In this document: piece after piece, positions 1-64,000 of the stretch
Numbering within the stretch: position 1 is the first letter of the stretch
Layout of the letters: every line of letters starts with the position of its first letter
NCBI RefSeq assembly: GCF_900103285.1
Contig: NZ_FNGS01000006.1
Coordinates: 372,001-436,000, forward strand
DNA from: Siphonobacter aquaeclarae
Lineage (GTDB): Bacteria; Bacteroidota; Bacteroidia; Cytophagales; Spirosomataceae
Length of the DNA: 64,000 nucleotides
Direction of reading: 5' to 3'
Notes under the pieces: model-generated
The model's database searches: none
What the model was told of the DNA's origin: nothing
What the model saw: the letters and a program-made list of their open reading frames with translations, nothing else
Program-made: the position numbers and the translations under genes

Positions 1-434
1 TTGAAATCCGCCACCTCGACAAGATGAAGCAGAGCCGCAACCGGACCGTTTTTGTGCCCGTTCTTATCGGCCTGATTGTCGGCGGGTTTCTGGTCTTCAA
101 CGTCGCGTTGGGGCTGATGGGCGTACTCTGGCAGGCTATTCAGCAGCGGCGGGAGGAAATCGGTATCCGGCGGGCCATCGGCGCATCCGCGTCAGGTATT
201 GTGATGCAGTTTCTGGGGGAAGCCTGGGTGCTGACCGCCTTTTCGATCCTGCTGGGTATCTTCCTGGCCGTGCAGTTCCCGATCCTGCGGCTCTTCGATC
301 TCGACGCGCAAATCTATATTCTTGCGATTGTCACGGCCGTCGTCAGTATTTTCGCCCTCGTAACCGCCTGCGCCTGGTACCCCAGCCGGCAGGCGGCGGA
401 GATTTTGCCGGCGACGGCGTTGCATGAAAATTAG
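1..434 (+). CDS. ABC transporter permease, C-terminal part (MacB/FtsX type)
   Basis: The frame is already open at the left edge, so only the last ~143 residues are present. They show the C-terminal membrane part of an FtsX/MacB-like permease: a hydrophobic helix, the cytoplasmic segment RREEIGIRRAIGAS typical of the family, then two more hydrophobic helices before the stop. Such permeases pair with an ABC ATPase and export peptides, lipopeptides or drugs, or transmit force to an envelope partner. It lies about 120 bp before a sigma-54 activator and a histidine kinase on the same strand. This order is common in Bacteroidota and suggests that the two-component pair controls the transporter (inference). 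The substrate cannot be read from this fragment. Confidence 0.85.
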   Translation, partial: EIRHLDKMKQSRNRTVFVPVLIGLIVGGFLVFNVALGLMGVLWQAIQQRREEIGIRRAIGASASGIVMQFLGEAWVLTAFSILLGIFLAVQFPILRLFDLDAQIYILAIVTAVVSIFALVTACAWYPSRQAAEILPATALHEN

Positions 435-444
435 GAGCGGTCTA

Positions 445-532
445 CAGTTTTCAGTTTTCAGTTGGCGGTTTTCCGTTTACGGCAGCCTTATTTGCCACGC
501 CAACTGAAAACTGAAAACTGAAAACTGAAAAC
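445..532. repeat. Family A inverted repeat (TTTTCAG heptads), copy 1
   Basis: A perfect 23-bp inverted repeat (445-467 against 498-520) with a 30-nt spacer. Each arm is made of 7-nt units of the type TTTTCAG / CTGAAAA, and the right arm runs on for almost two more units to 532. It fills the gap between the permease and the response regulator and ends 23 nt before the latter's start codon. There is no U-tract, so it is not a standard terminator. Confidence 0.85.
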
Positions 533-555
533 AATTAAACCCCATTCCCAGCCTT

Positions 556-1920
556 ATGATTCTCATTCTCGACGACGACCCCGCCGTACGTACCTCCCTT
601 CTTCTCCTGCTGCAAAAGGAGAGGTTGGCAGCGATGGCGCTGGAGTCGCCGGCGGAGGCACAGGCATTCTTGCAGGAAAACCGGCCGGATCTGATTTTGC
701 TCGACATGAATTTTTCGGTCGATACGTCGGGCGAGGAAGGTCTCCGTTTTCTGGAATGGGTACGTCGGCGGGATGCGACAATCCCTGTAATCCTGATTAC
801 CGGCTGGGCGACGATCGACCTGGCCGTCAGAGGCATGAAACTCGGCGCGTCTGATTTCCTGCACAAGCCCTGGCAAAATGCACACCTGGTGCAGTCTATC
901 CGGACGGTGCTGGACCTGGCACGTCCGGCGGAGGAGCTGTCCACTCGTCGTACCCTCGACCGGTCTTTTGATTTTCAGGCGATTGTCGGAGAATCTGATC
1001 CTATGCTCCGTATTCTGGAGACGGTCGGCCGCGTTGCCGGAACCGACGCCTCCGTCCTTATTCTCGGGGAAAGCGGTACAGGTAAGGAACTCATTGCCGA
1101 GGCTATTCATCAGAACAGCCAGCGGGCTCGCCGGCCGTTCGTGAAAGTAAACCTGGGCGGTATTTCCGCCAGCCTGTTCGAAAGCGAATTGTTCGGGCAC
1201 GTGCGCGGTGCGTTTACAGATGCCCGTTTCGACCGGGTAGGCCGCTTTGACGTGGCCAACAAGGGAACCATTTTTCTGGATGAAATCGGCGACCTCGATC
1301 CGTCGAGCCAGGTAAAGCTGCTTCGCGTGCTGCAGGACCGTACCTTCGAAGTACTCGGCAGCAGCAAAACCAAGAACGCCGATGTACGGGTGATTTCCGC
1401 GACAAACCGCAACCTCGACGACATGGTCCGCGCCGGATCTTTCCGCGAAGACCTGCTTTACCGCATCAACCTGATTACCCTGCGCCTGCCGCCTTTGCGC
1501 GAGCGGGTTGACGATATTCCGAAACTCGTGGAGTTCTTTCTCGGAAACCTCCGGGAAATTTACGGCCGGCCCAACCTTGCCCTCGCGCGTGAGGCCCTGC
1601 GCTGGCTCAAGACCCAGCCGTTGCCCGGAAATATCCGCCAGCTGAAAAACCTGGTGGAGCGAACCGTACTGGTGGCGGATCACGACGTACTGGATGTCGC
1701 TGATTTTCAGGTGCATTCCCAGGCTTCACGACCAGCCGGGCGTGATCACCTGCCCGCAGTAGGTGCGATGACACTCGACGAAATGGAGTCCGAAATGATC
1801 CGGAAGGCGATGGCTTTCCACCAGGGGAAAATTGCACGGGTTGCCCGGGCGCTGGGCCTGACCCGCAGTTCCCTGTACCGCCGCCTCGAAAAATTCGGCA
1901 TACCCTATGAAGAACAGTAA
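556..1920 (+). CDS. Sigma-54-dependent response regulator (NtrC family)
   Basis: A three-domain activator of 454 residues. The receiver domain (about 1-120) has the acidic pocket DDD at 6-8, the phospho-acceptor Asp50 in LLDMN and a Lys in LHKPW. The AAA+ domain (about 140-370) has Walker A GESGTGKE near 171 and Walker B FLDEIGDL. The C-terminal Fis-type helix-turn-helix covers about 410-450. It should activate RNA polymerase carrying sigma-54 after phosphorylation by the kinase encoded 3 nt downstream. The sigma-54 contact loop reads GAFTDA near residue 218 instead of the canonical GAFTGA; I believe a related group of Bacteroidota activators shares this (recalled, not checked). The permease upstream is the likely target. 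Confidence 0.95.
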   Translation: MILILDDDPAVRTSLLLLLQKERLAAMALESPAEAQAFLQENRPDLILLDMNFSVDTSGEEGLRFLEWVRRRDATIPVILITGWATIDLAVRGMKLGASDFLHKPWQNAHLVQSIRTVLDLARPAEELSTRRTLDRSFDFQAIVGESDPMLRILETVGRVAGTDASVLILGESGTGKELIAEAIHQNSQRARRPFVKVNLGGISASLFESELFGHVRGAFTDARFDRVGRFDVANKGTIFLDEIGDLDPSSQVKLLRVLQDRTFEVLGSSKTKNADVRVISATNRNLDDMVRAGSFREDLLYRINLITLRLPPLRERVDDIPKLVEFFLGNLREIYGRPNLALAREALRWLKTQPLPGNIRQLKNLVERTVLVADHDVLDVADFQVHSQASRPAGRDHLPAVGAMTLDEMESEMIRKAMAFHQGKIARVARALGLTRSSLYRRLEKFGIPYEEQ

Positions 1921-1923
1921 CGG

Positions 1924-3210
1924 ATGAAAAGCATCCGCACGAAATACCTCGTCATGGTCGTCCTGGTTCACCTGATCCTGGCCGGTCTGGCGTTTTATGC
2001 CCTGCGCGAAAACCGGCTCTGGTTTCTGGCGGTGGAGGTTGTTCTGCTGTTTTCGGGATACCTGGCGTTTGGGGTATACCGTGGCCTGATCGCGCCGCTT
2101 CAACTGCTCGCAACCGGTACGGAGGCGATCCGCGACGGCGACTTCCACGTTCGGTTTGTGCATACCGGCCGCCCGGAGATGGACCAGCTTGTCGACGTAT
2201 ACAATACCATGATCGACCGCCTCCGCGAGGAACGTACCCTTCAGCAGCAGCAGCATTATTTTCTGGAAAAACTGGTACAGACCTCTCCAACGGGTATTCT
2301 CATCCTGAACCTGGACGAGCGCATCGAACAGCTGAATCCCAGGGCGTTGTCGTACCTGAACAGGCCTTCGGAGGAACTGCTTGGAAAGACGTTTGCCGAA
2401 ACCGGTCATCCGCTACTCATTCGCCTGGCGAAGGTGCAGGCGGGAGAGTCGGCGACGGTTACACATGGTCATATTTTCAAGTGTGAGAAGGCGAGCTTCG
2501 TCGACCGCGGTTTTCCCCGCTATTTTCTTACGATTGAAGAGTTGACGAGTGAAGTGCTTGCTGCTGAGCGAAATGCCTATGGGAAAGTCATCCGAATGAT
2601 GTCGCATGAGGTTAACAATACCCTCGGTGCCGTCAATTCCTTACTGGATACCACGGTTCACTGGCTGGAAGATGCGCCGCTGGCGGCGGCATTGCAGGTA
2701 GCTATTGAACGAAACGAAAATCTGGGACGCTTCACGCGGCGACTGGCGGAGGTTGTCCGTCTCCCGGCCCCGCAGAAAACGCTGGTAGACCTCGGCGAAC
2801 TGGTGGACCAATGCCGCCGGTTGATGGAAGCCTCCGCTGCCGGAAGGAAGATCACCCTTACGCTGGATGCGGGCGCGGGGTGCCGCCTGTATGCCGACCG
2901 TCTTCAACTGGAACAGGTATTGCTCAATATCACCAAAAACGCCTTCGAAGCCATCGGGGAGGAAGGCGAGGTACGGTTTCTGCTGGAGCCTTCCCGCCTG
3001 ATTATCCGCAACAACGGAAAAGACCTGACTCCGGAAGAAGCGGGCCAGGTCTTTACACCTTTCTTTACCAATAAGCCGAATGGTCAGGGGATAGGACTGA
3101 CACTCGTCCGGGAGATCTTACACGCACATGGTTTCGGCTTTTCGCTGGAAACCACTGCGCCGGGGCAGACTGATTTTACGATTCGCTTTCCGCCCGCGTC
3201 CCGGGCATAA
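1924..3210 (+). CDS. Membrane sensor histidine kinase
   Basis: A 428-residue NtrB/NtrY-like kinase. The N-terminus has two hydrophobic helices (about 8-26 and 32-50) with almost no periplasmic loop, then a HAMP-like segment, a PAS region (about 110-170) and the H-box MMSHEVNNTLG with phospho-accepting His228. The ATPase domain shows the N-box NITKNAFEAIG and the G-box GQGIGLTLV. The short periplasmic part suggests that it senses a membrane or cytoplasmic signal. It starts 3 nt after the response regulator stop codon, so the two are co-translated and form a cognate pair. It ends 1 nt before the convergent acyltransferase gene. The signal is unknown. Confidence 0.94.
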   Translation: MKSIRTKYLVMVVLVHLILAGLAFYALRENRLWFLAVEVVLLFSGYLAFGVYRGLIAPLQLLATGTEAIRDGDFHVRFVHTGRPEMDQLVDVYNTMIDRLREERTLQQQQHYFLEKLVQTSPTGILILNLDERIEQLNPRALSYLNRPSEELLGKTFAETGHPLLIRLAKVQAGESATVTHGHIFKCEKASFVDRGFPRYFLTIEELTSEVLAAERNAYGKVIRMMSHEVNNTLGAVNSLLDTTVHWLEDAPLAAALQVAIERNENLGRFTRRLAEVVRLPAPQKTLVDLGELVDQCRRLMEASAAGRKITLTLDAGAGCRLYADRLQLEQVLLNITKNAFEAIGEEGEVRFLLEPSRLIIRNNGKDLTPEEAGQVFTPFFTNKPNGQGIGLTLVREILHAHGFGFSLETTAPGQTDFTIRFPPASRA

Positions 3211-3211
3211 A

Positions 3212-4078
3212 CTACGCCAGTTCCGGCGTCGGAAATTCTTCCCGTTTGTGTTTCCAGCGTTTGTGCGACCACAGCCAGGTATCGGGCTGTTCGCGCAGGG
3301 TATCTTCGAGCCAGCGCACATAGCGTTCGGTCAGTTCGCCTACAGGAATGCCCGCGTACGGAGGTTCGGCGACAGGGGATAGTTCAAATTCGTAATAGCC
3401 GCGGCGCACTTTCCGGATACGGCCGAGGAGGAGGGGTGTCTGGAATTTCCGCGCCATTTTCTCGGTACCGTTGAAAAAGTCGGTTTCCTGGTGGAAGAAG
3501 GTCGTCCAGTAGGCCGAATCCGGGTGGTGTGGCGCCTGATCGGCGAGGGTACCGATGACGCGGGCCTCGTTCCGGCGGCTGACCATATCCCGGAAAATGG
3601 TATACATGGAAACCGGATGAATCCCGAACCGGGAGCGGATGGCCAGCATGAACCGTTCGAAGAAGTCGTTGGACAGGGGCTTGTAAATCACGTCCACCGG
3701 GATACCCTGAAGCCGGATAATATGCGAAACCCATTCCCAGTTGATCTGGTGACCGAGCATGACAAAAACCACCTTCCCGTTGCGGATGTGTTTTTCGAGA
3801 ATATCGTAATTCTTCAATTTGACACGACGGCGCATTTCCTCTTCCGGCATGGTCAGCGCCTTGAGGGTTTCCACCATGAGGTCCGTCAGGTTCCGGTAGA
3901 AGGAACGGGCAATTTTACGGCGTTCAGTCTCTGTTTTTTCCGGAAAAGCCTGTCGGAGGTTGTCGAGAACGACTTTCTTCCGATAACGGGCGACGTAATA
4001 AATCAGGAAAAAAACAAAGTCGGAAATACCATGTAAAACGGACAGGGGCAATAAGGATAAAACTCGGAAAAATACCAT
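3212..4078 (-). CDS. Lipid A biosynthesis-type lauroyl/myristoyl acyltransferase (LpxL/HtrB-like)
   Basis: 288 residues, near the family's usual length. An N-terminal hydrophobic anchor (about 1-30) is followed by the acyltransferase core with the HX4E catalytic motif, His110 to Glu115 in LGHQINWEW. A second conserved block, ADQAPHH, lies near 200, and the C-terminus has the typical LWSHKRWKHKR. It should add a secondary acyl chain to lipid A, or to a related acceptor lipid, at the inner membrane. It stands alone and converges with the histidine kinase gene. Other LPS genes (hldD, lpxB) lie about 47 kb away. Ornithine-lipid or aminolipid acylation is an alternative role within the same superfamily. 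Confidence 0.85.
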   Translation of the reverse strand: MVFFRVLSLLPLSVLHGISDFVFFLIYYVARYRKKVVLDNLRQAFPEKTETERRKIARSFYRNLTDLMVETLKALTMPEEEMRRRVKLKNYDILEKHIRNGKVVFVMLGHQINWEWVSHIIRLQGIPVDVIYKPLSNDFFERFMLAIRSRFGIHPVSMYTIFRDMVSRRNEARVIGTLADQAPHHPDSAYWTTFFHQETDFFNGTEKMARKFQTPLLLGRIRKVRRGYYEFELSPVAEPPYAGIPVGELTERYVRWLEDTLREQPDTWLWSHKRWKHKREEFPTPELA

Positions 4079-4194
4079 TTACGTCTCTTCAAAAATTCAA
4101 ATAACCCGAATCCGGTGTTTTATAACTACAAAAATTTGAAAATAATTTGAGACTTGATATTTTTTCATTTTCTTTAGAATTGATTCAGTTGAAA

Positions 4195-4863
4195 ATGCGG
4201 GAATATCAGGGAGTCGTTTTGGAGTTGCCTTACCTGCCTAGCCTCGAGTTCTGGACCTGTTGCGGAAGTGTGGAAGAAGTCTGGCTGGAAAGCCGGGAAA
4301 CTTTTCAAAAACAAACGTACCGGAACCGGTGCCGGATTCTGACGGCAGGCGGAGTAGATACGTTGATCGTGCCGGTGCTGGAAGGCCGGAGCCGTGTCAA
4401 AACGGAAATCCGGGACATACGGATCGACTACGGGCAGCCCTGGCTCAAGCGGCATTGGGGAGCGATCGAATCGGCTTACCGCAAGGCCCCTTTCTTTGAT
4501 TACTTCGAAGACCGGTTTCACCGGGTATACGAGTCAAAACCTGACTTTTTGTACGATCTCAACTGGGAATTCCTGACAGTCTGTCGGGAGTTGCTCGGTA
4601 CTGAACAGCGGTTCGTTTCAACCGAAACCTACGAAAAGAGCTATGAAAAGCCCCTTTTAGATGCAAGGGGGCTGATTTCACCCAAGACCGGCTATGAAAC
4701 GAGGCCATTTTATGTGCCCGCTCCCTACCGGCAGAATTTCGGGGAACAGTTTTTTCCAAACCTGAGTATCCTCGATCTGCTTTTCTGCCACGGCCGGGAA
4801 GCGAAAACAATTCTGAAAGCTTCGGTGAAAAATACAGCAGAGAAATTATCGTTGAACGAGTAA
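4195..4863 (+). CDS. WbqC-like family protein
   Basis: 222 residues matching the WbqC-like family, found near polysaccharide genes and proposed to modify sugars. Characteristic stretches are LELPYLPSLEFW near the N-terminus and QKQTYRNRC around residues 39-47. I chose the ATG at 4195 because family members begin just before the LELPYLP-type strand. A TTG at 4147 would add 16 AT-rich residues without resemblance to the family. The biochemical reaction is not established. There is no polysaccharide cluster nearby, so context adds little. ClpC follows on the same strand after 88 bp in which I see no clear promoter or terminator. Confidence 0.82.
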   Translation: MREYQGVVLELPYLPSLEFWTCCGSVEEVWLESRETFQKQTYRNRCRILTAGGVDTLIVPVLEGRSRVKTEIRDIRIDYGQPWLKRHWGAIESAYRKAPFFDYFEDRFHRVYESKPDFLYDLNWEFLTVCRELLGTEQRFVSTETYEKSYEKPLLDARGLISPKTGYETRPFYVPAPYRQNFGEQFFPNLSILDLLFCHGREAKTILKASVKNTAEKLSLNE

Positions 4864-4951
4864 ACCGAAAGGCAGTTCGAGATTCTCATAACAAATTGAA
4901 CAAACGCTGTTCATCCGACGTTAGTCGGTTAATTCACGCTAAACCCTATTT

Positions 4952-7474
4952 ATGGAAGCGAAATTCTCAAACCGCGTAAAAGAGGTGATCGCCCTGAGCA
5001 GAGAGGAAGCCCTGCGATTGGGACACGATTATATAGGGACGGAGCATTTGCTGTTGGGCATGATCCGGGAAGGCGAAGGCGTAGCTGTTGCGTTGCTGAA
5101 GAAGCTGGGCGTTAACCTGGACGAGCTCCGGATGACGATCGAGCAGGCAACGAAAGGAACGGCGACGCACAGCGTTCGGAACATGGCTAATATTCCGCTC
5201 ACCCGGCAATCGGAGAAGGTTCTGAAAATGACCCACCTCGAAGCCAAGGTATTCAAAACGCAACTCATCGGCACGGAGCACGTCCTCCTGGCGATTCTCC
5301 GCGACGAGGACAATATTGCCACCCAAATCCTCCACAAGTTCAATGTGAACTACGAAATCGTCAAGGAAATGCTGGAATATCAATCGAACCCCAATGTCAA
5401 TGCCGGCCCGGATACGGACGACAGCGACGAAGACAGCCGCATGTTCGGTTCCAGCTCCCGTAGTGAATCAGGCAAACCCGGCAGCGAAAAGTCCCGTACT
5501 CCGGTACTGGATAATTTCGGGCGGGACCTCACCAAGCTGGCCGAACTGAGCAAACTCGACCCGATCGTAGGCCGGGAAAAGGAAATCGAGCGCGTCGCGC
5601 AGATCCTTTCCCGCCGGAAGAAAAACAACCCGATCCTCATCGGCGAACCGGGGGTAGGTAAGACGGCCATTGCCGAAGGCCTTGCTCTCCGTATCGTGCA
5701 GAAGAAGGTCAGCCGGGTACTGTTCGGCAAGCGGGTGGTTACCCTTGACCTGGCGTCCCTCGTGGCCGGTACCAAGTACCGTGGTCAGTTCGAAGAACGC
5801 ATGAAGGCCGTAATGAACGAACTGGAGAAATCTCCCGAAGTCATCCTCTTCATCGATGAAATCCATACGATTGTCGGTGCAGGCGGTGCCTCCGGTTCCC
5901 TGGATGCCTCCAACATGTTCAAGCCGGCTCTCGCCCGGGGTGACATCCAATGCATCGGGGCGACGACGCTCGACGAATACCGTCAATACATCGAGAAAGA
6001 CGGCGCCCTTGCCCGTCGTTTCCAGATGGTCATGGTAGACGCCACGAGCATCGAAGAAACCGTTGAAATCCTGAACAACATCAAGGATAAATACGAGGAT
6101 CACCACCACGTCAACTATACGCCCGAAGCCATTGATGCGGCAGTAAAACTGTCGGAACGTTATATTTCCGACCGCTTCCTCCCGGATAAGGCCATCGACG
6201 TACTCGACGAAGTAGGCGCCCGCGTGCATATCAACAACATTTCTGTTCCCGAAGACATCGTGAAGCTGGAAGAGGCTGTGGAAGAAGTCAAGAAACAGAA
6301 AAATCAGGTCGTCAAGTCGCAGAAGTACGAAGAAGCAGCTCAGCTCCGTGATCGTGAGAAGAAGCTTCTCGAACAGCTCGACCGCGCCAAGCAACGCTGG
6401 GAAGAAGATACCAAGACCCGTCGCTACACCGTCACGGAAGACAATGTCGCCGAGGTAGTAGCCATGATGACCGGTATCCCTGTGCGGAGTGTTTCGCAGG
6501 ACGAAGGCAAGAAACTGCTTACCCTCGCCGAAGACCTCAAAGGCAAGGTAATCGGGCAGGAATCGGCGATTGAAAAGCTCGCGAAAGCCATCCAGCGGAC
6601 GCGCGTCGGACTCAAAGACCCGAAAAAACCGATTGGTTCATTCATCTTCCTCGGCCCGACCGGGGTAGGTAAGACGGAACTGGCAAAGGTGCTGGCTTCT
6701 CATCTGTTCGACAAGGAAGATGCGCTCGTGCGGATCGACATGTCGGAATACATGGAGAAATTCAGCGTCAGCCGCCTGGTCGGAGCGCCTCCTGGTTACG
6801 TCGGATACGAAGAAGGCGGTCAGCTGACGGAGAAAATCCGCCGCAAGCCGTATTCGGTCGTACTCCTCGACGAAATCGAGAAAGCGCACCCGGATGTGTT
6901 CAATATCCTGTTGCAGGTGCTTGACGACGGTATTCTGACGGACGGACTCGGCCGCCGGGTGGATTTCCGGAATACGATCATCATCATGACGTCAAACATC
7001 GGCGCCCGTGACCTGAAAGATTTCGGTACCGGAATCGGTTTTGCGACCAAGGCGCGTGTAGACGGACAGGACGATGCCGTGAAGACCACGATCCAAAATG
7101 CCCTGCGGAAGGCGTTCTCGCCGGAATTCCTGAACCGCCTGGATGACGTGATCGTCTTCAACTCGCTCGAACGCGAACACCTGCACCGGATTATCGAACT
7201 GATGCTTGGCAAACTTTTCGCCCGCATCACGACCCTGGGTTACCGCATCGAGCTGACGGAAGCCGCAAAAGACTTCCTCGCCAAGAAGGGCTACGACCCG
7301 CAATACGGAGCACGCCCCCTCAACCGGGCCATCCAGCGGTACCTCGAAGACCCTGTCGCAGAGGAAATCCTCAAAGGCGAACTGGCTGAAGGAGATATTC
7401 TCCTGGCGGACCACGACGGTACGAGCGAAACGCTTACTATTACGGTAAAGAAGCCGGAAGCAATTGCTGAGTAA
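4952..7474 (+). CDS. clpC: ATP-dependent Clp protease ATP-binding subunit ClpC
   Basis: An 840-residue Hsp100 unfoldase that feeds proteins to ClpP. Order: double Clp N-domain (about 1-145), linker, first AAA+ module with Walker A GEPGVGKT near 230, a coiled-coil middle region containing a UVR-like segment ([19 protein letters not shown], about 445-465) that marks ClpC rather than ClpA, then the second AAA+ module with Walker A GPTGVGKT near 567 and the C-terminal D2-small domain. The IGF-type loop (GTGIGFAT) is consistent with docking to ClpP. No adaptor (mcsB) or ctsR gene is adjacent, as expected outside Firmicutes. Transcription ends at the hairpin 19 nt downstream. Confidence 0.97.
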
Positions 7475-7492
7475 GGCTTTTGGATAAAGAAG

Positions 7493-7525
7493 AAGAGGTT
7501 GTTCCGAAAGGGCAACCTCTTTTTT
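7493..7525 (+). terminator. Rho-independent terminator of clpC
   Basis: A 9-bp stem AAGAGGTTG / CAACCTCTT (7493-7501 with 7513-7521) followed by a run of T. It lies 19 nt after the clpC stop codon. Confidence 0.9.
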
Positions 7526-7526
7526 A

Positions 7527-7592
7527 TTTCTGTGAAGTCCGTGTATTCTGTGAGCTATTTTTTTCTCACAGAATACACGGACTTCACAGAAA
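7527..7592. repeat. Family B inverted repeat (GTG every 9 nt), copy 1
   Basis: A perfect 28-bp inverted repeat (7527-7554 with 7565-7592) around a 10-nt T-rich loop. Each arm consists of 9-nt units with GTG in fixed phase, for example TCTGTGAAG. It begins at the end of the clpC terminator. Related copies lie at 53190-53290 and 61529-61599. Confidence 0.88.
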
Positions 7593-7645
7593 GTATTTTG
7601 GTTTATTTTGCCTCCATTCTTTCCATCATCCGGCTGAAACCTGCT

Positions 7646-7882
7646 ATGTCAAACGAAATACCCCGTCCCGATACCGAAGTACTCAAAGACCTTGTCAGGA
7701 CCAAAATGCCGTTCGGAAAGCACAAGGATGTACTTATCTGCGACTTGCCGGTGTCATACCTCGAATGGTTTTCGATGAACGGCTTTCCGGCGGGGAAGCT
7801 GGGTATGTTGCTGAGCACGGCGTATGTGATCAAGTCAAACGGGCTGTCGCATCTGCTGGAGGAGCTGAAGCGGGGGAGGTAG
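7646..7882 (+). CDS. DUF3820 family small protein
   Basis: 78 residues matching the small DUF3820 family: MPFGKHKDVLICDLP in the middle, then YLEWFSMNGFPAGKLG and a C-terminal helix ending SHLLEEL. The family is short and cytoplasmic with no established activity; the GK.K core looks like a small binding domain. The ATG at 7646 fits the family start, whereas the open frame further upstream runs through the inverted repeat and is not coding. The last 53 nt overlap the convergent gene on the other strand. Confidence 0.85.
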   Translation: MSNEIPRPDTEVLKDLVRTKMPFGKHKDVLICDLPVSYLEWFSMNGFPAGKLGMLLSTAYVIKSNGLSHLLEELKRGR

Positions 7883-8300
7883 TGTCGTCAGACGCAGGCA
7901 TTTTCATATATTGTTTCTTCGCTGAAAGTTTATGAAGCTCCTTTTCCCGGGGGCCGAATTTCAAATTGTAACGATTTCGAAGGGGGAGTAGTAATGGGGT
8001 AAGGTCGATTATTTCCTCCTGTTCCCATTTTTCAATGACCTCACTTGCAGCATCCTGTTCCCATTTGTCTCCTTTAATGATTATGCTGTTTATCAGTATT
8101 TCTATTTCCTTGTTCAGTGTAGTTTCGTTGATGTTTTTTGTAATTGTATCCAACCAGCTGCCGGCTTCGTTTCGTCTCGTTTTGCTTACATCATTTAATG
8201 TGTCCAGGACGATCTTCAGTATTCCAATGGAACCAGCAGCCTTCAACAGAAAATCTAAATTATCTGCGGCGATCGATAGAAATTTATTCAAAAGCTCCAT
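7830..8300 (-). CDS. Hypothetical protein, AT-rich, unrecognised
   Basis: 156 residues, not recognised. The N-terminal 30 residues are hydrophobic and amphipathic (NKFLSIAADNLDFLLKAAGS). The middle is charged and probably helical, with short WEQ elements, and the C-terminus is Ala/Pro/Thr-rich and probably disordered. Base composition is visibly richer in A and T than in the neighbouring genes, which points to recent acquisition. A convincing Bacteroidota promoter lies upstream (-7 element 8338-8345). The last 53 nt overlap the convergent DUF3820 gene, so the overlapping part was probably recruited from antisense sequence. No nearby partner suggests a function. Confidence 0.7.
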   Translation of the reverse strand: MELLNKFLSIAADNLDFLLKAAGSIGILKIVLDTLNDVSKTRRNEAGSWLDTITKNINETTLNKEIEILINSIIIKGDKWEQDAASEVIEKWEQEEIIDLTPLLLPLRNRYNLKFGPREKELHKLSAKKQYMKMPASDDTTSPASAPPADATARLT

Positions 8301-8337
8301 AATTGAGTATTTTTAGTTATAGATTTTACTTTTATCT

Positions 8338-8367
8338 CAAATATACTTATAAATATAAGTCATCAAA
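8338..8367 (-). promoter_or_regulatory. Promoter of the AT-rich hypothetical gene
   Basis: On the minus strand the -33 element TTTG (8364-8367) is followed after 18 nt by an exact -7 element TATATTTG (8338-8345). The start codon is at 8300, which gives a leader of about 30 nt. Confidence 0.65.
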
Positions 8368-8388
8368 AAAGCCTGCATGAAGCAGGCC
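8362..8388 (-). terminator. Terminator of the CocE hydrolase gene at 8413
   Basis: On the minus strand a GCCTGC / GCAGGC stem (8371-8387) is followed by six T. It lies about 25 nt after the stop codon of the gene ending at 8413. Its T-tract overlaps the -33 element of the next gene. Confidence 0.85.
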
Positions 8389-8412
8389 GATAATATTTCG
8401 AAAAGCTGTTTG

Positions 8413-10260
8413 TCACGGCAATACCTTCACACTCAAATAACTCCCCGCATACACCCGCTGCGTAGCTTTCCGGAAATCTGTGTCCGACGCAAAGTGAATA
8501 TTAGGCACGAACGTCTGCGGATTGATATCAAACAGCGGAAACATGGTACTCTGTACCTGTACCGCGATCCGGTGGCCTTTCTGGAAGGTATGGCAGACGT
8601 CAATCAGCTCAAACGGTACCTCTTCAACCTTATCCGGCACAAATGGAGCGGGTTTCGAACGGTCTTTCCGGAACTTTCCCCGCATCGCGTCATGGCGGAC
8701 AAGCTGATAGAAGTTGCTCATCTTCGTGCTTTTGACGGTGTTGGGATTATCTGACGCATCCCCTGGATACACATCAATAAGCTTGACGATGAAGTCGGAA
8801 TCGGTTCCGCTGGTGGATACCCGTAAGCGAACGTCGATACTGCCCGTCAGCGTTACGTTAGTATCCAACGGCTCCGTGACAAACGTCAGTACATCTTCCC
8901 GCCGGGCCGCAAACCGCTGATCTTCCACCATGTAATCGGAATTCATACCCAGCGCGACGGTCTGTGTAAACGGTACCGGCTTCTTCGGATCGGAAACGTA
9001 CTGATCGAAACCGACCGCCGCGGCCGGTTTTTCAAAACCCAGTTTCCCGCCTGGAGTGAGGTACAGGTTCTTCGAAACGGCCTCTTTGGGCGGCCAGGCA
9101 TCGAACGAACGCCAGCGATTGGTACCTGTTTCAAATACCTGCGCCTCCGGAAAACCGGCATCTCCTTCGCCCTTCAGGAAATATGCAAAGAATTTCCGCT
9201 CGATGTTCTCCCGGTAGTAGGGGCCGGTTTTGGCGCCAAACGATACGTTACCGAGTACGTCGCCGTCTCCGTTCCAGCCGCCATGCGTCCACGGGCCGGC
9301 AACGAGGATATTGTAGATACCCGGATTTTGCTGTTCGATGGCCTGATAGGTCTTGAAGATACCGTGCAGGTCTTCGGCATCGTACCAGCCGCCGACGATC
9401 ATCACGGCATGCCTGATACCTTTCAGGTGCGGGAGGATATTCCGGGATTTCCAGAACTCATCGTAGTTCGGATGTTCCAGGTTACCGGTCCAGTAGGGGT
9501 CTTTTCCGCCATAAAACTCGGGCTTCTGGGAGTTTTTCAACGGCCCCAGTTTCAGGAAGAAATCATATCCATCCTGCGTGCTGTAGGGAAACTGTCGGCC
9601 GGAACCTTTTTGCGTTGGCGTACCGTCCGTGCGGTTCGTGAAGAAAGGATAAAAAAGAAAGTTATGCGGGAGCATAAACGCGCCGTTGTGGTAGCTGTCG
9701 TCCCGCCAGAGGTCCGCCATCGGCGCCTGCGGAGAGGAGGCTACCAGCGCCGGGTGCCCGGAAACCGTACCTGCCGAGGCATAGAATCCCGGATAGGAAA
9801 TGCCCCACTGCCCGACTTTACCGTTGTTGTTCGGGATGTTTTTGACGAGCCAGTCGACCGTATCGTACGTATCCGTGCTTTCGTCGGTCTGGGTCGGGCT
9901 TGTTTTCTGGTCGATATGCGGGGTCATTTCGGTGAAAACGCCCTCGCTCATCCATCGTCCCCGAACATCCTGATAGACAACAATATACTTGTCCTGCATG
10001 ATGAATTCCGATGGTCCCAACCGGCGGGGATAGTTATCCGTCCCGTAAGGTTGGCAGGAATACGGCGTACGCTGCATCAGAATCGGATAGGTTTTTCCCG
10101 GCCCTGCATCCTTTGGCGTGTAGACGGCGGTAAAGAGCTTCGCTCCGTCGCGCATCGGAATCTGCACTTCGGTTTTGGAATAGTTGTCCTTGATAAAAGG
10201 ATTCGGAGTCGGTTGTGCTATCGCGGCGAGCGGCAGCAGGCAAATCCACAAAAGTCGCAT
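8413..10260 (-). CDS. Secreted CocE/NonD family hydrolase, paralogue 1
   Basis: 615 residues with an N-terminal signal peptide (MRLLWICLLPLAAIAQ). The alpha/beta-hydrolase core starts with IPMRDGAKLFTAVYTP and carries the nucleophile Ser in WGISYPGFY. A catalytic-His candidate is GPWTHGGW. A helical cap and a C-terminal jelly-roll domain (from about 430) follow, as in cocaine esterase, X-Pro dipeptidyl peptidase S15 and glutaryl-7-ACA acylase. It should cleave an ester or amide bond of a small acylated or peptide substrate outside the cytoplasm; annotation as a peptidase or acylase is equally possible. It follows paralogue 2 after 45 bp that contain a terminator. Confidence 0.9.
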   Translation of the reverse strand: MRLLWICLLPLAAIAQPTPNPFIKDNYSKTEVQIPMRDGAKLFTAVYTPKDAGPGKTYPILMQRTPYSCQPYGTDNYPRRLGPSEFIMQDKYIVVYQDVRGRWMSEGVFTEMTPHIDQKTSPTQTDESTDTYDTVDWLVKNIPNNNGKVGQWGISYPGFYASAGTVSGHPALVASSPQAPMADLWRDDSYHNGAFMLPHNFLFYPFFTNRTDGTPTQKGSGRQFPYSTQDGYDFFLKLGPLKNSQKPEFYGGKDPYWTGNLEHPNYDEFWKSRNILPHLKGIRHAVMIVGGWYDAEDLHGIFKTYQAIEQQNPGIYNILVAGPWTHGGWNGDGDVLGNVSFGAKTGPYYRENIERKFFAYFLKGEGDAGFPEAQVFETGTNRWRSFDAWPPKEAVSKNLYLTPGGKLGFEKPAAAVGFDQYVSDPKKPVPFTQTVALGMNSDYMVEDQRFAARREDVLTFVTEPLDTNVTLTGSIDVRLRVSTSGTDSDFIVKLIDVYPGDASDNPNTVKSTKMSNFYQLVRHDAMRGKFRKDRSKPAPFVPDKVEEVPFELIDVCHTFQKGHRIAVQVQSTMFPLFDINPQTFVPNIHFASDTDFRKATQRVYAGSYLSVKVLP

Positions 10261-10262
10261 GG

Positions 10263-10299
10263 CTGAAAAGGAAAAAGGCCGGCAGGAATACTGCCGGCC
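10263..10299 (-). terminator. Terminator between the tandem CocE genes
   Basis: On the minus strand the perfect 9-bp stem GGCCGGCAG / CTGCCGGCC (10277-10299) is followed by five T. It ends transcription of the upstream paralogue, so the two CocE genes may be expressed partly independently. Confidence 0.88.
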
Positions 10300-10305
10300 G
10301 GTGTG

Positions 10306-12168
10306 TCAGGGAAGGCGGTCGATTTCGATGACGGAGTCGTTGTAGATCGTCTGCGTAGCTTTGATGAAGTCTGACGCGTCGGCTTTATAAATATTCGGCA
10401 CGAATTTCTGCGGGTTCCGGTCAAACAGCGGGAACGCCGTACTCTGTACCTGGATCATCACCCGATGCCCTTTTTTAAAGGTATGCAGCACGTCCTGCAG
10501 GCGGAAGTCGATTTCCGTTTTTTGGCCGGGTTTCAGTGCTTCGGGTTTTTCGAAGGACTTGCGGAAGCGCGCCCGCATGATTTCACTGCGGACCATCTGC
10601 TGATAAGCGCCGAGAGATACGTTCTTATTCGGCATGTAAGGATGGTCGCGTTCGTTGTCGGGATAAACATCGATGAGTTTGACAAAGAAGTCTGCATCGC
10701 TGCCCGTGGTGGCAATCTGAAGTTTAGCGAGAATTTCACCACCGAGCGTGAGGTCCTCGGTCAGAACGTCGGTCTGAAAAGTCAGTACATCCGTTCGTCG
10801 GCCTGCAAACCGCTGATCTTCTGACATATAGGCGAATGGCGTGAAGCCGGTCATGCTTTTGTAGTCTTCCGAGTGCGGAACGGGTTTATTCGGATCGGAG
10901 ACATATTGAGTGGAACCGGGCTTCGCGGGTTTGTCTGTTGCCAGCTTACCGTCAGTCGCGAGGTAGAAGCGAAGTTTAGTCGCTTCGGCAGCCGGCCACT
11001 TATCGAATTTCTTCCATTCTTTCCGGCCGGTATCGAAGAGATAGGCCTCCGGCAGTCCGGTTTTGCCGTCGCCCGCTCCTTTCAGAAAATGCTGAAAGAA
11101 TACGGTCTCGATATTTTTCTGGTAAAAGGTCGCGATGCTGTCTCCGAAATAGATATTGGAGTGAAGGGTATGGCCGGTTTCCTGCGACCAGCGCCCGTGC
11201 CCGAAGGGGCCCATTACCAGGGTATTATACGCTCCCGGGTTGTTTTTTTCGATCGTCTTGTAAGAATTCAGCGGACCATAGAGGTCTTCCGCATCGAACC
11301 AGCCGCCTACAAACAGGTAGTTGGACGTGACGCCTTTCAGGTGGGGCAGGATATTCCGTTTCTGCCAGAAGGGATCGTAGTTGGGGTGATCAACGGTCTC
11401 TTTCCAGTAAAAATTATCAGCATAGTACTTGTCGCCATTTTTCAGGGGACCGAGGTTCTGGTGAAACTCAAAGCCGTCGGGCGTCGGATAGTAAAGCATT
11501 TTGGACGACCACCAGTGCTTGTCAGTCGGTCCGCCGGTCTGGATCCCAAACAGCGGAAACGTTCCGAAATAGTGCTGGACAAACGCACCGTTGTGGTGGA
11601 AGTCGTCAAAAAAGAAATCCGCAATCGGGGCCTGCGGCGACGACGCTTTCAGGGCCGGGTGCTTGCTCAGCGAGCTGGCAGTCGTATAAAAGCCGGGGTA
11701 GGAGATACCCCATTGGCCGACGCGCCCGTTGTTTCCCGCGACGTTCTTGACGAGCCACTCGATGGTGTCATAGGTATCGGAAGCTTCGTCGACATCGGTT
11801 GGTTTGGTCTTGTTATCGATATGCGGCGTCATGTTCGTCCATGTGCCTTCGCTCATGTATCTTCCCCGAACGTCCTGATACACAAAGATATACTTGTCTT
11901 TCATGAGGAAGGTATTCGGGCCGAGGCGGGAGGGGTATCGGTCCTCGCCGTAGGGTTCAACCGCATAGCAGGTCCGCTGCATCAGGAAGGGATAAGCGTG
12001 CTGGGCGGAAGCATCTTTCGGTACATACACAGCGGTGTGGAGTTTGACGCCGTCTCGCATGGGTATTTTGTATTCATATTTCTGGAAATTTTCCTTGACC
12101 CAGGCGACCTGGGCATGGGCGGCGACGGTACAGATTCCCGTCAGGAGGAGTGAGAGAAGTCGTTTCAT
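10306..12168 (-). CDS. Secreted CocE/NonD family hydrolase, paralogue 2
   Basis: 620 residues with a signal peptide (MKRLLSLLLTGICTVAAHAQ). Architecture and motifs match paralogue 1: IPMRDGVKLHTAVYVP, the nucleophile Ser in WGISYPGFYTT, the His candidate in GPFGHGRW and a C-terminal jelly-roll. It is clearly homologous to its neighbour along its whole length, so a tandem duplication is the simplest origin. The substrate is unknown; divergence in the middle (cap) region suggests a different specificity. It lies divergent from the histidine operon, with a family A repeat between them. Confidence 0.9.
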   Translation of the reverse strand: MKRLLSLLLTGICTVAAHAQVAWVKENFQKYEYKIPMRDGVKLHTAVYVPKDASAQHAYPFLMQRTCYAVEPYGEDRYPSRLGPNTFLMKDKYIFVYQDVRGRYMSEGTWTNMTPHIDNKTKPTDVDEASDTYDTIEWLVKNVAGNNGRVGQWGISYPGFYTTASSLSKHPALKASSPQAPIADFFFDDFHHNGAFVQHYFGTFPLFGIQTGGPTDKHWWSSKMLYYPTPDGFEFHQNLGPLKNGDKYYADNFYWKETVDHPNYDPFWQKRNILPHLKGVTSNYLFVGGWFDAEDLYGPLNSYKTIEKNNPGAYNTLVMGPFGHGRWSQETGHTLHSNIYFGDSIATFYQKNIETVFFQHFLKGAGDGKTGLPEAYLFDTGRKEWKKFDKWPAAEATKLRFYLATDGKLATDKPAKPGSTQYVSDPNKPVPHSEDYKSMTGFTPFAYMSEDQRFAGRRTDVLTFQTDVLTEDLTLGGEILAKLQIATTGSDADFFVKLIDVYPDNERDHPYMPNKNVSLGAYQQMVRSEIMRARFRKSFEKPEALKPGQKTEIDFRLQDVLHTFKKGHRVMIQVQSTAFPLFDRNPQKFVPNIYKADASDFIKATQTIYNDSVIEIDRLP

Positions 12169-12195
12169 GCAGGGGAGATGAAGAGTTTGCCTTGG

Positions 12196-12310
12196 GTTTT
12201 CGGTTTACAGTTTTCAGTTGGGGAGATTACCTGGTTTGCAACAAAATCAGGCGGAGGCGCCGGGGATAAAAAACTGAAAACCGAAGACTGACAACTGAAA
12301 ACCGAAAAAC
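12196..12310. repeat. Family A inverted repeat, copy 2 (imperfect)
   Basis: The left arm (about 12196-12220) and right arm (about 12270-12310) consist of TTTTCAG/TTTTCGG-type heptads in opposite orientation, with several mismatches and a GC-rich spacer. It occupies the divergent region between the CocE gene and hisG. Confidence 0.7.
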
Positions 12311-12356
12311 TCTCTGAAAGTAATAGACTATCCGGGATATTTTCGAAGGGAATGGC

Positions 12357-12364
12357 TAATTTTG
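12357..12364 (+). promoter_or_regulatory. Promoter -7 element of hisG
   Basis: An exact TAnnTTTG match (TAATTTTG). It implies a transcript start near 12371 and hence an ATG downstream of it, which supports the hisG start at 12418. No clear -33 element is seen. Confidence 0.6.
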
Positions 12365-12417
12365 CGCGCCAAATCGTTTTACTCTCCGGTACCCGATTCC
12401 GGGGAGACCCTCTGCTC

Positions 12418-13275
12418 ATGGATTTACTCCGCATTGCCATTCAAAAGTCAGGTCGCCTCAGCGAAGACTCTCTCAATCTGTTCAAGGAATGTGGTATCAA
12501 GTTTGATTCGGGAACGGGTCGCCTGAAGACTACCTCCAACAATTTTCCGGCCGAGTTCCTGTTTTTGCGGGACGATGATATCCCCGGATATGTCGAAGAC
12601 GGTGTCGCCGACATCGGTATTGTCGGAGAGAACGTCCATGTGGAAACCGGCCGGCATGTGGAGGTAGTCAAGAAGCTCGGCTTCTCGAAATGCCGCCTCT
12701 CGATTGCCATTCCCCGCGGAGAATCCTACGGCGGCGTGCAGGAGTTGCAGGGCAAAGCCATTGCGACCAGCTACCCGACCATCCTCGGTAACTTCCTGAA
12801 AGAAAACGGCATCACCGCCGACATCCACGAAATCTCCGGTTCGGTGGAAATTGCCCCGAGCATCGGGCTGGCCCATGCCGTGTGCGATATCGTATCGTCC
12901 GGCAGTACCCTTCTGGCCAACGGCCTGAAGGAAGTCGAGGTGATTTTCCGTTCGGAAGCGGTTATGATCGGCAGCGAGAAGCTGTCAGACGCCAAGCGCT
13001 CGATTCTATCAAAACTGCTGTTCCGCATTCAGGCGGTTCAGACGGCGAAAAATAACAAATACATCGTCCTCAACGCCCCGAACGCCAGCCTGCCCGAAAT
13101 CATCGGCCTGCTGCCGGGGATGAAGTCGCCGACCATCGTTCCCCTCGGAACGGAGGGCTGGTCGGCCGTTCATTCTGTCCTCAGCGAAGAAGATTTCTGG
13201 GACAAGATCGACGCCCTCCGCTCCGCCGGCGCGGAAGGGATATTGGTGGTGCCGATTGAGAAGATGATTTATTAG
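12418..13275 (+). CDS. hisG: ATP phosphoribosyltransferase, long form
   Basis: 285 residues, the usual size of the long HisG with a C-terminal regulatory ACT-like domain. It catalyses the first step of histidine synthesis, joining ATP and PRPP. Family features: RIAIQKSGRLSEDS at the N-terminus, DIGIVGENVHVE, the PRPP-binding EIAPSIGLAHAVCDIVSSGSTL (split over residues 143-164), and a C-terminal SPTIVPLGTEGWSAVHSV. I set the start at 12418 because the open frame upstream (from 12352) begins before the -7 promoter element and has no family similarity. It is first in a hisG-hisD-hisC series; feedback inhibition by histidine through the C-terminal domain is expected. Confidence 0.96.
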   Translation: MDLLRIAIQKSGRLSEDSLNLFKECGIKFDSGTGRLKTTSNNFPAEFLFLRDDDIPGYVEDGVADIGIVGENVHVETGRHVEVVKKLGFSKCRLSIAIPRGESYGGVQELQGKAIATSYPTILGNFLKENGITADIHEISGSVEIAPSIGLAHAVCDIVSSGSTLLANGLKEVEVIFRSEAVMIGSEKLSDAKRSILSKLLFRIQAVQTAKNNKYIVLNAPNASLPEIIGLLPGMKSPTIVPLGTEGWSAVHSVLSEEDFWDKIDALRSAGAEGILVVPIEKMIY

Positions 13276-13359
13276 GGTTTTCAGTTTAGGGTTTTCAGTT
13301 TTCGGTTGAGGCCGAACCCCAACCGAAAACTGAAAACCGAAAACCGAAAACCGAAAACC
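13275..13359. repeat. Family A inverted repeat, copy 3, between hisG and hisD
   Basis: A 19-bp inverted repeat (13290-13308 with 13320-13338) of TTTTCAG/TTTTCGG heptads. The right arm is extended by three more CCGAAAA units. It fills the hisG-hisD gap and ends 10 nt before the hisD start codon. Confidence 0.85.
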
Positions 13360-13368
13360 ACTTTCCCC

Positions 13369-14640
13369 ATGCAACTCATCCGATACCCCGATCCCTCAGC
13401 CTGGGATACGCTGCTGGCGCGGCCAGTACAGCAAATGGCTGAGATAGAGCAACGGGTCGCTCCGATTCTGGAGCAGGTGCGTAGTCGCGGAGACGCTGCC
13501 CTGCGGGAGTATGCCCTTCAGTTTGACAACATCCTGCTGGACCGGCTCGACGTACCGATGGAACTTGTCGAAGTAGCTGAGCGCCAGTTGTCTGACGATC
13601 TCAAGGCTGCCATTCAGCAGGCCTATTCCAATATTGCCGCCTTCCACGCCGCACAGCGCCAGCCGGTCGAAAAGATCGAAACGACGCCGGGAGTAACCTG
13701 CTGGCGAAAGTCGGTAGGTATCGAGAAGGTCGGTATCTACATTCCCGGCGGCACGGCTCCGTTGTTCAGCACGGTGCTGATGCTGGGGATTCCGGCGAAG
13801 CTCGCCGGCTGCCGCGAAATCGTCCTGTGTTCTCCCAGCCAGCACCCCGCTATTTTGTACGCAGCCAAACTGGTGGGCGTCACGAAAGTATACCGCGTAG
13901 GCGGCGCTCAGGCGATTGCGGCGATGGCATACGGCACCGAAAGTATTCCGCAAGTATATAAGATATTTGGTCCTGGTAACCAGTATGTTACCGCTGCGAA
14001 AATGCTGGTTGCGAAAGAAGGTATTGCAATCGACATGCCCGCCGGTCCCAGCGAAGTGGCGGTCTTTGCCGATGATACGGCACATCCGGCGTTTGTCGCC
14101 GCCGACCTCCTTTCCCAGGCCGAACACGGCCGCGACAGTCAGGTAGTGTTGGTATCGACAGACGAACGCATCCTCACCGAAACCATCGCAGAAGTAGAAA
14201 AGCAGGTACGGGAGCTCCCCCGTGAAGAGCACGCCAACGGGGCGCTTCAGCATTCCCGCGCCATTCTGGTCGACAGCCGGGAAGAGGCCGTAGACCTGCT
14301 GAATGCCTACGCGGCCGAACACCTTATTCTCTCTGTCCGGGACGCGGAAGCGCTGGTCGACGAGATCACCAATGCCGGCTCGATTTTCCTCGGTCATTAT
14401 ACACCGGAATCGGCGGGCGACTACGCCTCCGGTACCAACCACACCCTGCCGACAAACGGCTATGCCCGGGCATACTCCGGTGTCTCGCTCGACAGCTTTG
14501 TGAAAAAGATCACCGTCCAGTCCATTTCTGAAGAAGGCCTCAAAAACCTCGGCCCCGCCATCATGGCCATGGCCGAAGCCGAATCCCTGACCGCGCACAA
14601 GCGGGCGGTGGAGGTCAGGCTGGCAAGTCTGGAAGGATGA
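13369..14640 (+). CDS. hisD: Histidinol dehydrogenase
   Basis: 423 residues. It oxidises L-histidinol to histidine in two NAD-dependent steps with a zinc ion, the last steps of the pathway. Typical stretches: GIYIPGGTAPLFSTVLMLGIPA, split over residues 122-143, GGAQAIAAMAYGT, KIFGPGNQYVTAAKM, PAGPSEV and the C-terminal region around the zinc ligands, SGTNHTLPTNGYAR. I chose ATG 13369: upstream in-frame codons are translated repeat sequence. Second gene of the his series, separated from hisG by a family A repeat and from hisC by another. Confidence 0.97.
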   Translation: MQLIRYPDPSAWDTLLARPVQQMAEIEQRVAPILEQVRSRGDAALREYALQFDNILLDRLDVPMELVEVAERQLSDDLKAAIQQAYSNIAAFHAAQRQPVEKIETTPGVTCWRKSVGIEKVGIYIPGGTAPLFSTVLMLGIPAKLAGCREIVLCSPSQHPAILYAAKLVGVTKVYRVGGAQAIAAMAYGTESIPQVYKIFGPGNQYVTAAKMLVAKEGIAIDMPAGPSEVAVFADDTAHPAFVAADLLSQAEHGRDSQVVLVSTDERILTETIAEVEKQVRELPREEHANGALQHSRAILVDSREEAVDLLNAYAAEHLILSVRDAEALVDEITNAGSIFLGHYTPESAGDYASGTNHTLPTNGYARAYSGVSLDSFVKKITVQSISEEGLKNLGPAIMAMAEAESLTAHKRAVEVRLASLEG

Positions 14641-14644
14641 TACC

Positions 14645-14714
14645 GGTTTTCAGTTTTCCGTTTTCAGTTGGTAAAGAGACGGGAACCGTAAACTGCAAAC
14701 CGCAAACCGAAAAC
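14645..14714. repeat. Family A inverted repeat, copy 4, between hisD and hisC
   Basis: The left arm 14645-14671 contains TTTTCAG, TTTTCCG and TTTTCAG units; the degenerate right arm 14684-14714 has the opposite orientation. It fills the hisD-hisC gap and ends 3 nt before the hisC start codon. Confidence 0.78.
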
Positions 14715-14717
14715 ACT

Positions 14718-15773
14718 ATGTTCTCTCTCAATACCCTCGTCCGGCCTCACCTGCTGTCGCTGACGCCGTATTCTTCGGCGCGGGACGAATACAGCGGAAA
14801 GGAAGGCGTATTTCTCGATGCCAATGAAAACCCGCTCGGGTCGGCATCGGCTGGCAGGTACAACCGGTATCCGGACCCGTATCAATGGGCCATCAAGGAA
14901 AAACTGGCGCCGCTGAAGGGCGTTCGTCCGCAGCAGATTTTGCTGGGTAACGGCTCCGATGAGCCGATCGACCTGCTCGTCCGCCTTTTCTGTGAACCGA
15001 AGGAAGACCATATCCTGATCCTCCCGCCGACGTACGGCATGTACGAAGTGTCGGCCAATATTCAGAATGTAGGTATCAAAAAAGTGCCGCTGACGGCTGA
15101 TTTTCAGCTGGATGTGCCGGCTGTGCTCAACTCGGTCGACAACCATACCAAAATCATCTGGTTGTGCTCGCCGAATAACCCGTCGGGAAATGTACTCAAC
15201 CGGGCAGATATCATCCGCATCGTTGAGGCCACCTCGTGTATCGTGGTAGTGGACGAAGCCTACATCGACTTCGCGCCGGAAAGTACCCTGTTGAGCGAAC
15301 TCGACCGGTATCCTAACCTTGTCGTACTTCAGACGTTTTCCAAGGCGTGGGGGCTGGCCGGCCTTCGGGTAGGAATGTGCTTTGCAAGCGAGGAGATCAT
15401 TGCCCTGCTGAACAAGATCAAATCGCCCTATAACCTCAGCAGCAGTACCCAGGCAATTCTTGCCGAGGCGCTGAACGGCGTAGAAAAGAAGAATGAAATG
15501 GTCCGGGATATACTCCGGAACCGCGAACGCCTTCGCGAGACGCTGCTGACGCTGCCGAATGTGGAGACGATTTTCCCGTCGGACTCCAACCAGCTGCTGG
15601 TGAAGTTCACGGATTCTGCCGCGGTATTTCACTACCTGCTTGAAAATAAGGTCATTGTGCGGGATCGTTCGAAGGTTATGCATTGCGAAAACTGCCTTCG
15701 GATTTCCATTGGTACGGAGGAAGAAGACCGTCGGTTGACGGACCTGCTCGCGGCGTTTGCTGCGAAGGCATAA
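14718..15773 (+). CDS. hisC: Histidinol-phosphate aminotransferase
   Basis: 351 residues, a PLP-dependent class II aminotransferase that converts imidazole-acetol phosphate to histidinol phosphate. Motifs: LDANENPLG near the N-terminus, LLGNGSDEPIDLL, CSPNNPSGN, VVDEAYIDF, and the PLP lysine in TFSKAWGLAGLRVG. An in-frame ATG at 14637 overlaps the hisD stop, but the extra 27 residues would be translated family A repeat, so 14718 is the start. It closes the visible his series; hisB, hisH, hisA, hisF and hisI do not follow and must lie elsewhere. Confidence 0.96.
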   Translation: MFSLNTLVRPHLLSLTPYSSARDEYSGKEGVFLDANENPLGSASAGRYNRYPDPYQWAIKEKLAPLKGVRPQQILLGNGSDEPIDLLVRLFCEPKEDHILILPPTYGMYEVSANIQNVGIKKVPLTADFQLDVPAVLNSVDNHTKIIWLCSPNNPSGNVLNRADIIRIVEATSCIVVVDEAYIDFAPESTLLSELDRYPNLVVLQTFSKAWGLAGLRVGMCFASEEIIALLNKIKSPYNLSSSTQAILAEALNGVEKKNEMVRDILRNRERLRETLLTLPNVETIFPSDSNQLLVKFTDSAAVFHYLLENKVIVRDRSKVMHCENCLRISIGTEEEDRRLTDLLAAFAAKA

Positions 15774-15781
15774 GGCTTGGA

Positions 15782-15830
15782 GCAGAGGGCATGGGGCAGA
15801 GGGCATAGACCCTGTGCCCCATGCCCTTGT
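15782..15830. repeat. GC-phased heptad inverted repeat, after hisC
   Basis: A perfect 13-bp inverted repeat, AGGGCATGGGGCA (15786-15798) with 15815-15827. A GC dinucleotide recurs every 7 nt at 15782, 15789, 15796 and 15803, and again at 15816 and 15823 in the opposite arm. It lacks a T-tract. Confidence 0.82.
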
Positions 15831-15886
15831 AATTTCCGCCGAACTGTCATTAATTCGCTCATATTTCTCACCTGATCACCATTGCC

Positions 15887-16420
15887 ATGAAAATGACTAC
15901 CGTTGCCGGCGCGTTTGCCGTATGCATCCTGATCTTGACTGCCGGAAAGGCGTCTGCCCAGGACGACAAGAAATTTGCCGTAGGCTTCCGCATCGGAGAG
16001 CCTCTCGGCGCCAACGTGCGGATGTACCTGCCTAATAACAGGGCACTCGACGCCAACTTCGGATCCTATGGCCTGCTCTGGGGAACAAACCGGAAGTATG
16101 GTTCAAAGGGCCGCTTCAAGAATACCGGCTGGGAGCTTAACGTCAACTACCTCTTCCGGACCAACGCCGAAGGCAAGAAAGTACAGGCCTACTATGGCTT
16201 CGGGGGGATGATCACCGGCCGGCGCAGCTACCCGGATCGCCTGGCCGGCCTCTATGAAAAGAAAACAGGTATCGGGGCGACGGGCGTTGCCGGCGTCGAG
16301 TACTTCGTTCCGGATTCTCCGCTGTCTCTTTTTGCCGACGCAGGTCTCTATGTCGAGCTGATACCGGTACCGCTCTTTCTCCACGTGCATGGCGGGGTAG
16401 GCGCGCGGTTTAACTTCTGA
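15887..16420 (+). CDS. Outer-membrane beta-barrel-like protein, unknown function
   Basis: 177 residues with a signal peptide cleaved near ASAQ/DDKK. The mature part alternates polar and hydrophobic residues with many Gly and aromatic positions (GFRIGEPLGANVRMYL, WELNVNYLF, YYGFGGMI, GVGARFNF) and ends in Phe, the usual C-terminal signal of small outer-membrane barrels. Its size fits about eight strands. No enzyme motif is visible, so a structural or adhesion role is only a guess. It is monocistronic with its own terminator. Confidence 0.75.
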   Translation: MKMTTVAGAFAVCILILTAGKASAQDDKKFAVGFRIGEPLGANVRMYLPNNRALDANFGSYGLLWGTNRKYGSKGRFKNTGWELNVNYLFRTNAEGKKVQAYYGFGGMITGRRSYPDRLAGLYEKKTGIGATGVAGVEYFVPDSPLSLFADAGLYVELIPVPLFLHVHGGVGARFNF

Positions 16421-16444
16421 CAGTCATCGTATTGCTATAATGGA

Positions 16445-16480
16445 AAGGGACGGAGGCTATGGCTTCCGTCCCTTTTTTGT
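16445..16480 (+). terminator. Terminator of the outer-membrane protein gene
   Basis: A 10-bp stem AAGGGACGGA / TCCGTCCCTT (16445-16454 with 16465-16474) runs directly into a T-tract. Confidence 0.92.
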
Positions 16481-16551
16481 GCCCGAAAAGGGCGGGTTTC
16501 GTTGCCGGAATCCGTATTTTCGGACAACTATACCGGCCGTGAGGCTTTGTT

Positions 16552-19500
16552 ATGTTTACGATTTACGCCGCTTCCGCGGGTTCGGGAAAGACCTTCACAC
16601 TCACCAAGGAGTTTTTACGCCTGGCACTGTCGAGCTACCCCGACGACGCCGGAAACTACCGCTTCAGCCCGTTTTATTTCCAGCATATCCTCGCCGTCAC
16701 GTTTACGAACGACGCGGCGCACGAAATGAAAAAGCGCATCATGGATACGCTGGAAGCGCTGAGCCGGTTTGACGACCTTTCCCCCGAAAGAAAGAAAAAG
16801 ACGGAAGCCCTCCGGGCGCTCCTGCTGAAGGAAGTCGCCGGAGACACCCCCGGCGTCCCGGTGACGGCAGAGGAACTGAAAAGCCGCGCTCATGCGACCT
16901 TCCAGCGCCTGTTGCACAATTATGGAAACCTGTCGGTTTCGACGATTGACAGTTTCACGCAGCGTGTTGTGGCGGCTTTTACCGAAGAATTGGGCATTCC
17001 CTACAACTTTGAAGTCAACCTGGATTCAGACCTACTCATCGCCGCCGCCGTCGAAAATACGCTGGCGCGGGTCGGAAGGGAAGAGTTCAGCCAGTTGACC
17101 AGCGTACTCGAAGACCTGGTTGGCGACCTCGCCGACCAGGGAAAAAGCTGGAAGTCCCTCGAAAATGAGTTGAGCCAGGTAGGGCGCAAGATCCTGGAAG
17201 ACAAACACCGGGATGCCCTCGATAAACTGGCCGAGCTTACTTCAGACGACTTCTGGACCATCCGCCGGCAGCTTCGCGGGTATGTGCGCACGCAGGATGA
17301 AGCGTATAAGGAGTTGGGAGAATCGGCTGCCGTGATTTTCGAATCCGCCGGGCTGGTTGTGGAAGACTTTTCCTACGGCGCATCCGGCGCGGCAGGTTTT
17401 CTCCGGAAAATCGCCGATGGGGAGAAAAAGCTGACAGACGCGCCTTCTTCACGCCTTACCAAAGCCGTGGAAGAAGGCAAAGGCTGGATCGGCGCCAAAG
17501 CTCCGGCCGCCGTTCAGGCGCGTTTCCGGGAAATAGAAGACGCCCTGCGGGAAGCGGCGCTTCGTGTCCTGACACACCAGGAAGGAGAGCGCGAGAAGTA
17601 CATTCTTTGCCTCGAACTCGACCGCCACCTGCACAAACTGGCGCTGCTCAAGCAATTATCCGACGAGGTACGCGGCATCGAGGAGCAATCCGGGCAGATC
17701 CATATTTCGCGTTTCAACCAGTCAATCCTCCGGATTGTGCTGGAAGAGCCGGTGCCGTTTCTCTACGAACGTCTCGGTGAAAAATACCACCATATCCTGA
17801 TCGATGAGTTTCAGGATACTTCGCAGCTTCAATGGCTGAACTTTATGCCGTTGATAGACAATAGTTTAGCCGGCGGATACTACAACCTCCTGGTCGGTGA
17901 CGCGAAGCAAAGTATCTACCGGTTTCGCGGCGGGGAAATGGAGCAGCTGGTGTACCTTTTCCGCCGGGAAGACCTGACGCCGATGCTGCCGGCGGGTAAC
18001 GAGATCAACTGGAACGTCGGCGACCGCCTGCTTCACCTCAAAGGCCATCTCGAACCCCGTGTACTCGATTTCAACCGGAGAAGTACAAAGGAAGTAGTTG
18101 AATTCAACAACGCCTTTCTCGCCCATATCCTCGCGCAGGAAGTGGATGCAGGATGGACCGTCACGCCACGGATTTACGAAACCTTTTTCCAGCGTACGCC
18201 TGACAACCCCCGCTCGGGAGGGCATGTGCAGGTGGATTTTCTGGCGGAAGACCGGCCTACGCCTGACTTCGTCTGGCAACAGATCGAAGAATGCCTCGCC
18301 CTGGGGTATCAGGCACGGGATATCGCGATTCTGACGCGGAAAAACCGGCACGCGCGCGAGCTGGCCGACGCCCTCCGGCATAAAATCCGGATTGTCTCGG
18401 CCGATTCCCTGCTTGTGAGCGCTTCGGGCGCTGTCAACCTCGTGGTCGCCTTACTAAGGCTGCTCGAATCTCCGCGCCAGGCCCTGACGCAGTACGAGGC
18501 CGCTTACCTCTTCCTCAAAAACCTGCTCGCCCAGGTACCTGATGAAACGGTGAACGCCGAGATCCGGCGGGTGATCGAATCGGATGAGCCGCAGGCATTC
18601 TGGGACTGGCTGCGGAAACACGGGCACGACCTGCAACCGGGGCGCCTCCGTCGCCTCGACCTTTATTCCCTCTGCGAGCAGCTGATGGAACAGTTCGGAC
18701 TCTTTGACGACGAAGCCGAACTACCCTACCTGTTCCGCTTTCTGGATTATGTGCAGGATTTTGTCGGACGGAAAAGCGGCAGCCTGATCGACTGGCTCGC
18801 CGACTGGGAGCAGCAGAAGCACCGCCTCTGCGTCAGTACTCCCGAAGGCGAGGACGCCGTTACCATTCAATCCATCCATAAATCGAAAGGACTCGAGTAT
18901 CCCGTGGTACTGCTGCCGTATGCCAACTGGAGCTTTACGCCGGGTTTCCGGGACGAAATATGGGGCGATCTGGAAGAGACAGCATATGCTGAACTGGCTG
19001 TGAATGAGGGAGATACTTCCCGGAGGCTACGCACCGCGCCGTTTTCGCTGACAACCAAACTCCGCGATACCTTCCTCGGCCCCGCATATGAGCGCGAACG
19101 CGAACAGACGTTTCTCGATAATCTGAACCTGCTGTACGTTGCTCTGACGAGGCCCGTCGAACGTCTGTACATATCGATGGAGGCGCGGATGACCAAGCGG
19201 GGCGACAGCCTGAAAGATACCGTCGGGCAGTTTTTTGCGGGATACCTCGGATCGCGGGAAGGTACGCATATTATTTACCAGGGAGAGCCGCCCGCGCCGC
19301 GGAAAACGGAGGATACCTCAGGTTCGAAATGGATAGTACCGGAGGTGGTATCCGTCGACCGCAGCGATTCCATGCGCCTCCGCCGGCAGACCGACCGCCT
19401 GACCGAACTGGATTCCTTTCATTTGCAGAAGGAATGGGGGAACAAGGCACACGCCGCGATGCGGGAAATCCGCGTTCCGGCGGATGTGCCGGACGTCATC

Positions 19501-19851
19501 GACCGGATGAAGAAGCGGGGATTACTGGACGAGCAGCAGGTATCGCGGCTGACGGAATCGATCCATACCATTCTTAGCCATCCCGAAATGAAACCCTATT
19601 TCGAGCTGCCCGCGGAGTTTTTGTCGGAACAGGAAATCCTGATGCCGGACGGGCAGATCCTGCGTCCTGACCGCGTCGTCATCCGTCCCGACAAAACCGT
19701 CGCCATTCTCGACTACAAAACCGGAAAACCCCGGGAAAGCCACCGCGATCAGGTAAAATCCTATGCACGGCGGTACCGGCAAATGGGCTACGGAACCGTC
19801 GAATGCTGGCTCGTTTACCTCGAATCCGGCGAGGTAATCCGGGTAGATTGA
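16552..19851 (+). CDS. UvrD/AddA-like helicase with C-terminal PD-(D/E)XK nuclease
   Basis: 1099 residues. Superfamily 1A helicase motifs: Walker A AASAGSGKT at about 6-14, LAVTFTNDAAHEM (motif Ia), Walker B LIDEFQDTSQ near 417, GDAKQSIYRFRGG, QSIHKSKGLEYPVV (motif V region) and VALTRPVERLYI (motif VI). The C-terminal RecB-type nuclease has LDYKTGKPRESHRDQV near 1053. It should unwind and resect double-strand breaks as the AddA/RecB-like subunit. No addB-like partner is adjacent; it would have to lie elsewhere. The Phe-Thr-Ile start right at the Walker A strand is normal for the Bacteroidota form. Confidence 0.9.
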   Translation: MFTIYAASAGSGKTFTLTKEFLRLALSSYPDDAGNYRFSPFYFQHILAVTFTNDAAHEMKKRIMDTLEALSRFDDLSPERKKKTEALRALLLKEVAGDTPGVPVTAEELKSRAHATFQRLLHNYGNLSVSTIDSFTQRVVAAFTEELGIPYNFEVNLDSDLLIAAAVENTLARVGREEFSQLTSVLEDLVGDLADQGKSWKSLENELSQVGRKILEDKHRDALDKLAELTSDDFWTIRRQLRGYVRTQDEAYKELGESAAVIFESAGLVVEDFSYGASGAAGFLRKIADGEKKLTDAPSSRLTKAVEEGKGWIGAKAPAAVQARFREIEDALREAALRVLTHQEGEREKYILCLELDRHLHKLALLKQLSDEVRGIEEQSGQIHISRFNQSILRIVLEEPVPFLYERLGEKYHHILIDEFQDTSQLQWLNFMPLIDNSLAGGYYNLLVGDAKQSIYRFRGGEMEQLVYLFRREDLTPMLPAGNEINWNVGDRLLHLKGHLEPRVLDFNRRSTKEVVEFNNAFLAHILAQEVDAGWTVTPRIYETFFQRTPDNPRSGGHVQVDFLAEDRPTPDFVWQQIEECLALGYQARDIAILTRKNRHARELADALRHKIRIVSADSLLVSASGAVNLVVALLRLLESPRQALTQYEAAYLFLKNLLAQVPDETVNAEIRRVIESDEPQAFWDWLRKHGHDLQPGRLRRLDLYSLCEQLMEQFGLFDDEAELPYLFRFLDYVQDFVGRKSGSLIDWLADWEQQKHRLCVSTPEGEDAVTIQSIHKSKGLEYPVVLLPYANWSFTPGFRDEIWGDLEETAYAELAVNEGDTSRRLRTAPFSLTTKLRDTFLGPAYEREREQTFLDNLNLLYVALTRPVERLYISMEARMTKRGDSLKDTVGQFFAGYLGSREGTHIIYQGEPPAPRKTEDTSGSKWIVPEVVSVDRSDSMRLRRQTDRLTELDSFHLQKEWGNKAHAAMREIRVPADVPDVIDRMKKRGLLDEQQVSRLTESIHTILSHPEMKPYFELPAEFLSEQEILMPDGQILRPDRVVIRPDKTVAILDYKTGKPRESHRDQVKSYARRYRQMGYGTVECWLVYLESGEVIRVD

Positions 19852-19863
19852 CTGCCGCCGCCT

Positions 19864-19871
19864 TATATTTG
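19864..19871 (+). promoter_or_regulatory. Promoter -7 element of tex
   Basis: An exact TAnnTTTG match (TATATTTG), 13 nt after the upstream stop codon and 27 nt before the tex ATG. It suggests that tex is transcribed independently of the helicase-nuclease. Confidence 0.65.
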
Positions 19872-19898
19872 ACCGATTCATTGTTACCAATACATGCC

Positions 19899-22004
19899 AT
19901 GAATACCGCTTCTTCCTTTATTGCCAGTCAGTTATCCCTGGCGCCACGCTCGGTACAGGCGACGATTCAGTTGCTCGACGAAGGCGCTACAGTTCCCTTT
20001 ATTTCCCGGTACCGGAAGGAAGCCACCGGAAGCCTTGACGAAGTCCAGATTCAGGCGGTAAAAGACCACTACGAGAAGTTTCGGGAAACCGAAAAGCGCC
20101 GGGAGAGTATCCTCCAATCCATTCGCGAGCAGGGTAAGCTTACGCCGGCCCTTCAAAAGGCGCTTGAGGAAGCGACCACACTGACGCAGCTCGAAGACAT
20201 TTATCTTCCGTATAAACCCAAGCGGAAAACCCGCGCCACTATTGCCGCCGAAAAAGGCCTGGAACCCCTCGCCAAACTCATTTTCGAGCAGCGTGAGCGG
20301 GATATCGAAGCCAAAGCGGCGAAGTACCTTTCGGACGATGTTGCTTCCGTGGAAGAGGCATTGCAGGGCGCCGGCGATATCATGGCCGAATGGATTTCAG
20401 AGAATGCCGACGTCCGGAACGCGATCCGGAAAGTATTTGAAAAAGAGGCGGTTGTCGTCTCCAAAGTCAAGAAGAATAAGGAAACAGAAGGCGCCAAGTA
20501 CCGGGACTACTTCGACTTTTCGGAGGAACTCCGCAAGATCCCTTCGCACCGGCTGCTGGCGCTTCGCCGTGGAGAAGAAGAAGGCTTTTTGTCGGTCGGT
20601 ATAGCGCCGGACGAAGACCATGCCCTTGAGCGCATCGATCGGCTGGTGCTCCGCGGACAGAGTGAAGCGAAGCCCTTCATTGAAGACGCCATTACGGACA
20701 GTTACAAGCGCCTCATTCGACCGAGTATCGAAAATGAATTTGCCAAGCTGTCAAAAGAAAAGGCTGATTCAGAGGCGATTACTGTTTTCGTGGGAAACCT
20801 GCGGCAACTGTTGCTGTCGTCTCCCCTCGGGCAGAAAGTCGTGCTGGCTGTGGATCCGGGCTACCGGACGGGCTGCAAGACGGTATGCCTCGACGCACAG
20901 GGGAACCTGTTGCAGGAAACGGTCCTGTACCCGTTTGACAAAAAAGCAGAAGCGGAGCGCGTCGTGCGCGACTGGCTGACCCGGTTCAAGGTCGAAGCAA
21001 TCGCCATCGGTAACGGAACCGCCGGCCGGGAAACGGAAGATTTTCTCCGGGGATTATCGCTGCCCGTACCTGTTTTCATGGTTTCGGAGCAGGGTGCGTC
21101 GATTTATTCGGCGTCTGACGTTGCGCGGGAGGAGTTTCCGGACAAGGATGTCACCGTGCGCGGCGCCGTTTCGATTGGCCGCCGGCTGATGGACCCGCTG
21201 GCTGAGCTGGTCAAGATCGACCCGAAATCGATTGGGGTGGGGCAGTACCAGCACGATGTCGACCAGGGATCGCTCAAAAAGAGCCTGGATGTAGTCGTGG
21301 AAAGCTGTGTAAACGCCGTTGGCGTCAACCTGAATACCGCAAGCAAGCACCTGCTGAGCTACGTATCGGGCCTGGGGCCGGCGCTGGCGCAGAATATCGT
21401 CACCTACCGCAGGGAAAAAGGCGCTTTTCGCTCCCGGAAGGAACTGCTGAAAGTACCCCGTCTGGGCGCCAAGGCATACGAACAGTGTGCCGGTTTTCTC
21501 CGGATTCCCGGTGCCGGCGATCCGCTGGACAATTCTGCGGTACACCCCGAAAGCTACGGTATCGTCGAACAGATGGCTAAAGATCTGGGTATCAAAGTGA
21601 AAGACCTGATCAGTAGTCCTGAATCCCGGAAACAAATACAATTGCAGCGCTACGTCACCGAAGCAGCAGGTTTGCCAACGCTGAGGGATATCGTCGCCGA
21701 ACTGGAAAAACCCGGTCGCGACCCCCGCGAGCCGCTTTCCGAGTTCCGGTTCGAGGAAACCGTCCGTAAGCCTGAAGACCTGCGCGAGGGCATGATCCTG
21801 CCGGGTATCGTCACGAATATCACCGCTTTCGGCGCGTTTGTAGACGTGGGTGTGAAGCAGGACGGGCTGGTACACGTATCCCAGCTGGCCAGTAAATTCG
21901 TGAAAGATCCGAACGAAGTCGTGAAGCTTCACCAGCAGGTACAGGTGAAAGTGCTGGAAGTAGACATGGCCCGCAAGCGCATCTCCCTGACGATGAAATT
22001 TTGA
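19899..22004 (+). CDS. tex: Tex family RNA-binding transcription accessory protein
   Basis: 701 residues. Order: helical N-domain, YqgF/RNase H-like domain starting near 313 (VVLAVDPGYRTGCKT), helix-hairpin-helix repeats near 475-560 (LLSYVSGLGPALAQNIV) and a C-terminal S1 domain from about 628 (VTNITAFGAFVDVG). Tex binds nucleic acids and the transcription elongation machinery; its precise role is unsettled. The ATG at 19899 gives the family N-terminus and lies after the -7 promoter element; an upstream in-frame ATG inside the helicase gene is unlikely. Confidence 0.95.
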   Translation: MNTASSFIASQLSLAPRSVQATIQLLDEGATVPFISRYRKEATGSLDEVQIQAVKDHYEKFRETEKRRESILQSIREQGKLTPALQKALEEATTLTQLEDIYLPYKPKRKTRATIAAEKGLEPLAKLIFEQRERDIEAKAAKYLSDDVASVEEALQGAGDIMAEWISENADVRNAIRKVFEKEAVVVSKVKKNKETEGAKYRDYFDFSEELRKIPSHRLLALRRGEEEGFLSVGIAPDEDHALERIDRLVLRGQSEAKPFIEDAITDSYKRLIRPSIENEFAKLSKEKADSEAITVFVGNLRQLLLSSPLGQKVVLAVDPGYRTGCKTVCLDAQGNLLQETVLYPFDKKAEAERVVRDWLTRFKVEAIAIGNGTAGRETEDFLRGLSLPVPVFMVSEQGASIYSASDVAREEFPDKDVTVRGAVSIGRRLMDPLAELVKIDPKSIGVGQYQHDVDQGSLKKSLDVVVESCVNAVGVNLNTASKHLLSYVSGLGPALAQNIVTYRREKGAFRSRKELLKVPRLGAKAYEQCAGFLRIPGAGDPLDNSAVHPESYGIVEQMAKDLGIKVKDLISSPESRKQIQLQRYVTEAAGLPTLRDIVAELEKPGRDPREPLSEFRFEETVRKPEDLREGMILPGIVTNITAFGAFVDVGVKQDGLVHVSQLASKFVKDPNEVVKLHQQVQVKVLEVDMARKRISLTMKF

Positions 22005-22007
22005 GGG

Positions 22008-22043
22008 AAACCGGCGTCCGGTGAAATAGGACGCCGGTTTTTC
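22008..22043 (+). terminator. Terminator of tex
   Basis: A 12-bp stem AAACCGGCGTCC / GGACGCCGGTTT (22008-22019 with 22029-22040) followed by T residues, immediately after the tex stop codon. Confidence 0.9.
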
Positions 22044-22081
22044 CCGTTACCCCTTCGGATTCCATCCCTTACATTCGCCGT

Positions 22082-22657
22082 ATGAACTTTCGGATTACCC
22101 TTGTTGTACTGACCTTTTTGCTGACCTCGTGTGAGATATTCCGGACGCCCGCCAAAACGACGAAGCCTCCGGCCCGGACGGCCGCAGCCGGCGGTTCGAA
22201 GGCCTATCATCCGATGACCAAAAAAGCGGAGTATAACCCGAAAGCGGTCCGATATGGCAATCAGACCGTGAGCGATCTCATCAATACCGCGCGGAGTTAC
22301 GGAGGTACCAACTACCGCACCGGCGGCGGCACCAGCGTAGGCCTGGATTGCTCCGGCCTGGTACAGGTAAGTTTCAAGCAGATTGGCCTTAAGTTGCCGC
22401 GGACGGCGGCAGAACAGGCCGGAGTAGGAGAGGTGATCAATGTTCGGGACCTGCGCCCGGGAGACCTCGTCTTCTTCAATACCGACTTCAAGGGCGGCGC
22501 GTCACGCATCAACCATACGGGCATCGTGACGACAGTCCGGGGCGATGCCGACGTACTCTTCATCCACGCGTCCAGCAGCCGGGGTGTCATTGAGGATAAC
22601 CTCTTTGCCGACTACTGGCAGCGCGGATTTATCAAAGCGACGCGGTTACTGGACTAG
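22082..22657 (+). CDS. NlpC/P60 family lipoprotein, C40 cysteine peptidase
   Basis: 191 residues. The lipoprotein signal ends in LLTSC (Cys17), followed by a Pro/Ala/Lys-rich linker and the NlpC/P60 domain. The catalytic Cys lies in GLDCSGLVQ near residue 90, His in INHTGIV, and the third polar residue in the FIHASSSRG region. Such enzymes cut peptidoglycan stem peptides, usually between D-Glu and the diamino acid; this one should act in the periplasm, anchored to a membrane. Its last 12 nt overlap the convergent acetyltransferase gene. Confidence 0.92.
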   Translation: MNFRITLVVLTFLLTSCEIFRTPAKTTKPPARTAAAGGSKAYHPMTKKAEYNPKAVRYGNQTVSDLINTARSYGGTNYRTGGGTSVGLDCSGLVQVSFKQIGLKLPRTAAEQAGVGEVINVRDLRPGDLVFFNTDFKGGASRINHTGIVTTVRGDADVLFIHASSSRGVIEDNLFADYWQRGFIKATRLLD

Positions 22658-22933
22658 CCGGTTCCAGTCCGGGTGCCGCTGCAGGTAGGCACGGACAAAG
22701 GGGCAGTACGGGATAATCTTCCCGCCTCGGCTTTCGATCAACTTCAAGGTTTTCTCGACCAAAGTAGACCCAACTCCCTTGCCTTCAAAGGATTCGGGTA
22801 CTTCTGTATGGTCAAGCGCATACACGTTATCGGCAACGAGCCGGTAGGCGATGAGGGCGATGTCGCCTTCGAGTGCCAGCTCAAACTGGCGGTCGGTCGT
22901 GTTGTCGACGACCTCAACGGAAGAAAGGTCCAT
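22646..22933 (-). CDS. GNAT-type N-acetyltransferase domain protein
   Basis: 95 residues, the small single-domain GNAT form (YidJ/Gcn5-like). The acetyl-CoA-binding region reads HTEVPESFEGKGVGSTLVE, and the C-terminal part IIPYCPFVRAYLQRHPDW is typical of this subfamily. The substrate is unknown. The ATG at 22933 lies one nucleotide after the stop codon of the glycosyltransferase gene (TAA-C-ATG), which indicates translational coupling. The 3' end overlaps the convergent NlpC/P60 gene by 12 nt. Confidence 0.88.
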   Translation of the reverse strand: MDLSSVEVVDNTTDRQFELALEGDIALIAYRLVADNVYALDHTEVPESFEGKGVGSTLVEKTLKLIESRGGKIIPYCPFVRAYLQRHPDWNRLVQ

Positions 22934-22934
22934 G

Positions 22935-23945
22935 TTACGAGGGATATTCAATCTGTTCACCCGTTTGCCGGGTACCTTTGGGTTCGCGAAGGTATTTCCA
23001 TCCTTCCGACAAAAAGCCGGTGCCATACCCGGTCATCTGCACAAAAACGGCCTGTATGCTCAGGCTGGCCACGGTGATACTCTTATTCTGTTTCCAGGAA
23101 TCAACAAAAATCAGGATGCAATAAAGCAGCAAGGCTCCTACCGACAAACGGAACAGCAGGGGACAAACAAACGCCTGCACCGGAAAGCTGAACAGCCAGA
23201 CGGTAAAAGCCGCCGGAAAAAAATGAACCAGCTTCAGCGTATCCGGAAAATACCGGGTAATGTTGATCCGGGCACGGCCGAAAAACCGGAGCTGACGGTA
23301 AAAGGCATCAAACGCCGTCCGCCGTTTGTGGTAAATGAATGCTTCGGGTATCAACGCGCTTCGGAAACCCATTTTCAGGGCCTGGATGCTGAAAATAATA
23401 TCTTCTCCCATCCGCGTAATCCGGAACCCTCCTGTTTTCTCCCATACCTGCCGGCTGAGGCCCATGTTGAAGCTCCGGGGGTGAAACGTACCTCCTGCGT
23501 TTTTGGCCTTTCCGCGGATACCTCCGGTCGTAAACAGGGAAGTCATGGAGTAGCTGATGGCTTTCTGAACAGGGGTGAAGGAAGGGTGATCCCGGTCAGG
23601 TCCGCCGAATAAATCCAGTTGCTGCCGGTCAATTTCCCGATTCACGATAGCCAGGTAATCCGGCTCGACGAGCGCATCGGAATCCAGGATGATAAACCAG
23701 TCGCCAGACGCCCGCTCCATGCCATAATTCCGGGCGAAGCCCTGTCCGCTGTTCGGTTTTTCGTAATAGTGAAGCGACAGGGAAGTAGCATACCCCCGGG
23801 CTACATCTTCGGCCCGGACGGAAGAACCATCCTCTACCACAACCACGTCAAACGCCGTGTACGTCTGCCGGGTGAGGCAATCGAGGAGTTCAGCCAGTTC
23901 GTCGGGCCGGTTATAGACCGGAATAATAATCGAAAAGCGACGCAT
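22935..23945 (-). CDS. Family 2 glycosyltransferase
   Basis: 336 residues. A GT-A fold starts with FSIIIPVYNRPDELAELL; the metal-binding DSD lies in FIILDSDALVEPDY, and MGEDIIFSIQ is the acceptor-side motif. The C-terminal third has two or three hydrophobic helices, so the protein is probably membrane associated. It should transfer a nucleotide-activated sugar to an envelope acceptor. ATG 23945 is the family start; the frame upstream is family A repeat sequence. Co-transcribed with the acetyltransferase gene that follows. Confidence 0.88.
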   Translation of the reverse strand: MRRFSIIIPVYNRPDELAELLDCLTRQTYTAFDVVVVEDGSSVRAEDVARGYATSLSLHYYEKPNSGQGFARNYGMERASGDWFIILDSDALVEPDYLAIVNREIDRQQLDLFGGPDRDHPSFTPVQKAISYSMTSLFTTGGIRGKAKNAGGTFHPRSFNMGLSRQVWEKTGGFRITRMGEDIIFSIQALKMGFRSALIPEAFIYHKRRTAFDAFYRQLRFFGRARINITRYFPDTLKLVHFFPAAFTVWLFSFPVQAFVCPLLFRLSVGALLLYCILIFVDSWKQNKSITVASLSIQAVFVQMTGYGTGFLSEGWKYLREPKGTRQTGEQIEYPS

Positions 23946-23981
23946 GGGGAGAGGGGGAAGCCGGCTCGGAGATCTGTTGTT

Positions 23982-24070
23982 GGTTTTCAATTTTCGGTTT
24001 TCTGTTTTCAGTTGGCTGACAAATCCGTTCGCCAGCCAACTGAAAACCAAAAACTGAAAACCGAAAACTG
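23982..24070. repeat. Family A inverted repeat, copy 5
   Basis: The left arm 23982-24018 has four heptads (TTTTCAA, TTTTCGG, TTTTCTG, TTTTCAG) plus TTGGCTG. The right arm 24033-24070 is its inverted, slightly diverged counterpart. It separates hemL from the glycosyltransferase gene on the minus strand and touches the hemL stop region. Confidence 0.85.
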
Positions 24071-24074
24071 CTTT

Positions 24075-25361
24075 TTAAGCTAGAATTTCCGCCAGGCTCT
24101 GTTCGTGCGCGGCGAGAATCGCGTCGACATGCTCAGGTGTGAGCGCGGTCGACAGGAAAAGGCTCTCAAATTGCGACGGCGCCAGGTAAATGCCCCGTTT
24201 GAGCATGGCCTGGAAATACGCACCGAAGAGTTTGAGATCGGAGGCTTTCGCCGTTTCGAAGTCCGTGACCGGTCCTTCGTTGAAAAACAGGGTGTACATC
24301 GAACCAATCCGGTTGATGGTGTAATGCTTGCCTGCTTTGGCGTTTGCCGCGCGCAAACCGGCTTCGAGCCGGGTTCCGGTCGCTTCCAGCGTCGTGTATA
24401 CTTCGGGGTGGTCCTTCAGGTGGCTCAGCATGGCGTAGCCGGCCGCCATCGCAATCGGGTTGCCCGAAAGCGTACCGGCCTGGTATACCGGACCGGCAGG
24501 GGATACGCAGTTCATGATGTCGTCACGACCGCCGTAAGCACCGACAGGCATGCCGCCGCCAATGATCTTGCCGAGGGTAGTCAGGTCGGGTTTAACATTC
24601 GTAATGCCCTGGAAACCGGAGGCAGACAGGCGGAAGCCGGTCATAACCTCGTCGAAAATGAGGACAATACCTTCGGCATCGCAAAGGGCGCGCAAGCCTT
24701 CAATGAATCCTTCGGCAGGAAGAACCAGACCCATATTTCCGGCGACTGCCTCCAGAATAATCGCGGCGATCTGTCCTTTGTTGGCTTCTGCCAGCCGACG
24801 AACCGCTTCGAGGTCATTGTAGGGCGCTGTCAGCGTATCCTGCGCAACACCTTTTGTTACGCCGGGACTGTCCGGTACGCCCATCGTCACGGCGCCGCTG
24901 CCGGCGGCGATCAGAAAGCTGTCGCCGTGGCCGTGGTAGCAGCCTTCAAACTTGATGATTTTGTCGCGACCGGTGAAGCCCCGTGCTACGCGGATGGCAG
25001 ACATCGTTGCCTCCGTTCCGGAATTGACCATCCGTACTTTCTCAATAGAGGGGACCATCGAGACGATCAGTTCAGCCATCTCCACTTCCCGGCGCGTCGG
25101 GGCGCCAAAGGAAAAGGAATGCTGTATGGCGTCAGAAACGGCCTTCTCGACCAGTTCATGCGCATGCCCGAGGATCATCGGTCCCCAGGAATTGATGAGT
25201 TCGATATACCGGTTGCCGTCCTCGTCGTGGAGGTAGGCGCCTTTCGCTGATTTGATAAAAACGGGGTTTCCACCGACGGCCCGGAAAGCACGCACGGGGG
25301 AGTTAACGCCGCCGGGAATGACTTGTCTGGCTTGTTGAAAGAGCTGTTCGGATTGTGTCAT
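24075..25361 (-). CDS. hemL: Glutamate-1-semialdehyde 2,1-aminomutase
   Basis: 428 residues, a class III PLP aminotransferase fold. It converts glutamate-1-semialdehyde to 5-aminolevulinate in the C5 route to heme. Motifs: IPGGVNSPVRAF at the N-terminus, GCYHGHGDSFL, IFDEVMTGFR, and the PLP lysine in TTLGKIIGGGMPVGAYGG. The length matches the family. It follows the LpoA-like gene by 15 nt on the same strand and is probably transcribed with it. Confidence 0.97.
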   Translation of the reverse strand: MTQSEQLFQQARQVIPGGVNSPVRAFRAVGGNPVFIKSAKGAYLHDEDGNRYIELINSWGPMILGHAHELVEKAVSDAIQHSFSFGAPTRREVEMAELIVSMVPSIEKVRMVNSGTEATMSAIRVARGFTGRDKIIKFEGCYHGHGDSFLIAAGSGAVTMGVPDSPGVTKGVAQDTLTAPYNDLEAVRRLAEANKGQIAAIILEAVAGNMGLVLPAEGFIEGLRALCDAEGIVLIFDEVMTGFRLSASGFQGITNVKPDLTTLGKIIGGGMPVGAYGGRDDIMNCVSPAGPVYQAGTLSGNPIAMAAGYAMLSHLKDHPEVYTTLEATGTRLEAGLRAANAKAGKHYTINRIGSMYTLFFNEGPVTDFETAKASDLKLFGAYFQAMLKRGIYLAPSQFESLFLSTALTPEHVDAILAAHEQSLAEILA

Positions 25362-25376
25362 GACGGAAATGACCGG

Positions 25377-27038
25377 TCAACGGACCGGGGTAAATTGGTA
25401 ATTGGAATACTGAAGAACCGTGAAATTCTGGTTATCGTGCGACTGGCGGTAGTCAAATCCGCCGAGGGTATATCCGTCGCGGTAAGCCTGTGCCGTCAGC
25501 CCTTTTGAAATATCGGTGCCGTACTTGCCGAGCAATCGTCCGAAAAACAGGACAGTATCGTAGCCGAGATAGGCGTAGGTTGACGGAAACTGCTTCGTCC
25601 GATTCATGTACTTCTGCCGGAAATCGACTGCGGTGGCCTGCTTGTCATCCGGATACAGCGAATCGAAGAGGTATACCTTTTGTCCCGCAAAAACCGAAGG
25701 AGATGTCGTCACCATGTTGAACGACTCATACGGCAGCAGGATAGGGCAGCCGGCAGTCGACTTACTGAACCAGCTCATGGCTGCGGAGGCCGCGCCGGGC
25801 GTCGAAAATACCGCCAGGAAATGCCCGGGTTTTTTGAGGTTGAGGTCGCTCATGCCGTTGTCGGTCAGGCTCCGCCGGAGACTGACTACCTGGTACCCCT
25901 GATCTTTCGCCAGCTGTGCATAGGTAGTGGCGAGCAGCGAGTCCTGCCGGGAGGTGCCGTAGGCAATGGCGACAGTCTTCGGGATGAAGCGTCCTGCGAA
26001 TTTCAGCAATGTTTTCGCCTGTGTTTCGACCGACGGCTGTGCCAGGTAGGTATTGTTCTGACCGAGCGTACTGTTCGTCGACAGCGGATTCACAATCGGA
26101 ATACCTTTTTCCGCCGCCCAGGCTGCCGCTACCTCATAGCTCTGCGGGTACAGCGGGCCAATGAGGAGATCGAGCTGCTGAAACGGCCCGTTATTCACGA
26201 GGCGGGTCATGCTTTCGGCGGTATTGTCCACGTCATATGCAACCAGGTTGACAGTGGTATTTTCCGTCTGTAACTTCTTGACGGCCATCCGCATACCCTC
26301 GTACAGACTGGTCGTATAGGAAGCGCCCGTAACGCCCGAGGCGTCGTTCCACTTGAACGGAAACAATACGCCGACGTTGTATGAAGTCTTTTTCACACCC
26401 GGCGATGGATTCCTGCGGGGTGTATTGGCAACAGGAACGGTCACTACGGCCTGCGGCTTCAGCTTGAATTTCTCCGTCAGCCTCGCTGCGAGATCGAGGT
26501 CGGTTTTATTGGTGGATGTCCGGTAAATCAGGTTTACAAGGCTTTGGGCAACGATCTCGTCGGCCGGGTACTTTACCTGTAACTGCCGCAGTACCGGCAG
26601 GCTGGTGCATCTTCCGAGGTAGTAGGCCTCCATTTCCCGGATTTCGCCTCCCAGGCGGCTTTCCGTCAGGCGTTTGAGCGCGTCGATACCCGTCTGGTAC
26701 TGCTCTTCCTCCAGCAGGATGTTGGCATAGAGCAGGCGGGCGTCAGACAACTTATTCCACGATGGGTAGCGGGCTTCGAGTTGCCGGAGCACGGCCCGGC
26801 TGTCGGCCAGCTTGTTGGTCCGGAGGTCTGCCAACGCCAGGAAGTAATGACTGTACGGAACCAGGTCGTTCTGATACGAGGAAAGAGTCAAGGGGGTAAA
26901 TTGCTGGCGTGCTTCTTCGTACCGTTTCTCCTGGATGGCCTTCAGGCCTGCGTCGTAGCTTTTCCGGTAGGTCTCAGGGGCCGTCTGGGCAAAAGCGCCG
27001 CCAATCGTCAGAAGAAAAAGGAAGGTATGTTTAAGCAT
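25377..27038 (-). CDS. LpoA-like TPR plus periplasmic-binding-fold protein
   Basis: 553 residues with a signal peptide (MLKHTFLFLLTIGGAFAQ). The N-terminal ~190 residues read as TPR-like helices (KAIQEKRYEEARQQF). A type 1 periplasmic-binding fold follows from about 225 (YNVGVLFPFKWND; LIGPLYPQSYEVAA; GIPIVNPLSTNSTLG; YAYLGYDTVLFFGRLL). The same combination is seen in LpoA, the outer-membrane activator of penicillin-binding protein 1A. An amino-acid-binding role like LivJ is the alternative, but no ABC transporter genes are adjacent. It lacks an obvious lipobox. Start at 27038 because the -7 promoter element ends 16 nt upstream. Confidence 0.8.
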   Translation of the reverse strand: MLKHTFLFLLTIGGAFAQTAPETYRKSYDAGLKAIQEKRYEEARQQFTPLTLSSYQNDLVPYSHYFLALADLRTNKLADSRAVLRQLEARYPSWNKLSDARLLYANILLEEEQYQTGIDALKRLTESRLGGEIREMEAYYLGRCTSLPVLRQLQVKYPADEIVAQSLVNLIYRTSTNKTDLDLAARLTEKFKLKPQAVVTVPVANTPRRNPSPGVKKTSYNVGVLFPFKWNDASGVTGASYTTSLYEGMRMAVKKLQTENTTVNLVAYDVDNTAESMTRLVNNGPFQQLDLLIGPLYPQSYEVAAAWAAEKGIPIVNPLSTNSTLGQNNTYLAQPSVETQAKTLLKFAGRFIPKTVAIAYGTSRQDSLLATTYAQLAKDQGYQVVSLRRSLTDNGMSDLNLKKPGHFLAVFSTPGAASAAMSWFSKSTAGCPILLPYESFNMVTTSPSVFAGQKVYLFDSLYPDDKQATAVDFRQKYMNRTKQFPSTYAYLGYDTVLFFGRLLGKYGTDISKGLTAQAYRDGYTLGGFDYRQSHDNQNFTVLQYSNYQFTPVR

Positions 27039-27053
27039 ATCAGGGTATTTGTG

Positions 27054-27061
27054 CAAAAATA
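27054..27061 (-). promoter_or_regulatory. Promoter -7 element of the LpoA-like gene
   Basis: An exact TAnnTTTG match (TATTTTTG on the minus strand). The ATG at 27038 would be only about 9 nt from the predicted transcript start, so the leader is very short. Confidence 0.62.
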
Positions 27062-27105
27062 GGACTTGTCTCCCGTTGCCGGGTCAGTTTTTTCAGGTTT
27101 GTGCC

Positions 27106-27148
27106 GAAAAAGACAAAAGCCCCTGTTCCGGGCGGAAAGGGGCTTTTG
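27106..27148 (-). terminator. Terminator of yidC
   Basis: An 11-bp stem CAAAAGCCCCT / AGGGGCTTTTG (27114-27124 with 27138-27148), followed on the minus strand by a T-rich stretch. Confidence 0.88.
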
Positions 27149-27163
27149 CGAGGTATACGTTAC

Positions 27164-28966
27164 TTATTTCTTTTTCTTCTGCTGCTGCGATTCGGCTTGT
27201 TTTTTAGCCTCTTCTGCTGCTTTCAGCTGTTTTTCGAGCATTTCAGAGAACTTGGATTTCTTCTTTTCGCCGGAAGCAATCTTCTTCCGGTTTTCGTTGA
27301 GAACAGCCCGGATCTTGTCTTCGTCCACAAACCGCTTGATCACCTGCTGCTGCCCGATCGTAATCAGGTTGGACACCAGGTAGTACCATGCCAAACCGGC
27401 CGGGAAGGAGTTCATGATAAAGAAGAAGACTACCGGCATGATGTATCCGAGGGTCTTGTAGTCCACCGGACCGCCCGAAGCCGGCGTCGTCTGGTTGTTG
27501 TACCAGGCGAAGAGAATACTGGAAGCCGTCATCATCAGCGTAAAGAGGCTGAGGTGGTTGCCCAGTACCGGCAGGGAGAAGCCGAAGTGAATCAGGTCGT
27601 CATACGAAGAAAGGTCGTTCGACCACAGGAACGGCTGCTGGCGAAGCTCAAAGAGGTTCGGGAACAGGAAGAATACCGACATGAGGATCGGAAGCGTCAG
27701 CAACTGCGGTACACAGCCGGAGAGCGGGTTGACACCCACCTGCTGATACAGTTTCATCTGCTCCTGCTGCAGTTTCTGCGCGTCATCTTCGCCAAGCTTT
27801 TCCTTGATGGCGTTGATCTCCGGCTGAAGGACGCGCATCTTGGCCATCGAAATATAGCTGCGGTAGGTCAGCGGCGTCAGCACCAGCTTGATGACGAGTA
27901 CCAGCAACACAATCAGAATTCCGTAATTCGAGATGAAGCCACCCAGAAGGTAGAACAGCGGCACAAATACGTACTTGTTCAGGGGCTTCAGGAACGCGTA
28001 ACCGAGGTACACGTTTTCGTCGAAATTCTCGGCAACCTGCTTCGTGAGCTTATAATCATTCGGTCCGAAGAAGAGTTTGAACTTTCCGCGACCGGCAGCC
28101 AGGTCGGCCGACGGAATGGAAACTTCTGCCTGTAATGTCTTGAGATTCTGCTCGTTGTTATCCGGATAGGCCGTTGACTTCAGCTTCACACCTGACAGGT
28201 TGGTACTTTCACCAACCAGACCCGAAATAAAGTACATCTGCTTGAAGGAGATCCAGCGGGCAGGCTGCTCGAGGGTCTTTTCCTCGGTGCCGGAAGCGTT
28301 CTGGCTCAGGTGATCAAACGAGTCGTCAGCCGTGTAGTAGTTGACAGTACTTTCATTCCGGAGCTTGCTGAGGTCTTTTTCGGTACGGTTGACCTCGTGC
28401 GACCAGAGCAGGCGGGCGTTGCCGCCGAAGTTCTTCGCCACCACGTCATACAGAAGGGAGAATCCGCTGCCAGCCAGGGTATACTGCTGCTGCAGTGTCT
28501 GGCCGCCGGGAAGCGTCAGGGCGAAAGTCACCGAACCGGTTTGTCCTTCCGCTACCTGCTGATTGCCGCCGTTGGCTGCGAAAAAGAGTTTGCTGGTATT
28601 CACCGGCGTCGCTCCATTCGGCAGCTCGAGGTTCAGCCGCGAACCTTTTTCCTCAAACAGGTAGAGCGGCTTTTGGTCAAACGTCTTGTAGTTTTTGAGC
28701 AGGACGTTTTTGATCCGTCCGCCCTGCGTACTCAACGTAACGCGGATGTCCTTGTTTTCCAGCACAATATCCTGAGCGGTTCCGCTCGCCGCACCGGCAA
28801 ACTGACCGAGCGCCAGGGTGTCTACCGGCGCTTCTGCCGGATTTTTTTTCGCGATCTCAGTGGGCTGCGCTTTCGGGGGAGCAGGCTTTTCCTCGGGCAT
28901 CAGGAACTGGTACCCAAGCAACATCGCCACGATCAGCAGCAACCCGATAATGGTATTACGATCCAT
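27164..28966 (-). CDS. yidC: Membrane protein insertase YidC
   Basis: 600 residues, the long Gram-negative form. An N-terminal helix (RNTIIGLLLIVAMLLGYQFL) is followed by the large periplasmic beta-sandwich domain (about 60-340). The conserved insertase core comes after it, with helices at about 350-375 and in the last 200 residues (SGCVPQLLTLPILMSVFFLF, SFPAGLAWYYLVSNLITIGQQ, each in the usual place). The tail is Lys/Gln-rich (QQQKKKK), typical for ribosome contact. It inserts and folds inner-membrane proteins alone or with SecYEG. It lies downstream of pyrG, as in many Bacteroidota, but a terminator separates them. Confidence 0.97.
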   Translation of the reverse strand: MDRNTIIGLLLIVAMLLGYQFLMPEEKPAPPKAQPTEIAKKNPAEAPVDTLALGQFAGAASGTAQDIVLENKDIRVTLSTQGGRIKNVLLKNYKTFDQKPLYLFEEKGSRLNLELPNGATPVNTSKLFFAANGGNQQVAEGQTGSVTFALTLPGGQTLQQQYTLAGSGFSLLYDVVAKNFGGNARLLWSHEVNRTEKDLSKLRNESTVNYYTADDSFDHLSQNASGTEEKTLEQPARWISFKQMYFISGLVGESTNLSGVKLKSTAYPDNNEQNLKTLQAEVSIPSADLAAGRGKFKLFFGPNDYKLTKQVAENFDENVYLGYAFLKPLNKYVFVPLFYLLGGFISNYGILIVLLVLVIKLVLTPLTYRSYISMAKMRVLQPEINAIKEKLGEDDAQKLQQEQMKLYQQVGVNPLSGCVPQLLTLPILMSVFFLFPNLFELRQQPFLWSNDLSSYDDLIHFGFSLPVLGNHLSLFTLMMTASSILFAWYNNQTTPASGGPVDYKTLGYIMPVVFFFIMNSFPAGLAWYYLVSNLITIGQQQVIKRFVDEDKIRAVLNENRKKIASGEKKKSKFSEMLEKQLKAAEEAKKQAESQQQKKKK

Positions 28967-29027
28967 AAAAAGGATGTTCAAACGAGAAGGTCACCGACCT
29001 TCCACCGGAAATGATAGAACGTATGTT

Positions 29028-29077
29028 AAAAAAATAAGCACGCAAAGTTCGGAAACATTCCCGAAAGCCTTGCGTGC
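29028..29077 (-). terminator. Terminator of pyrG
   Basis: On the minus strand the stem GCACGCAA / TTGCGTGC (29070-29077 with 29038-29045), with an inner TTCGG/CCGAA stem, is followed by a run of T. It lies about 58 nt after the pyrG stop codon. Confidence 0.85.
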
Positions 29078-29134
29078 CGATTCATTTTTTCAGGAAAATG
29101 GGATAAGCGGCAACCCGAAAGGCTGCTGATCCGC

Positions 29135-30781
29135 TCAGGCTGTGACGGCCTTCTTTTCCAGCGAATGTTTCAGAGCTGCCTTGACGAACTGCACGAAAAG
29201 CGGGGCCGGATTGAGTACCGTACTCTTGTATTCGGGGTGGAATTGCACGCCGATGAAGAACGGGTGTACATCTTGTTTCAGCTCGATGATTTCCACCAGC
29301 TTGCTCTCCGGGTTGATACCGGATGTAACAAGTCCTGCTTCGTTGAGGCGCTTCAGGTAGGCGTTGTTGAACTCGTACCGGTGGCGGTGACGCTCCGAAA
29401 TCCGCTTCTTGCCATAAATCCGGTGCGCGAGGGTTTCCTTCTGCAGGTCACACGGCCAGGCGCCGAGACGCATGGTACCGCCTTTGGATTTGATTTTCTT
29501 CTGCTCTTCCATCAGGTCGATAACCGGGCTGGGCGTTTCCGGTTCCAGCTCTGTAGAAGAGGCATCTTTGATACCGGCCACGTTGCGGGCGTATTCAATC
29601 ACGGCCATCTGCATACCGAGGCAGATGCCGAAGAACGGAATCTTGTTTTCCCGTGCGAGCTGAACCGCATGGATTTTGCCTTCCAGACCGCGCTCGCCGA
29701 AACCCGGGGCGACCAGGATGCCGTCGAGGTTGAGCAGCTGCTGGATAACTTCCTCCTGGTCAAGTGTTTCGGACGAAATCCACTCCACTTTTACCTTGCA
29801 TTCGTTGACAGCACCGGCGTGGATGAAAGCTTCCGCGATGGACTTGTAGGCGTCTTTCAGTTCGACGTATTTCCCAACGAGGCCAACGGTGATCTGCTCG
29901 GTCGGGTTCTTGAATTTTCCGAGGAAGTCTTTCCAGGAATCGAGGTTCGGTTCCTGATCATTATACAGGTCGAGCTTGTACAGCGTGCGCTGGTCCAGCT
30001 TCTCCTGCTTCATGAGGAGGGGAACGTCGTAGATTGTTTCCGCATCGATGGATTCGATGACGTCGTTGGGCTGTACGTTACAGAACAGCGCGATCTTACG
30101 GCGCATATCTGCCGGGATCGGGTGCTCCGTCCGGCAAACAAGGATATCCGCCTGAATACCTGATTCGGAAAGGGTACGGACCGAGTGCTGGGTCGGCTTG
30201 GTCTTCAGCTCGCCGGCCGAGCTCAGGTACGGGATCAGCGTCAGGTGAATGAACAGGGTATTGTGTTCGCCGAGTTCATACTTGAGCTGACGTGCCGCTT
30301 CGATGAAGGGCAGTGACTCGATATCACCAACGCAACCACCGATTTCGGTAATGACGATATCGAACTTGCCGTTACGGCCGAGAGCCGTCATCCGGCGCTT
30401 GATTTCGTCCGTGATATGAGGAACAACCTGAACAGTTTTACCGAGGTATTTTCCTTCCCGCTCAGCCATGATGACATCGTAATAGATACGACCGGTCGTC
30501 ACGTTGTTGTCCTGAGACGTAGGTACGTTGAGAAAGCGCTCGTAGTGACCAAGGTCCAGGTCAGTTTCAGCGCCGTCGTCGGTGACATAGCACTCGCCGT
30601 GTTCATACGGATTGAGTGTACCGGGATCGACGTTGATGTAGGGATCGAATTTCTGGATGGTAACGGAAAGACCTCTGGACTGCAGAAGTTTGGCTAACGA
30701 GGAGGCGACTATGCCCTTGCCGAGTGAGGAAGCAACCCCGCCCGTAACAAAGATGTATTTCGTCGGTTTGGCCGTGGACAT
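29135..30781 (-). CDS. pyrG: CTP synthase
   Basis: 548 residues. The N-terminal synthetase domain (about 1-275) starts KYIFVTGGVASSLGKGI with the ATP-binding loop. The C-terminal class I glutamine amidotransferase has the nucleophile elbow GICLGMQ and the His/Glu pair in QFHPEYKS. It makes CTP from UTP, ATP and glutamine. The start at 30781 gives the family N-terminus and lies 29 nt after an exact -7 promoter element; longer in-frame starts run through the promoter and are rejected. Confidence 0.98.
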   Translation of the reverse strand: MSTAKPTKYIFVTGGVASSLGKGIVASSLAKLLQSRGLSVTIQKFDPYINVDPGTLNPYEHGECYVTDDGAETDLDLGHYERFLNVPTSQDNNVTTGRIYYDVIMAEREGKYLGKTVQVVPHITDEIKRRMTALGRNGKFDIVITEIGGCVGDIESLPFIEAARQLKYELGEHNTLFIHLTLIPYLSSAGELKTKPTQHSVRTLSESGIQADILVCRTEHPIPADMRRKIALFCNVQPNDVIESIDAETIYDVPLLMKQEKLDQRTLYKLDLYNDQEPNLDSWKDFLGKFKNPTEQITVGLVGKYVELKDAYKSIAEAFIHAGAVNECKVKVEWISSETLDQEEVIQQLLNLDGILVAPGFGERGLEGKIHAVQLARENKIPFFGICLGMQMAVIEYARNVAGIKDASSTELEPETPSPVIDLMEEQKKIKSKGGTMRLGAWPCDLQKETLAHRIYGKKRISERHRHRYEFNNAYLKRLNEAGLVTSGINPESKLVEIIELKQDVHPFFIGVQFHPEYKSTVLNPAPLFVQFVKAALKHSLEKKAVTA

Positions 30782-30809
30782 GACGACGTTGTGATTTGTG
30801 TACGGGATA

Positions 30810-30817
30810 CAAAGATA
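30810..30817 (-). promoter_or_regulatory. Promoter -7 element of pyrG
   Basis: An exact TAnnTTTG match (TATCTTTG on the minus strand), 29 nt before the pyrG ATG. Confidence 0.68.
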
Positions 30818-30917
30818 GCTGTTTCTTTGAAGAGATCGGCAGGTGGTTTCGACAGTTTTTGCGGGGTTTCGGGCTAAGAATATGGTCGTCAGGCAGTTGA
30901 AACCCCTAAAAAAGTGC

Positions 30918-30958
30918 AAAAAAAGCAAAAACGGGCCGGTACGAAGGAAGTGCCGGCC
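30918..30958 (-). terminator. Orphan terminator-like hairpin 1
   Basis: On the minus strand a GC-rich stem (30934-30942 with 30950-30958, one G-T pair) is followed by two T-rich stretches. No minus-strand gene precedes it for more than 4 kb. Confidence 0.65.
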
Positions 30959-30973
30959 GGAAAGAAAAAGAGA

Positions 30974-30999
30974 CAAAAAAGCCCCGGTATCACGGGGCT
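30974..30999 (-). terminator. Orphan terminator-like hairpin 2
   Basis: On the minus strand AGCCCCG / CGGGGCT (30993-30999 with 30980-30986) is followed by six T. It lies directly upstream of orphan hairpin 1, in tandem. Confidence 0.7.
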
Positions 31000-31088
31000 G
31001 AATTCTCTAATCGAAAACTAATATCAAAACGGCATCCCCTGCTGTAATATTGCGGCATTGGAAAAATAAGGAGATAATTTTTCAGAAA

Positions 31089-31415
31089 ATGACGCAGCAA
31101 CCGATTTATGAACTGACCATCCAGCCGTATCCCGCCCTGCCTGAGCAGCGCCGGCGGGAGGCGTCACAGGTATACTTTTCCAACTTAAAAAAAACGGTGG
31201 AATTTCTGCTGACTTCGCTGCAGATACACGGCTGGGAGCCCCGCCTGAGCTACTCGACAATCTATCGGAACCTGCAACTCCGGGATAAGTTCTTTCAGGA
31301 TTATGAAGTGAGTGGTGTGAAATTTTTCCGCGTGACCATTGCCCGGCAGGTACTCAATCCGGTGCTTCCGACCGTGGAAATGGACGACTTCCCCCGCCGC
31401 CGCGGAATTATATAA
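31089..31415 (+). CDS. Small hypothetical protein, unrecognised
   Basis: 108 residues, not recognised. It is soluble, without signal peptide or membrane helix. The N-terminal part is polar ([20 protein letters not shown]); the middle holds an amphipathic helix ([16 protein letters not shown]) and the C-terminus is basic (DFPRRRGII). I chose ATG 31089 over 31050 because the upstream 13 codons look like leader sequence. It lies 74 bp before the copper ATPase on the same strand, but nothing in it suggests metal binding (no Cys). Confidence 0.6.
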
Positions 31416-31489
31416 GTTTGTTCCGCAACTGTGTAATCGGCCGGCGCCTTGCAGTCCGATCTTTGTATCCGAAATCGCAAGACAAGGAT

Positions 31490-33697
31490 ATGGAAACCAT
31501 TGATACAGCGGTCGAAACAATCCGGGTGCCGGTCACAGGCATGAGCTGTGCCGCCTGTGCCCTGAGCATCCAGACCGTCCTTTCGCGGCAGTCCGGCGTA
31601 GACGCTACTTCGGTCAATTTCGCCGACGAATCGGCCCGCATTACTTTTCACCCCGATGAAACGTCGCTGGAGCGCCTTCAGCAGGTTGTTCAAAGCATCG
31701 GATACAACCTGATTCTTGATACCGAAAACGCCGAAGAAAAACAGGCGGAATACAAGGAAAACAAACTGCGCGAACTACAGCGCAACCTCATCCGGGCTTC
31801 TATTCTGACGGTACCTGTCGTTGTACTCGGCATGGCGTTCATGGACTGGCCGCCCGCCAACTACATCATGTGGGTGCTGAGTACGCCGGTGCTGTTCGTT
31901 TTCGGGAAAAAGTTCTTCGTCAATGCCTGGAAGCAGGCCCGGTTCGGGCAGACGTCGATGGATACCCTCGTTGCGATGAGTACCGGGATCGCCTACGCCT
32001 TCAGTGTCTTCAATACGCTCAATCCGGAATTCTGGCACCGCCGCGGCCTGCATCCGCACGTGTACTTCGAAGCGGCAGCGGTAGTCGTCGCGTTTATCCT
32101 CCTCGGAAAATGGCTGGAAGAACGAGCCAAGTCTACTACTTCTTCTGCGATTAAGAAGCTGATGGGCCTTCAGCCTCAGTCGGTTATACTGGTACTCAAC
32201 GGAGAAGAAAAGGAGATATCCCTCGCGGAGGTGAAAGTTGGCGACCGGATTCTGGTTCGGCCGGGAGATAAGATTCCGGTCGACGGGAAAGTCAAATCGG
32301 GGCACTCTTTTGTCGATGAAAGCATGATCTCCGGAGAACCGGTTCCCGTCGAAAAAACAAAAGGTACTTCTGTATTCGCCGGTACCGTCAACCAGCAGGG
32401 TAGCTTTCACCTGATCGCGGCGAAAGTAGGCGGGGAGACACTCCTGGCCCAGCTGATCCGCCTGGTACAGGAAGCTCAGGGTAGCAAGGCGCCGGTGCAG
32501 CGCCTGGTCGACAAAATCGCCGGCATATTCGTACCCGTCGTGATCATCATCGCTGCCCTGACGTTTGCCGCCTGGTGGGTACTCGGTGGAGACAATGCGC
32601 TGACCTACGGGCTTCTCAATGCCGTGACGGTGCTGGTTATCGCCTGTCCCTGTGCGCTGGGACTGGCTACGCCGACGGCTATTATGGTCGGCGTAGGCAA
32701 AGGCGCCGAAAGCGGTATCCTCATCAAAGACGCCGAAAGCCTCGAAAAGGCCTACCAGGTCAACCACGTCATCCTCGACAAAACCGGTACCATCACGCAG
32801 GGAAAGCCGGATGTCACCGATGCCCGTTGGGAAAGCGATTTCTTCCGGAGTGTACTGATGGGGATTGAGGGACAATCGACGCACCCGCTGGCAGAAGCAG
32901 TGGTCCGGTACCTGAAAGAACAAAATGCCAGGCCGATCGCAATGGAACGGGTCGACGCCGTTCCGGGTAAAGGTATGCAGGCCGTATACGCCGGTCAGAC
33001 GTTCTATGCCGGCAGTCCTGGCTGGATGACGGCCCTCGGCCTGTCGATGGACGAATGGCCGGTCAAAACCTGGCAGCAACAGGCACAAACGGTGATTCTG
33101 CTGGCGGACGATGTGAAAGTCCGCGCCGCCCTGGCCATTTCCGATCCCGTCAAGGAAACCTCGGCTGAAGCGGTTCGCCAACTGAAAAAACAAGGTATCG
33201 GCGTGACGATGCTGACGGGCGACAACCGCCAGACCGCCGCGTTCGTCGCCGGACAGGTCGGGATCACCGACGTCCGGGCGGAAGTCATGCCGCAGGACAA
33301 GGCCGCCGTCGTGAAAGAGCTTCAGCAGCAGGGAAAGGTAGTTGCGATGGTCGGCGACGGCATCAACGACTCCCAGGCACTGGCTCAGGCCGACGTCAGC
33401 GTAGCCATGGGGCATGGTTCGGATATTGCGATGAACGTGGCGAAAATGACCCTGATTTCCAGTGACTTGCAACTATTACCCCGCGCGTTTCACCTCTCGT
33501 CAATGACGGTAGGCGCCATACGCCAGAACCTGTTCTGGGCTTTTATTTACAACATCATCGGGATTCCGATTGCAGCGGGGGTACTCTACCCGGTTAACGG
33601 TTTCCTGCTCAACCCCATGATTGCGGGGGCGGCGATGGCCCTGAGTTCGGTTTCCGTCGTCTCCAACAGTCTTCGTCTTAAATACCGTAAACTATAA
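31490..33697 (+). CDS. copA: Copper-translocating P-type ATPase (P1B)
   Basis: 735 residues. One N-terminal heavy-metal domain has CAAC in [10 protein letters not shown] (about 17-26). Eight transmembrane helices are expected, with the ion-binding CPC in [12 protein letters not shown]. Other motifs: the phosphorylation loop DKTGTITQG, the HP motif of P1B pumps (STHPLAEAV) and the hinge [20 protein letters not shown]. The TGES-equivalent is [10 protein letters not shown]. It exports Cu(I) from the cytoplasm. ATG 31490 lies close to the metal domain; an upstream in-frame ATG at 31418 directly follows the previous gene and is less likely. A small metal-binding protein follows 14 nt downstream. 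Confidence 0.94.
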
Positions 33698-33711
33698 CTA
33701 ACTTACATTCC

Positions 33712-33921
33712 ATGGAAACGCTTCAGTTCAAGACCAACATCAATTGCTCAAATTGTGTCGCCAAAGTCTCTCCTTTTCTCAATCAGGAAGACTCGATTGA
33801 TACCTGGAAGGTCGATACCGACAATCCTGAAAAAATCCTGACCGTCGAAGGAGATGACCTCGACCCCGAAGTCATCATTGAAACAGTCGAAAAAGCCGGC
33901 TTTTCTGCGAAGGAAGCCTGA
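33712..33921 (+). CDS. Small heavy-metal-associated (HMA) protein, CopZ-like
   Basis: 69 residues with the ferredoxin-like HMA pattern: FKTNINCSNCVAKV carries the CxxC pair (Cys11 and Cys14), and the C-terminal ETVEKAGFSAKEA matches the end of such domains. It likely carries Cu(I) to the ATPase encoded just upstream or senses it. The 14-nt spacing indicates one operon. The usual Met before the first Cys of the loop (MxCxxC) is replaced by Ile-Asn, a form I recall in Bacteroidota. A terminator follows. Confidence 0.88.
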   Translation: METLQFKTNINCSNCVAKVSPFLNQEDSIDTWKVDTDNPEKILTVEGDDLDPEVIIETVEKAGFSAKEA

Positions 33922-33937
33922 GCCGATTGATGTACCG

Positions 33938-33966
33938 GAACCCTGCCGCGCTGGCAGGGTTCTTTC
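33938..33966 (+). terminator. Terminator of the copper operon
   Basis: A 10-bp stem GAACCCTGCC / GGCAGGGTTC (33938-33947 with 33953-33962) followed by TTTCC, 17 nt after the stop codon of the HMA gene. Confidence 0.82.
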
Positions 33967-33993
33967 CGTTCATAGCCGATAAACCTGTACCAC

Positions 33994-35061
33994 ATGAATC
34001 TCGATCAGCTTATCGGGATGCTGGGCCGCGAGGCGGACAGTCTCCTCTCTCACGAAAGCAAGGCCGTTCCGAAGGACTGGCTCCATCTTCCTTCTCCGCA
34101 GTTTATCGATTCGGTATACGGGCCGTCGGACCGGAATCCGCAGGTGCTCCGCAGCCTCGGTAACCTGTTCGGCGCGGGTCGTCTGGGCGGGACCGGCTAT
34201 CTGTCCATTCTCCCGATCGATCAGGGAATTGAGCACAGCGCCGGGGCGTCGTTTGCCGCAAATCCGCTGTATTTCGATCCGGAGAATATTGTCCGCCTGG
34301 CCATTGAAGGCGGGTGTAATGCCGTAGCGACTACCTTCGGCGCGCTGGGATTCGTGGCGCGGAAGTATGCCCACAAGATTCCGTTTATCGTCAAGATCAA
34401 CCACAACGAACTGCTGACCTACCCCAACAAGTCGGACCAGATTCTCTTCGGTACCGTTCAGGAAGCCTGGAACCTGGGTGCGGCGGCAGTCGGGGCGACG
34501 ATCTATTTCGGCTCTCCGGAATCGGGCCGGCAAATCGTGGAAATAGCCAAAGCGTTTGACGAAGCCCACCGGCTGGGTATGGCGACGATCCTCTGGTGCT
34601 ATCTCCGGAATGACGCGTTTAAGGCAGGTACCGATTACCACCTGGCGGCTGATCTGACCGGTCAGGCCAACCACCTGGGCGTTACCATTCAAGCCGATAT
34701 TGTCAAGCAAAAACTCCCGGAAACGAACGGGGGGTATAAGATGCTCAACCTCGGTCAGAGCAGCTATGGCAAGCTCGACGAGCGGATGTATACGCAGCTG
34801 GCCAGCGATCACCCGATTGACCTTTGCCGGTATCAGGTATTGAACGGCTTCGCGGGAAGAGCGGGGCTGATTAACTCAGGAGGCGCTTCCGGCGCCAATG
34901 ACTTCGCCGAAGCGGCCCGGACGGCCGTCATTAATAAGCGGGCAGGAGGTACGGGACTGATTTCCGGACGGAAGGCTTTTCAGCGCCCGTTTGAAGAAGG
35001 GGTAAAACTACTCCACTCGATTCAGGATGTATACCTGATGCCTGAGGTGACAATCGCCTGA
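33994..35061 (+). CDS. Class I fructose-bisphosphate aldolase (DhnA/FbaB type)
   Basis: 355 residues of the prokaryotic class I, Schiff-base aldolase group. Recognisable parts: [12 protein letters not shown] near 70-80, [11 protein letters not shown], the region [13 protein letters not shown], and [12 protein letters not shown] near the phosphate-binding end. It cleaves fructose-1,6-bisphosphate to triose phosphates in the cytoplasm without a metal ion. The length is normal for the group (about 350). It starts after the copper-operon terminator and ends 3 nt before the convergent lipoprotein gene. Related DhnA enzymes with other sugar substrates cannot be fully excluded. Confidence 0.9.
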
Positions 35062-35064
35062 CAA

Positions 35065-35625
35065 TCAGTCGGGGATGAATGAAAAGTCGGCATAGCCGCA
35101 GAAATTTCCCGTATTTTCTTCTTCCGAAAACAACGGTGCGGCATTTTCGGACGATTTGGAATTGACGTAGGAGAGAATACGGATATTTCCTTTTTTGACA
35201 GGGTACTTGAAGAGCGGACCTGCTTTGTAGGAATAGCAGTAATAGTTATTCCGAAGCATCGAAATCGCATACGTACCGGAGGCGGATACCTTCACGGCGG
35301 GAATCTCTGCTCCGCTGAGGGTCGCGGCGGCAGTTTGCTGCACAACAACCTGCGCGAGGATCTTTTTCGCCGAAACATCCCAGAGGCAGATACGATACGA
35401 ACCGGCCTGAGGCAGTTTACAAAGCAGGCGGTTGATCGTTCCGTTGACAACGGGCTGAAAGATGTGCCCGCCTTCGAAATACCCGAAGTTTCCAACCGAC
35501 GGGTTGTCCGTTTCCTCATTGACCAAAGCGGAAATAGGGGTTTCGGAAGGTTTGACGTCTTCTTTGTTGTCGGAACAATTGCCGACAGCAAGCAGAATTC
35601 CCAGGCAGGCTACAAGTGTTTTCAT
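35065..35625 (-). CDS. Putative lipoprotein with DUF4082-like domain
   Basis: 186 residues. The signal sequence MKTLVACLGILLAVGNC ends at Cys17 with a weak lipobox. The following part resembles DUF4082 domains: a predicted beta-sandwich with VVNGTINRLLCKLPQAGSYRICLWDV and GTYAISMLRNNYY. Such domains occur in surface proteins and are thought to bind carbohydrate or act structurally. No partner gene is adjacent. On the minus strand TATCTTTC, one base off the -7 consensus, precedes it. Confidence 0.7.
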   Translation of the reverse strand: MKTLVACLGILLAVGNCSDNKEDVKPSETPISALVNEETDNPSVGNFGYFEGGHIFQPVVNGTINRLLCKLPQAGSYRICLWDVSAKKILAQVVVQQTAAATLSGAEIPAVKVSASGTYAISMLRNNYYCYSYKAGPLFKYPVKKGNIRILSYVNSKSSENAAPLFSEEENTGNFCGYADFSFIPD

Positions 35626-35729
35626 GGATTTCGGATGGTTGATGTCCGCGGATATATACGAAAGATAGATAGTTTAGGATATTCCTGTGCAAAAACTACC
35701 TGTTTTTTAGCAGCGATTACGGGTAAATA

Positions 35730-35763
35730 CGCGAAAAGGCAGCCGACTGGCTGCCTTTTCGCG
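35730..35763 (-). terminator. Terminator of the polyamine dehydrogenase gene
   Basis: A perfect 15-bp stem CGCGAAAAGGCAGCC / GGCTGCCTTTTCGCG with a 4-nt loop. Both arms contain an A/T run, so it can work in both directions, but only the minus-strand gene (ending at 35782) uses it. Confidence 0.85.
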
Positions 35764-35781
35764 TAAGCTATGTCAATCTGA

Positions 35782-36999
35782 TCAGGCTTCTACCGAAAGC
35801 GGCTGATTGATGGCTTCGTGCCAGGGCAGACCATGCTGATTGAGCAACGCCATGAACGGATCCGGATCGAGCTGTTCGCAGTTCCAGACACCGGGTTGCA
35901 TCCAGATGCCGTCGCACATGAGCTTCGCGCCGATCATCGCCGGTACGCCGGTGGTGTAGCTGACGCCCTGCGCCTGCGTATCCTTGTACGCGTCCTGGTG
36001 CTTGCAGTTGTTCCAGACGAAGTAGGTCAGTTCGTTTCCGTCTTTACCCAGACCGCGAATCTGGCAACCGATCGACGTTTCGCCGGTATAGTTTTCGCCG
36101 AGGGTACCGGGTTCCGGAAGAACCGCTTTGAGGAATTCGAGCGGTACAATGTCCATACCCTGGAATTTCACGGGAGCGATGCTTGTCATCCCCACGTTCT
36201 GCAATACCTGAAGGTGCGTGATGTACTGCTGTCCGAAGGTCATCCAGAAGCGGGCGCGCTTCAGCGTCGGGAAGTGCTTCACGAGAGATTCCAGCTCTTC
36301 GTGGTACAGCACGTAGCTTTCCTTCGCGCCAACGTTCGGGTATTCGATGGGCTTGTGAATGCTCATCGCCGGAATTTCCACCCACTCGCCGTTTTCCCAG
36401 TAACGACCCGGCTGGGTAATTTCCCGGATATTGATTTCGGGGTTAAAATTGGTGGCAAAGGCTTTGCCGTGATCTCCGGCGTTGCAGTCCACGATATCGA
36501 GGTACTGCATTTCGGAAAAATGATGCTTGTTGGCATAGGAGGTGTAGACCTGGGTGACACCCGGGTCGAATCCGCAGCCGAGCAGCGCCATCAGACCGGC
36601 ATCCTTGTACCGCTGCTGGTAGGCCCATTGCCAGGAGTATTCGAACTTGGCTACGTCCTTTGGCTCGTAATTCGCCGTGTCGAGGTAGTGTACGCCGGTC
36701 GCCAGGCAGGCATCCATAATCGGAAGGTCCTGATAGGGAAGCGCCACGTTGATCACCATGTACGGCTGGAAGTCGCGGATCAGGGCGGAAAGTTCGGCTA
36801 CGTTATCGGCGTCGACGGCTGCGGTCTGAATTTCCGTCGGAAGGCCGTGTTCGCGGGCTTCTGCGGCGATCTTGTCGCATTTGGACTTCGTCCGGGAAGC
36901 CAGGAGAATCTCGCCGAATGAATCAGGGTTCATGGCGACTTTCTTCGCGACGACGTTTCCGACACCGCCGGCTCCGATAATAAGTACTTTCTTGCTCAT
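35782..36999 (-). CDS. Carboxy(nor)spermidine dehydrogenase, saccharopine dehydrogenase family
   Basis: 405 residues. A Rossmann NAD(P) domain starts KKVLIIGAGGVGNVVAKK. The rest has the saccharopine-dehydrogenase-like fold with ALPYQDLPIMDACLATGV and GFDPGVTQVY. In Bacteroidota this group reductively condenses aspartate semialdehyde with putrescine or diaminopropane to carboxy(nor)spermidine. The matching decarboxylase (nspC) is at 48849-49982, so both steps of this polyamine route are in the window but not adjacent. True saccharopine (lysine) dehydrogenase is the alternative. An exact -7 promoter element lies upstream. Confidence 0.87.
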   Translation of the reverse strand: MSKKVLIIGAGGVGNVVAKKVAMNPDSFGEILLASRTKSKCDKIAAEAREHGLPTEIQTAAVDADNVAELSALIRDFQPYMVINVALPYQDLPIMDACLATGVHYLDTANYEPKDVAKFEYSWQWAYQQRYKDAGLMALLGCGFDPGVTQVYTSYANKHHFSEMQYLDIVDCNAGDHGKAFATNFNPEINIREITQPGRYWENGEWVEIPAMSIHKPIEYPNVGAKESYVLYHEELESLVKHFPTLKRARFWMTFGQQYITHLQVLQNVGMTSIAPVKFQGMDIVPLEFLKAVLPEPGTLGENYTGETSIGCQIRGLGKDGNELTYFVWNNCKHQDAYKDTQAQGVSYTTGVPAMIGAKLMCDGIWMQPGVWNCEQLDPDPFMALLNQHGLPWHEAINQPLSVEA

Positions 37000-37067
37000 C
37001 TTCAGTTGTATGGAAAAATCACGGGCGGCGGCTGTTCGGAACGAACGTGCCGGCCGCGTTCAGCTCG

Positions 37068-37075
37068 CAAAAATA
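37068..37075 (-). promoter_or_regulatory. Promoter -7 element of the polyamine dehydrogenase gene
   Basis: An exact TAnnTTTG match (TATTTTTG on the minus strand). The leader to the ATG at 36999 would be about 60 nt. Confidence 0.6.
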
Positions 37076-37187
37076 GCATTCTCCTCAGAATTTGAATGCT
37101 CCCGTTCTTGAAGTTATTGTGAAGAAAGCAGGGGATGATAGCCTCACCCCGGTATGGGTATCCGGCCGGTTCCGCCCATCGTATGCG

Positions 37188-37195
37188 TATATTTG
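37188..37195 (+). promoter_or_regulatory. Promoter -7 element of the DEAD-box helicase gene
   Basis: An exact TAnnTTTG match (TATATTTG), 24 nt before the ATG at 37219. It also argues against an in-frame ATG at 37135. Confidence 0.62.
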
Positions 37196-37218
37196 CGCCT
37201 TCGCCGTTACTGACCGGC

Positions 37219-38373
37219 ATGAAACATCCTATGTCCTTTTCTGCACTGGGCCTGAGCAGGCCGCTTCTGGAGGCTATCGCCCGCGAACAATTTACCAACC
37301 CGTATCCCATCCAGGAAGCCGTTATTCCGGTGGTGCTGGCCGGGCGGGATGTACTGGGCATGGCCAAAACCGGATCGGGCAAAACGGCCGCATTTGTATT
37401 GCCCATTCTGGAACAGTTGCAACAAAAGGAGCCCCGCAAATCCCGTTTTCCGGACGTACTCATACTGGTACCGACCCGGGAGCTGGCGTTGCAGATACTG
37501 GATGTGGTACGGCAGTTTAGCGCAGGCCTGCCCAGACGGGTGAAGCCGGTCGCGGTCTATGGCGGCGTTTCCGCCAACCCGCAGATGATGGCCCTTCACG
37601 GCGCCGATATCGTCATCGCGACGCCGGGGCGCCTGCTCGATCTTATCGGGCAAAAGGCTTTGTCTCTCGAAAAAGTAACCACGCTCGTTCTCGACGAAGC
37701 CGACAAGATGCTGTCGATGGGGTTCGGTGACGAAATGAAGGAGCTGTTTGCCCTCTTGCCCGCCCGCAGGCAGAACCTGCTGTTTTCAGCTACCCTGGCC
37801 GACGAAGTGGAGACGATCCGGCAAACCCTGCTCGCCGATCCGGTCGTGGCCGGTATTCCTGACGAGCCCGAAAACCTGGACCTGATCCGGCAATCGGCTT
37901 ATGCGATCTCGCCGGAACGGAAAGGACCTTTTCTCCGGTACCTTATTAAATCGAAAGAGATGAAACAGGTACTCGTGTTTGTATCGTCGACCCGCGCCGC
38001 CGATAACCTCGTCGTCAAACTCAATAAAAACGGTATTCAGGCCTATGCCATGCACGGTCAGAAAAGCCAGGGAGCACGGGTAGAGGCACTGAAGCGCTTC
38101 AAAGCCGGGCAGCTGACGGTACTCGTGGCGACGGATCTCATCGCCCGGGGGATTGATATTCAGGAGCTTCCGTTCGTAATTAACTTCGAACTGCCCCGTT
38201 CACCGAAAGATTACATTCACCGTATCGGGCGGACGGGCCGGGCGGAAGCTACCGGTGAAGCCATTTCACTCGTAACGCCGGAAGAAGAACATCACTTTAA
38301 AGTTATTCTGAAGAAAATGAAGAGGCGGGTATCCCTGCAGCCGACGGAGGAGGTGAATTTGCATGGGTATTAG
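37219..38373 (+). CDS. DEAD-box ATP-dependent RNA helicase
   Basis: 384 residues, the compact RhlE/DeaD-type core. Q motif region FTNPYPIQEAVIP, motif I AKTGSGKT, Ia PTRELALQ, Ib TPGRLLD, II DEAD, III SAT, IV VFVSST, V ATDLIARGID and VI HRIGRTGRA are all present. There is only a short C-terminal tail, so no extra RNA-binding domain. It should remodel RNA duplexes in ribosome assembly or mRNA decay. Start at 37219, or 37231 as an alternative four codons later; both follow the promoter element. Confidence 0.95.
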   Translation: MKHPMSFSALGLSRPLLEAIAREQFTNPYPIQEAVIPVVLAGRDVLGMAKTGSGKTAAFVLPILEQLQQKEPRKSRFPDVLILVPTRELALQILDVVRQFSAGLPRRVKPVAVYGGVSANPQMMALHGADIVIATPGRLLDLIGQKALSLEKVTTLVLDEADKMLSMGFGDEMKELFALLPARRQNLLFSATLADEVETIRQTLLADPVVAGIPDEPENLDLIRQSAYAISPERKGPFLRYLIKSKEMKQVLVFVSSTRAADNLVVKLNKNGIQAYAMHGQKSQGARVEALKRFKAGQLTVLVATDLIARGIDIQELPFVINFELPRSPKDYIHRIGRTGRAEATGEAISLVTPEEEHHFKVILKKMKRRVSLQPTEEVNLHGY

Positions 38374-38390
38374 AGCATAGGGCAGGGGGG
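38373..38390. repeat. GC-phased heptad repeat, single-arm remnant
   Basis: A short stretch (GAGCATAGGGCAGGGGGG) with GC at 38375 and 38382, matching one arm of the repeats at 15782 and 48783. It has no inverted partner here. Confidence 0.5.
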
Positions 38391-38397
38391 AAACACA

Positions 38398-38429
38398 AAG
38401 AAGAGGCTGTCGTGCGACAGCCTCTTCTT
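38398..38429. terminator. Bidirectional terminator
   Basis: A perfect 15-bp stem AAGAAGAGGCTGTCG / CGACAGCCTCTTCTT with a 2-nt loop, between the helicase gene (+) and the convergent small gene (-). Confidence 0.88.
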
Positions 38430-38451
38430 CTGTTAACAGGCAATCCGAAGG

Positions 38452-38841
38452 TTACAAGTTAAACAGCTTGCTCAACGGATTCGATGTATCGCCTGCGGCG
38501 GGTTTCAGGGAGAGAAGCTTCTGGAGCTGAACAGCTGTGAGGACAGCAGCGAGCTTGGTTTTCAATCCGGCGAAGAGCTGGCCGAATTTGGTTTTCTTCT
38601 GCTCTTCGGTACCGCTCAGGGCGGATTTCTGCGTCAGGAATTGGCCGACGATATCGGCTACCTGCGGCTTCTGCGCTGTGGAAAGGCCCAGCTTGGAAGT
38701 CAGCGTCTGGAGAATGGCTCCGGCTCCGTTAGAGGAAGAAGCGCCGGCAACGGCTTTCTCCGCTTTTTCGAGAATACCTTGTGAGTAAGCAGCAGTTTGA
38801 AGGCAGGTAGCGGCGATCGCCAGTACGATTACTTTTTTCAT
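38452..38841 (-). CDS. Small exported hypothetical protein
   Basis: 129 residues with a signal peptide (MKKVIVLAIAATCLQTAAYS/Q). The mature protein is helical and Ala/Leu/Lys-rich, with the segment LAAVLTAVQLQKLLSL near the C-terminus. This contains an LTxxQ element like that of Spy/CpxP periplasmic chaperones, although the rest does not clearly match that family. It is probably periplasmic. No neighbour suggests a role. Confidence 0.65.
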   Translation of the reverse strand: MKKVIVLAIAATCLQTAAYSQGILEKAEKAVAGASSSNGAGAILQTLTSKLGLSTAQKPQVADIVGQFLTQKSALSGTEEQKKTKFGQLFAGLKTKLAAVLTAVQLQKLLSLKPAAGDTSNPLSKLFNL

Positions 38842-38920
38842 GGATACTGTATTCTTTTAGGTTGTTTTCGGGCAAATTAACGGCTTCCGAGGCCCGATTG
38901 GTATTAAATGACCATTAATA

Positions 38921-38953
38921 AAAGTGAAAGCCCGGCCAGACGGTCGGGCTTTT
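38921..38953 (-). terminator. Terminator of the toxin-antitoxin operon
   Basis: The stem AAAGCCCG / CGGGCTTT (38927-38934 with 38945-38952), with an inner GCC/GGT pairing, is followed on the minus strand by a T-rich stretch. Confidence 0.75.
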
Positions 38954-38985
38954 CCGGTTCAGGTATAGTTTTGGGGGAGGCAATA

Positions 38986-39255
38986 TCAGGCAACGTAATC
39001 CTTGCAGGCGATGACGCGGATCTCCTGGTCGGTAACCTCGTAAATCAGGCGGTGACCATCGGAAATCTGCCGGGACCAGAACCCCTTCAGCGATTCGTTG
39101 AGCGGTTGGGGCCGGCCTTTCCCGTCAAACGGGAGTTGCTGGATCGTCCGGAGCAGGTCGTTGATCTTGTAAAAGTTCTTTCGGTCGACATGCGCCCAGG
39201 CGAGAAAATCTTCGTAGGCCTCGTTATCAAAGACCAATTTTCTTTTCAATTTCAT
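38986..39255 (-). CDS. YoeB/Txe-family toxin with altered active site
   Basis: 89 residues with clear YoeB features: the helical N-terminus, PFDGKGRPQPLNESLKGFWS (39-61, one residue variable) and RLIYEVTD. YoeB-type toxins are ribosome-dependent mRNA endonucleases neutralised by a partner antitoxin. Compared with the E. coli YoeB sequence as I recall it, Arg65 is kept (Arg69), but Glu46 is Gln50 (codon 39106-39108) and His83 is Tyr87 in the tail ACKDYVA (codon 38995-38997). Activity may therefore be weak or absent. The gene overlaps the antitoxin by 29 nt, which implies coupled translation. Confidence 0.88.
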   Translation of the reverse strand: MKLKRKLVFDNEAYEDFLAWAHVDRKNFYKINDLLRTIQQLPFDGKGRPQPLNESLKGFWSRQISDGHRLIYEVTDQEIRVIACKDYVA

Positions 39256-39478
39256 GGAGGTCTTCGAAAGTTAGAACTTTAACATTTTCGCCTTTTCGTA
39301 CATGCTCCACGGCAGCGCTGAGGCGGTCGGAGCTGATGGGAATAGGGGGGATGTCAGCCTGGGCCGGGTGGACGGTCTCCACTACCAGGCGGAGGTGCTT
39401 GCCCCTGAAAAGATCCTTGAGGCTTTTCAGCAGCTTTTCGTCCAGCTCGGATTCGTGCAGATCAAACGTTGTTTTCAT
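39227..39478 (-). CDS. Antitoxin partner of the YoeB-like toxin
   Basis: 83 residues, directly upstream of the toxin and overlapping it by 29 nt, the usual antitoxin-first order. The N-terminal half is charged and helical (ESELDEKLLKSLKDLF). The C-terminal half has HVRKGENVKVLTFEDLHEIE, resembling the toxin-wrapping tail of antitoxins. I do not see the typical YefM/Phd N-terminal DNA-binding pattern, so its family is uncertain. It should bind the toxin and probably represses the operon. Confidence 0.75.
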   Translation of the reverse strand: MKTTFDLHESELDEKLLKSLKDLFRGKHLRLVVETVHPAQADIPPIPISSDRLSAAVEHVRKGENVKVLTFEDLHEIEKKIGL

Positions 39479-39639
39479 TGATCCTTCGTTAGCGGTTCGG
39501 TGTTAGGTTACGCTTGGGAAATTCAGACTCAGGCCCGTAAAAGGGCTTTTTCCGGTTCAATTATTCGAGGGGAGGTTGGAAAAATGTCTCGGTGAAACGA
39601 GTCGGACAGGGTGTTTTTTCGGACGGATACCTGTTTTCA

Positions 39640-39647
39640 CAAATGTA
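39640..39647 (-). promoter_or_regulatory. Candidate -7 element of the toxin-antitoxin operon
   Basis: An exact TAnnTTTG match (TACATTTG on the minus strand). It would leave a leader of about 155 nt before the antitoxin ATG at 39478, longer than for the other promoters here. Confidence 0.45.
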
Positions 39648-39762
39648 GTGACTTATCAGCTCGATTCGGAAACGTTCGAATCGCTTTTTTGGCCGAATTT
39701 GCCGGACAGAACACGGTATTCCGATTCCCGCCGAAGGGTTTCCTCACAAAATTGATTTCATA

Positions 39763-39812
39763 GAAAAACGGACCGGCCGGCGACCCTGTCCGCCAGGGCG
39801 CCGGCCGGTCCG
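39763..39812 (-). terminator. Terminator of the third CocE gene
   Basis: A perfect 14-bp stem CGGACCGGCCGGCG / CGCCGGCCGGTCCG (39769-39782 with 39799-39812), plus an inner CCCTG/CAGGG stem, is followed on the minus strand by five T. Confidence 0.9.
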
Positions 39813-39830
39813 GAACGGCTTGCTATCCTG

Positions 39831-41699
39831 TTATTTTACGATTCGGACGTTTACGTGCGACGCCTGCGCCGGTCCGCTATAGACGCGGTGGGTGGCTTTC
39901 TGGAAATCGGATTCGTTCGCCTGGTAGATGTTCACGAATTTCTGCGGGTTACGGTCCACCAGCGGGAACCAGGAGCTCTGCACCTGTACCATGATTTTGT
40001 GGCCTTTTTTGAAGCAGTGGGCGGCGTCCTGCATGTCGAATTTCACCTCGGAGACTTTGTTGGGAACAAGCGGCTCGGGTTTCGAGAAGCTGTTCCGGAA
40101 CTTGGCGCGCATCACTTCGCCGCGTACCATGAGCTGAAAACCGCCCATTTTCGTGCCGGCAATGGGACTGTTGTTCGGCGCATCGCCGGGATAGACGTCG
40201 ATGAGCTTGACAACAAAATCGGCGTCGGTCCCCGTCGTCGAGACAAACAGATCGGCCGCGACGTTACCCGAGATTATGACGTCTTCCGTCAATACATCCG
40301 ACTCATACACCAGCACATCCGGTCGGGTAGCGGCGAAGCGCTGGTCTTCGTACATAAAATCGCTTCCGCGGATAATCCGGATTTCGTTCGTAAACGGAAC
40401 CGGCTTATCCGGATCGCTCAGGTACTCGCGGAATCCGCCTTTCGCGGGGGCTTCGAACGAAAGCTTGCCATTGGAGTGGAAATAGAGCTTCGCTTCGGTC
40501 GACTGTTTCGGAGGCCATGCGTCGTATTTTTTCCAACGGTTCGAGCCGGTCTCGAAGATATACGCCTTGGGCAGCTGCGGGTCGGCCTTGTCTTTCAGGT
40601 AGTGATTGAAAAAGGCGAGTTCGATGGTTTCGCGGTAAAAAGGCGCCGTTTCGGCGTCGAACCGGATATTGCCGAGAGCGTCACCTTTCGAGCGCGACCA
40701 GCCGCCGTGAATCCAGGGCCCCATCACGAGGTAGTTTGGTGAAACCGGACCGTGGTTTTCGATTCCGGCGAAGGTTTTCAGCGGTCCGTACAAATCTTCC
40801 TGGTCAAACCAGCCGCCGACGGTCATCACCGCCGGGCGGATGTTTTTCAGGTGCGGTACCGGGGTACGGGCCTGCCAGAATTCGTTGTACGTTTCGTTCT
40901 GCATCATCTGGTTCCAGACGATGTTACGTCCTTTGAAAATCTTCTCGTCGATGTTCTTAACCGGCCCGATCTTCCTGTAAAATTCATAGGAATCCGGCGT
41001 GCCGTAGGCGCTGTAGGAGGGAAAGGACTGCGTTGTCGGTTCCGGTCGCGGCATCCCGTACGACGAGAGGAAGGCAAACGTACCCATCAGAAAAAACGCG
41101 CCGTTGTGGTGCCGGTCGTCGCCCATATACCAGTCCGTCACCGGAGCCTGCGGCGAAGCGGCTTTCAACGCCGGGTGGGCGTCAATCGCCGTCATCGTCG
41201 TATAGAAACCCGGCGCAGAGATGCCCCAGGTACCTACTTTTCCGTTATTCGTCGGAATGTTTTTGAGGAGCCATTCAATGGTGTCGTAGGTATCAGAGCT
41301 TTCGTCGATATCGGTTGGTTTGGTTTTCTTGGGGATAAAGGGGCGGACGGCGACAAACGTACCTTCCGACATATACTTCCCGCGAACATCCTGATAGACA
41401 ATGATATACCCTTCCCGCGCGAACAGCATCGACGGACCGATACTGGCCTTGTACTTCTCCTCCCCATAAGGCGCGACGCTGTACGGCGTCCGGTCTAACA
41501 AAACGGGATACTTCTGCGAAGCGTCCTTCGGTACATAAATCGAGGTAAAAAGCTTCACACCGTCGCGCATAGGGATCATCCGCTCGATTTTGGTATAATG
41601 CTCCCGGACATAAACCGAGTCCGCTTTGCTGGTACTGACCTGGGCCGACAAGGGAAGGGTACCGGCCAGGAGAAACGACGCGAGTAGTAGTTTTTTCAT
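39831..41699 (-). CDS. Secreted CocE/NonD family hydrolase, paralogue 3
   Basis: 622 residues with a signal peptide (MKKLLLASFLLAGTLPLSAQ). The domain layout is the same as in the tandem pair at 8.4-12.2 kb: IPMRDGVKLFTSIYVP, a nucleophile elbow, a helical cap and a C-terminal jelly-roll. The elbow reads WGISAPGFYTT, with Ala where the other two have Tyr after the Ser. That Tyr borders the active site in the family, so specificity may differ. A His candidate is in GPWIHGGWSRS. Substrate unknown; esterase, acylase or X-Pro peptidase are possible. Monocistronic, with a strong terminator. Confidence 0.9.
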   Translation of the reverse strand: MKKLLLASFLLAGTLPLSAQVSTSKADSVYVREHYTKIERMIPMRDGVKLFTSIYVPKDASQKYPVLLDRTPYSVAPYGEEKYKASIGPSMLFAREGYIIVYQDVRGKYMSEGTFVAVRPFIPKKTKPTDIDESSDTYDTIEWLLKNIPTNNGKVGTWGISAPGFYTTMTAIDAHPALKAASPQAPVTDWYMGDDRHHNGAFFLMGTFAFLSSYGMPRPEPTTQSFPSYSAYGTPDSYEFYRKIGPVKNIDEKIFKGRNIVWNQMMQNETYNEFWQARTPVPHLKNIRPAVMTVGGWFDQEDLYGPLKTFAGIENHGPVSPNYLVMGPWIHGGWSRSKGDALGNIRFDAETAPFYRETIELAFFNHYLKDKADPQLPKAYIFETGSNRWKKYDAWPPKQSTEAKLYFHSNGKLSFEAPAKGGFREYLSDPDKPVPFTNEIRIIRGSDFMYEDQRFAATRPDVLVYESDVLTEDVIISGNVAADLFVSTTGTDADFVVKLIDVYPGDAPNNSPIAGTKMGGFQLMVRGEVMRAKFRNSFSKPEPLVPNKVSEVKFDMQDAAHCFKKGHKIMVQVQSSWFPLVDRNPQKFVNIYQANESDFQKATHRVYSGPAQASHVNVRIVK

Positions 41700-41889
41700 A
41701 GGACTGATGAAACGATCGGAGGGCAGAAGCAGCAGGCGCAGGTACTAAGCCGCCGTATGCCGGAACTGTTGACGAAGTCGTCCGTTTTATTTCTTTCAAA
41801 AATGGGAAAGAATTCTTCGACGTACGTTAAAAGGAGGTTCATTTTTCCCCGCCAAACCCACGCTTTGCGACAGGTACGTTCTTTTCGGA

Positions 41890-41929
41890 TACAAAACAAA
41901 AGCCTCTTCCGGCGACCGGAAGAGGCTTT
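41890..41929 (-). terminator. Terminator of the membrane protein gene at 41950
   Basis: A perfect 14-bp stem AAAGCCTCTTCCGG / CCGGAAGAGGCTTT (41899-41912 with 41916-41929) with a 3-nt loop, followed on the minus strand by TTGTTTTGT. Confidence 0.88.
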
Positions 41930-41949
41930 GCGAAAAAACAGGCAGGTAG

Positions 41950-42444
41950 TTACCGCGGAACGTAAAGCGTACCCCGGTCCTGTGGCCGCGACATAGCGTC
42001 CCGGTTACGGAGCCAGAGCGCATATTGCAGGCGGTTTTGCGCCTGCCCATTGACGACTGCTCCTCCGAGGCTGACGGCGAGGCCGATTCCCCACCATGTC
42101 CAGTATTCGTTGCCGCCGCGTTTATTGATCGTCGCCAGGCCATAAATAGTGGTGCCCAGCGAAACGACCTGCAGAATCGAGGAAATCGTTTTGAGTTTGC
42201 GGTAGCGGTTAAACTCCGCGGAGCCTTCGGGCGAGAGCTCGAATTCACGCCGGAGATTGACCTGGTTCCATCCCGATAAATAGGCCCGGCCGCCTTTCAC
42301 ATACCGGCTTCCGTTTCCCATCATAAAAATCGTTTCCCGCTCATAGACCCGGCGGATACTGTCGCTCCGGAAATCGGCTTGTGTCTGGCCGCCGGCGGAA
42401 AAGAAGAAAAACAAGGCAGTGATGAGAAGAAAAAGCTGTTTCAT
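41950..42444 (-). CDS. Small membrane protein, unknown function
   Basis: 164 residues. The signal peptide MKQLFLLITALFFFFSAGGQ is followed by a polar region (SDSIRRVYERETIFMMGNGS) and two hydrophobic segments (SILQVVSLGTTIYGLATI and WWGIGLAVSLGGAVV) before a basic tail. I recognise only the general pattern of small exported Cytophagia membrane proteins with two late helices. I chose ATG 42444 rather than the in-frame ATG at 42471 because it places the signal peptide at the N-terminus. Confidence 0.65.
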   Translation of the reverse strand: MKQLFLLITALFFFFSAGGQTQADFRSDSIRRVYERETIFMMGNGSRYVKGGRAYLSGWNQVNLRREFELSPEGSAEFNRYRKLKTISSILQVVSLGTTIYGLATINKRGGNEYWTWWGIGLAVSLGGAVVNGQAQNRLQYALWLRNRDAMSRPQDRGTLYVPR

Positions 42445-42560
42445 GTGTGACTGGCTGATGTACCGGCGCAATATCGGCGGAAGAAACGGTTTTCAGATCG
42501 ATTTCTGCCTGAATACATGCCTTTCGGGCGCATAGCCGAGGGTTTTCGGAGGAATGAACG

Positions 42561-42568
42561 TATTTTTG
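42561..42568 (+). promoter_or_regulatory. Promoter -7 element of lepA
   Basis: An exact TAnnTTTG match (TATTTTTG). It implies a leader of about 128 nt before the GTG start at 42703. An in-frame ATG at 42517 lies upstream of it. Confidence 0.55.
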
Positions 42569-42702
42569 CCAGTTGTTCGCGGAAACCGGGCGTTTCCGGG
42601 TATCCGGATGTCTTTTCCGGCTGCCCTCCGACGGGACCAATTCGCATCCCTGAAACCTGGCACTTCGGGCTGACAGACAGCTATTTAACCGATATTTGGC
42701 AC

Positions 42703-44493
42703 GTGAATCACATTCGCAATTTCTGCATTATTGCACACATTGACCACGGAAAAAGTACCCTGGCGGACCGTCTGATCGAACGGACCCAGACTGTTTCGTC
42801 GCGGCAGATGCAAAACCAGCTGCTCGACGACATGGATCTGGAACGGGAGCGGGGCATTACCATCAAGTCCCACGCCATTCAGATGGACTACCGTCTCGAC
42901 GGGCAGGCCTACGTTCTCAACCTTATTGATACGCCGGGGCACGTCGACTTCAGTTACGAAGTAAGCCGGTCGATCGCCGCCTGTGAAGGGGCGCTCCTGG
43001 TTGTCGATGCGTCTCAGGGTATTGAAGCCCAGACGATCAGTAACCTGTACCTGGCGCTCGGGCATGACCTCGAAATCATTCCTATCCTCAACAAAATTGA
43101 CCTTCCCGGCGCGATGCCGGAAGAAGTTTCGGACCAGATCGTCGACCTCATCGGCTGCGAACGCTCCGAGATCATCCACGCCTCCGCGAAGGAAGGAATC
43201 GGAATCGACGATATTCTGCATGCTATTGTACACCGTATTCCGGCGCCGAAAGGACAGTCGGACGGTCCGCTGCAAGGGCTCATCTTTGACTCCGTTTTCA
43301 ACTCCTACCGGGGTATTGAAGTCATTTTCCGGGTATACAACGGCGAAATCCGGAAGGGCGACAAGGTCAGGTTCATGGCTACTGGCCGCGAATATTATGC
43401 GGACGAAGTAGGCGTACTGCGCCTCGACAAGGAACCCCGCGACGTCATCAAAACCGGCGACGTAGGCTACCTCATTTCCGGTATCAAAACCGCGAAGGAA
43501 GTCAAGGTAGGGGATACCATCACCCGGAGCGACCGCCAGGCAGCGGAAGCGATCAAAGGGTTCGAAGACGTCAAACCCATGGTATTCGCCGGGATTTACC
43601 CCGTCGATACCAGCGAGTTCGAAGAGCTCCGCGAAGCCATGGAAAAGCTGCAGCTCAACGACGCAGCCCTCATCTGGGAACCGGAAACCTCCGCAGCTCT
43701 CGGCTTCGGGTTCCGTTGCGGCTTCCTCGGTATGCTGCACATGGAAATCGTGCAGGAGCGCCTCGAGCGGGAATTTGACATGACGGTAATCACGACGGTA
43801 CCATCCGTGCAGTTCAACGTCAAAACCACGCGGGACGAAATCCTGAAAGTATCGGCGCCGTCCGAAATGCCGGAACCGAACCACATCGACTACATCGAGG
43901 AGCCGATTATTGCCGCACAGATCATCACGAAGGCCGAGTACGTCGGGACCGTCATGAAGCTGTGTATGGACAAGCGCGGCGTCCTGAAAAATCAGGTATA
44001 CCTGACCGCCGACCGGATCGAGCTTCAGTTCGAGATGCCGTTGTCGGAGGTAGTATTCGACTTTTTTGACCGCCTTAAGACGATTTCACGCGGGTATGCG
44101 TCGCTGGATTACCAGTACCTCGGCTTCAAGGAAGGGGACATGGTCAAGCTCGATATCATGCTCAACGGAGAGCGGGTAGACGCCCTTTCCGCTATTGTGC
44201 ACCGCGACAAGGCGTACGAATGGGGCAAGCGCCTCTGCGAAAAGCTCCGCGAACTGCTCCCGCGTCAGCAATTTGAAATTGCGATCCAGGCGGCTATCGG
44301 GCAGAAGATCATCGCCCGGGAAACCGTGAAGGCCCTGCGGAAAGACGTATTGGCAAAATGCTACGGCGGTGATATCAGCCGGAAACGGAAGCTCCTCGAA
44401 AAGCAGAAGAAAGGGAAGAAGCGGATGCGCCAGGTCGGGAACGTCGAAATTCCACAGGAAGCATTCATGGCTGTTCTCAAACTCGAAAGCTGA
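42703..44493 (+). CDS. lepA: Elongation factor 4 (LepA)
   Basis: 596 residues from a GTG start, the family's usual length. The start [18 protein letters not shown] carries G1 directly after the first strand. G3 is DTPGHVDF and G4 NKIDLP; domains II to V and the LepA-specific C-terminal domain ([18 protein letters not shown]) follow. LepA acts on stalled or misaligned ribosomes and on subunit biogenesis. The longer frame from 42517 would add 62 residues foreign to the family and would start upstream of the promoter element, so I reject it. Confidence 0.95.
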
Positions 44494-44549
44494 CCATAGC
44501 CAAAAAGATGCCCCAGACCGCCGGAAGAGCCGGTTTGGTCGACAATCAG

Positions 44550-44581
44550 CACGGGTCCGCAAAACGGACCCGTGTTTTTTA
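44550..44581 (+). terminator. Terminator of lepA
   Basis: A perfect 10-bp stem CACGGGTCCG / CGGACCCGTG (44550-44559 with 44565-44574) followed by a T-tract. Confidence 0.92.
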
Positions 44582-44615
44582 TATGGATTCTCCCAAAAGA
44601 ACCGTTCTAAAGATG

Positions 44616-44623
44616 TATGTTTG
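44616..44623 (+). promoter_or_regulatory. Promoter -7 element of the desaturase gene
   Basis: An exact TAnnTTTG match (TATGTTTG), about 70 nt before the ATG at 44694. Confidence 0.55.
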
Positions 44624-44693
44624 ATGAATTGTACCTTTCCACTAGTTAAACCTGCTGGCGATTAATCCTCTTCAGTTTCACCTATCTTCTTGA

Positions 44694-45830
44694 ATGACCA
44701 AACTTCGTTTCCTCGACAAACGCCGATCAACTTTCTTTTCCGATGTCCGCCAGCGAGTAGATGCCTATTTCGAAGAAAATCAGCTACCCAAACAGGCCAA
44801 TCAGGCTATGTGGAATAAGACCTTCTTTTTTCTGGGTCTGTTCGCGTTGTTGTACGGGCTGATAATCTCGGATCAGTTCAACGTCTGGGTGATGCTGGTA
44901 CTGGCTATTGCGTTGGGGATGACCTGCGCGTTTATCGGGTTTAATATCTGCCACGACGCCGTGCACGGGTCCTTCACTTCGGATTCGAAACTGAACAGGC
45001 GCCTCGGCCTGACGTTTAACCTGATCGGAGGAAACCCGTATGTCTGGAGTATCACGCATAATATCGTTCACCATACGTATACCAATATTCCCGGGCACGA
45101 CGAAGACCTGGAAATCGCGCCGGGTCTGATCCGGATCGGCGACGAGGAGCCGGTGACTTTCGTACACCGTTTTCAGCATATCTATTCCTTTTTGCTGTAC
45201 GGGCTGGCTTCACTCAGCTGGGTACTCCGGAAAGACTACCTGAAATTCTTCAAAAACGATATCGGGAAGACCTGCAACCGGCACCACCCGCGGAAGGAGT
45301 ATTTCAACCTGTTCTTCTTCAAGGCCATTTACTACACCCTGTTCATTGTTTTTCCGCTGGTGTTTTTGTCGATTACCTGGTGGCAGTTTGTGATCGGTTT
45401 TCTGGTCATGCATTTTTTTGAAGGACTGACCCTCGGCCTGGTATTTCAGCTGGCGCATATTGTTGAACATACAGAGTTTCCGGAACCCAACGGCGACGGA
45501 AATATCGAAGAAGCCTGGGCGGTACACCAGATGCAGACGACGGCCAACTTTTCGGTCGACAGCAAGCTGGCGGCCTTCCTTTGCGGCGGGCTCAACTTTC
45601 AGGTAGAGCACCACCTCTTTCCCAAAATCTGCCACATACATTATCCGGCGATTTCCCGCATTGTCCGGCAGACTGCAGCCGATCACGGCATTCCCTACAT
45701 CGAAAACCGGACGTTCTGGACGGCACTTCAGTCGCACTACCGCGTGCTGCTGCGCTACGGGCGGGAAGAGTACCTCCTGCAGCAGGCGGCTAAAACGGCC
45801 GTTCCTGCGCCGGTAGCCGGAAATATCTGA
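44694..45830 (+). CDS. Membrane fatty acid desaturase (acyl-CoA/acyl-lipid type)
   Basis: 378 residues. The three His boxes of di-iron desaturases are present: HDAVH in NICHDAVHGSF, HNIVHH about 35 residues later, and QVEHHLF near 300. Four hydrophobic helices surround them (LGLFALLYGLII; MLVLAIALGMTCAFIGF; two around 210-260). The Gln at the start of the third box (QxxHH) resembles front-end (delta-5/delta-6, linoleoyl-CoA) desaturases. There is no fused cytochrome b5 domain, so electrons must come from a separate ferredoxin or cytochrome. It probably adjusts membrane fluidity. Own promoter; followed by the E2 gene. Confidence 0.9.
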   Translation: MTKLRFLDKRRSTFFSDVRQRVDAYFEENQLPKQANQAMWNKTFFFLGLFALLYGLIISDQFNVWVMLVLAIALGMTCAFIGFNICHDAVHGSFTSDSKLNRRLGLTFNLIGGNPYVWSITHNIVHHTYTNIPGHDEDLEIAPGLIRIGDEEPVTFVHRFQHIYSFLLYGLASLSWVLRKDYLKFFKNDIGKTCNRHHPRKEYFNLFFFKAIYYTLFIVFPLVFLSITWWQFVIGFLVMHFFEGLTLGLVFQLAHIVEHTEFPEPNGDGNIEEAWAVHQMQTTANFSVDSKLAAFLCGGLNFQVEHHLFPKICHIHYPAISRIVRQTAADHGIPYIENRTFWTALQSHYRVLLRYGREEYLLQQAAKTAVPAPVAGNI

Positions 45831-45961
45831 TTTCAGACCCATCGCGCAGGAAGCGGAACCTAATAGCCGGAGGCGGCTGTTTCCATCACTGCGCGCCTCC
45901 TGATAATCAGGCAAATCGTAAATCTTCCCCGGAAGAGGTGCCGAAATGTGAGAATCGGGCG

Positions 45962-45969
45962 TATTTTTG
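45962..45969 (+). promoter_or_regulatory. Promoter -7 element of the pyruvate dehydrogenase E2 gene
   Basis: An exact TAnnTTTG match (TATTTTTG), about 40 nt before the ATG at 46010. Confidence 0.62.
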
Positions 45970-46009
45970 AATCGCAATTCTGTTCTAAACCCTTTCCGTT
46001 TGTTTACAC

Positions 46010-47650
46010 ATGGCAGAAGTAATTCGTATGCCCCTTTTGAGTGACACGATGACTGAAGGGGTCATCGCCGAGTGGCTCAAAAAAGTGGGCGATACCGTTA
46101 AATCCGGAGATATCCTGGCTGAAGTTGAAACCGACAAGGCTACGATGGAACTGGAAAACTACGCGGACGGCACCCTGCTGTACGTAGCCGCCGAGAAAGG
46201 CCAGGCGATTGCCGTAAACGGCGTACTGGCAGTAGTGGGTCAGCCCGGAGAAGATTACCAGGCGCTCCTCAACGGAGGCGCTGCTCCCAAAGCTGAAGCG
46301 GCCCCTGAAGTAAAAGAAGAAAAAGCTCCGGAAGCTCCTGCTGCACCGGCTCCGGCGGCCGCCAAACCGGCAGTAGACCTCTCTACTGTGAAGGCAACGG
46401 CGATCCGCATGCCGCTCCTCAGCGATACCATGACCGAAGGCGTCATCGCCAACTGGGTCAAAAAGGTAGGAGACAAGGTGAAAAACGGAGACATCCTGGC
46501 GGAAGTCGAGACCGACAAAGCCACCATGGAGCTCGAAAACTACGAAGACGGTACGCTGCTCTACATCGGTGTAGAAGCCGGCGCTGCCGCCAAGGTAAAC
46601 CAGATCATCGCGATTGTCGGTGAAGAAGGCGCCAATTTCCAGGCGATTCTCGACGCAGAAAACGGCGTAGCGGCTCCCGCTGCTGCCGAACCTGCCGCCG
46701 CTCCGGCTGCTTCCCCTGCCGCTTCCGGCAACGGACAGGCTATAGCTGACGCCGACGGCCGCGTGAAGGCCTCCCCGCTGGCTAAATCCATTGCGAAAGA
46801 CAAGGGTATCAACCTGTCTGACGTAACGGGCAGCGGTGAAAACGGTCGTATCGTTAAGCGCGATCTCGACAGTTTTACCCCGAAACCTGCTGCTGCTCCG
46901 GCTGCATCTGCACCTGCCGCAGCACCGGCTCCGGTTGCTGCGCCCGTGGCTGTTCCGGCGCCTGCCGGCGAGTTCGAGGACCTGCCGGTTTCGCAAATGC
47001 GCAAGACCATCGCCCGTCGTCTCGCAGAGTCCTTGTACACGGCTCCGCACTTCTATCTGACGATGGAAATCACGATGGACAAGGCCATCCAGCTGCGTAC
47101 GCAACTCAACGAAGTTGCTTCCGCGAAGATTTCCTTCAACGATTTCACCATCAAGGCTGCCGCACTGGCGCTGAAGCAACACCCCGCGGTGAATGCTTCC
47201 TGGCTGGGCGACAAGATCCGCCGGTACCACTACATCAACATCGGTGTGGCAGTAGCGGTAGAGGATGGCCTCGTGGTACCCGTTGTCCGGAATGCTGATC
47301 AGAAGACGCTGTCGACCATCTCCACCGAGGTGAAAGACTACGCCGGCAAAGCCAAGAACAAAAAACTCCAGCCGAAGGATATGGAAGGCTCAACCTTCAG
47401 TATCTCCAACCTGGGTATGTTCGGCATCGAAGAGTTCAACCCGATCATCAACTCGCCGGATTCCTGTATTCTCGCTGTGGGCGGAATCAAGAAAACCGTA
47501 GCTGTGAATGATGCCGGTGAATTCTATGCCACCAATATCATGAAAGTGACCCTGGCCTGTGACCACCGCTCCGTCGACGGCGCTACCGGAGCCGCTTTCC
47601 TCCAGACGTTTAAGCAGTTGCTGGAAGATCCGATGCGGATGCTTGTCTAA
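46010..47650 (+). CDS. Pyruvate dehydrogenase E2, dihydrolipoamide acetyltransferase
   Basis: 546 residues. Two lipoyl domains (about 1-78 and 128-205) each carry the lipoylated Lys in VETDKATMEL. Ala/Pro-rich linkers separate them from the E1/E3-binding domain (about 255-290, ASPLAKSIAKDKGINLSDV) and the C-terminal catalytic domain (about 320-546) with the active-site His/Asp in DHRSVDGATGAAF. It passes acetyl groups to CoA in the core of the complex. Two almost identical lipoyl domains suggest internal duplication. The E1 and E3 genes are not adjacent, so the complex is encoded at several loci. Confidence 0.95.
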   Translation: MAEVIRMPLLSDTMTEGVIAEWLKKVGDTVKSGDILAEVETDKATMELENYADGTLLYVAAEKGQAIAVNGVLAVVGQPGEDYQALLNGGAAPKAEAAPEVKEEKAPEAPAAPAPAAAKPAVDLSTVKATAIRMPLLSDTMTEGVIANWVKKVGDKVKNGDILAEVETDKATMELENYEDGTLLYIGVEAGAAAKVNQIIAIVGEEGANFQAILDAENGVAAPAAAEPAAAPAASPAASGNGQAIADADGRVKASPLAKSIAKDKGINLSDVTGSGENGRIVKRDLDSFTPKPAAAPAASAPAAAPAPVAAPVAVPAPAGEFEDLPVSQMRKTIARRLAESLYTAPHFYLTMEITMDKAIQLRTQLNEVASAKISFNDFTIKAAALALKQHPAVNASWLGDKIRRYHYINIGVAVAVEDGLVVPVVRNADQKTLSTISTEVKDYAGKAKNKKLQPKDMEGSTFSISNLGMFGIEEFNPIINSPDSCILAVGGIKKTVAVNDAGEFYATNIMKVTLACDHRSVDGATGAAFLQTFKQLLEDPMRMLV

Positions 47651-47661
47651 GTCGGTTTGCA

Positions 47662-47799
47662 GTTTTTGTGTTTACGGTTTTCAGTTGGTCGTCGTCCGCA
47701 GGATTGGGGCCAGTTGGAAACCGTAATTTTTTAGAAAGGGTACGCTATACTATTTTCAGGTTGGACCGGGTTTCCAACTGAAAACGGTAAACCAAAAAC
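47662..47799. repeat. Family A inverted repeat, copy 6, nested
   Basis: Outer arms 47662-47688 and 47774-47799 (TTTTCAGTTGG type, diverged). An inner inverted pair, CAGTTGGAAACC (47711-47722) with GGTTTCCAACTG (47769-47780), shares part of the right arm, so two alternative stems exist. It ends 12 nt before the hslV start codon. Confidence 0.72.
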
Positions 47800-47811
47800 A
47801 GCTTTTCATCC

Positions 47812-48351
47812 ATGACAGAAGTCCATTCCACCACCGTACTCGGTGTTGTACATAACGGAGAAGTGGTTGTCGGCGCCGATGGGCAGGCAACCATGGGCAA
47901 TACCGTTGCCAAATCAAATGTCCGCAAGATTCGGAAGCTTGCCGGAGGAAAGATTGTCGCCGGGTTTGCCGGCAGTACCGCCGATGCTTTTACGCTGATC
48001 GAACGTTTCGAAGAAAAACTCAACGGATACGGTCAGAACATGAAGCGCGCGGCAATCGAGCTGGCGAAGGACTGGCGGACCGACCGCTACCTGCGCAAGC
48101 TGGAAGCCATGCTCATCGTGGCCAATGCAGAGGAATTGCTGATTATTTCCGGTACGGGCGACGTACTGGAGCCTGAAAACGGCATCGCCGCGATTGGTTC
48201 AGGGTCCAATTTTGCCCAGGCTGCCGCTATTGCGCTGAAGAAACATGCGCCGAATCTTTCGGCCGAGGAAATGGTCCGTGAAAGCCTTCACATCGCTGCG
48301 GATATCTGCATCTATACAAACCATAACCTGGTGGTAGAGAAGGTTTCCTGA
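47812..48351 (+). CDS. hslV: ATP-dependent protease peptidase subunit HslV
   Basis: 179 residues, a proteasome-like Ntn hydrolase. After removal of the N-terminal residues the catalytic Thr in HSTTVLGVV becomes the nucleophile; other family parts are GADGQATMGNTV, KIRKLAGGKIVAGFAGSTAD and AIGSGSNFAQAAA. It forms a double hexamer ring capped by the unfoldase HslU. No hslU gene is in the window, although the two are usually adjacent in proteobacteria. It is preceded by a family A repeat. Confidence 0.96.
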   Translation: MTEVHSTTVLGVVHNGEVVVGADGQATMGNTVAKSNVRKIRKLAGGKIVAGFAGSTADAFTLIERFEEKLNGYGQNMKRAAIELAKDWRTDRYLRKLEAMLIVANAEELLIISGTGDVLEPENGIAAIGSGSNFAQAAAIALKKHAPNLSAEEMVRESLHIAADICIYTNHNLVVEKVS

Positions 48352-48402
48352 GGCATTCCAACGTGGGAGCGGGCTGCGGTGTCTCCGGAAAAAAAGAATA
48401 CT

Positions 48403-48783
48403 ATGAAACGACTGGTACTCTTTCTGGCGATCCTGCCGGTCCTCGCTTCCTGCAAGAAGGATAGTGACAAGCAACTGTACGACCGCGTTTCGGGAGAAGG
48501 GCTGGTGGGTAACTGGCAGCTTTTCGAGGAAGGAAGCTCTCCGGGTGCTGGTTACTATATCACTAAAATTCCGGCTAACCCGGCGCAGATGCTTTGGTTC
48601 CGGGAAAACGGTACCTGGGAAAGCAACATCCGCAATAAATCTTCGTCGGGACAGTATTTGTATACAGACTCGACGCTTTCCTTCCAGAACGGCACTGTGC
48701 GGTATAAAATCTCCGGCGATACGCTGACTATCCACCCTCCGTGTTACGAGGGGTGCCATTCGGCGTACGTTCGGGTGAGGTAG
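48403..48783 (+). CDS. Small lipoprotein, lipocalin-like
   Basis: 126 residues. The signal peptide ends in the lipobox LASC (Cys17), followed by KKDSDK. The rest is beta-rich with LVGNWQLFEEGSS at the start and FRENGTWES in the middle, the pattern of lipocalin-like/META-type lipoproteins common in Bacteroidota. Two late Cys (CYEGC) may form a disulphide or bind metal. Ligand unknown. I chose ATG 48403 because an in-frame ATG at 48379 would put charged residues before the signal peptide. Confidence 0.75.
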   Translation: MKRLVLFLAILPVLASCKKDSDKQLYDRVSGEGLVGNWQLFEEGSSPGAGYYITKIPANPAQMLWFRENGTWESNIRNKSSSGQYLYTDSTLSFQNGTVRYKISGDTLTIHPPCYEGCHSAYVRVR

Positions 48784-48848
48784 CAGAGGGCATGGAGCAT
48801 GGGGTGTAAACGTGAGCTACCCTATGCTCCATGCCCTCCGCCCTATGC
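48783..48848. repeat. GC-phased heptad inverted repeat, before the nspC 3' end
   Basis: A 20-bp inverted repeat with one mismatch (48786-48805 with 48819-48838). GC recurs every 7 nt at 48783, 48790 and 48797 in the left arm and at 48826, 48833, 48840 and 48847 in the right. It begins at the lipoprotein stop codon and ends at the nspC stop. Confidence 0.85.
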
Positions 48849-49982
48849 CTATGACAAGCGATCGCGATAGCTTTCGTACCCGTAACTCCGGATGAGCTCG
48901 AACGTATCGTCTTCGCGCCAGATGCCGATGGAAGGCAGGTTGACGCCGTTGAAGGTCGTCGTCTTCACCATGGTATAGTGGATCATGTCGTCGAGAATGA
49001 TCCTGTCTCCTTCCTGAAGCTCCCGATCAAAACTGTAATCCCCCATGTAATCTCCGGCCAGGCAGGTGGTGCCGCCCATGCGGTAGGTCGGCTTGCCCGG
49101 AACCGGATCCTGGTCTGCGCCGAGAATGCGCGGCTTATAGGGCATTTCGAGCGTGTCGGGCATATGTGCCGCGAAGGAGGTATCGAGCATGGCTACCGGA
49201 ATACCCTGCGCGTCGATAACGTCGAGGACGGTAGAGACCAGCACGCCGGTCTGCCAGCCAACCGCCGAGCCCGGTTCAAGGGTTATCTTCAGATGCGGGA
49301 ATTTGGCTTTGAAATTCTTCAGTACCTGCACGAGATGGGCCGGGTCATAGTCGGCCCGCGTAATGAGGTGCCCGCCGCCCATGTTGAGCCATTTGACCTG
49401 CATCAGCAGGTCGGAGAAGCGCTGCTCGACATGCTCCAGGGTACGTTCGAGCGTGTGCGAATCGTTCTCGCACAGCGTATGAAAATGCAATCCTTCGATT
49501 TCGGCCGGCAGCTGATCGGGGAGTCCTGCGCGGATTACGCCGAGGCGTGAGCCGGGTACGCAGGGGTTGTACAGATCGGTCGCTACTTCTGAATATTGCG
49601 GATTGATCCGGATGCCAACGGATACGCCGGCTGCGGCGGCTTTGGCGCCGAACTTCTCAAACTGCCGCCAGGAGTTGAACGTCAGGTAGGCGGAACGATC
49701 GATGAGTTCGTCGATTTCGTCTTCCCGGATGGCAGGAACGTAGCTATGCGCTTTGGTACCCCACTCTTCGTTGATGAGGCGCGCTTCATGAACGCTGCTG
49801 GCGGTGGCGCCTGCGAGGTAGTTTTTGAGAATGGGAAAGGTACTGAACATCGCGTAGCCTTTCAGCGCGCAGATGATTTCCACTCCGGCCTGGTCCTGAA
49901 CGTCCCGCAGAAGCTGCAGGTTGCGTTTCAGTTTCGCCTCTTCGAGGACGAAGCACGGGGACGGGATGAGATCGTAATTCAT
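48849..49982 (-). CDS. nspC: Carboxynorspermidine decarboxylase
   Basis: 377 residues, a fold III PLP decarboxylase of the alanine racemase/ornithine decarboxylase type. PLP-binding Lys41 lies in CALKGYAMFS; FHTLCEND and WLNMGGGHLITR follow, and the C-terminal active-site region is CLAGDYMGDYSF. It decarboxylates carboxynorspermidine or carboxyspermidine to the triamine. The matching dehydrogenase is at 35782-36999. A -7 element lies upstream at 50095-50102, so the leader carries a heptad repeat. Confidence 0.94.
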   Translation of the reverse strand: MNYDLIPSPCFVLEEAKLKRNLQLLRDVQDQAGVEIICALKGYAMFSTFPILKNYLAGATASSVHEARLINEEWGTKAHSYVPAIREDEIDELIDRSAYLTFNSWRQFEKFGAKAAAAGVSVGIRINPQYSEVATDLYNPCVPGSRLGVIRAGLPDQLPAEIEGLHFHTLCENDSHTLERTLEHVEQRFSDLLMQVKWLNMGGGHLITRADYDPAHLVQVLKNFKAKFPHLKITLEPGSAVGWQTGVLVSTVLDVIDAQGIPVAMLDTSFAAHMPDTLEMPYKPRILGADQDPVPGKPTYRMGGTTCLAGDYMGDYSFDRELQEGDRIILDDMIHYTMVKTTTFNGVNLPSIGIWREDDTFELIRSYGYESYRDRLS

Positions 49983-50020
49983 GTATGGTTGTTGTTGGGA
50001 GTGCTGATTGGGAGGTTGCG

Positions 50021-50076
50021 GCTGTGAGCGCCAGGCTTTAAGCAGTAGGCCATAGGCTCTTAGCCAGCGGCAGCGT
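50021..50076. repeat. GC-phased heptad array, eight units
   Basis: Eight consecutive 7-nt units each begin with GC (50021, 50028, 50035, 50042, 50049, 50056, 50063, 50070), for example GCTTTAA, GCAGTAG and GCCATAG. It lies in the nspC leader on the minus strand. Confidence 0.85.
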
Positions 50077-50094
50077 CCGGATTAAAAGACGGGA

Positions 50095-50102
50095 CAAAAA
50101 TA
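50095..50102 (-). promoter_or_regulatory. Promoter -7 element of nspC
   Basis: An exact TAnnTTTG match (TATTTTTG on the minus strand). The transcript leader would be about 105 nt and would include the eight-unit heptad array. Confidence 0.55.
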
Positions 50103-50173
50103 GACTATTCCCCGGGGCAGGTAACTAAAAAACCGGAAAGAAAGATCCGGAAGGGAATAGGCTGTGGTAATGA

Positions 50174-50346
50174 GCGACAGGCTTTAAGCAATAGGCTGTA
50201 GGCAGTATGCTGTGGGCGATAGCTGTATTGATAGAAACAAAAAGGATGTTTCAACAAGTGAAACATCCTTTTTGCTATTTCTGTACTAAGGCTGCAGCCA
50301 ACTCTTGCTTAAAGCCTATTGCCTATAGCTTATCGCCCAACGCCTA
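50174..50346. repeat. GC-phased heptad inverted repeat around a terminator
   Basis: The left arm has GC at 50174, 50181, 50188, 50195, 50202, 50209 and 50216; the inverted right arm has GC at 50307, 50314, 50321, 50328, 50335 and 50342. The arms share units such as GCTTTAA and GCAATAG in opposite orientation. The hldD terminator sits between them. The right arm reaches into the hldD stop codon. Confidence 0.85.
50238..50274. terminator. Bidirectional terminator of hldD
   Basis: A perfect 15-bp stem CAAAAAGGATGTTTC / GAAACATCCTTTTTG (50238-50252 with 50260-50274). The A/T run at the stem foot serves the minus-strand hldD transcript. Confidence 0.88.
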
Positions 50347-51309
50347 CAGATACCTCCCCAGCTTCAAATAATTCCCGACATAATCGGCAATGCCTTCTTC
50401 CAGGGTATGAAACGGCTTTTCGTAGCCGATCGCCCGGAGTTTGCTCATGTTGGCTTCGGTGAAGTACTGGTATTTATCGCGGATGTCTTCCGGGGTATCG
50501 ATGAAGGAAATATCCGGCTCGAGGTTCATGGCCCGGAAGGTATTGGTGGCCAGGTCGAGGAAAGTACGGGCTTTGCCGCTTCCGAGGTTGTAGATGCCGG
50601 AATGCTTGCGGCTGTACATCAGGAAGAGGCAGACATCGACCACGTCGCGGACATAGACAAAATCACGCATTTGCTCGCCGTCGCGGTACTCCGGATTGTG
50701 TGACCGGAAGAGTTTCATTTTCCCGGTCTGGGTAATCTGCCGGTGCGCGTGGAGGATAACCGACGCCATCCGCCCCTTGTGGTATTCGTTCGGTCCGTAG
50801 ACGTTAAAAAACTTCAAACCAGCCCAGAAGAAGGGCTTTTCTTCCTGTTCCAGGGCCCAGATATCAAACTGGTTTTTGGATTCGCCGTAGGGATTGAGCG
50901 GCTTGAGCTGCGGAATGAGCGCTTCGTTGTCATCGTATCCCAGTTCGCCGAGACCATACGTCGCCGCCGAAGAGGCATAGACCAGAGGAATCTGGTAGGC
51001 GACGCATTTTTGCCAGATCTGCTTCGAATAATTGACGTTGAGATGGTCAAAAATGGCGTAGTCGAACTCCGTGGTATCGGTGCGGGCGCCGATGTGGAAG
51101 ATAAACTCGATTTCGTGGTAATTCTGGTCGAGCCAGGTGAAGAACTGCTCCCGGTCGACATACTCCTGAATCTGCTTGCCTTCCAGATTCTTCCGTTTTT
51201 CCGGATCGGAAAAATCATCGACGGCAATGATAAAGCTAAACTTGTCCTGGTTCAACCGCTGAATCAGGTTACTGCCAATAAAGCCTGCGGCCCCGGTAAC
51301 GACAATCAT
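50344..51309 (-). CDS. hldD: ADP-L-glycero-D-manno-heptose 6-epimerase
   Basis: 321 residues, a short-chain dehydrogenase/epimerase. The NAD(P) site is IVVTGAAGFIGSNL; the Tyr/Lys pair lies in NPYGESKNQFD. The substrate region ARTDTTEFDYAIFDHLNVNYSK and the C-terminal EEGIADYVGNYLK are typical of HldD/RfaD. It makes the heptose donor for LPS core. The gene stands alone, with a -7 promoter element 60 nt upstream and a strong terminator. Another sugar-nucleotide epimerase is less likely because of the RTDTTE signature. Confidence 0.92.
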   Translation of the reverse strand: MIVVTGAAGFIGSNLIQRLNQDKFSFIIAVDDFSDPEKRKNLEGKQIQEYVDREQFFTWLDQNYHEIEFIFHIGARTDTTEFDYAIFDHLNVNYSKQIWQKCVAYQIPLVYASSAATYGLGELGYDDNEALIPQLKPLNPYGESKNQFDIWALEQEEKPFFWAGLKFFNVYGPNEYHKGRMASVILHAHRQITQTGKMKLFRSHNPEYRDGEQMRDFVYVRDVVDVCLFLMYSRKHSGIYNLGSGKARTFLDLATNTFRAMNLEPDISFIDTPEDIRDKYQYFTEANMSKLRAIGYEKPFHTLEEGIADYVGNYLKLGRYL

Positions 51310-51368
51310 AAGATACTCTCAGTGGAATGAGTAGTTTGATGCAACCTCTTCACTTTGCGTAAAGTAAA

Positions 51369-51376
51369 CAAAGGTA
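51369..51376 (-). promoter_or_regulatory. Promoter -7 element of hldD
   Basis: An exact TAnnTTTG match (TACCTTTG on the minus strand), 60 nt before the hldD ATG. Confidence 0.62.
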
Positions 51377-51529
51377 CAGCGCCGGTAAACAATAACCTAT
51401 ACAAGATTTGGAGAATAAATTGTATTATGGAAAGATGAAAGTGCGAATAGCGAAATCAGGCGGCAGGTAGAATAGTGTAAATCAGGGGATTGGTCTTCTC
51501 CTGGATACGACTGTTTTCCGCTGTTTTCC

Positions 51530-51561
51530 TTTGGGACGGAGAAGGAAAAGAACTACCTTTG
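51530..51561 (+). promoter_or_regulatory. Complete promoter of the pterin synthase gene
   Basis: The -33 element TTTG (51530-51533) is followed after 20 nt by an exact -7 element TACCTTTG (51554-51561). This is the best full match to the Bacteroidota promoter in the window. The leader to the ATG at 51630 would be about 60 nt. Confidence 0.75.
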
Positions 51562-51629
51562 CGGCCTATTTCAACCGGTGCTACGTCGTTCCCACCGGGG
51601 AGGGTAGAAAGAGGAAAATTCACTGAACG

Positions 51630-52052
51630 ATGGTCTACATTTCACGTAAAGAACATTTCAACGCCGCTCACCGGGTTTACAACCCCAACTGGAGCGACGA
51701 ACGAAACCAGGAGGTATTCGGCCCCTGCGCGAACCCGTATTACCACGGGCACAATTTTGAACTGATCGTCACGGTCAAAGGTAAACCCGATCCGGAAACC
51801 GGTTTTGTGGTGGACATGAAACAGCTCGGAGATCTCGTCAAGCGCGAGATCGTCGATAAGGTCGACCACCGCAACCTGAACATCGAAGTTCCCTTCCTGG
51901 AAGGAAAAATTCCTACCTGCGAGGTGATGATCATGGAGTTCTGGACTATTCTGGCGCCACAGGTGACGGCGCTGACCAACGGGCGAAGCACATTGCACTC
52001 GCTCCGGCTGATCGAGACACCGAAGAATTTTGTCGACTATTTCGGCGAGTAA
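51630..52052 (+). CDS. 6-pyruvoyl-tetrahydropterin synthase / QueD family protein
   Basis: 140 residues of the tunnel-fold PTPS family. Zinc ligands are the His in FNAAHR and the pair in YYHGHNFEL; the catalytic Cys is in FGPCANPYYHGH, His in VDHRNLN and Glu in RLIETPKN. The spacing CANPYYHGHN and the extent of similarity around GFVVDMKQL look closer to the animal-type pyruvoyl-tetrahydropterin synthase than to short QueD. The role could be queuosine precursor or tetrahydropterin synthesis. No other queuosine gene is adjacent. A hairpin separates it from lpxB 36 nt downstream. Confidence 0.88.
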   Translation: MVYISRKEHFNAAHRVYNPNWSDERNQEVFGPCANPYYHGHNFELIVTVKGKPDPETGFVVDMKQLGDLVKREIVDKVDHRNLNIEVPFLEGKIPTCEVMIMEFWTILAPQVTALTNGRSTLHSLRLIETPKNFVDYFGE

Positions 52053-52080
52053 AAGAGGAGCAGGGAGACCTGCTCCTCTT
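52053..52080 (+). terminator. Hairpin between the pterin synthase and lpxB
   Basis: A perfect 12-bp stem AAGAGGAGCAGG / CCTGCTCCTCTT with a GAGA (GNRA) loop. It is followed by GTCTGAC rather than a T-tract and ends 8 nt before the lpxB ATG, so it may attenuate or stabilise rather than terminate. Confidence 0.55.
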
Positions 52081-52088
52081 GTCTGACT

Positions 52089-53186
52089 ATGAAGTACTTT
52101 CTGATCGCGGGCGAGCGCTCCGGCGACCTGCACGGTTCCAACCTCATCCGGGGAATCCGGGAACACGATGCTTCGGCCGACATACAGGCCTGGGGCGGTG
52201 AACGCATGGAAGAGGCCGGTGCGCGCCTCCTGCATCACTACAGGGACTCGGCTTTCATGGGTTTTGTCGAAGTAGCCCGGAATATCGGTACCATCCGCCG
52301 TCAGATGGCGGAGTGCAGGCGGGATATCCTCGCGTTTCGCCCCGACGTACTCATCCTGATCGACTATGCCGGATTCAATCTCCGCATGGCCGAATTCGCG
52401 AAAAAGCACGGCATCCGGACCTTCTATTACATTTCTCCCAAAGTATGGGCCTGGAACCAGAAAAGGGCCTGGAAGATCAAGCGGGTTGTGGACCGGCTGT
52501 TTTGCATTTTTCCGTTTGAAGTCGATTTCTTCCGGAAGTTTGATTATGAGACCGATTACGTTGGTAATCCGCTCATGGACGCCATTACGGCATTCCGGCC
52601 GGCCCCGGCTTTCCGCAGTCAGCTCGATAGCCGCCCCGTGATCGCCCTGCTCCCCGGCAGCCGTACCAGCGAGGTGAAAAAAATGCTCCCGACGATGCTC
52701 GCTGCCGCCCGGAATTTCCCGGGATACCAGATCGTGGTCGCCCGGGTATCCAACCTGCCGGATGAACTATACGCGGAGATTCCCGCAGAGGTAAAAAGCG
52801 TTACCGATGCTTCATACGACCTGCTTTCCGTGGCGCACGCGGCGCTCGTAACGTCGGGTACCGCCACGCTTGAGACAGCGCTGTTCAACGTACCGCAGGT
52901 CGTTTGCTTCAGCATGAACGGCCTGACATATCAGATCGCCAAACGCCTGGTGAAGGTCCCGTATATCTCGCTCGTTAACCTGATTGCCGATAAGGAAGTC
53001 GTCCGGGAATTGATTCAGCAGGATTTCTCGGTGGAAAAAGTAACGTCTGAACTGAAGAAAATCATAGATGGTCCCGACCGTGAGGCAATGCTGGTTGGAT
53101 ACCGGGAGGTGCAGGAGAAAGTCGGCGGCCCCGGAGCTTCGGAGCGGGCGGGGGCGTTGATGGTGAGGTATTTGACTGATAAGTAG
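52089..53186 (+). CDS. lpxB: Lipid-A-disaccharide synthase
   Basis: 365 residues, a GT-B glycosyltransferase (family 19). N-terminal YFLIAGERSGDLHGSNLI, then QAWGGERMEEAGA, LIDYAGFNLRMAEF, YYISPKVWAWNQKR and, in the nucleotide-binding half, ALLPGSRTSEVKKMLP and VTSGTATLETALFNVPQVVC are diagnostic (each at its usual place). It joins UDP-diacylglucosamine and lipid X at the inner membrane. It probably shares a transcript with the pterin synthase, modulated by the hairpin between them. A family B repeat follows instead of a terminator. Confidence 0.96.
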   Translation: MKYFLIAGERSGDLHGSNLIRGIREHDASADIQAWGGERMEEAGARLLHHYRDSAFMGFVEVARNIGTIRRQMAECRRDILAFRPDVLILIDYAGFNLRMAEFAKKHGIRTFYYISPKVWAWNQKRAWKIKRVVDRLFCIFPFEVDFFRKFDYETDYVGNPLMDAITAFRPAPAFRSQLDSRPVIALLPGSRTSEVKKMLPTMLAAARNFPGYQIVVARVSNLPDELYAEIPAEVKSVTDASYDLLSVAHAALVTSGTATLETALFNVPQVVCFSMNGLTYQIAKRLVKVPYISLVNLIADKEVVRELIQQDFSVEKVTSELKKIIDGPDREAMLVGYREVQEKVGGPGASERAGALMVRYLTDK

Positions 53187-53189
53187 TTT

Positions 53190-53290
53190 TTTCTCACAGA
53201 AAGCACAGAATACACAGAAGCAGGTTCCAGTTGTTTCGCCGAAGCAAAGGATCTCTTATTTTCTGTGTATTCTGTGCTTTCTGTGAGAAA
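53190..53290. repeat. Family B inverted repeat (GTG every 9 nt), copy 2
   Basis: A perfect 30-bp inverted repeat (53190-53219 with 53261-53290) and a 41-nt spacer. The arms are 9-nt units such as TTCTGTGTA and TTCTGTGCT. It fills the gap between the convergent lpxB and VOC genes. Confidence 0.88.
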
Positions 53291-53293
53291 CCC

Positions 53294-53689
53294 CTACCCA
53301 TTCGCATGCAACGCCATCCGGTTTCCTTCCGGATCAACAAAAAACGCCATATAGCCCATGTCATCGCCGATAGCGGTCTTAGGCATCAGGATCTTCCCGC
53401 CATTGGGTTCGACGCGGTCCAGGACCACCTGGATATGCGGATTGGCATTGAGGTAAATCACGACGCCGTCCATCGAGGGCTTGTGCATATCTCCCTTCAC
53501 CAATGCTCCTGAAACTTTTCCGTTCGTTTCCTCCGATCCCGGGAAGAACGTCATCTCCATGCCCATCATATCCATACTATGCATGGAAATATCAAACAGT
53601 TTTTCATAAAATGCCTTTGCCCGGGCGGTGTCCGTGACCGGGATCTCAAACCAGTTGAGGGCGTTGGTAGCAGCGCTGAGTTTTTCCAT
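53294..53689 (-). CDS. VOC family protein (glyoxalase/dioxygenase fold)
   Basis: 131 residues. Two beta-alpha-beta-beta-beta halves: NWFEIPVTDTARAKAFYEKLF with MEMTFFPG, and GVVIYLNANPHIQVVLDRV with IGDDMGYMAFFVDPEGNRMAL. The latter carries the likely metal-binding Glu in the final strand. Members include glyoxalases, bleomycin-binding proteins and dioxygenases; the substrate is not predictable. It ends the minus-strand series that begins with the SRPBCC gene 21 nt upstream. Confidence 0.88.
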   Translation of the reverse strand: MEKLSAATNALNWFEIPVTDTARAKAFYEKLFDISMHSMDMMGMEMTFFPGSEETNGKVSGALVKGDMHKPSMDGVVIYLNANPHIQVVLDRVEPNGGKILMPKTAIGDDMGYMAFFVDPEGNRMALHANG

Positions 53690-53710
53690 GTGTATGCCGG
53701 TTTTGGGTAA

Positions 53711-54256
53711 TTACTTGCCCTCCGAGAGGGTTTTGAGTTTCTGCAAACCTTTGGAAAAATCCTGATCCATCATCGCATCCATGTCCATACACAGTTTGAA
53801 GACGGCATTGAAGGGATACGGAAATTCGGAATCGAACCCCCAGGTAACATCCGTGGTGTTTGGTCCCTGCGGCTTCAACGCGATGAAGGCATTCGCTTCG
53901 CTTTCCTGCGGCTCTTTGAAGAGAAGGAGGGTTTCCACGCGCGACTGCGGCGTCAGCACTTTCATCGTCTGGCTGCCGCTGCCCACTTCCTTGTTTCCTT
54001 CCCAGCTGTAGACCGCGCCGACGGTGCCGTCCTGTCCGTCGATTTTCACCTTCATGTTCGGATCGTGATCTTTCCAGGGACTCCATTTTTCGTGGTTGGC
54101 AAACTTGCTGACATTTTCCCAGACCACTGCCTGAGGCGCATGGATGGAGATCGTCCGTTCGAAGTGGTATTCCTTGGAAATGAAGAGGCCGGCAATCAGG
54201 AAAAAGCCGATGACGAGCACCAGCAGACCGCCGATGAACAACAGAATTTTTTTCAT
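53711..54256 (-). CDS. SRPBCC family protein with N-terminal membrane anchor
   Basis: 181 residues. An N-terminal transmembrane helix (ILLFIGGLLVLVIGFFLIAGLF) is followed by a Bet v1-like/polyketide-cyclase START domain: FERTISIHAPQAVVWENVSKF, WSPWKDHDPNM, GAVYSWEGNKEVGSG. Such domains bind hydrophobic ligands. The helix should hold it at the membrane with the domain probably outside the cytoplasm. The 21-nt spacing to the VOC gene suggests one operon; both are common small-ligand domains without a clear joint pathway. Confidence 0.87.
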   Translation of the reverse strand: MKKILLFIGGLLVLVIGFFLIAGLFISKEYHFERTISIHAPQAVVWENVSKFANHEKWSPWKDHDPNMKVKIDGQDGTVGAVYSWEGNKEVGSGSQTMKVLTPQSRVETLLLFKEPQESEANAFIALKPQGPNTTDVTWGFDSEFPYPFNAVFKLCMDMDAMMDQDFSKGLQKLKTLSEGK

Positions 54257-54398
54257 GTCAGGAGAAGTTGTTAAGGTTGATAATAGGTCAATTATTCAGC
54301 CGGAAAAGGCTGTCAGGAAGGCGGTAAACAGGAGAATGGATTCCTTCGGAAAGAAATGGAAAAAAGGGAAAAAAAGAAAGAAGCTACGGGGGAAATCG

Positions 54399-54965
54399 TC
54401 AGGTATTCAGGTAGTTCCGGATCCAGGACTTGCGCGTTCCCTGAACCTGATTGAAGAAAGCCGCCATTACCTTTTTGTCGGCGTCCCAGTTGCCGGTAGG
54501 GTAGAAGGGTTCTCCGAAAAGAACCGCTTTCCGCCCATAGTCAAACCCGCAGAAAACAATCGGCACCTGCGCGCCAAGTGCCATGTAATAAAATCCGGTT
54601 TTGAGTTCGGATACATCCTTTCGCGTTCCTTCAGGTGTCACGCAGATCCGGAATTCCTCGTGCTCGTTGAACAGGGCCACTACACTGTCGACAAAATTGA
54701 GGTGCCGGCTCCGATCCACCGGATAGCCCCCCATCTTCTTCAAAAACCACGACACCGGCGCCGGCCGGAATAACTCCTTCTTCGCCAGGTAGTAAATCCA
54801 GATATTGATATAGGCCCGCGCGCCTACGCCGACGTAGAAGTCGTTTGACGTTGCATGTGGCGCCACAAACAAAACAAACTTCGGTAAGTTGTGGGGAACG
54901 GGGCCGGAAACGGTCCAGCCAGCCAGACGAAAAAGCCATGCGGCCAGCCTGCGTAACATAGTCAA
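54399..54965 (-). CDS. PlsC-like 1-acyl-glycerol-3-phosphate acyltransferase family protein
   Basis: 188 residues. The HX4D motif is His-Ala-Thr-Ser-Asn-Asp in VAPHATSNDFYV; the substrate motif EGTR lies in VTPEGTRKDVSEL, and VPIVFCGFDYGRK follows. It is shorter than PlsC proper and lacks long membrane helices, matching a soluble or peripheral acyltransferase group common in Bacteroidota. It probably acylates a lysophospholipid or a related lipid at the inner membrane. It is separated from the M50 protease gene by 57 nt on the same strand. Confidence 0.88.
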   Translation of the reverse strand: MTMLRRLAAWLFRLAGWTVSGPVPHNLPKFVLFVAPHATSNDFYVGVGARAYINIWIYYLAKKELFRPAPVSWFLKKMGGYPVDRSRHLNFVDSVVALFNEHEEFRICVTPEGTRKDVSELKTGFYYMALGAQVPIVFCGFDYGRKAVLFGEPFYPTGNWDADKKVMAAFFNQVQGTRKSWIRNYLNT

Positions 54966-55022
54966 GGTGCTTTCAGGGCCGAATTAGTCCCTTTTTTTCA
55001 CGGAAACAAAACATTCTGCCCG

Positions 55023-56171
55023 CTAATAAATCACAAACGGCGTCGGGCTGAAGCAAAGCACGAAGACCAGCAGTGAAAACCAGCCCAGTACCTTCCGCTT
55101 CCAGCCGATGGGTACGTCGATCTCGGCCGGCGGGTGATAGATTCCCAGAAAACGCCCCAGCATGACTGCAAACGGGAGGAAACCTCGGTAGCCGTCAATC
55201 TCCGGGAAAAACCAGGTAAGACCCAATTGAACAAGGACAATGCCGAGCGCAATCGCAGCGATGGTCCAATTCGACGCGTCGAGCCGGCTCAGGCACCAGA
55301 ACAGTAATCCGGCATAGCCAAGGAGATAGCCCGACTGAATGGCGAAATCCATCGGGTCGGCCAGAATAAAATCCTGGTAGCGAAACCAACCCAGCCCGGC
55401 GTAGAACAGAAATGCGATGAAAATCAGCGGAGAAACGACACGATGCCCGCGCTCGCCGATCAATCCGTACAGAATATGCCCGCCATCGAGCTGCCCGATT
55501 GGAAACAGGTTCAGCGCTGTGAAAAACAACGACAGGTAGCCTGCAAACAGAAAAGGGTAATGTGCCATGTCGAAACTGGACGGTACTGCTCCAGTCGCCA
55601 CGTATTTCTTAAAAAAAAGCAGCAGGAGATTATCCCCTAACCCAACGGCTCCGCGCTCGCTCAGGGCTTCCGGCGTGTATACATAAGAAGCATACTGCTC
55701 GCCAAGGGCCTTCCATTCAGGATGAAGTGCGAAGACATACCCTGCCGGGGGAAGATGCGTAAACCCGTACCAGAGCAGTACCAGCGCGGCGGCGAAGCCT
55801 GCCAGCGGCCCGGCGATACCAATATCAAAGTACTGGATGTTGGACCGTACCCGGCTTTTCAGGCGGATAAACGCGCCCATCGTACCGATAGTGGTATACG
55901 GGCCGAGCCAGAGCGGCAGAAAGTATGGCAGGGTAACGCTGACGCGGTTTTTCCGGGCGGTAAAGTAGTGCCCGAACTCGTGCACCGTCAGGACTGCCAG
56001 AAACGGCAGCGAAAAAGCCAGGCCCTTCCCGAGGTCGCGGAGAGAAGGCCAGTACTCGCCTGCAAACAGCGACTCGCCGTTCAGCCATTCGGTGCCGGCA
56101 ATGGTAGTAGTCAGAATAGTAATCAGGAAAAGCCCTGCCTGAATCAGGTACAATCGAAGGCGTGGCGTCAT
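55023..56171 (-). CDS. Site-2 protease family (M50) membrane metalloprotease
   Basis: 382 residues, multi-pass. The zinc site HEFGH (64-68) lies in a membrane segment, and the third ligand Asp is in NLFPIGQLDGGHILYG. At least six hydrophobic segments are visible. No PDZ domain is seen, so it belongs to the PDZ-less group rather than RseP. It should cut membrane-anchored substrates within the bilayer, for example an anti-sigma factor, but no such gene is nearby. It follows the HAD phosphatase by 27 nt and is probably in the accA operon. Confidence 0.9.
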   Translation of the reverse strand: MTPRLRLYLIQAGLFLITILTTTIAGTEWLNGESLFAGEYWPSLRDLGKGLAFSLPFLAVLTVHEFGHYFTARKNRVSVTLPYFLPLWLGPYTTIGTMGAFIRLKSRVRSNIQYFDIGIAGPLAGFAAALVLLWYGFTHLPPAGYVFALHPEWKALGEQYASYVYTPEALSERGAVGLGDNLLLLFFKKYVATGAVPSSFDMAHYPFLFAGYLSLFFTALNLFPIGQLDGGHILYGLIGERGHRVVSPLIFIAFLFYAGLGWFRYQDFILADPMDFAIQSGYLLGYAGLLFWCLSRLDASNWTIAAIALGIVLVQLGLTWFFPEIDGYRGFLPFAVMLGRFLGIYHPPAEIDVPIGWKRKVLGWFSLLVFVLCFSPTPFVIY

Positions 56172-56198
56172 GCGTACACAGGTTGGGCGACCCGTGGA

Positions 56199-56807
56199 TC
56201 AGAGGTGCGCGACTTTGTCGAGCAGACTTCCGATGGGGTTCAGCCATATTGTCTGAATACCTACGGAAGAGGCCGCCCGGATATTGTCGGCGTTGTCGTC
56301 GATAAACAAACTTTCTTCGGCAAGCAGGTTGCCACGCCGGAGCGCTTCTTCGTAGAATCCGCTGTCGGGCTTCATGAAACCCATTTCATACGACAGGAAC
56401 GGAATCCGGAAAAGGCTCAGGAAATCATATCCGAGGGCTTCGGCCCGCCGGCATATTTCCCTTACGTGAATGGCATTGGTATTGCTCAGCAGGAAGACGT
56501 TGTACTGCTGTTGCAGGGCCCGGATGCGGGCGAGGCGTTCCACCGGCATGTCGAGAAGGAGCGCGCACCAGGCCGTATCGATGTCGGCGTCAGACCAGCT
56601 GGCCGAAAACTCCCGACGCATCAGGTCGCGGAATTCGGCATCGCTGACCTTCCCGATTTCGTATTGGTGAAAGAAGGCCTTTTCGTGGAAAAGACGGGTT
56701 GCCTCTTCCGAAGAGATACCGGCCAGGCCGGCGAAGGCATTATAGGTACGGGGAATGTCAATGTCGATGATGACATTCCCCATATCGAAGATCAGGTTTT
56801 TGACCAT
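56199..56807 (-). CDS. HAD family phosphatase (YihX-like)
   Basis: 202 residues. The signature LIFDMGNVIIDID holds the nucleophile Asp with the FDxGNV form typical of YihX-type sugar phosphatases. Motif II is LLSNTNAIH, motif III Lys in GFMKPDSGFY, and motif IV FIDDNADN. A small helical cap sits at about 15-85. It probably removes phosphate from a sugar phosphate. ATG 56807 lies 4 nt after the accA stop codon; in-frame codons further upstream are inside accA and are rejected. Confidence 0.9.
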   Translation of the reverse strand: MVKNLIFDMGNVIIDIDIPRTYNAFAGLAGISSEEATRLFHEKAFFHQYEIGKVSDAEFRDLMRREFSASWSDADIDTAWCALLLDMPVERLARIRALQQQYNVFLLSNTNAIHVREICRRAEALGYDFLSLFRIPFLSYEMGFMKPDSGFYEEALRRGNLLAEESLFIDDNADNIRAASSVGIQTIWLNPIGSLLDKVAHL

Positions 56808-56811
56808 CGGG

Positions 56812-57765
56812 CTATTCCACGAAGACACCCATGCCGGAAAACTTCTCAATCCGCTGATCGATCCGTCGTTCGGCCGGAATGGCTTCCAGTTTGTCCAGTT
56901 GGAGGAGGATTTCTGCCTTGAGGATTTCGGAGGCCGCATCGTAATCGAGGTGCGCGCCGCCCAGGGGTTCGGGGATAATACCGTCTACCAGTCCGTTACC
57001 CATCATGTCAGAAGCGGTCAGCTTCAGGGCTTCGGCCGCCTGCTCCTTGTAATCCCAGCTCCTCCAGAGGATGGATGAGCAGGATTCAGGCGAAATGACC
57101 GAGTACCAGGTGTTTTCGAGCATCAGTACCTGATCGCCGATCGCGATACCGAGTGCCCCGCCGGAAGCGCCTTCCCCGATCACCACACAGATAACCGGAA
57201 CCTGAAGTACGAACATTTCCCGGAGGTTGCGGGCAATGGCTTCACCCTGTCCGCGCTCTTCGGCTTCGAGACCGGGATAAGCGCCCGGGGTGTCGATGAG
57301 GGAAATCACCGGAACGCCGAATTTCTCGGCCATTTTCATGAGCCGGAGGGCTTTGCGGTAACCCTCGGGATTGGGCATCCCGAAGTTGCGGAACTGACGG
57401 TCTTTGGTATTGCGGCCTTTCTGCTGGCCGATGATCATCACCGGGCGACCGTCGATCTTGGCGAAACCGCCCACGATAGCCTTGTCGTCGCCAACCTGGC
57501 GATCCCCGTGAATTTCAATAAAATCGTCGCAGATACGCTGAATATAATCGAGGGAGTAGGGGCGGTCCGGGTGCCGGGAGAGCTGTACGCGCTGCCAGCG
57601 GGTGAGGTTCCGGAACGTTTCCTTCTTTAAGTCGATGAGCTGTTCTTCCAGAACCGCCGTCGCCGAGGACACATCAAGGTCTTTTTCGGCGGCCAACCGT
57701 TTCATTTCTTCAATCCGGGCCTCCAGTTCGGCGATAGGGCGTTCAAAGTCGAGTAATGTTCGCAT
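56812..57765 (-). CDS. accA: Acetyl-CoA carboxylase carboxyltransferase subunit alpha
   Basis: 317 residues, full length for AccA. Key parts: [18 protein letters not shown] at the N-terminus, [13 protein letters not shown]-like [50 protein letters not shown] (residues 179-198) and [11 protein letters not shown]. With AccB, AccC and AccD it makes malonyl-CoA, the first committed step of fatty-acid synthesis. The accD gene is not adjacent, which is normal. The HAD phosphatase follows after 4 nt. An exact -7 promoter element lies 46 nt upstream. Confidence 0.97.
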
Positions 57766-57810
57766 AAAGTGGTTTTTCCTTTTCGTGATCCAACGTCACG
57801 GCCGGTCGGG

Positions 57811-57818
57811 CAAAAGTA
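57811..57818 (-). promoter_or_regulatory. Promoter -7 element of accA
   Basis: An exact TAnnTTTG match (TACTTTTG on the minus strand), 46 nt before the accA ATG. Confidence 0.6.
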
Positions 57819-57866
57819 ATAACAGATAGACAGAATGCAGGCAATCTGCCGGTAGTTTCTGCAGGG

Positions 57867-59285
57867 TCAGAGCTCGTAGGTCTGGCCCTTTTCCGGGATT
57901 TCGACGTGCCGGTAACCGTTTTCATTCAACAGATTGGCAAATACCTGCATGGATCCTTCTTCTCCGTGTATCAGGAATACCTGTTTCAGTTTTTCGGGAG
58001 ACTGTGCCTTGACAAACCGCAGGAGATCGTGCTGGTCGCCATGACCGCTGAAAATGTCGATCTTCTCGATCTTGGCCATGACGTTCATCTCCCGGTCCTT
58101 GATTTTCAGGGTATTCTGCCCGTTCATCAGGCGCCAGCCGAGCGTGCCTTCCGCGGCATATCCGACGAGCAGAATGGTGCAGTAGGGGTTGCTGATATTG
58201 GCGGCAACGTGCTGTTCCACCCGTCCTCCGGAAATCATCCCGGAAGCCGAAATAATGATACAGGGCTCGCGGTGATTGGAAATGGCACGGCTCGCCTTTT
58301 CGCTTTCGATGAACGTCAGGTTCTGAAAATCAAACAGCGAACCGTGCTTTTGGCGAAAAGCCTGGGCATCGGCATTCAGCAGTTTGACGTTTTTTTCGTA
58401 CACCCGCGTCGTCGAATGAGCGAGGGGGCTGTCGCTGAAAACCCGGATCGGCTTGAACCCCTGCTCGCTGTATAACCGGTTGAGGGTGAAGAGCAAAGCC
58501 TGGGTGCGGCCGACCGAAAACGCAGGGATAATGAGCCGGCCCGGTATGTTGATGCAGGTCCGCCGGATGACGTCTGATAGCGCTTCTTCCGGTGTGCGCT
58601 CGTCTTCGTGGAGACGGCTGCCGTAGGTCGTTTCGCAGACGAGGTAGTCCACTTCCGGCACCGGATGGGGCTCTTCGTGCAGCGGGTAGTTCTTCCGGCC
58701 GAGGTCGCCGGAGAAGCAGATGGACTTCTTCCGCCCGTTTTCCGCGATTTCGAGGACAATATGCGCCGCTCCGAGGAGGTGGCCGGCAGGGATAAAGTTT
58801 ACCCAGATACCTTCCCGAACCTGAAACTTCTGACTGAAGGCGATCGGGACGAAGTTGTCGAGCGCGTCTTCCACCTGCTTGTCGAGGTAAAGATCCCCCT
58901 TCTTTTCGAGGCGGGCCATGCGCTTTTTCTTCTTGTTCGAATCGCCGACGGCCCGTTGCAGCTTGCGCTGGTTGAGGTGGGCAGCATCGAGTAAGAGTAG
59001 ACGTGTCAGATCATACGTGGCTGAGGTACAGAGTATTTGTCCTTCGTATCCGTCCCGGAAGAGGTTGGGAATATTGCCGGAGTGATCGATGTGAGCGTGG
59101 GTGAGCAGAACGAGGTTGACAGTGGCGGGATCGAAGGGAAAAAAGCGACGGTTTTCGTCTTCTTCCTCAATATTCCGCTCCATGTCGGTACCGCAGTCGA
59201 TCAGAATGCGGTAGCCATCCTCCAATTCCAGTAAATACATACTGCCCGTCACTTGTCGGGCAGCACCCCAAAACGTTAGTTTCAT
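57867..59285 (-). CDS. MBL-fold/beta-CASP RNA-processing nuclease-like protein
   Basis: 472 residues. The metallo-beta-lactamase core has HAHIDH (63-68) and CFSGDLGRK; the inserted beta-CASP domain contains IPAFSVGRTQALL; the C-terminal RMMBL part is VAKIEKIDIFSGHGDQHDLL. The layout is that of CPSF73/Ysh1-type ribonucleases, of which bacteria carry poorly studied versions. It likely cuts or trims RNA with two zinc ions in the cytoplasm. It lies upstream of accA on the same strand, about 100 nt away, but accA has its own promoter element. Confidence 0.92.
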   Translation of the reverse strand: MKLTFWGAARQVTGSMYLLELEDGYRILIDCGTDMERNIEEEDENRRFFPFDPATVNLVLLTHAHIDHSGNIPNLFRDGYEGQILCTSATYDLTRLLLLDAAHLNQRKLQRAVGDSNKKKKRMARLEKKGDLYLDKQVEDALDNFVPIAFSQKFQVREGIWVNFIPAGHLLGAAHIVLEIAENGRKKSICFSGDLGRKNYPLHEEPHPVPEVDYLVCETTYGSRLHEDERTPEEALSDVIRRTCINIPGRLIIPAFSVGRTQALLFTLNRLYSEQGFKPIRVFSDSPLAHSTTRVYEKNVKLLNADAQAFRQKHGSLFDFQNLTFIESEKASRAISNHREPCIIISASGMISGGRVEQHVAANISNPYCTILLVGYAAEGTLGWRLMNGQNTLKIKDREMNVMAKIEKIDIFSGHGDQHDLLRFVKAQSPEKLKQVFLIHGEEGSMQVFANLLNENGYRHVEIPEKGQTYEL

Positions 59286-59515
59286 TGTATATCGTAAGCC
59301 GCTGTTGCGGACACTTTCTCCTTGTCATTTCCCCGGGGGAAAGCAGGTACTGTGAGACCGGAAAATTTTCGCCGGGATAATCGGGTAAGAAAGATACCGG
59401 CGGGTTGGCGGAAATGCGATTCCGGAACAGGCAGAAATCGTAACCGATTGGTCAATCCGGACAAAGCTACCAAAAGAATTAGTAAGTTGGGCAATGATTG
59501 AGTGATCAAACGTGT

Positions 59516-60979
59516 ATGAATAAAATTACCCTGCTGGTTGTCAGTTTATTTGCCAACACGGGCATCCTGGCACAGGTTCCCGACACCCTCGTCCGCGACC
59601 GGTTTCTCCGCCGGCTCGATTCCCTGGAAAATAGTCTTTTTCTCCAACACGGCCGTATCTCCGGTTCGATCAAGGCTTGCAAGACCGGTGAGACCGTTCT
59701 CAACTGGCGCCAGCGCAAGGCTTTTCCCTCGGCGTCCACGATTAAGTTACTGACGACGGCGACGGCAATGGCCGTCCTCAACGAAAATTACACCTATGCG
59801 ACAGTCCTCGAAACCGACGGCATCATCCGCGGGGATACACTCATTGGAAATGTATACTTCCGTGGGTCGGGAGACCCTTCCCTCGGCAGCGGGCGCTTCA
59901 AAGGCTACCCGGACCGGGCAGGGGTTTTTCAGGAATGCCTCGCTGCTGTTCGCAAAAAAGGCATCCGGTATGTGACCGGAGCGGTTGTCGCCGACGCCGG
60001 TATCTTCGACTCCAATACCATTCCCGACGGCTGGATGTGGGAAGACCTGGGCAACTATTACGGCGCCGGCGTCAGCGGTTTGAACATTGACGAAAACATC
60101 GCCCGGTTTGTCTTCCGCCCTGGCGCCACCATCGGAGACCCGACGGAAGTATTGCGCCTGGAGCCCGAGCTCCCGGCGGTTTCAGTTGTCAACCGCGTAA
60201 CCACACGTGAAGCGGGTTCCGGCGATCAGGTCAACATCAATGTAACACCCCTGGGCAATACCTTTTTTCTGAACGGAACGGTTCCGAAAGGGAAAGCAGA
60301 ATTTCCGGTAAAAGGAAGTATTCCAGATCCGGCGCGGTTTGCGGCGCTTTCGTTGCGGAATACATTGATACAGAATGGAATAGGCGTTGCGGGAGGTCCG
60401 TCGCTGGCTACTCCGGCAGATACCGCCCGGCGGGATACGCTGCTCGTACTGAAGTCTCCGCCGCTGAAGGACCTCGCCCGGGAGTGTAATTACTACAGCA
60501 TCAACCTCTACGCGGAGGCATTTCTGAAGACCGTCGCCGTGGTACTCAACGAAGGCAACGATACTCACGCCGGAATCGATGCACTGAAGAAGGTATGGGC
60601 TGCAAAACAACTGGTATTTCCGGGGTTACGGATGAAGGACGGGTGCGGCCTTTCCCCACAGACGACCGTTACCGCAGAAGCGATGACAGACCTGCTGGCA
60701 CGCGTTTCGAACGAACCCTACTTTCCTGCTTTTTATGAAAGTATCGCCGTACTGGGTCGGGATGGAACGCTGCGGAACCTCGGAAAGAAAACCCGCGCCG
60801 CCGGCAATGTCCGGGCCAAAAGCGGTACCATCGGCGGAGTACGCGGGTATGCCGGGTATTTCACCGCAAAAAACGGAGAGAAGTATGCCTTTGCCTTTTA
60901 CATGGAAAACTATGACGCCGATTTTGGCTCTCCGGCAAAAGTCATGGAGAAATTAATGGTCCAACTGGTTGACTTCTGA
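59516..60979 (+). CDS. dacB: D-alanyl-D-alanine carboxypeptidase/endopeptidase (PBP4 type)
   Basis: 487 residues with a signal peptide (KITLLVVSLFANTGILAQ). The serine-peptidase motifs of family S13 are present: SxxK in SASTIKLL, SxN in NYYSINLY and KTG as KSG in RAKSGTIGGVRGYAG. The large insertion between the first two motifs is typical of PBP4. It removes D-Ala or cleaves D,D-crosslinks of peptidoglycan in the periplasm. ATG 59516 puts the signal peptide at the N-terminus; an in-frame ATG at 59498 is less suitable. The DUF1003 gene follows after 4 nt. Confidence 0.94.
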   Translation: MNKITLLVVSLFANTGILAQVPDTLVRDRFLRRLDSLENSLFLQHGRISGSIKACKTGETVLNWRQRKAFPSASTIKLLTTATAMAVLNENYTYATVLETDGIIRGDTLIGNVYFRGSGDPSLGSGRFKGYPDRAGVFQECLAAVRKKGIRYVTGAVVADAGIFDSNTIPDGWMWEDLGNYYGAGVSGLNIDENIARFVFRPGATIGDPTEVLRLEPELPAVSVVNRVTTREAGSGDQVNINVTPLGNTFFLNGTVPKGKAEFPVKGSIPDPARFAALSLRNTLIQNGIGVAGGPSLATPADTARRDTLLVLKSPPLKDLARECNYYSINLYAEAFLKTVAVVLNEGNDTHAGIDALKKVWAAKQLVFPGLRMKDGCGLSPQTTVTAEAMTDLLARVSNEPYFPAFYESIAVLGRDGTLRNLGKKTRAAGNVRAKSGTIGGVRGYAGYFTAKNGEKYAFAFYMENYDADFGSPAKVMEKLMVQLVDF

Positions 60980-60983
60980 ATCG

Positions 60984-61478
60984 ATGAAAAAGCACCATAA
61001 ACTCACCAATAGTTTGCTGGAAGATAGTCCTTATCGTGAAGTGCACCAGGTTGTGCATCAGACGATTGTGGATGAGTCGCTCATCACCCGCCGCATCGTC
61101 GAGACAGAAACGGATACGGACATTACGTTCGGAAACCGGCTCGCCGACCGGGTAGCTGAATTCGGCGGCAGCTGGAAATTCATCCTGTTGTTTTCCGGAT
61201 TTCTGTTTGTCTGGATTGTCTTTAATTCTGTCGCCTGGCTGCTTCGGTTTGATCCCTTTCCGTTCATTTTGCTCAACTTGATTTTGTCCTGTCTGGCAGC
61301 GGTGCAGGCGCCGATTATCATGATGAGCCAGAACCGGCAGGAGGCCAAAGACCGGCAACGGGCGCGAAACGACTACGCGGTTAACCTCAAATCCGAAATC
61401 GAAATCCAGTGCCTGCACGAAAAGCTGGATATACTGATTAATGAAGTGGCTGAACTGCGGCAGCGAAATGCGCATTAA
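60984..61478 (+). CDS. DUF1003 family membrane protein
   Basis: 164 residues. DUF1003 pattern: soluble N-terminus, then ADRVAEFGGSWKFILLF opening the first of two transmembrane helices (about 70-88 and 95-115), the short loop FDPFPFILLNLILSCLAA, IMMSQNRQEAKDRQRA and a C-terminal coiled coil (EIEIQCLHEKLDILINEV). Function unknown. The 4-nt spacing to dacB indicates one transcript, but a wall-related role is only a guess. Confidence 0.92.
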   Translation: MKKHHKLTNSLLEDSPYREVHQVVHQTIVDESLITRRIVETETDTDITFGNRLADRVAEFGGSWKFILLFSGFLFVWIVFNSVAWLLRFDPFPFILLNLILSCLAAVQAPIIMMSQNRQEAKDRQRARNDYAVNLKSEIEIQCLHEKLDILINEVAELRQRNAH

Positions 61479-61484
61479 GACAGC

Positions 61485-61517
61485 AAAGGCCGCCCCGACT
61501 CCGGAACGGCCTTTTTG
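61485..61517 (+). terminator. Terminator of the dacB operon
   Basis: An 8-bp stem AAAGGCCG / CGGCCTTT (61485-61492 with 61507-61514) followed by T residues. Confidence 0.85.
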
Positions 61518-61528
61518 TTGCATTTTTT

Positions 61529-61599
61529 GTCTGTGAAGTCTGTGAAGTCTGTGAAGTCTGTGAGCCTTTTTTCTCACAGACTTCACAGACTTCACAGAC
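61529..61599. repeat. Family B inverted repeat (GTCTGTGAA units), copy 3
   Basis: Four 9-nt units (GTCTGTGAA three times, then GTCTGTGAG) from 61529. The last three pair perfectly over 27 bp (61538-61564 with 61573-61599) around an 8-nt T-rich loop. The right arm ends at the stop codon of the aminopeptidase gene. Confidence 0.88.
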
Positions 61600-62889
61600 T
61601 CAGGAATTCATCAACGACTCAATCTCCTCCGCCTCAATCGGAATACCCGCCATCATATCCGTATTCCCGTTTTCAGTAATCAGGATATTGTTTTCGAGAC
61701 GGATACCGAGCCCTTCTTCCGGAATGTAAATGCCCGGCTCGCATGTGAATACCATACCCGGCTCAAAGCGGCGGTACTTGCTGCCTACGTCGTGCACATC
61801 GAGTCCGAGGAAGTGAGACGTCCCGTGCATGAAGTACTTCTTGTATGCCGGCCAGTCAGGGTCCTGATTATCAATATCCTGCTGGGTAATCAGCCCCAGT
61901 CCTTTCAGCTCGCTTCCCATGATGAGGCCTACTTCCTTGTGGTATTCGTCCCACAAACCACCCGGTACGAGCATGGCTTTCGCTTCGTTCATGACGCGGA
62001 GTACGGCATCGTACACCTGGCGCTGGCGTTCGGAATAACGTCCGGAAACCGGAATCGAGCGGGTCAGATCAGCGTTATAATTTGCATATTCCGCTGCCAC
62101 GTCGAGCAGGATGACATCTCCAGCCTTGCATTGCTTGCTGTTTTCAATGTAGTGAAGCACGCAGGCACTCGGGCCGCTCGCAATGATGGGCTCATAGGCA
62201 AACCCGCGCGACCGTTGGCGAACAAATTCATGCAGTAATTCTGCCTCAATCTCATACTCCCACACACCGGGTTTGACGAATCCGAGGAGGCGGCGGAAGC
62301 CGTCTTCCGTAATCCGGATGGCTTCATCGAGCAAGGGGATTTCCTCCGGCTGCTTGATCGCCCGGAGGTAGTGCATCAGCGGCGCGAGTCGCTCGTATTT
62401 GTGAAGCGGGAACCGGGACTGGAAATCACGGATGAAGCGCGCGTCGCGGCTTTCGACAACGACGTCGGCACGGGTATGCTCGTTCGTATTCAGATACAGG
62501 TGCTCGGCTTCGAAAATCAGCGTCCGGAGGACCGATTCGAACTGGCGGGTCCAGTAGACTGTCTTGATACCGGAAACTTCCCGGGCGTGCTCCTTGGTGT
62601 ATTTGTAGCCTTCCCAGACAGCGATGTGGTCGTTCGTTTCCCGGAGAAAAAGAATTTCCCGGTGTTTTTCGTCCGGCGCGTCCGGAAAGAGCAGCAGAAT
62701 GGTCTCTTCCTGATCGATTCCGGTAAGGTAAAACAGGTCGCTGTTTTGCTTGAAGCGGAGGGTGCCGTCGGCATTGGTCGGCAGTACATCGTTCGCGTTC
62801 AGGACCGCGATCGATTTAGGCTTCAGCAATCCGGCCAGGCGCTGCCGGTTGCGGGTAAAGAGGGCGTTCGGAATCGGCTGGTATTTCAT
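61600..62889 (-). CDS. pepP: Xaa-Pro aminopeptidase (aminopeptidase P, M24B)
   Basis: 429 residues. An N-terminal aminopeptidase P domain (about 1-150) is followed by the pita-bread fold with the five metal ligands: Asp in LLDVAAEY and in NADLTRSIPV, His in HGTSHFLGLDVHD, Glu in FTCEPGIYIP and Glu in IRLENNILIT. It removes the N-terminal residue in front of a proline and uses two manganese ions. It is monocistronic or transcribed with the methyltransferase 48 nt upstream. Confidence 0.95.
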   Translation of the reverse strand: MKYQPIPNALFTRNRQRLAGLLKPKSIAVLNANDVLPTNADGTLRFKQNSDLFYLTGIDQEETILLLFPDAPDEKHREILFLRETNDHIAVWEGYKYTKEHAREVSGIKTVYWTRQFESVLRTLIFEAEHLYLNTNEHTRADVVVESRDARFIRDFQSRFPLHKYERLAPLMHYLRAIKQPEEIPLLDEAIRITEDGFRRLLGFVKPGVWEYEIEAELLHEFVRQRSRGFAYEPIIASGPSACVLHYIENSKQCKAGDVILLDVAAEYANYNADLTRSIPVSGRYSERQRQVYDAVLRVMNEAKAMLVPGGLWDEYHKEVGLIMGSELKGLGLITQQDIDNQDPDWPAYKKYFMHGTSHFLGLDVHDVGSKYRRFEPGMVFTCEPGIYIPEEGLGIRLENNILITENGNTDMMAGIPIEAEEIESLMNS

Positions 62890-62937
62890 AAGCGGTACAA
62901 AAGGGGGCGTAGCGTCCCGGTTATTGATGAAGAGGTG

Positions 62938-63702
62938 TTACTTCCGGCAGAGGTAGATGATTTCCTTGCTGGGTAGGGCGAAGCGTTCGACGCGCTCCCG
63001 GGGCATTTCGAGGACAAACCGGTCTTCCGTTACCCGGAAGCCGCCTTTGGCGAGTTCCTGTCCGTAATCCTGTCCGAAGAGCCGCAGGTGGTCGTTTTGC
63101 CAGAAAATACGCTCCCGCTCTTTCGGGTCGGTGATGGTCGGGTCTTCGAAGGTATGCGGTTTGCTCCAGTCCTGCGGCGACTGAATAATGGCCCAGCCGC
63201 CGGGTTTCAGTACCCGGTATAGTTCGCGGGTAGCCTGGTGGTAATCGTCCACGTGTTCAAGTACGTGGTTACAGAATGCAACGTCAAAATGATTGTCGGG
63301 GAAGGGAATCTGGTGGATATCCATTTTCACCTTCGCCAGCGGACTTTCGATATCAGCGGTGATGTAACCGTCGCCGTGAACTTTTTCAAACCGTTCCATA
63401 AAACAGTGTTCCGGAGCGACGTGCAGTACCATCTTCTTTGATTGGAAAAAGTCCGTCTTTTCCCTGAGGTACAGGTACATCAGCCGGTGACGCTCCAGTG
63501 CCAGGCAGTTCGGGCAGAGCGCGTTGGCGCGCGATTGCAGGCGACCGTATGGCAAAAACCGGCGGAACGTCTTGCCGCAAACGGGGCATTCCTTGTCGTT
63601 ACCGGTCAGAAAAAGGGCAGTGATTTTGAGGGGAATATAGCTAACCCGTTGGAGTACAGGGCGGGGTACGGTACGCAGAACAAAAGAAATAAGACGTTTC
63701 AT
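62938..63702 (-). CDS. Class I SAM-dependent methyltransferase with N-terminal zinc ribbon
   Basis: 254 residues. Near the N-terminus four Cys (CPVCGKTF and ALCPNCLALERHR) form a likely zinc ribbon. The methyltransferase core follows with the SAM loop VLHVAPEHCF, acidic ITADIESPL, the motif DVAFCNHVLEHVDDY and LKPGGWAIIQSP. It looks like the Methyltransf_11 type. The substrate is unknown; envelope sugar or lipid methylation is common for this type. ATG 63702 is preferred because in-frame codons further upstream lie in heptad repeat sequence. Confidence 0.88.
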   Translation of the reverse strand: MKRLISFVLRTVPRPVLQRVSYIPLKITALFLTGNDKECPVCGKTFRRFLPYGRLQSRANALCPNCLALERHRLMYLYLREKTDFFQSKKMVLHVAPEHCFMERFEKVHGDGYITADIESPLAKVKMDIHQIPFPDNHFDVAFCNHVLEHVDDYHQATRELYRVLKPGGWAIIQSPQDWSKPHTFEDPTITDPKERERIFWQNDHLRLFGQDYGQELAKGGFRVTEDRFVLEMPRERVERFALPSKEIIYLCRK

Positions 63703-63725
63703 GCGGCAAAGTTGAGCAATTACGC

Positions 63726-63781
63726 GCAAAGGGCAAAGAGCATACAGCCATGAGCTTTTCCCCATGCCCCGTGCCCCGTGC
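63726..63781. repeat. GC-phased heptad inverted repeat, upstream of the methyltransferase
   Basis: GC occurs every 7 nt at 63726, 63733, 63740, 63747 and 63754, then in the opposite arm (CCCCATG and two CCCCGTG units) at 63766, 63773 and 63780. The arms are diverged and do not pair perfectly. Confidence 0.72.
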
Positions 63782-63783
63782 AA

Positions 63784-63846
63784 GATTGGTTACCATTAAA
63801 AAAGCCGGGCAGCGTCGCTGCCCGGCTTTTTTAATGGTAACCAATC
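63784..63846. terminator. Very long perfect palindrome, bidirectional terminator
   Basis: A 31-bp perfect stem (63784-63814 with 63816-63846) around a single central base. The GC-rich inner part GCCGGGCAGCG is flanked by runs of A and T, so it can terminate in both directions. It lies 1 nt from the stop codon of the DUF1080 gene on the minus strand. Confidence 0.85.
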
Positions 63847-63847
63847 G

Positions 63848-64000
63848 CTACAACTCGCGGATCCAGATGTTCCGGAAGCTCACCAGGTTGCCGTGATCCT
63901 GCAGGCTGATGGGTCCTTTGCCATGCGGCAGGTTTTTCGGTGCGCCGATGTATTCAGTTGAGCCCTGGATTTTGGTATGGTTTTGTACGATGATACCGTT
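63848..64000 (-). CDS. DUF1080 (3-keto-disaccharide hydrolase) protein, C-terminal end
   Basis: Only the last 50 residues are in the window; the frame is open to the right edge. The sequence ends GPISLQDHGNLVSFRNIWIREL (residues 29-50), the hallmark C-terminus of DUF1080 domains, a concanavalin-like beta-sandwich now linked to hydrolysis of 3-keto-glucosides. Full proteins usually have a signal peptide and act in the periplasm. I read it by translating the reverse strand of 63848-64000 directly. Confidence 0.88.
   Translation of the reverse strand, partial: NGIIVQNHTKIQGSTEYIGAPKNLPHGKGPISLQDHGNLVSFRNIWIREL

Follow-up and report, generated by a model that had tools for sequence, protein, structure and literature searches.

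Repeat elements of the window

The window analysed here is a stretch of 64,000 nucleotides of Siphonobacter aquaeclarae DNA. At 50021–50346 it contains an intergenic region flanked by two genes of the minus strand, 48849–49982 and 50344–51309, the latter encoding a protein that is 86% identical to one from an uncultured Siphonobacter MAG and 79–80% identical to those from Spirosoma. Three arrays of the TARGCNN type are found in this region. The first one (50021–50077, plus sense), separated by 38 nt from the start of gene 48849–49982, has eight GC dinucleotides in steps of 7 (50021–50070), whereas the other two constitute the arms of a hairpin. The left arm (50171–50222, plus) has seven GCs (50174–50216), and the inverted right arm (50302–50346, minus) has six (50307–50342) and extends into the stop codon of gene 50344–51309. 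An ordinary perfect hairpin, AAAAAGGATGTTTCA / TGAAACATCCTTTTT (50236–50276), identified by sequence and fold, lies between the heptad arms and looks like a bidirectional intrinsic terminator. On the transcribed (minus) strand, the arms of 50171–50346 pair around this terminator-like hairpin (191 nt, z −8.95).

All of the GC steps that the preliminary description had reported for this region are present in the sequence. The same step of 7 is also found at 15768–15803 (six GCs), at 48783/48790/48797 together with 48826–48847 (four), and at 63726–63754 (five) together with 63766/63773/63780. The alleged remnant at 38375 consists of just two GCs (38375 and 38382) and carries no weight. The array at 63726–63781 is degenerate and folds no better than shuffled sequences (z −0.73 for 63718–63790). 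Two of the remaining elements are GCAKRGR hairpins, one located after the stop codon at 15773 on the plus strand (15786–15827, z −6.77), the other occupying an entire convergent gap (48783–48848, z −7.73).

The arrays of the window extend beyond those with GC steps. Hairpins of GTTTNCN units follow the plus-strand gene ending at 434 (445–520, z −7.54), begin at the stop codon of the plus-strand gene 12352–13275 (13276–13352, z −6.78), and lie 7 nt off the stop codon of the minus-strand gene 24075–25361 (23983–24068, z −9.63). Two inverted halves of the same type, located after the plus-strand stop codon at 14640 (14646–14714), fold weakly (z −1.76 for 14643–14718). The GTTTNCN hairpin at 12197–12308 has an intermediate value (z −3.54 for 12190–12315) and is an exception to the rule, as it lies in a divergent gap. 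Two further hairpins have units of 9 nt with the core TCTGTG and identical arms: that at 53193–53287 has the spacers TAT/CTT and its AC-rich arm first (z −13.52), and that at 61530–61598, with the spacers AAG, lies in a convergent gap (z −8.84).

Among the ten whole elements folded, eight have z values of −6.7 or lower, while the two single arms folded alone gave values of about zero, as expected. In total, heptads were detected by the motif-free scan described below in 6 of the 41 gaps of the window, and two gaps have the 9-nt kind; the arrays at 14646, 48783 and 63726 are visible, yet fall under the scan threshold, and are additional to these six. A known RNA family, which the preliminary description had named as a finding that would overturn it, was rejected, since no Rfam match reached the gathering threshold within the window.

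Period, families and arms of the repeats

The source genome of the window (G000) comprises 6.19 Mb in 19 contigs, of which 1.65 Mb, window included, were scanned. The analysis covered 901 gaps (194 kb) with a minimum length of 40 nt, shorter ones being omitted throughout. These gaps contain 92 runs of at least five GCs at a spacing of 7, in comparison with 0–1 in each of five dinucleotide-preserving shuffles; this is the excess over shuffled sequence by which the preliminary description had proposed to be judged, and chance is excluded as the source of the runs. Such runs are absent at the other spacings from 4 to 11 and number two at a spacing of 12, and three with the spacing of 7 were found inside genes (1.45 Mb). 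A motif-free scan based on autocorrelation revealed 108 period-7 segments in the 901 gaps and, multiples of 7 apart, no more than three segments at any other period. The five shuffles yielded no period-7 segment, and 1.45 Mb of genes yielded four. A small control, 13.6 kb of gaps from three 50-kb stretches of Escherichia coli, had no segments at periods 4–15. The period of 7, the intergenic location and the inverted layout given in the preliminary description are all borne out.

Based on motifs, 148 heptad arrays were identified in 100 of the 901 gaps. They belong to four families, often present as inverted pairs: GTTTNCN (68 arrays), TARGCNN (49), GCAKRGR (15) and GTTTNGN (12), with four other arrays. 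The 9-nt family, in which TCTGTGNNN occurs at least three times and terminates in TCTGTGAG, was found at 33 places in the 1.65 Mb. Heptad and 9-nt arrays never occur in the same gap (0 of 156 convergent gaps, P 0.003). Neither GTTTNCN, which is the commonest family, nor GTTTNGN, nor the 9-nt family has a GC dinucleotide core, and the GC phase is therefore not the uniting rule that it had been taken for, although the accompanying suggestion that arrays of different letters belong together holds.

A fixed order of the arms was observed. Among the gaps with at least two heptad arrays, 39 of 44 have the sense array ahead of the inverse one; none of the two-array gaps has the reversed order, and one four-array gap (LRLL) has an inverse array ahead of a sense one. 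At the threshold used, 56 of the 100 heptad gaps have a single array only. Of 42 classified pairs, 40 have both arms from the same family. As measured by G minus C, the left arm is G-rich and the right arm C-rich in 38 of the 41 two-array gaps of the source genome, in 13 of 15 in 20 stretches from relatives, which were selected for holding a GTTTNCN match, in 5/5 in the congeners, and in 4/5 around one gene in named Bacteroidota. In ordinary intergenic hairpins, too, the left arm tends to be richer in G than in C, but the bias is weaker (152 to 69, compared with 112 to 13 for heptads). One convergent gap (G000:C15:180347–180721) is a single large inverted repeat with heptad arms outside and a duplicated terminator-like hairpin inside.

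The units combine fixed and free positions, as would be expected if a DNA- or RNA-binding protein read a fixed core every 7 (or 9) nt and left the spacers free. In 300 TARGCNN units, the frequencies of G, C, T and A are.99,.95,.86 and.85, R is A or G in equal parts, and both N positions are free; mismatches between paired arms number 0/105 at GC, 6/96 at TA, 20/50 at R and 23/90 at NN, all of these figures being partly circular, because the arrays were assigned by that motif. In the 9-nt family, with 20 fixed core positions, 60 arms are perfect and 12 have one mismatch, after which there is nearly nothing until the background (1, 1 and 2 arms with two, three and four mismatches, respectively; none below four in a Markov control). 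The earlier remark that 7 nt is not a helical period is true of one unit, but three units make 21 bp, near two turns of 10.5 bp, and a protein filament on such an array is conceivable. The protein explanation has to contend with different families occupying the same sort of place in one genome, and it leaves the anchoring at stop codons described below unexplained; it is considered unlikely.

Comparison of the arms revealed that spacers of the 9-nt family agree between arms in 21 of 28 pairs (one right arm is counted twice, and both of those pairs mismatch), compared with 0.11 between loci. The loops of this family are A+T-rich, differ among loci and are scarcely more similar to each other than shuffled ones. 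For GTTTNCN, the true partner arm scores better than permuted ones (47.9 vs. 43.9 ± 1.1; 1 of 10000 permutations), and TARGCNN arms match no better than arms from other loci (39.3 vs. 37.2 ± 1.8; 1236 of 10000 permutations). At G000:C7:349735–350070, a run of N, possibly an assembly gap, separates two hairpins of the 9-nt family with similar loops.

The polarity of the arms is that of fused telomeres, and exactly this G-outwards, head-to-head geometry would arise if a telomerase-like reverse transcriptase extended the two 3' ends of a break with G-rich 7-nt repeats before these ends were joined; GTTTAGG units do occur. Such independent addition would not be expected to yield the shared spacers of the 9-nt arms. 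An origin by reverse transcriptase is also unlikely because the source genome (98.7% complete) has no match to PF00078 (RVT_1) at E ≤ 1e-3, the control being positive in 3 of 14 genomes. Taken together, this explanation is extremely improbable.

The capacity to form G-quadruplexes was rejected as a general basis of the repeats, since 133 of the 148 arrays lack four GGG runs, two-tier GG quadruplexes aside. At least four such runs were found in only 15 arrays, including 12/15 of GCAKRGR, 1/68 of GTTTNCN and 0/49 of TARGCNN, and in none of the 9-nt arms. Units of GCAKRGR and GTTTNGN do contain GGG runs, and at least four GG runs, compatible with two-tier quadruplexes, are present in 80 of the 148 arrays.

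Position at gene ends and turnover among relatives

Among the 156 convergent gaps, 37 contain heptad arrays and 20 the 9-nt family; the corresponding numbers are 54 and 8 among 544 tandem gaps, and 9 and 1 among 201 divergent gaps. After exclusion of 8 of the 148 arrays from the edge test, the outer edge was found within 15 nt of a stop codon for 39 of 50 arrays in convergent gaps (9.7 under uniform placement) and, in tandem gaps, for 30 of the 35 arrays on the stop side (7.1 under uniform placement). Arrays next to a stop codon, in either kind of gap, often overlap the last codons. On the start side, the count is at chance level (9 of 45; uniform 9.5), although it may be blurred, as genes were called by a simple ORF script that gives exact stops and approximate starts; in divergent gaps it is 1 of 10 (uniform 1.2). 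The excess on the stop side, but not on the start side, identifies the stop codon as the anchor.

This is the position at which other genes carry a terminator hairpin followed by a U-tract, defined here as at least five T within the 8 nt following the stem. Convergent gaps with arrays have fewer such terminators than those without (20/57 vs. 61/99; p 0.0016), although one is nonetheless present in 14 of 37 convergent heptad gaps. In tandem gaps, the difference is not significant (9/62 vs. 117/482; p 0.11), while tandem heptads alone show a deficit in comparison with gaps of at least 60 nt (p 0.03). Directly after the stem, a U-tract was found in 6 of 113 heptad hairpins, compared with 36 of 220 other hairpins; for the 9-nt family, this was the case in 5 of 27 gaps. 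Thus, the elements have the stable hairpin of a canonical intrinsic terminator and, as a rule, lack its U-tract, and this identity was rejected.

Based on these observations, we tentatively favour a plausible explanation according to which the heptad and 9-nt repeats are 3'-end hairpin elements in the terminator's slot, with stems derived from 7-nt slippage. In this lineage, a hairpin longer than the usual one, each arm of which repeats a short core imperfectly in tandem every 7 (or 9) nt, often stands right after the stop codon and would act as a block at the RNA end: whether terminated past it by Rho or at a terminator close by, transcripts would be shortened as far as the hairpin. Where two genes converge, a single palindrome would do this for the two of them. 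Polymerase slippage in steps of 7 nt, together with one arm serving as the template for the other, would form and renew the stems; in this way the word could change without any loss of layout, period or polarity. Selection at the RNA level was assessed by comparing the numbers of G.U and A.C mismatches in the transcribed strand. Ordinary hairpins of tandem gaps have an excess of G.U (134:92, p 0.006); heptad hairpins of tandem gaps do not (128:112, p 0.33), and the difference between the two is not significant (p 0.22). The missing G.U excess did not support the 3'-end hairpin reading and counts against it.

Alternatively, mutation might suffice, if heptamer slippage and template switching gave rise to palindromic heptads at any site and selection merely purged them from genes and promoters. 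All data sets show a period of 7 regardless of the word, one family can pass into another within a single array (GTTTTGA, then GTTTTCA), and the E. coli gaps (13.6 kb) hold no segments of any period. Long perfect runs such as (GTTTTCG)12 also argue for active expansion: perfect GTTTTCG arrays of 12 and 10 units, a sign of recent expansion, are located at G000:C7:225466–225549 and C7:399580–399649, respectively, and both are followed by AGAGATT. Mutation alone does not predict anchoring at stop but not start codons, and it predicts neither the fixed polarity nor the shortage of U-tract terminators, so that this explanation is judged not likely.

Gain and loss of the elements were observed when the same gaps were compared across five congeners (G001–G005). 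The hairpin at 13276 is missing in all five, where the gaps are 18–28 nt long. The gap g39–g40 (window 52053–52088) has a plain hairpin in the source genome, GTTTTGA/GTTTAGG units in G001 and G003, and GTTTTCA units in G002, G004 and G005; comparison of G001 with G004 shows its whole length, stop codon to start codon, to be replaced. In orthologous gaps, a plain hairpin is found in congeners where the source genome has heptads, or vice versa. Some persistence was detected between two congener clades (arrays in both clades at 5 gaps, in one clade only at 5 and 6, and in neither at 30; p 0.04, small numbers). None was detected between the source genome and these clades (0/4 and 1/4; p 1.0 and 0.80, small numbers), in a test that misses the array 14646–14714, because the called start of the following gene is too far upstream. 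G001 and G004 are 91.6% identical over 80 kb, and faster turnover of heptad gaps was not evident between them: among 150 syntenic gaps, those with heptads in both genomes (4) or in one (2) have median identities of 0.86 and 0.77, compared with 0.88, and are not clearly less conserved than the others.

A GTTTNCN query matched 34 of 150 Spirosomataceae genomes, in 9 of 36 genera, own included, and a TARGCNN query matched 9 of the 150, including the source genome, and none of the five congeners. In a set of 80 named Bacteroidota loci around one gene (43.7 kb of gaps), period 7 leads with 18 segments at 12 loci, followed by periods 14 (7 segments) and 8 (2 segments). The period-7 loci are from Spirosoma telluris, Telluribacter, Dyadobacter luteus, four Hymenobacter, Rufibacter, and Microscillaceae and Cyclobacteriaceae MAGs, and their words differ (e.g., TAGCTNN, AACTGNN). 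A perfect period-8 array, AAACATTC, unlike the others, was seen in the G001:C1 region (local 45952–46039 of an 80-kb stretch).

Several words thus come and go between species, and it looks like the layout rather than the word is what matters. It is possible, although rather doubtful, that the repeats are a sequence-independent gene-end element: its layout (a hairpin at the stop codon, a period of 7 nt, and the G-strand pointing off the gene) would be kept, while its word would be exchanged between species and loci and would at times give way to one of 9 letters whose spacers match between the arms.

Selfish palindromes of the REP or MITE kind, which disperse and tolerate or target gene ends, were also considered. 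The 9-nt family, numerous in the source genome and matched in none of the 149 other Spirosomataceae genomes, the five congeners included, must have spread within one lineage, although the search was by BLAST with one 81-nt query. TARGCNN is absent from the five congeners, yet matches eight other Spirosomataceae genomes. Dispersal is also consistent with the long hairpin-bearing composite elements of G003 (L171–L174 joined, 18963–19581, and 31950–32495) and G002 (21054–21803). In these intergenic composites, CGGCCGCCGCTGC is followed by a long, nearly perfect heptad array (GTTTTGA then GTTTTCA, or GTTGTTA), then by GTTGGAAAGT and finally by clustered hairpins like GGTTGGTGAGGACACCAACC and AACCCCGGAGGGGTT. 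The loops and flanks of the copies are not homologous, and simple copy-and-paste of a whole element is therefore unlikely; the genes between close 9-nt elements, judged by eye, resemble housekeeping genes. The sole Y1 transposase (PF01797) of the source genome has no heptads within 1.5 kb, and RAYT-driven REP elements were rejected, as no period-7 segment lies in the 3.3-kb locus of this gene. Overall, a selfish origin appears quite unlikely.

Comparison with known heptamer repeats

The STRR of cyanobacteria are degenerate heptamer arrays between genes with the word CCCCART, which is absent from all of the unit families found here, and we know of no inverted, stop-anchored layout among them. 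REP sequences and REPINs are dispersed extragenic palindromes with a bias towards 3' ends; unlike them, the present elements have no single conserved palindrome and no heptads near the one Y1 transposase gene of the genome. No description of such repeats in Spirosomataceae was found in the open-licence literature, outside of which most subscription papers fall.

The preliminary description knew of no counterpart in Bacteroidota. One is on record: intergenic direct repeats of TAACTGA have been described in five Bacteroidetes, among others (MacGregor 2015, PMC4679880), and other heptamers are noted beside them. Similar to these, the arrays studied here are intergenic heptamers of Bacteroidetes. 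In the parts of that paper dealing with the repeats, TAACTGA is one fixed word with one inverted case in the genome concerned, located mostly just upstream of start codons, whereas the present arrays have different words and are found near start codons at chance level (9/45). An excess of heptamers, the commonest long repeat unit in bacteria, and the idea of slippage go back to Mrazek et al. 2007, as cited in PMC4692102 and PMC4679880.

The inverted layout has a precedent as well. The closest known system is that of the inverted GGGANTN heptamers of Xanthomonas, which share the layout and not the letters. In Xanthomonas campestris and X. axonopodis, GGGAATC / (GGGANTN)n heptamers are located near genes and form inverted pairs in 70 and 75 cases (Rehm et al. 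2015, PMC4692102). Their G-rich strand points off the near gene, they are rare in divergent gaps, and their length and sequence vary between the two species. The unit is G4-forming and the paper is centred on G-quadruplexes; in its passages on these repeats, no function is given and their role is left to be elucidated. As in Xanthomonas, the present arrays have a 7-nt unit with fixed and free positions in many intergenic copies, inverted pairs with the G-rich strand off the near gene, and few cases between divergent genes. Unlike GGGANTN, only 15 of the 148 arrays have four GGG runs, several families are present in one genome, and convergent gaps are the richest.

If the repeats are indeed a sequence-independent gene-end element, Bacteroidota and Xanthomonas would share a layout without sharing letters, and G-quadruplexes would not be its basis. 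The heptamer repeats of Xanthomonas, cyanobacteria and a few others have been known without a function. In Siphonobacter, several words with one layout in one genome, most of them not built from GGG runs, separate layout from letters, and the stop-codon anchoring together with the reduced frequency of U-tract terminators where convergent gaps hold arrays gives a concrete, testable idea of what such repeats may be, namely, hairpins of transcript 3' ends.
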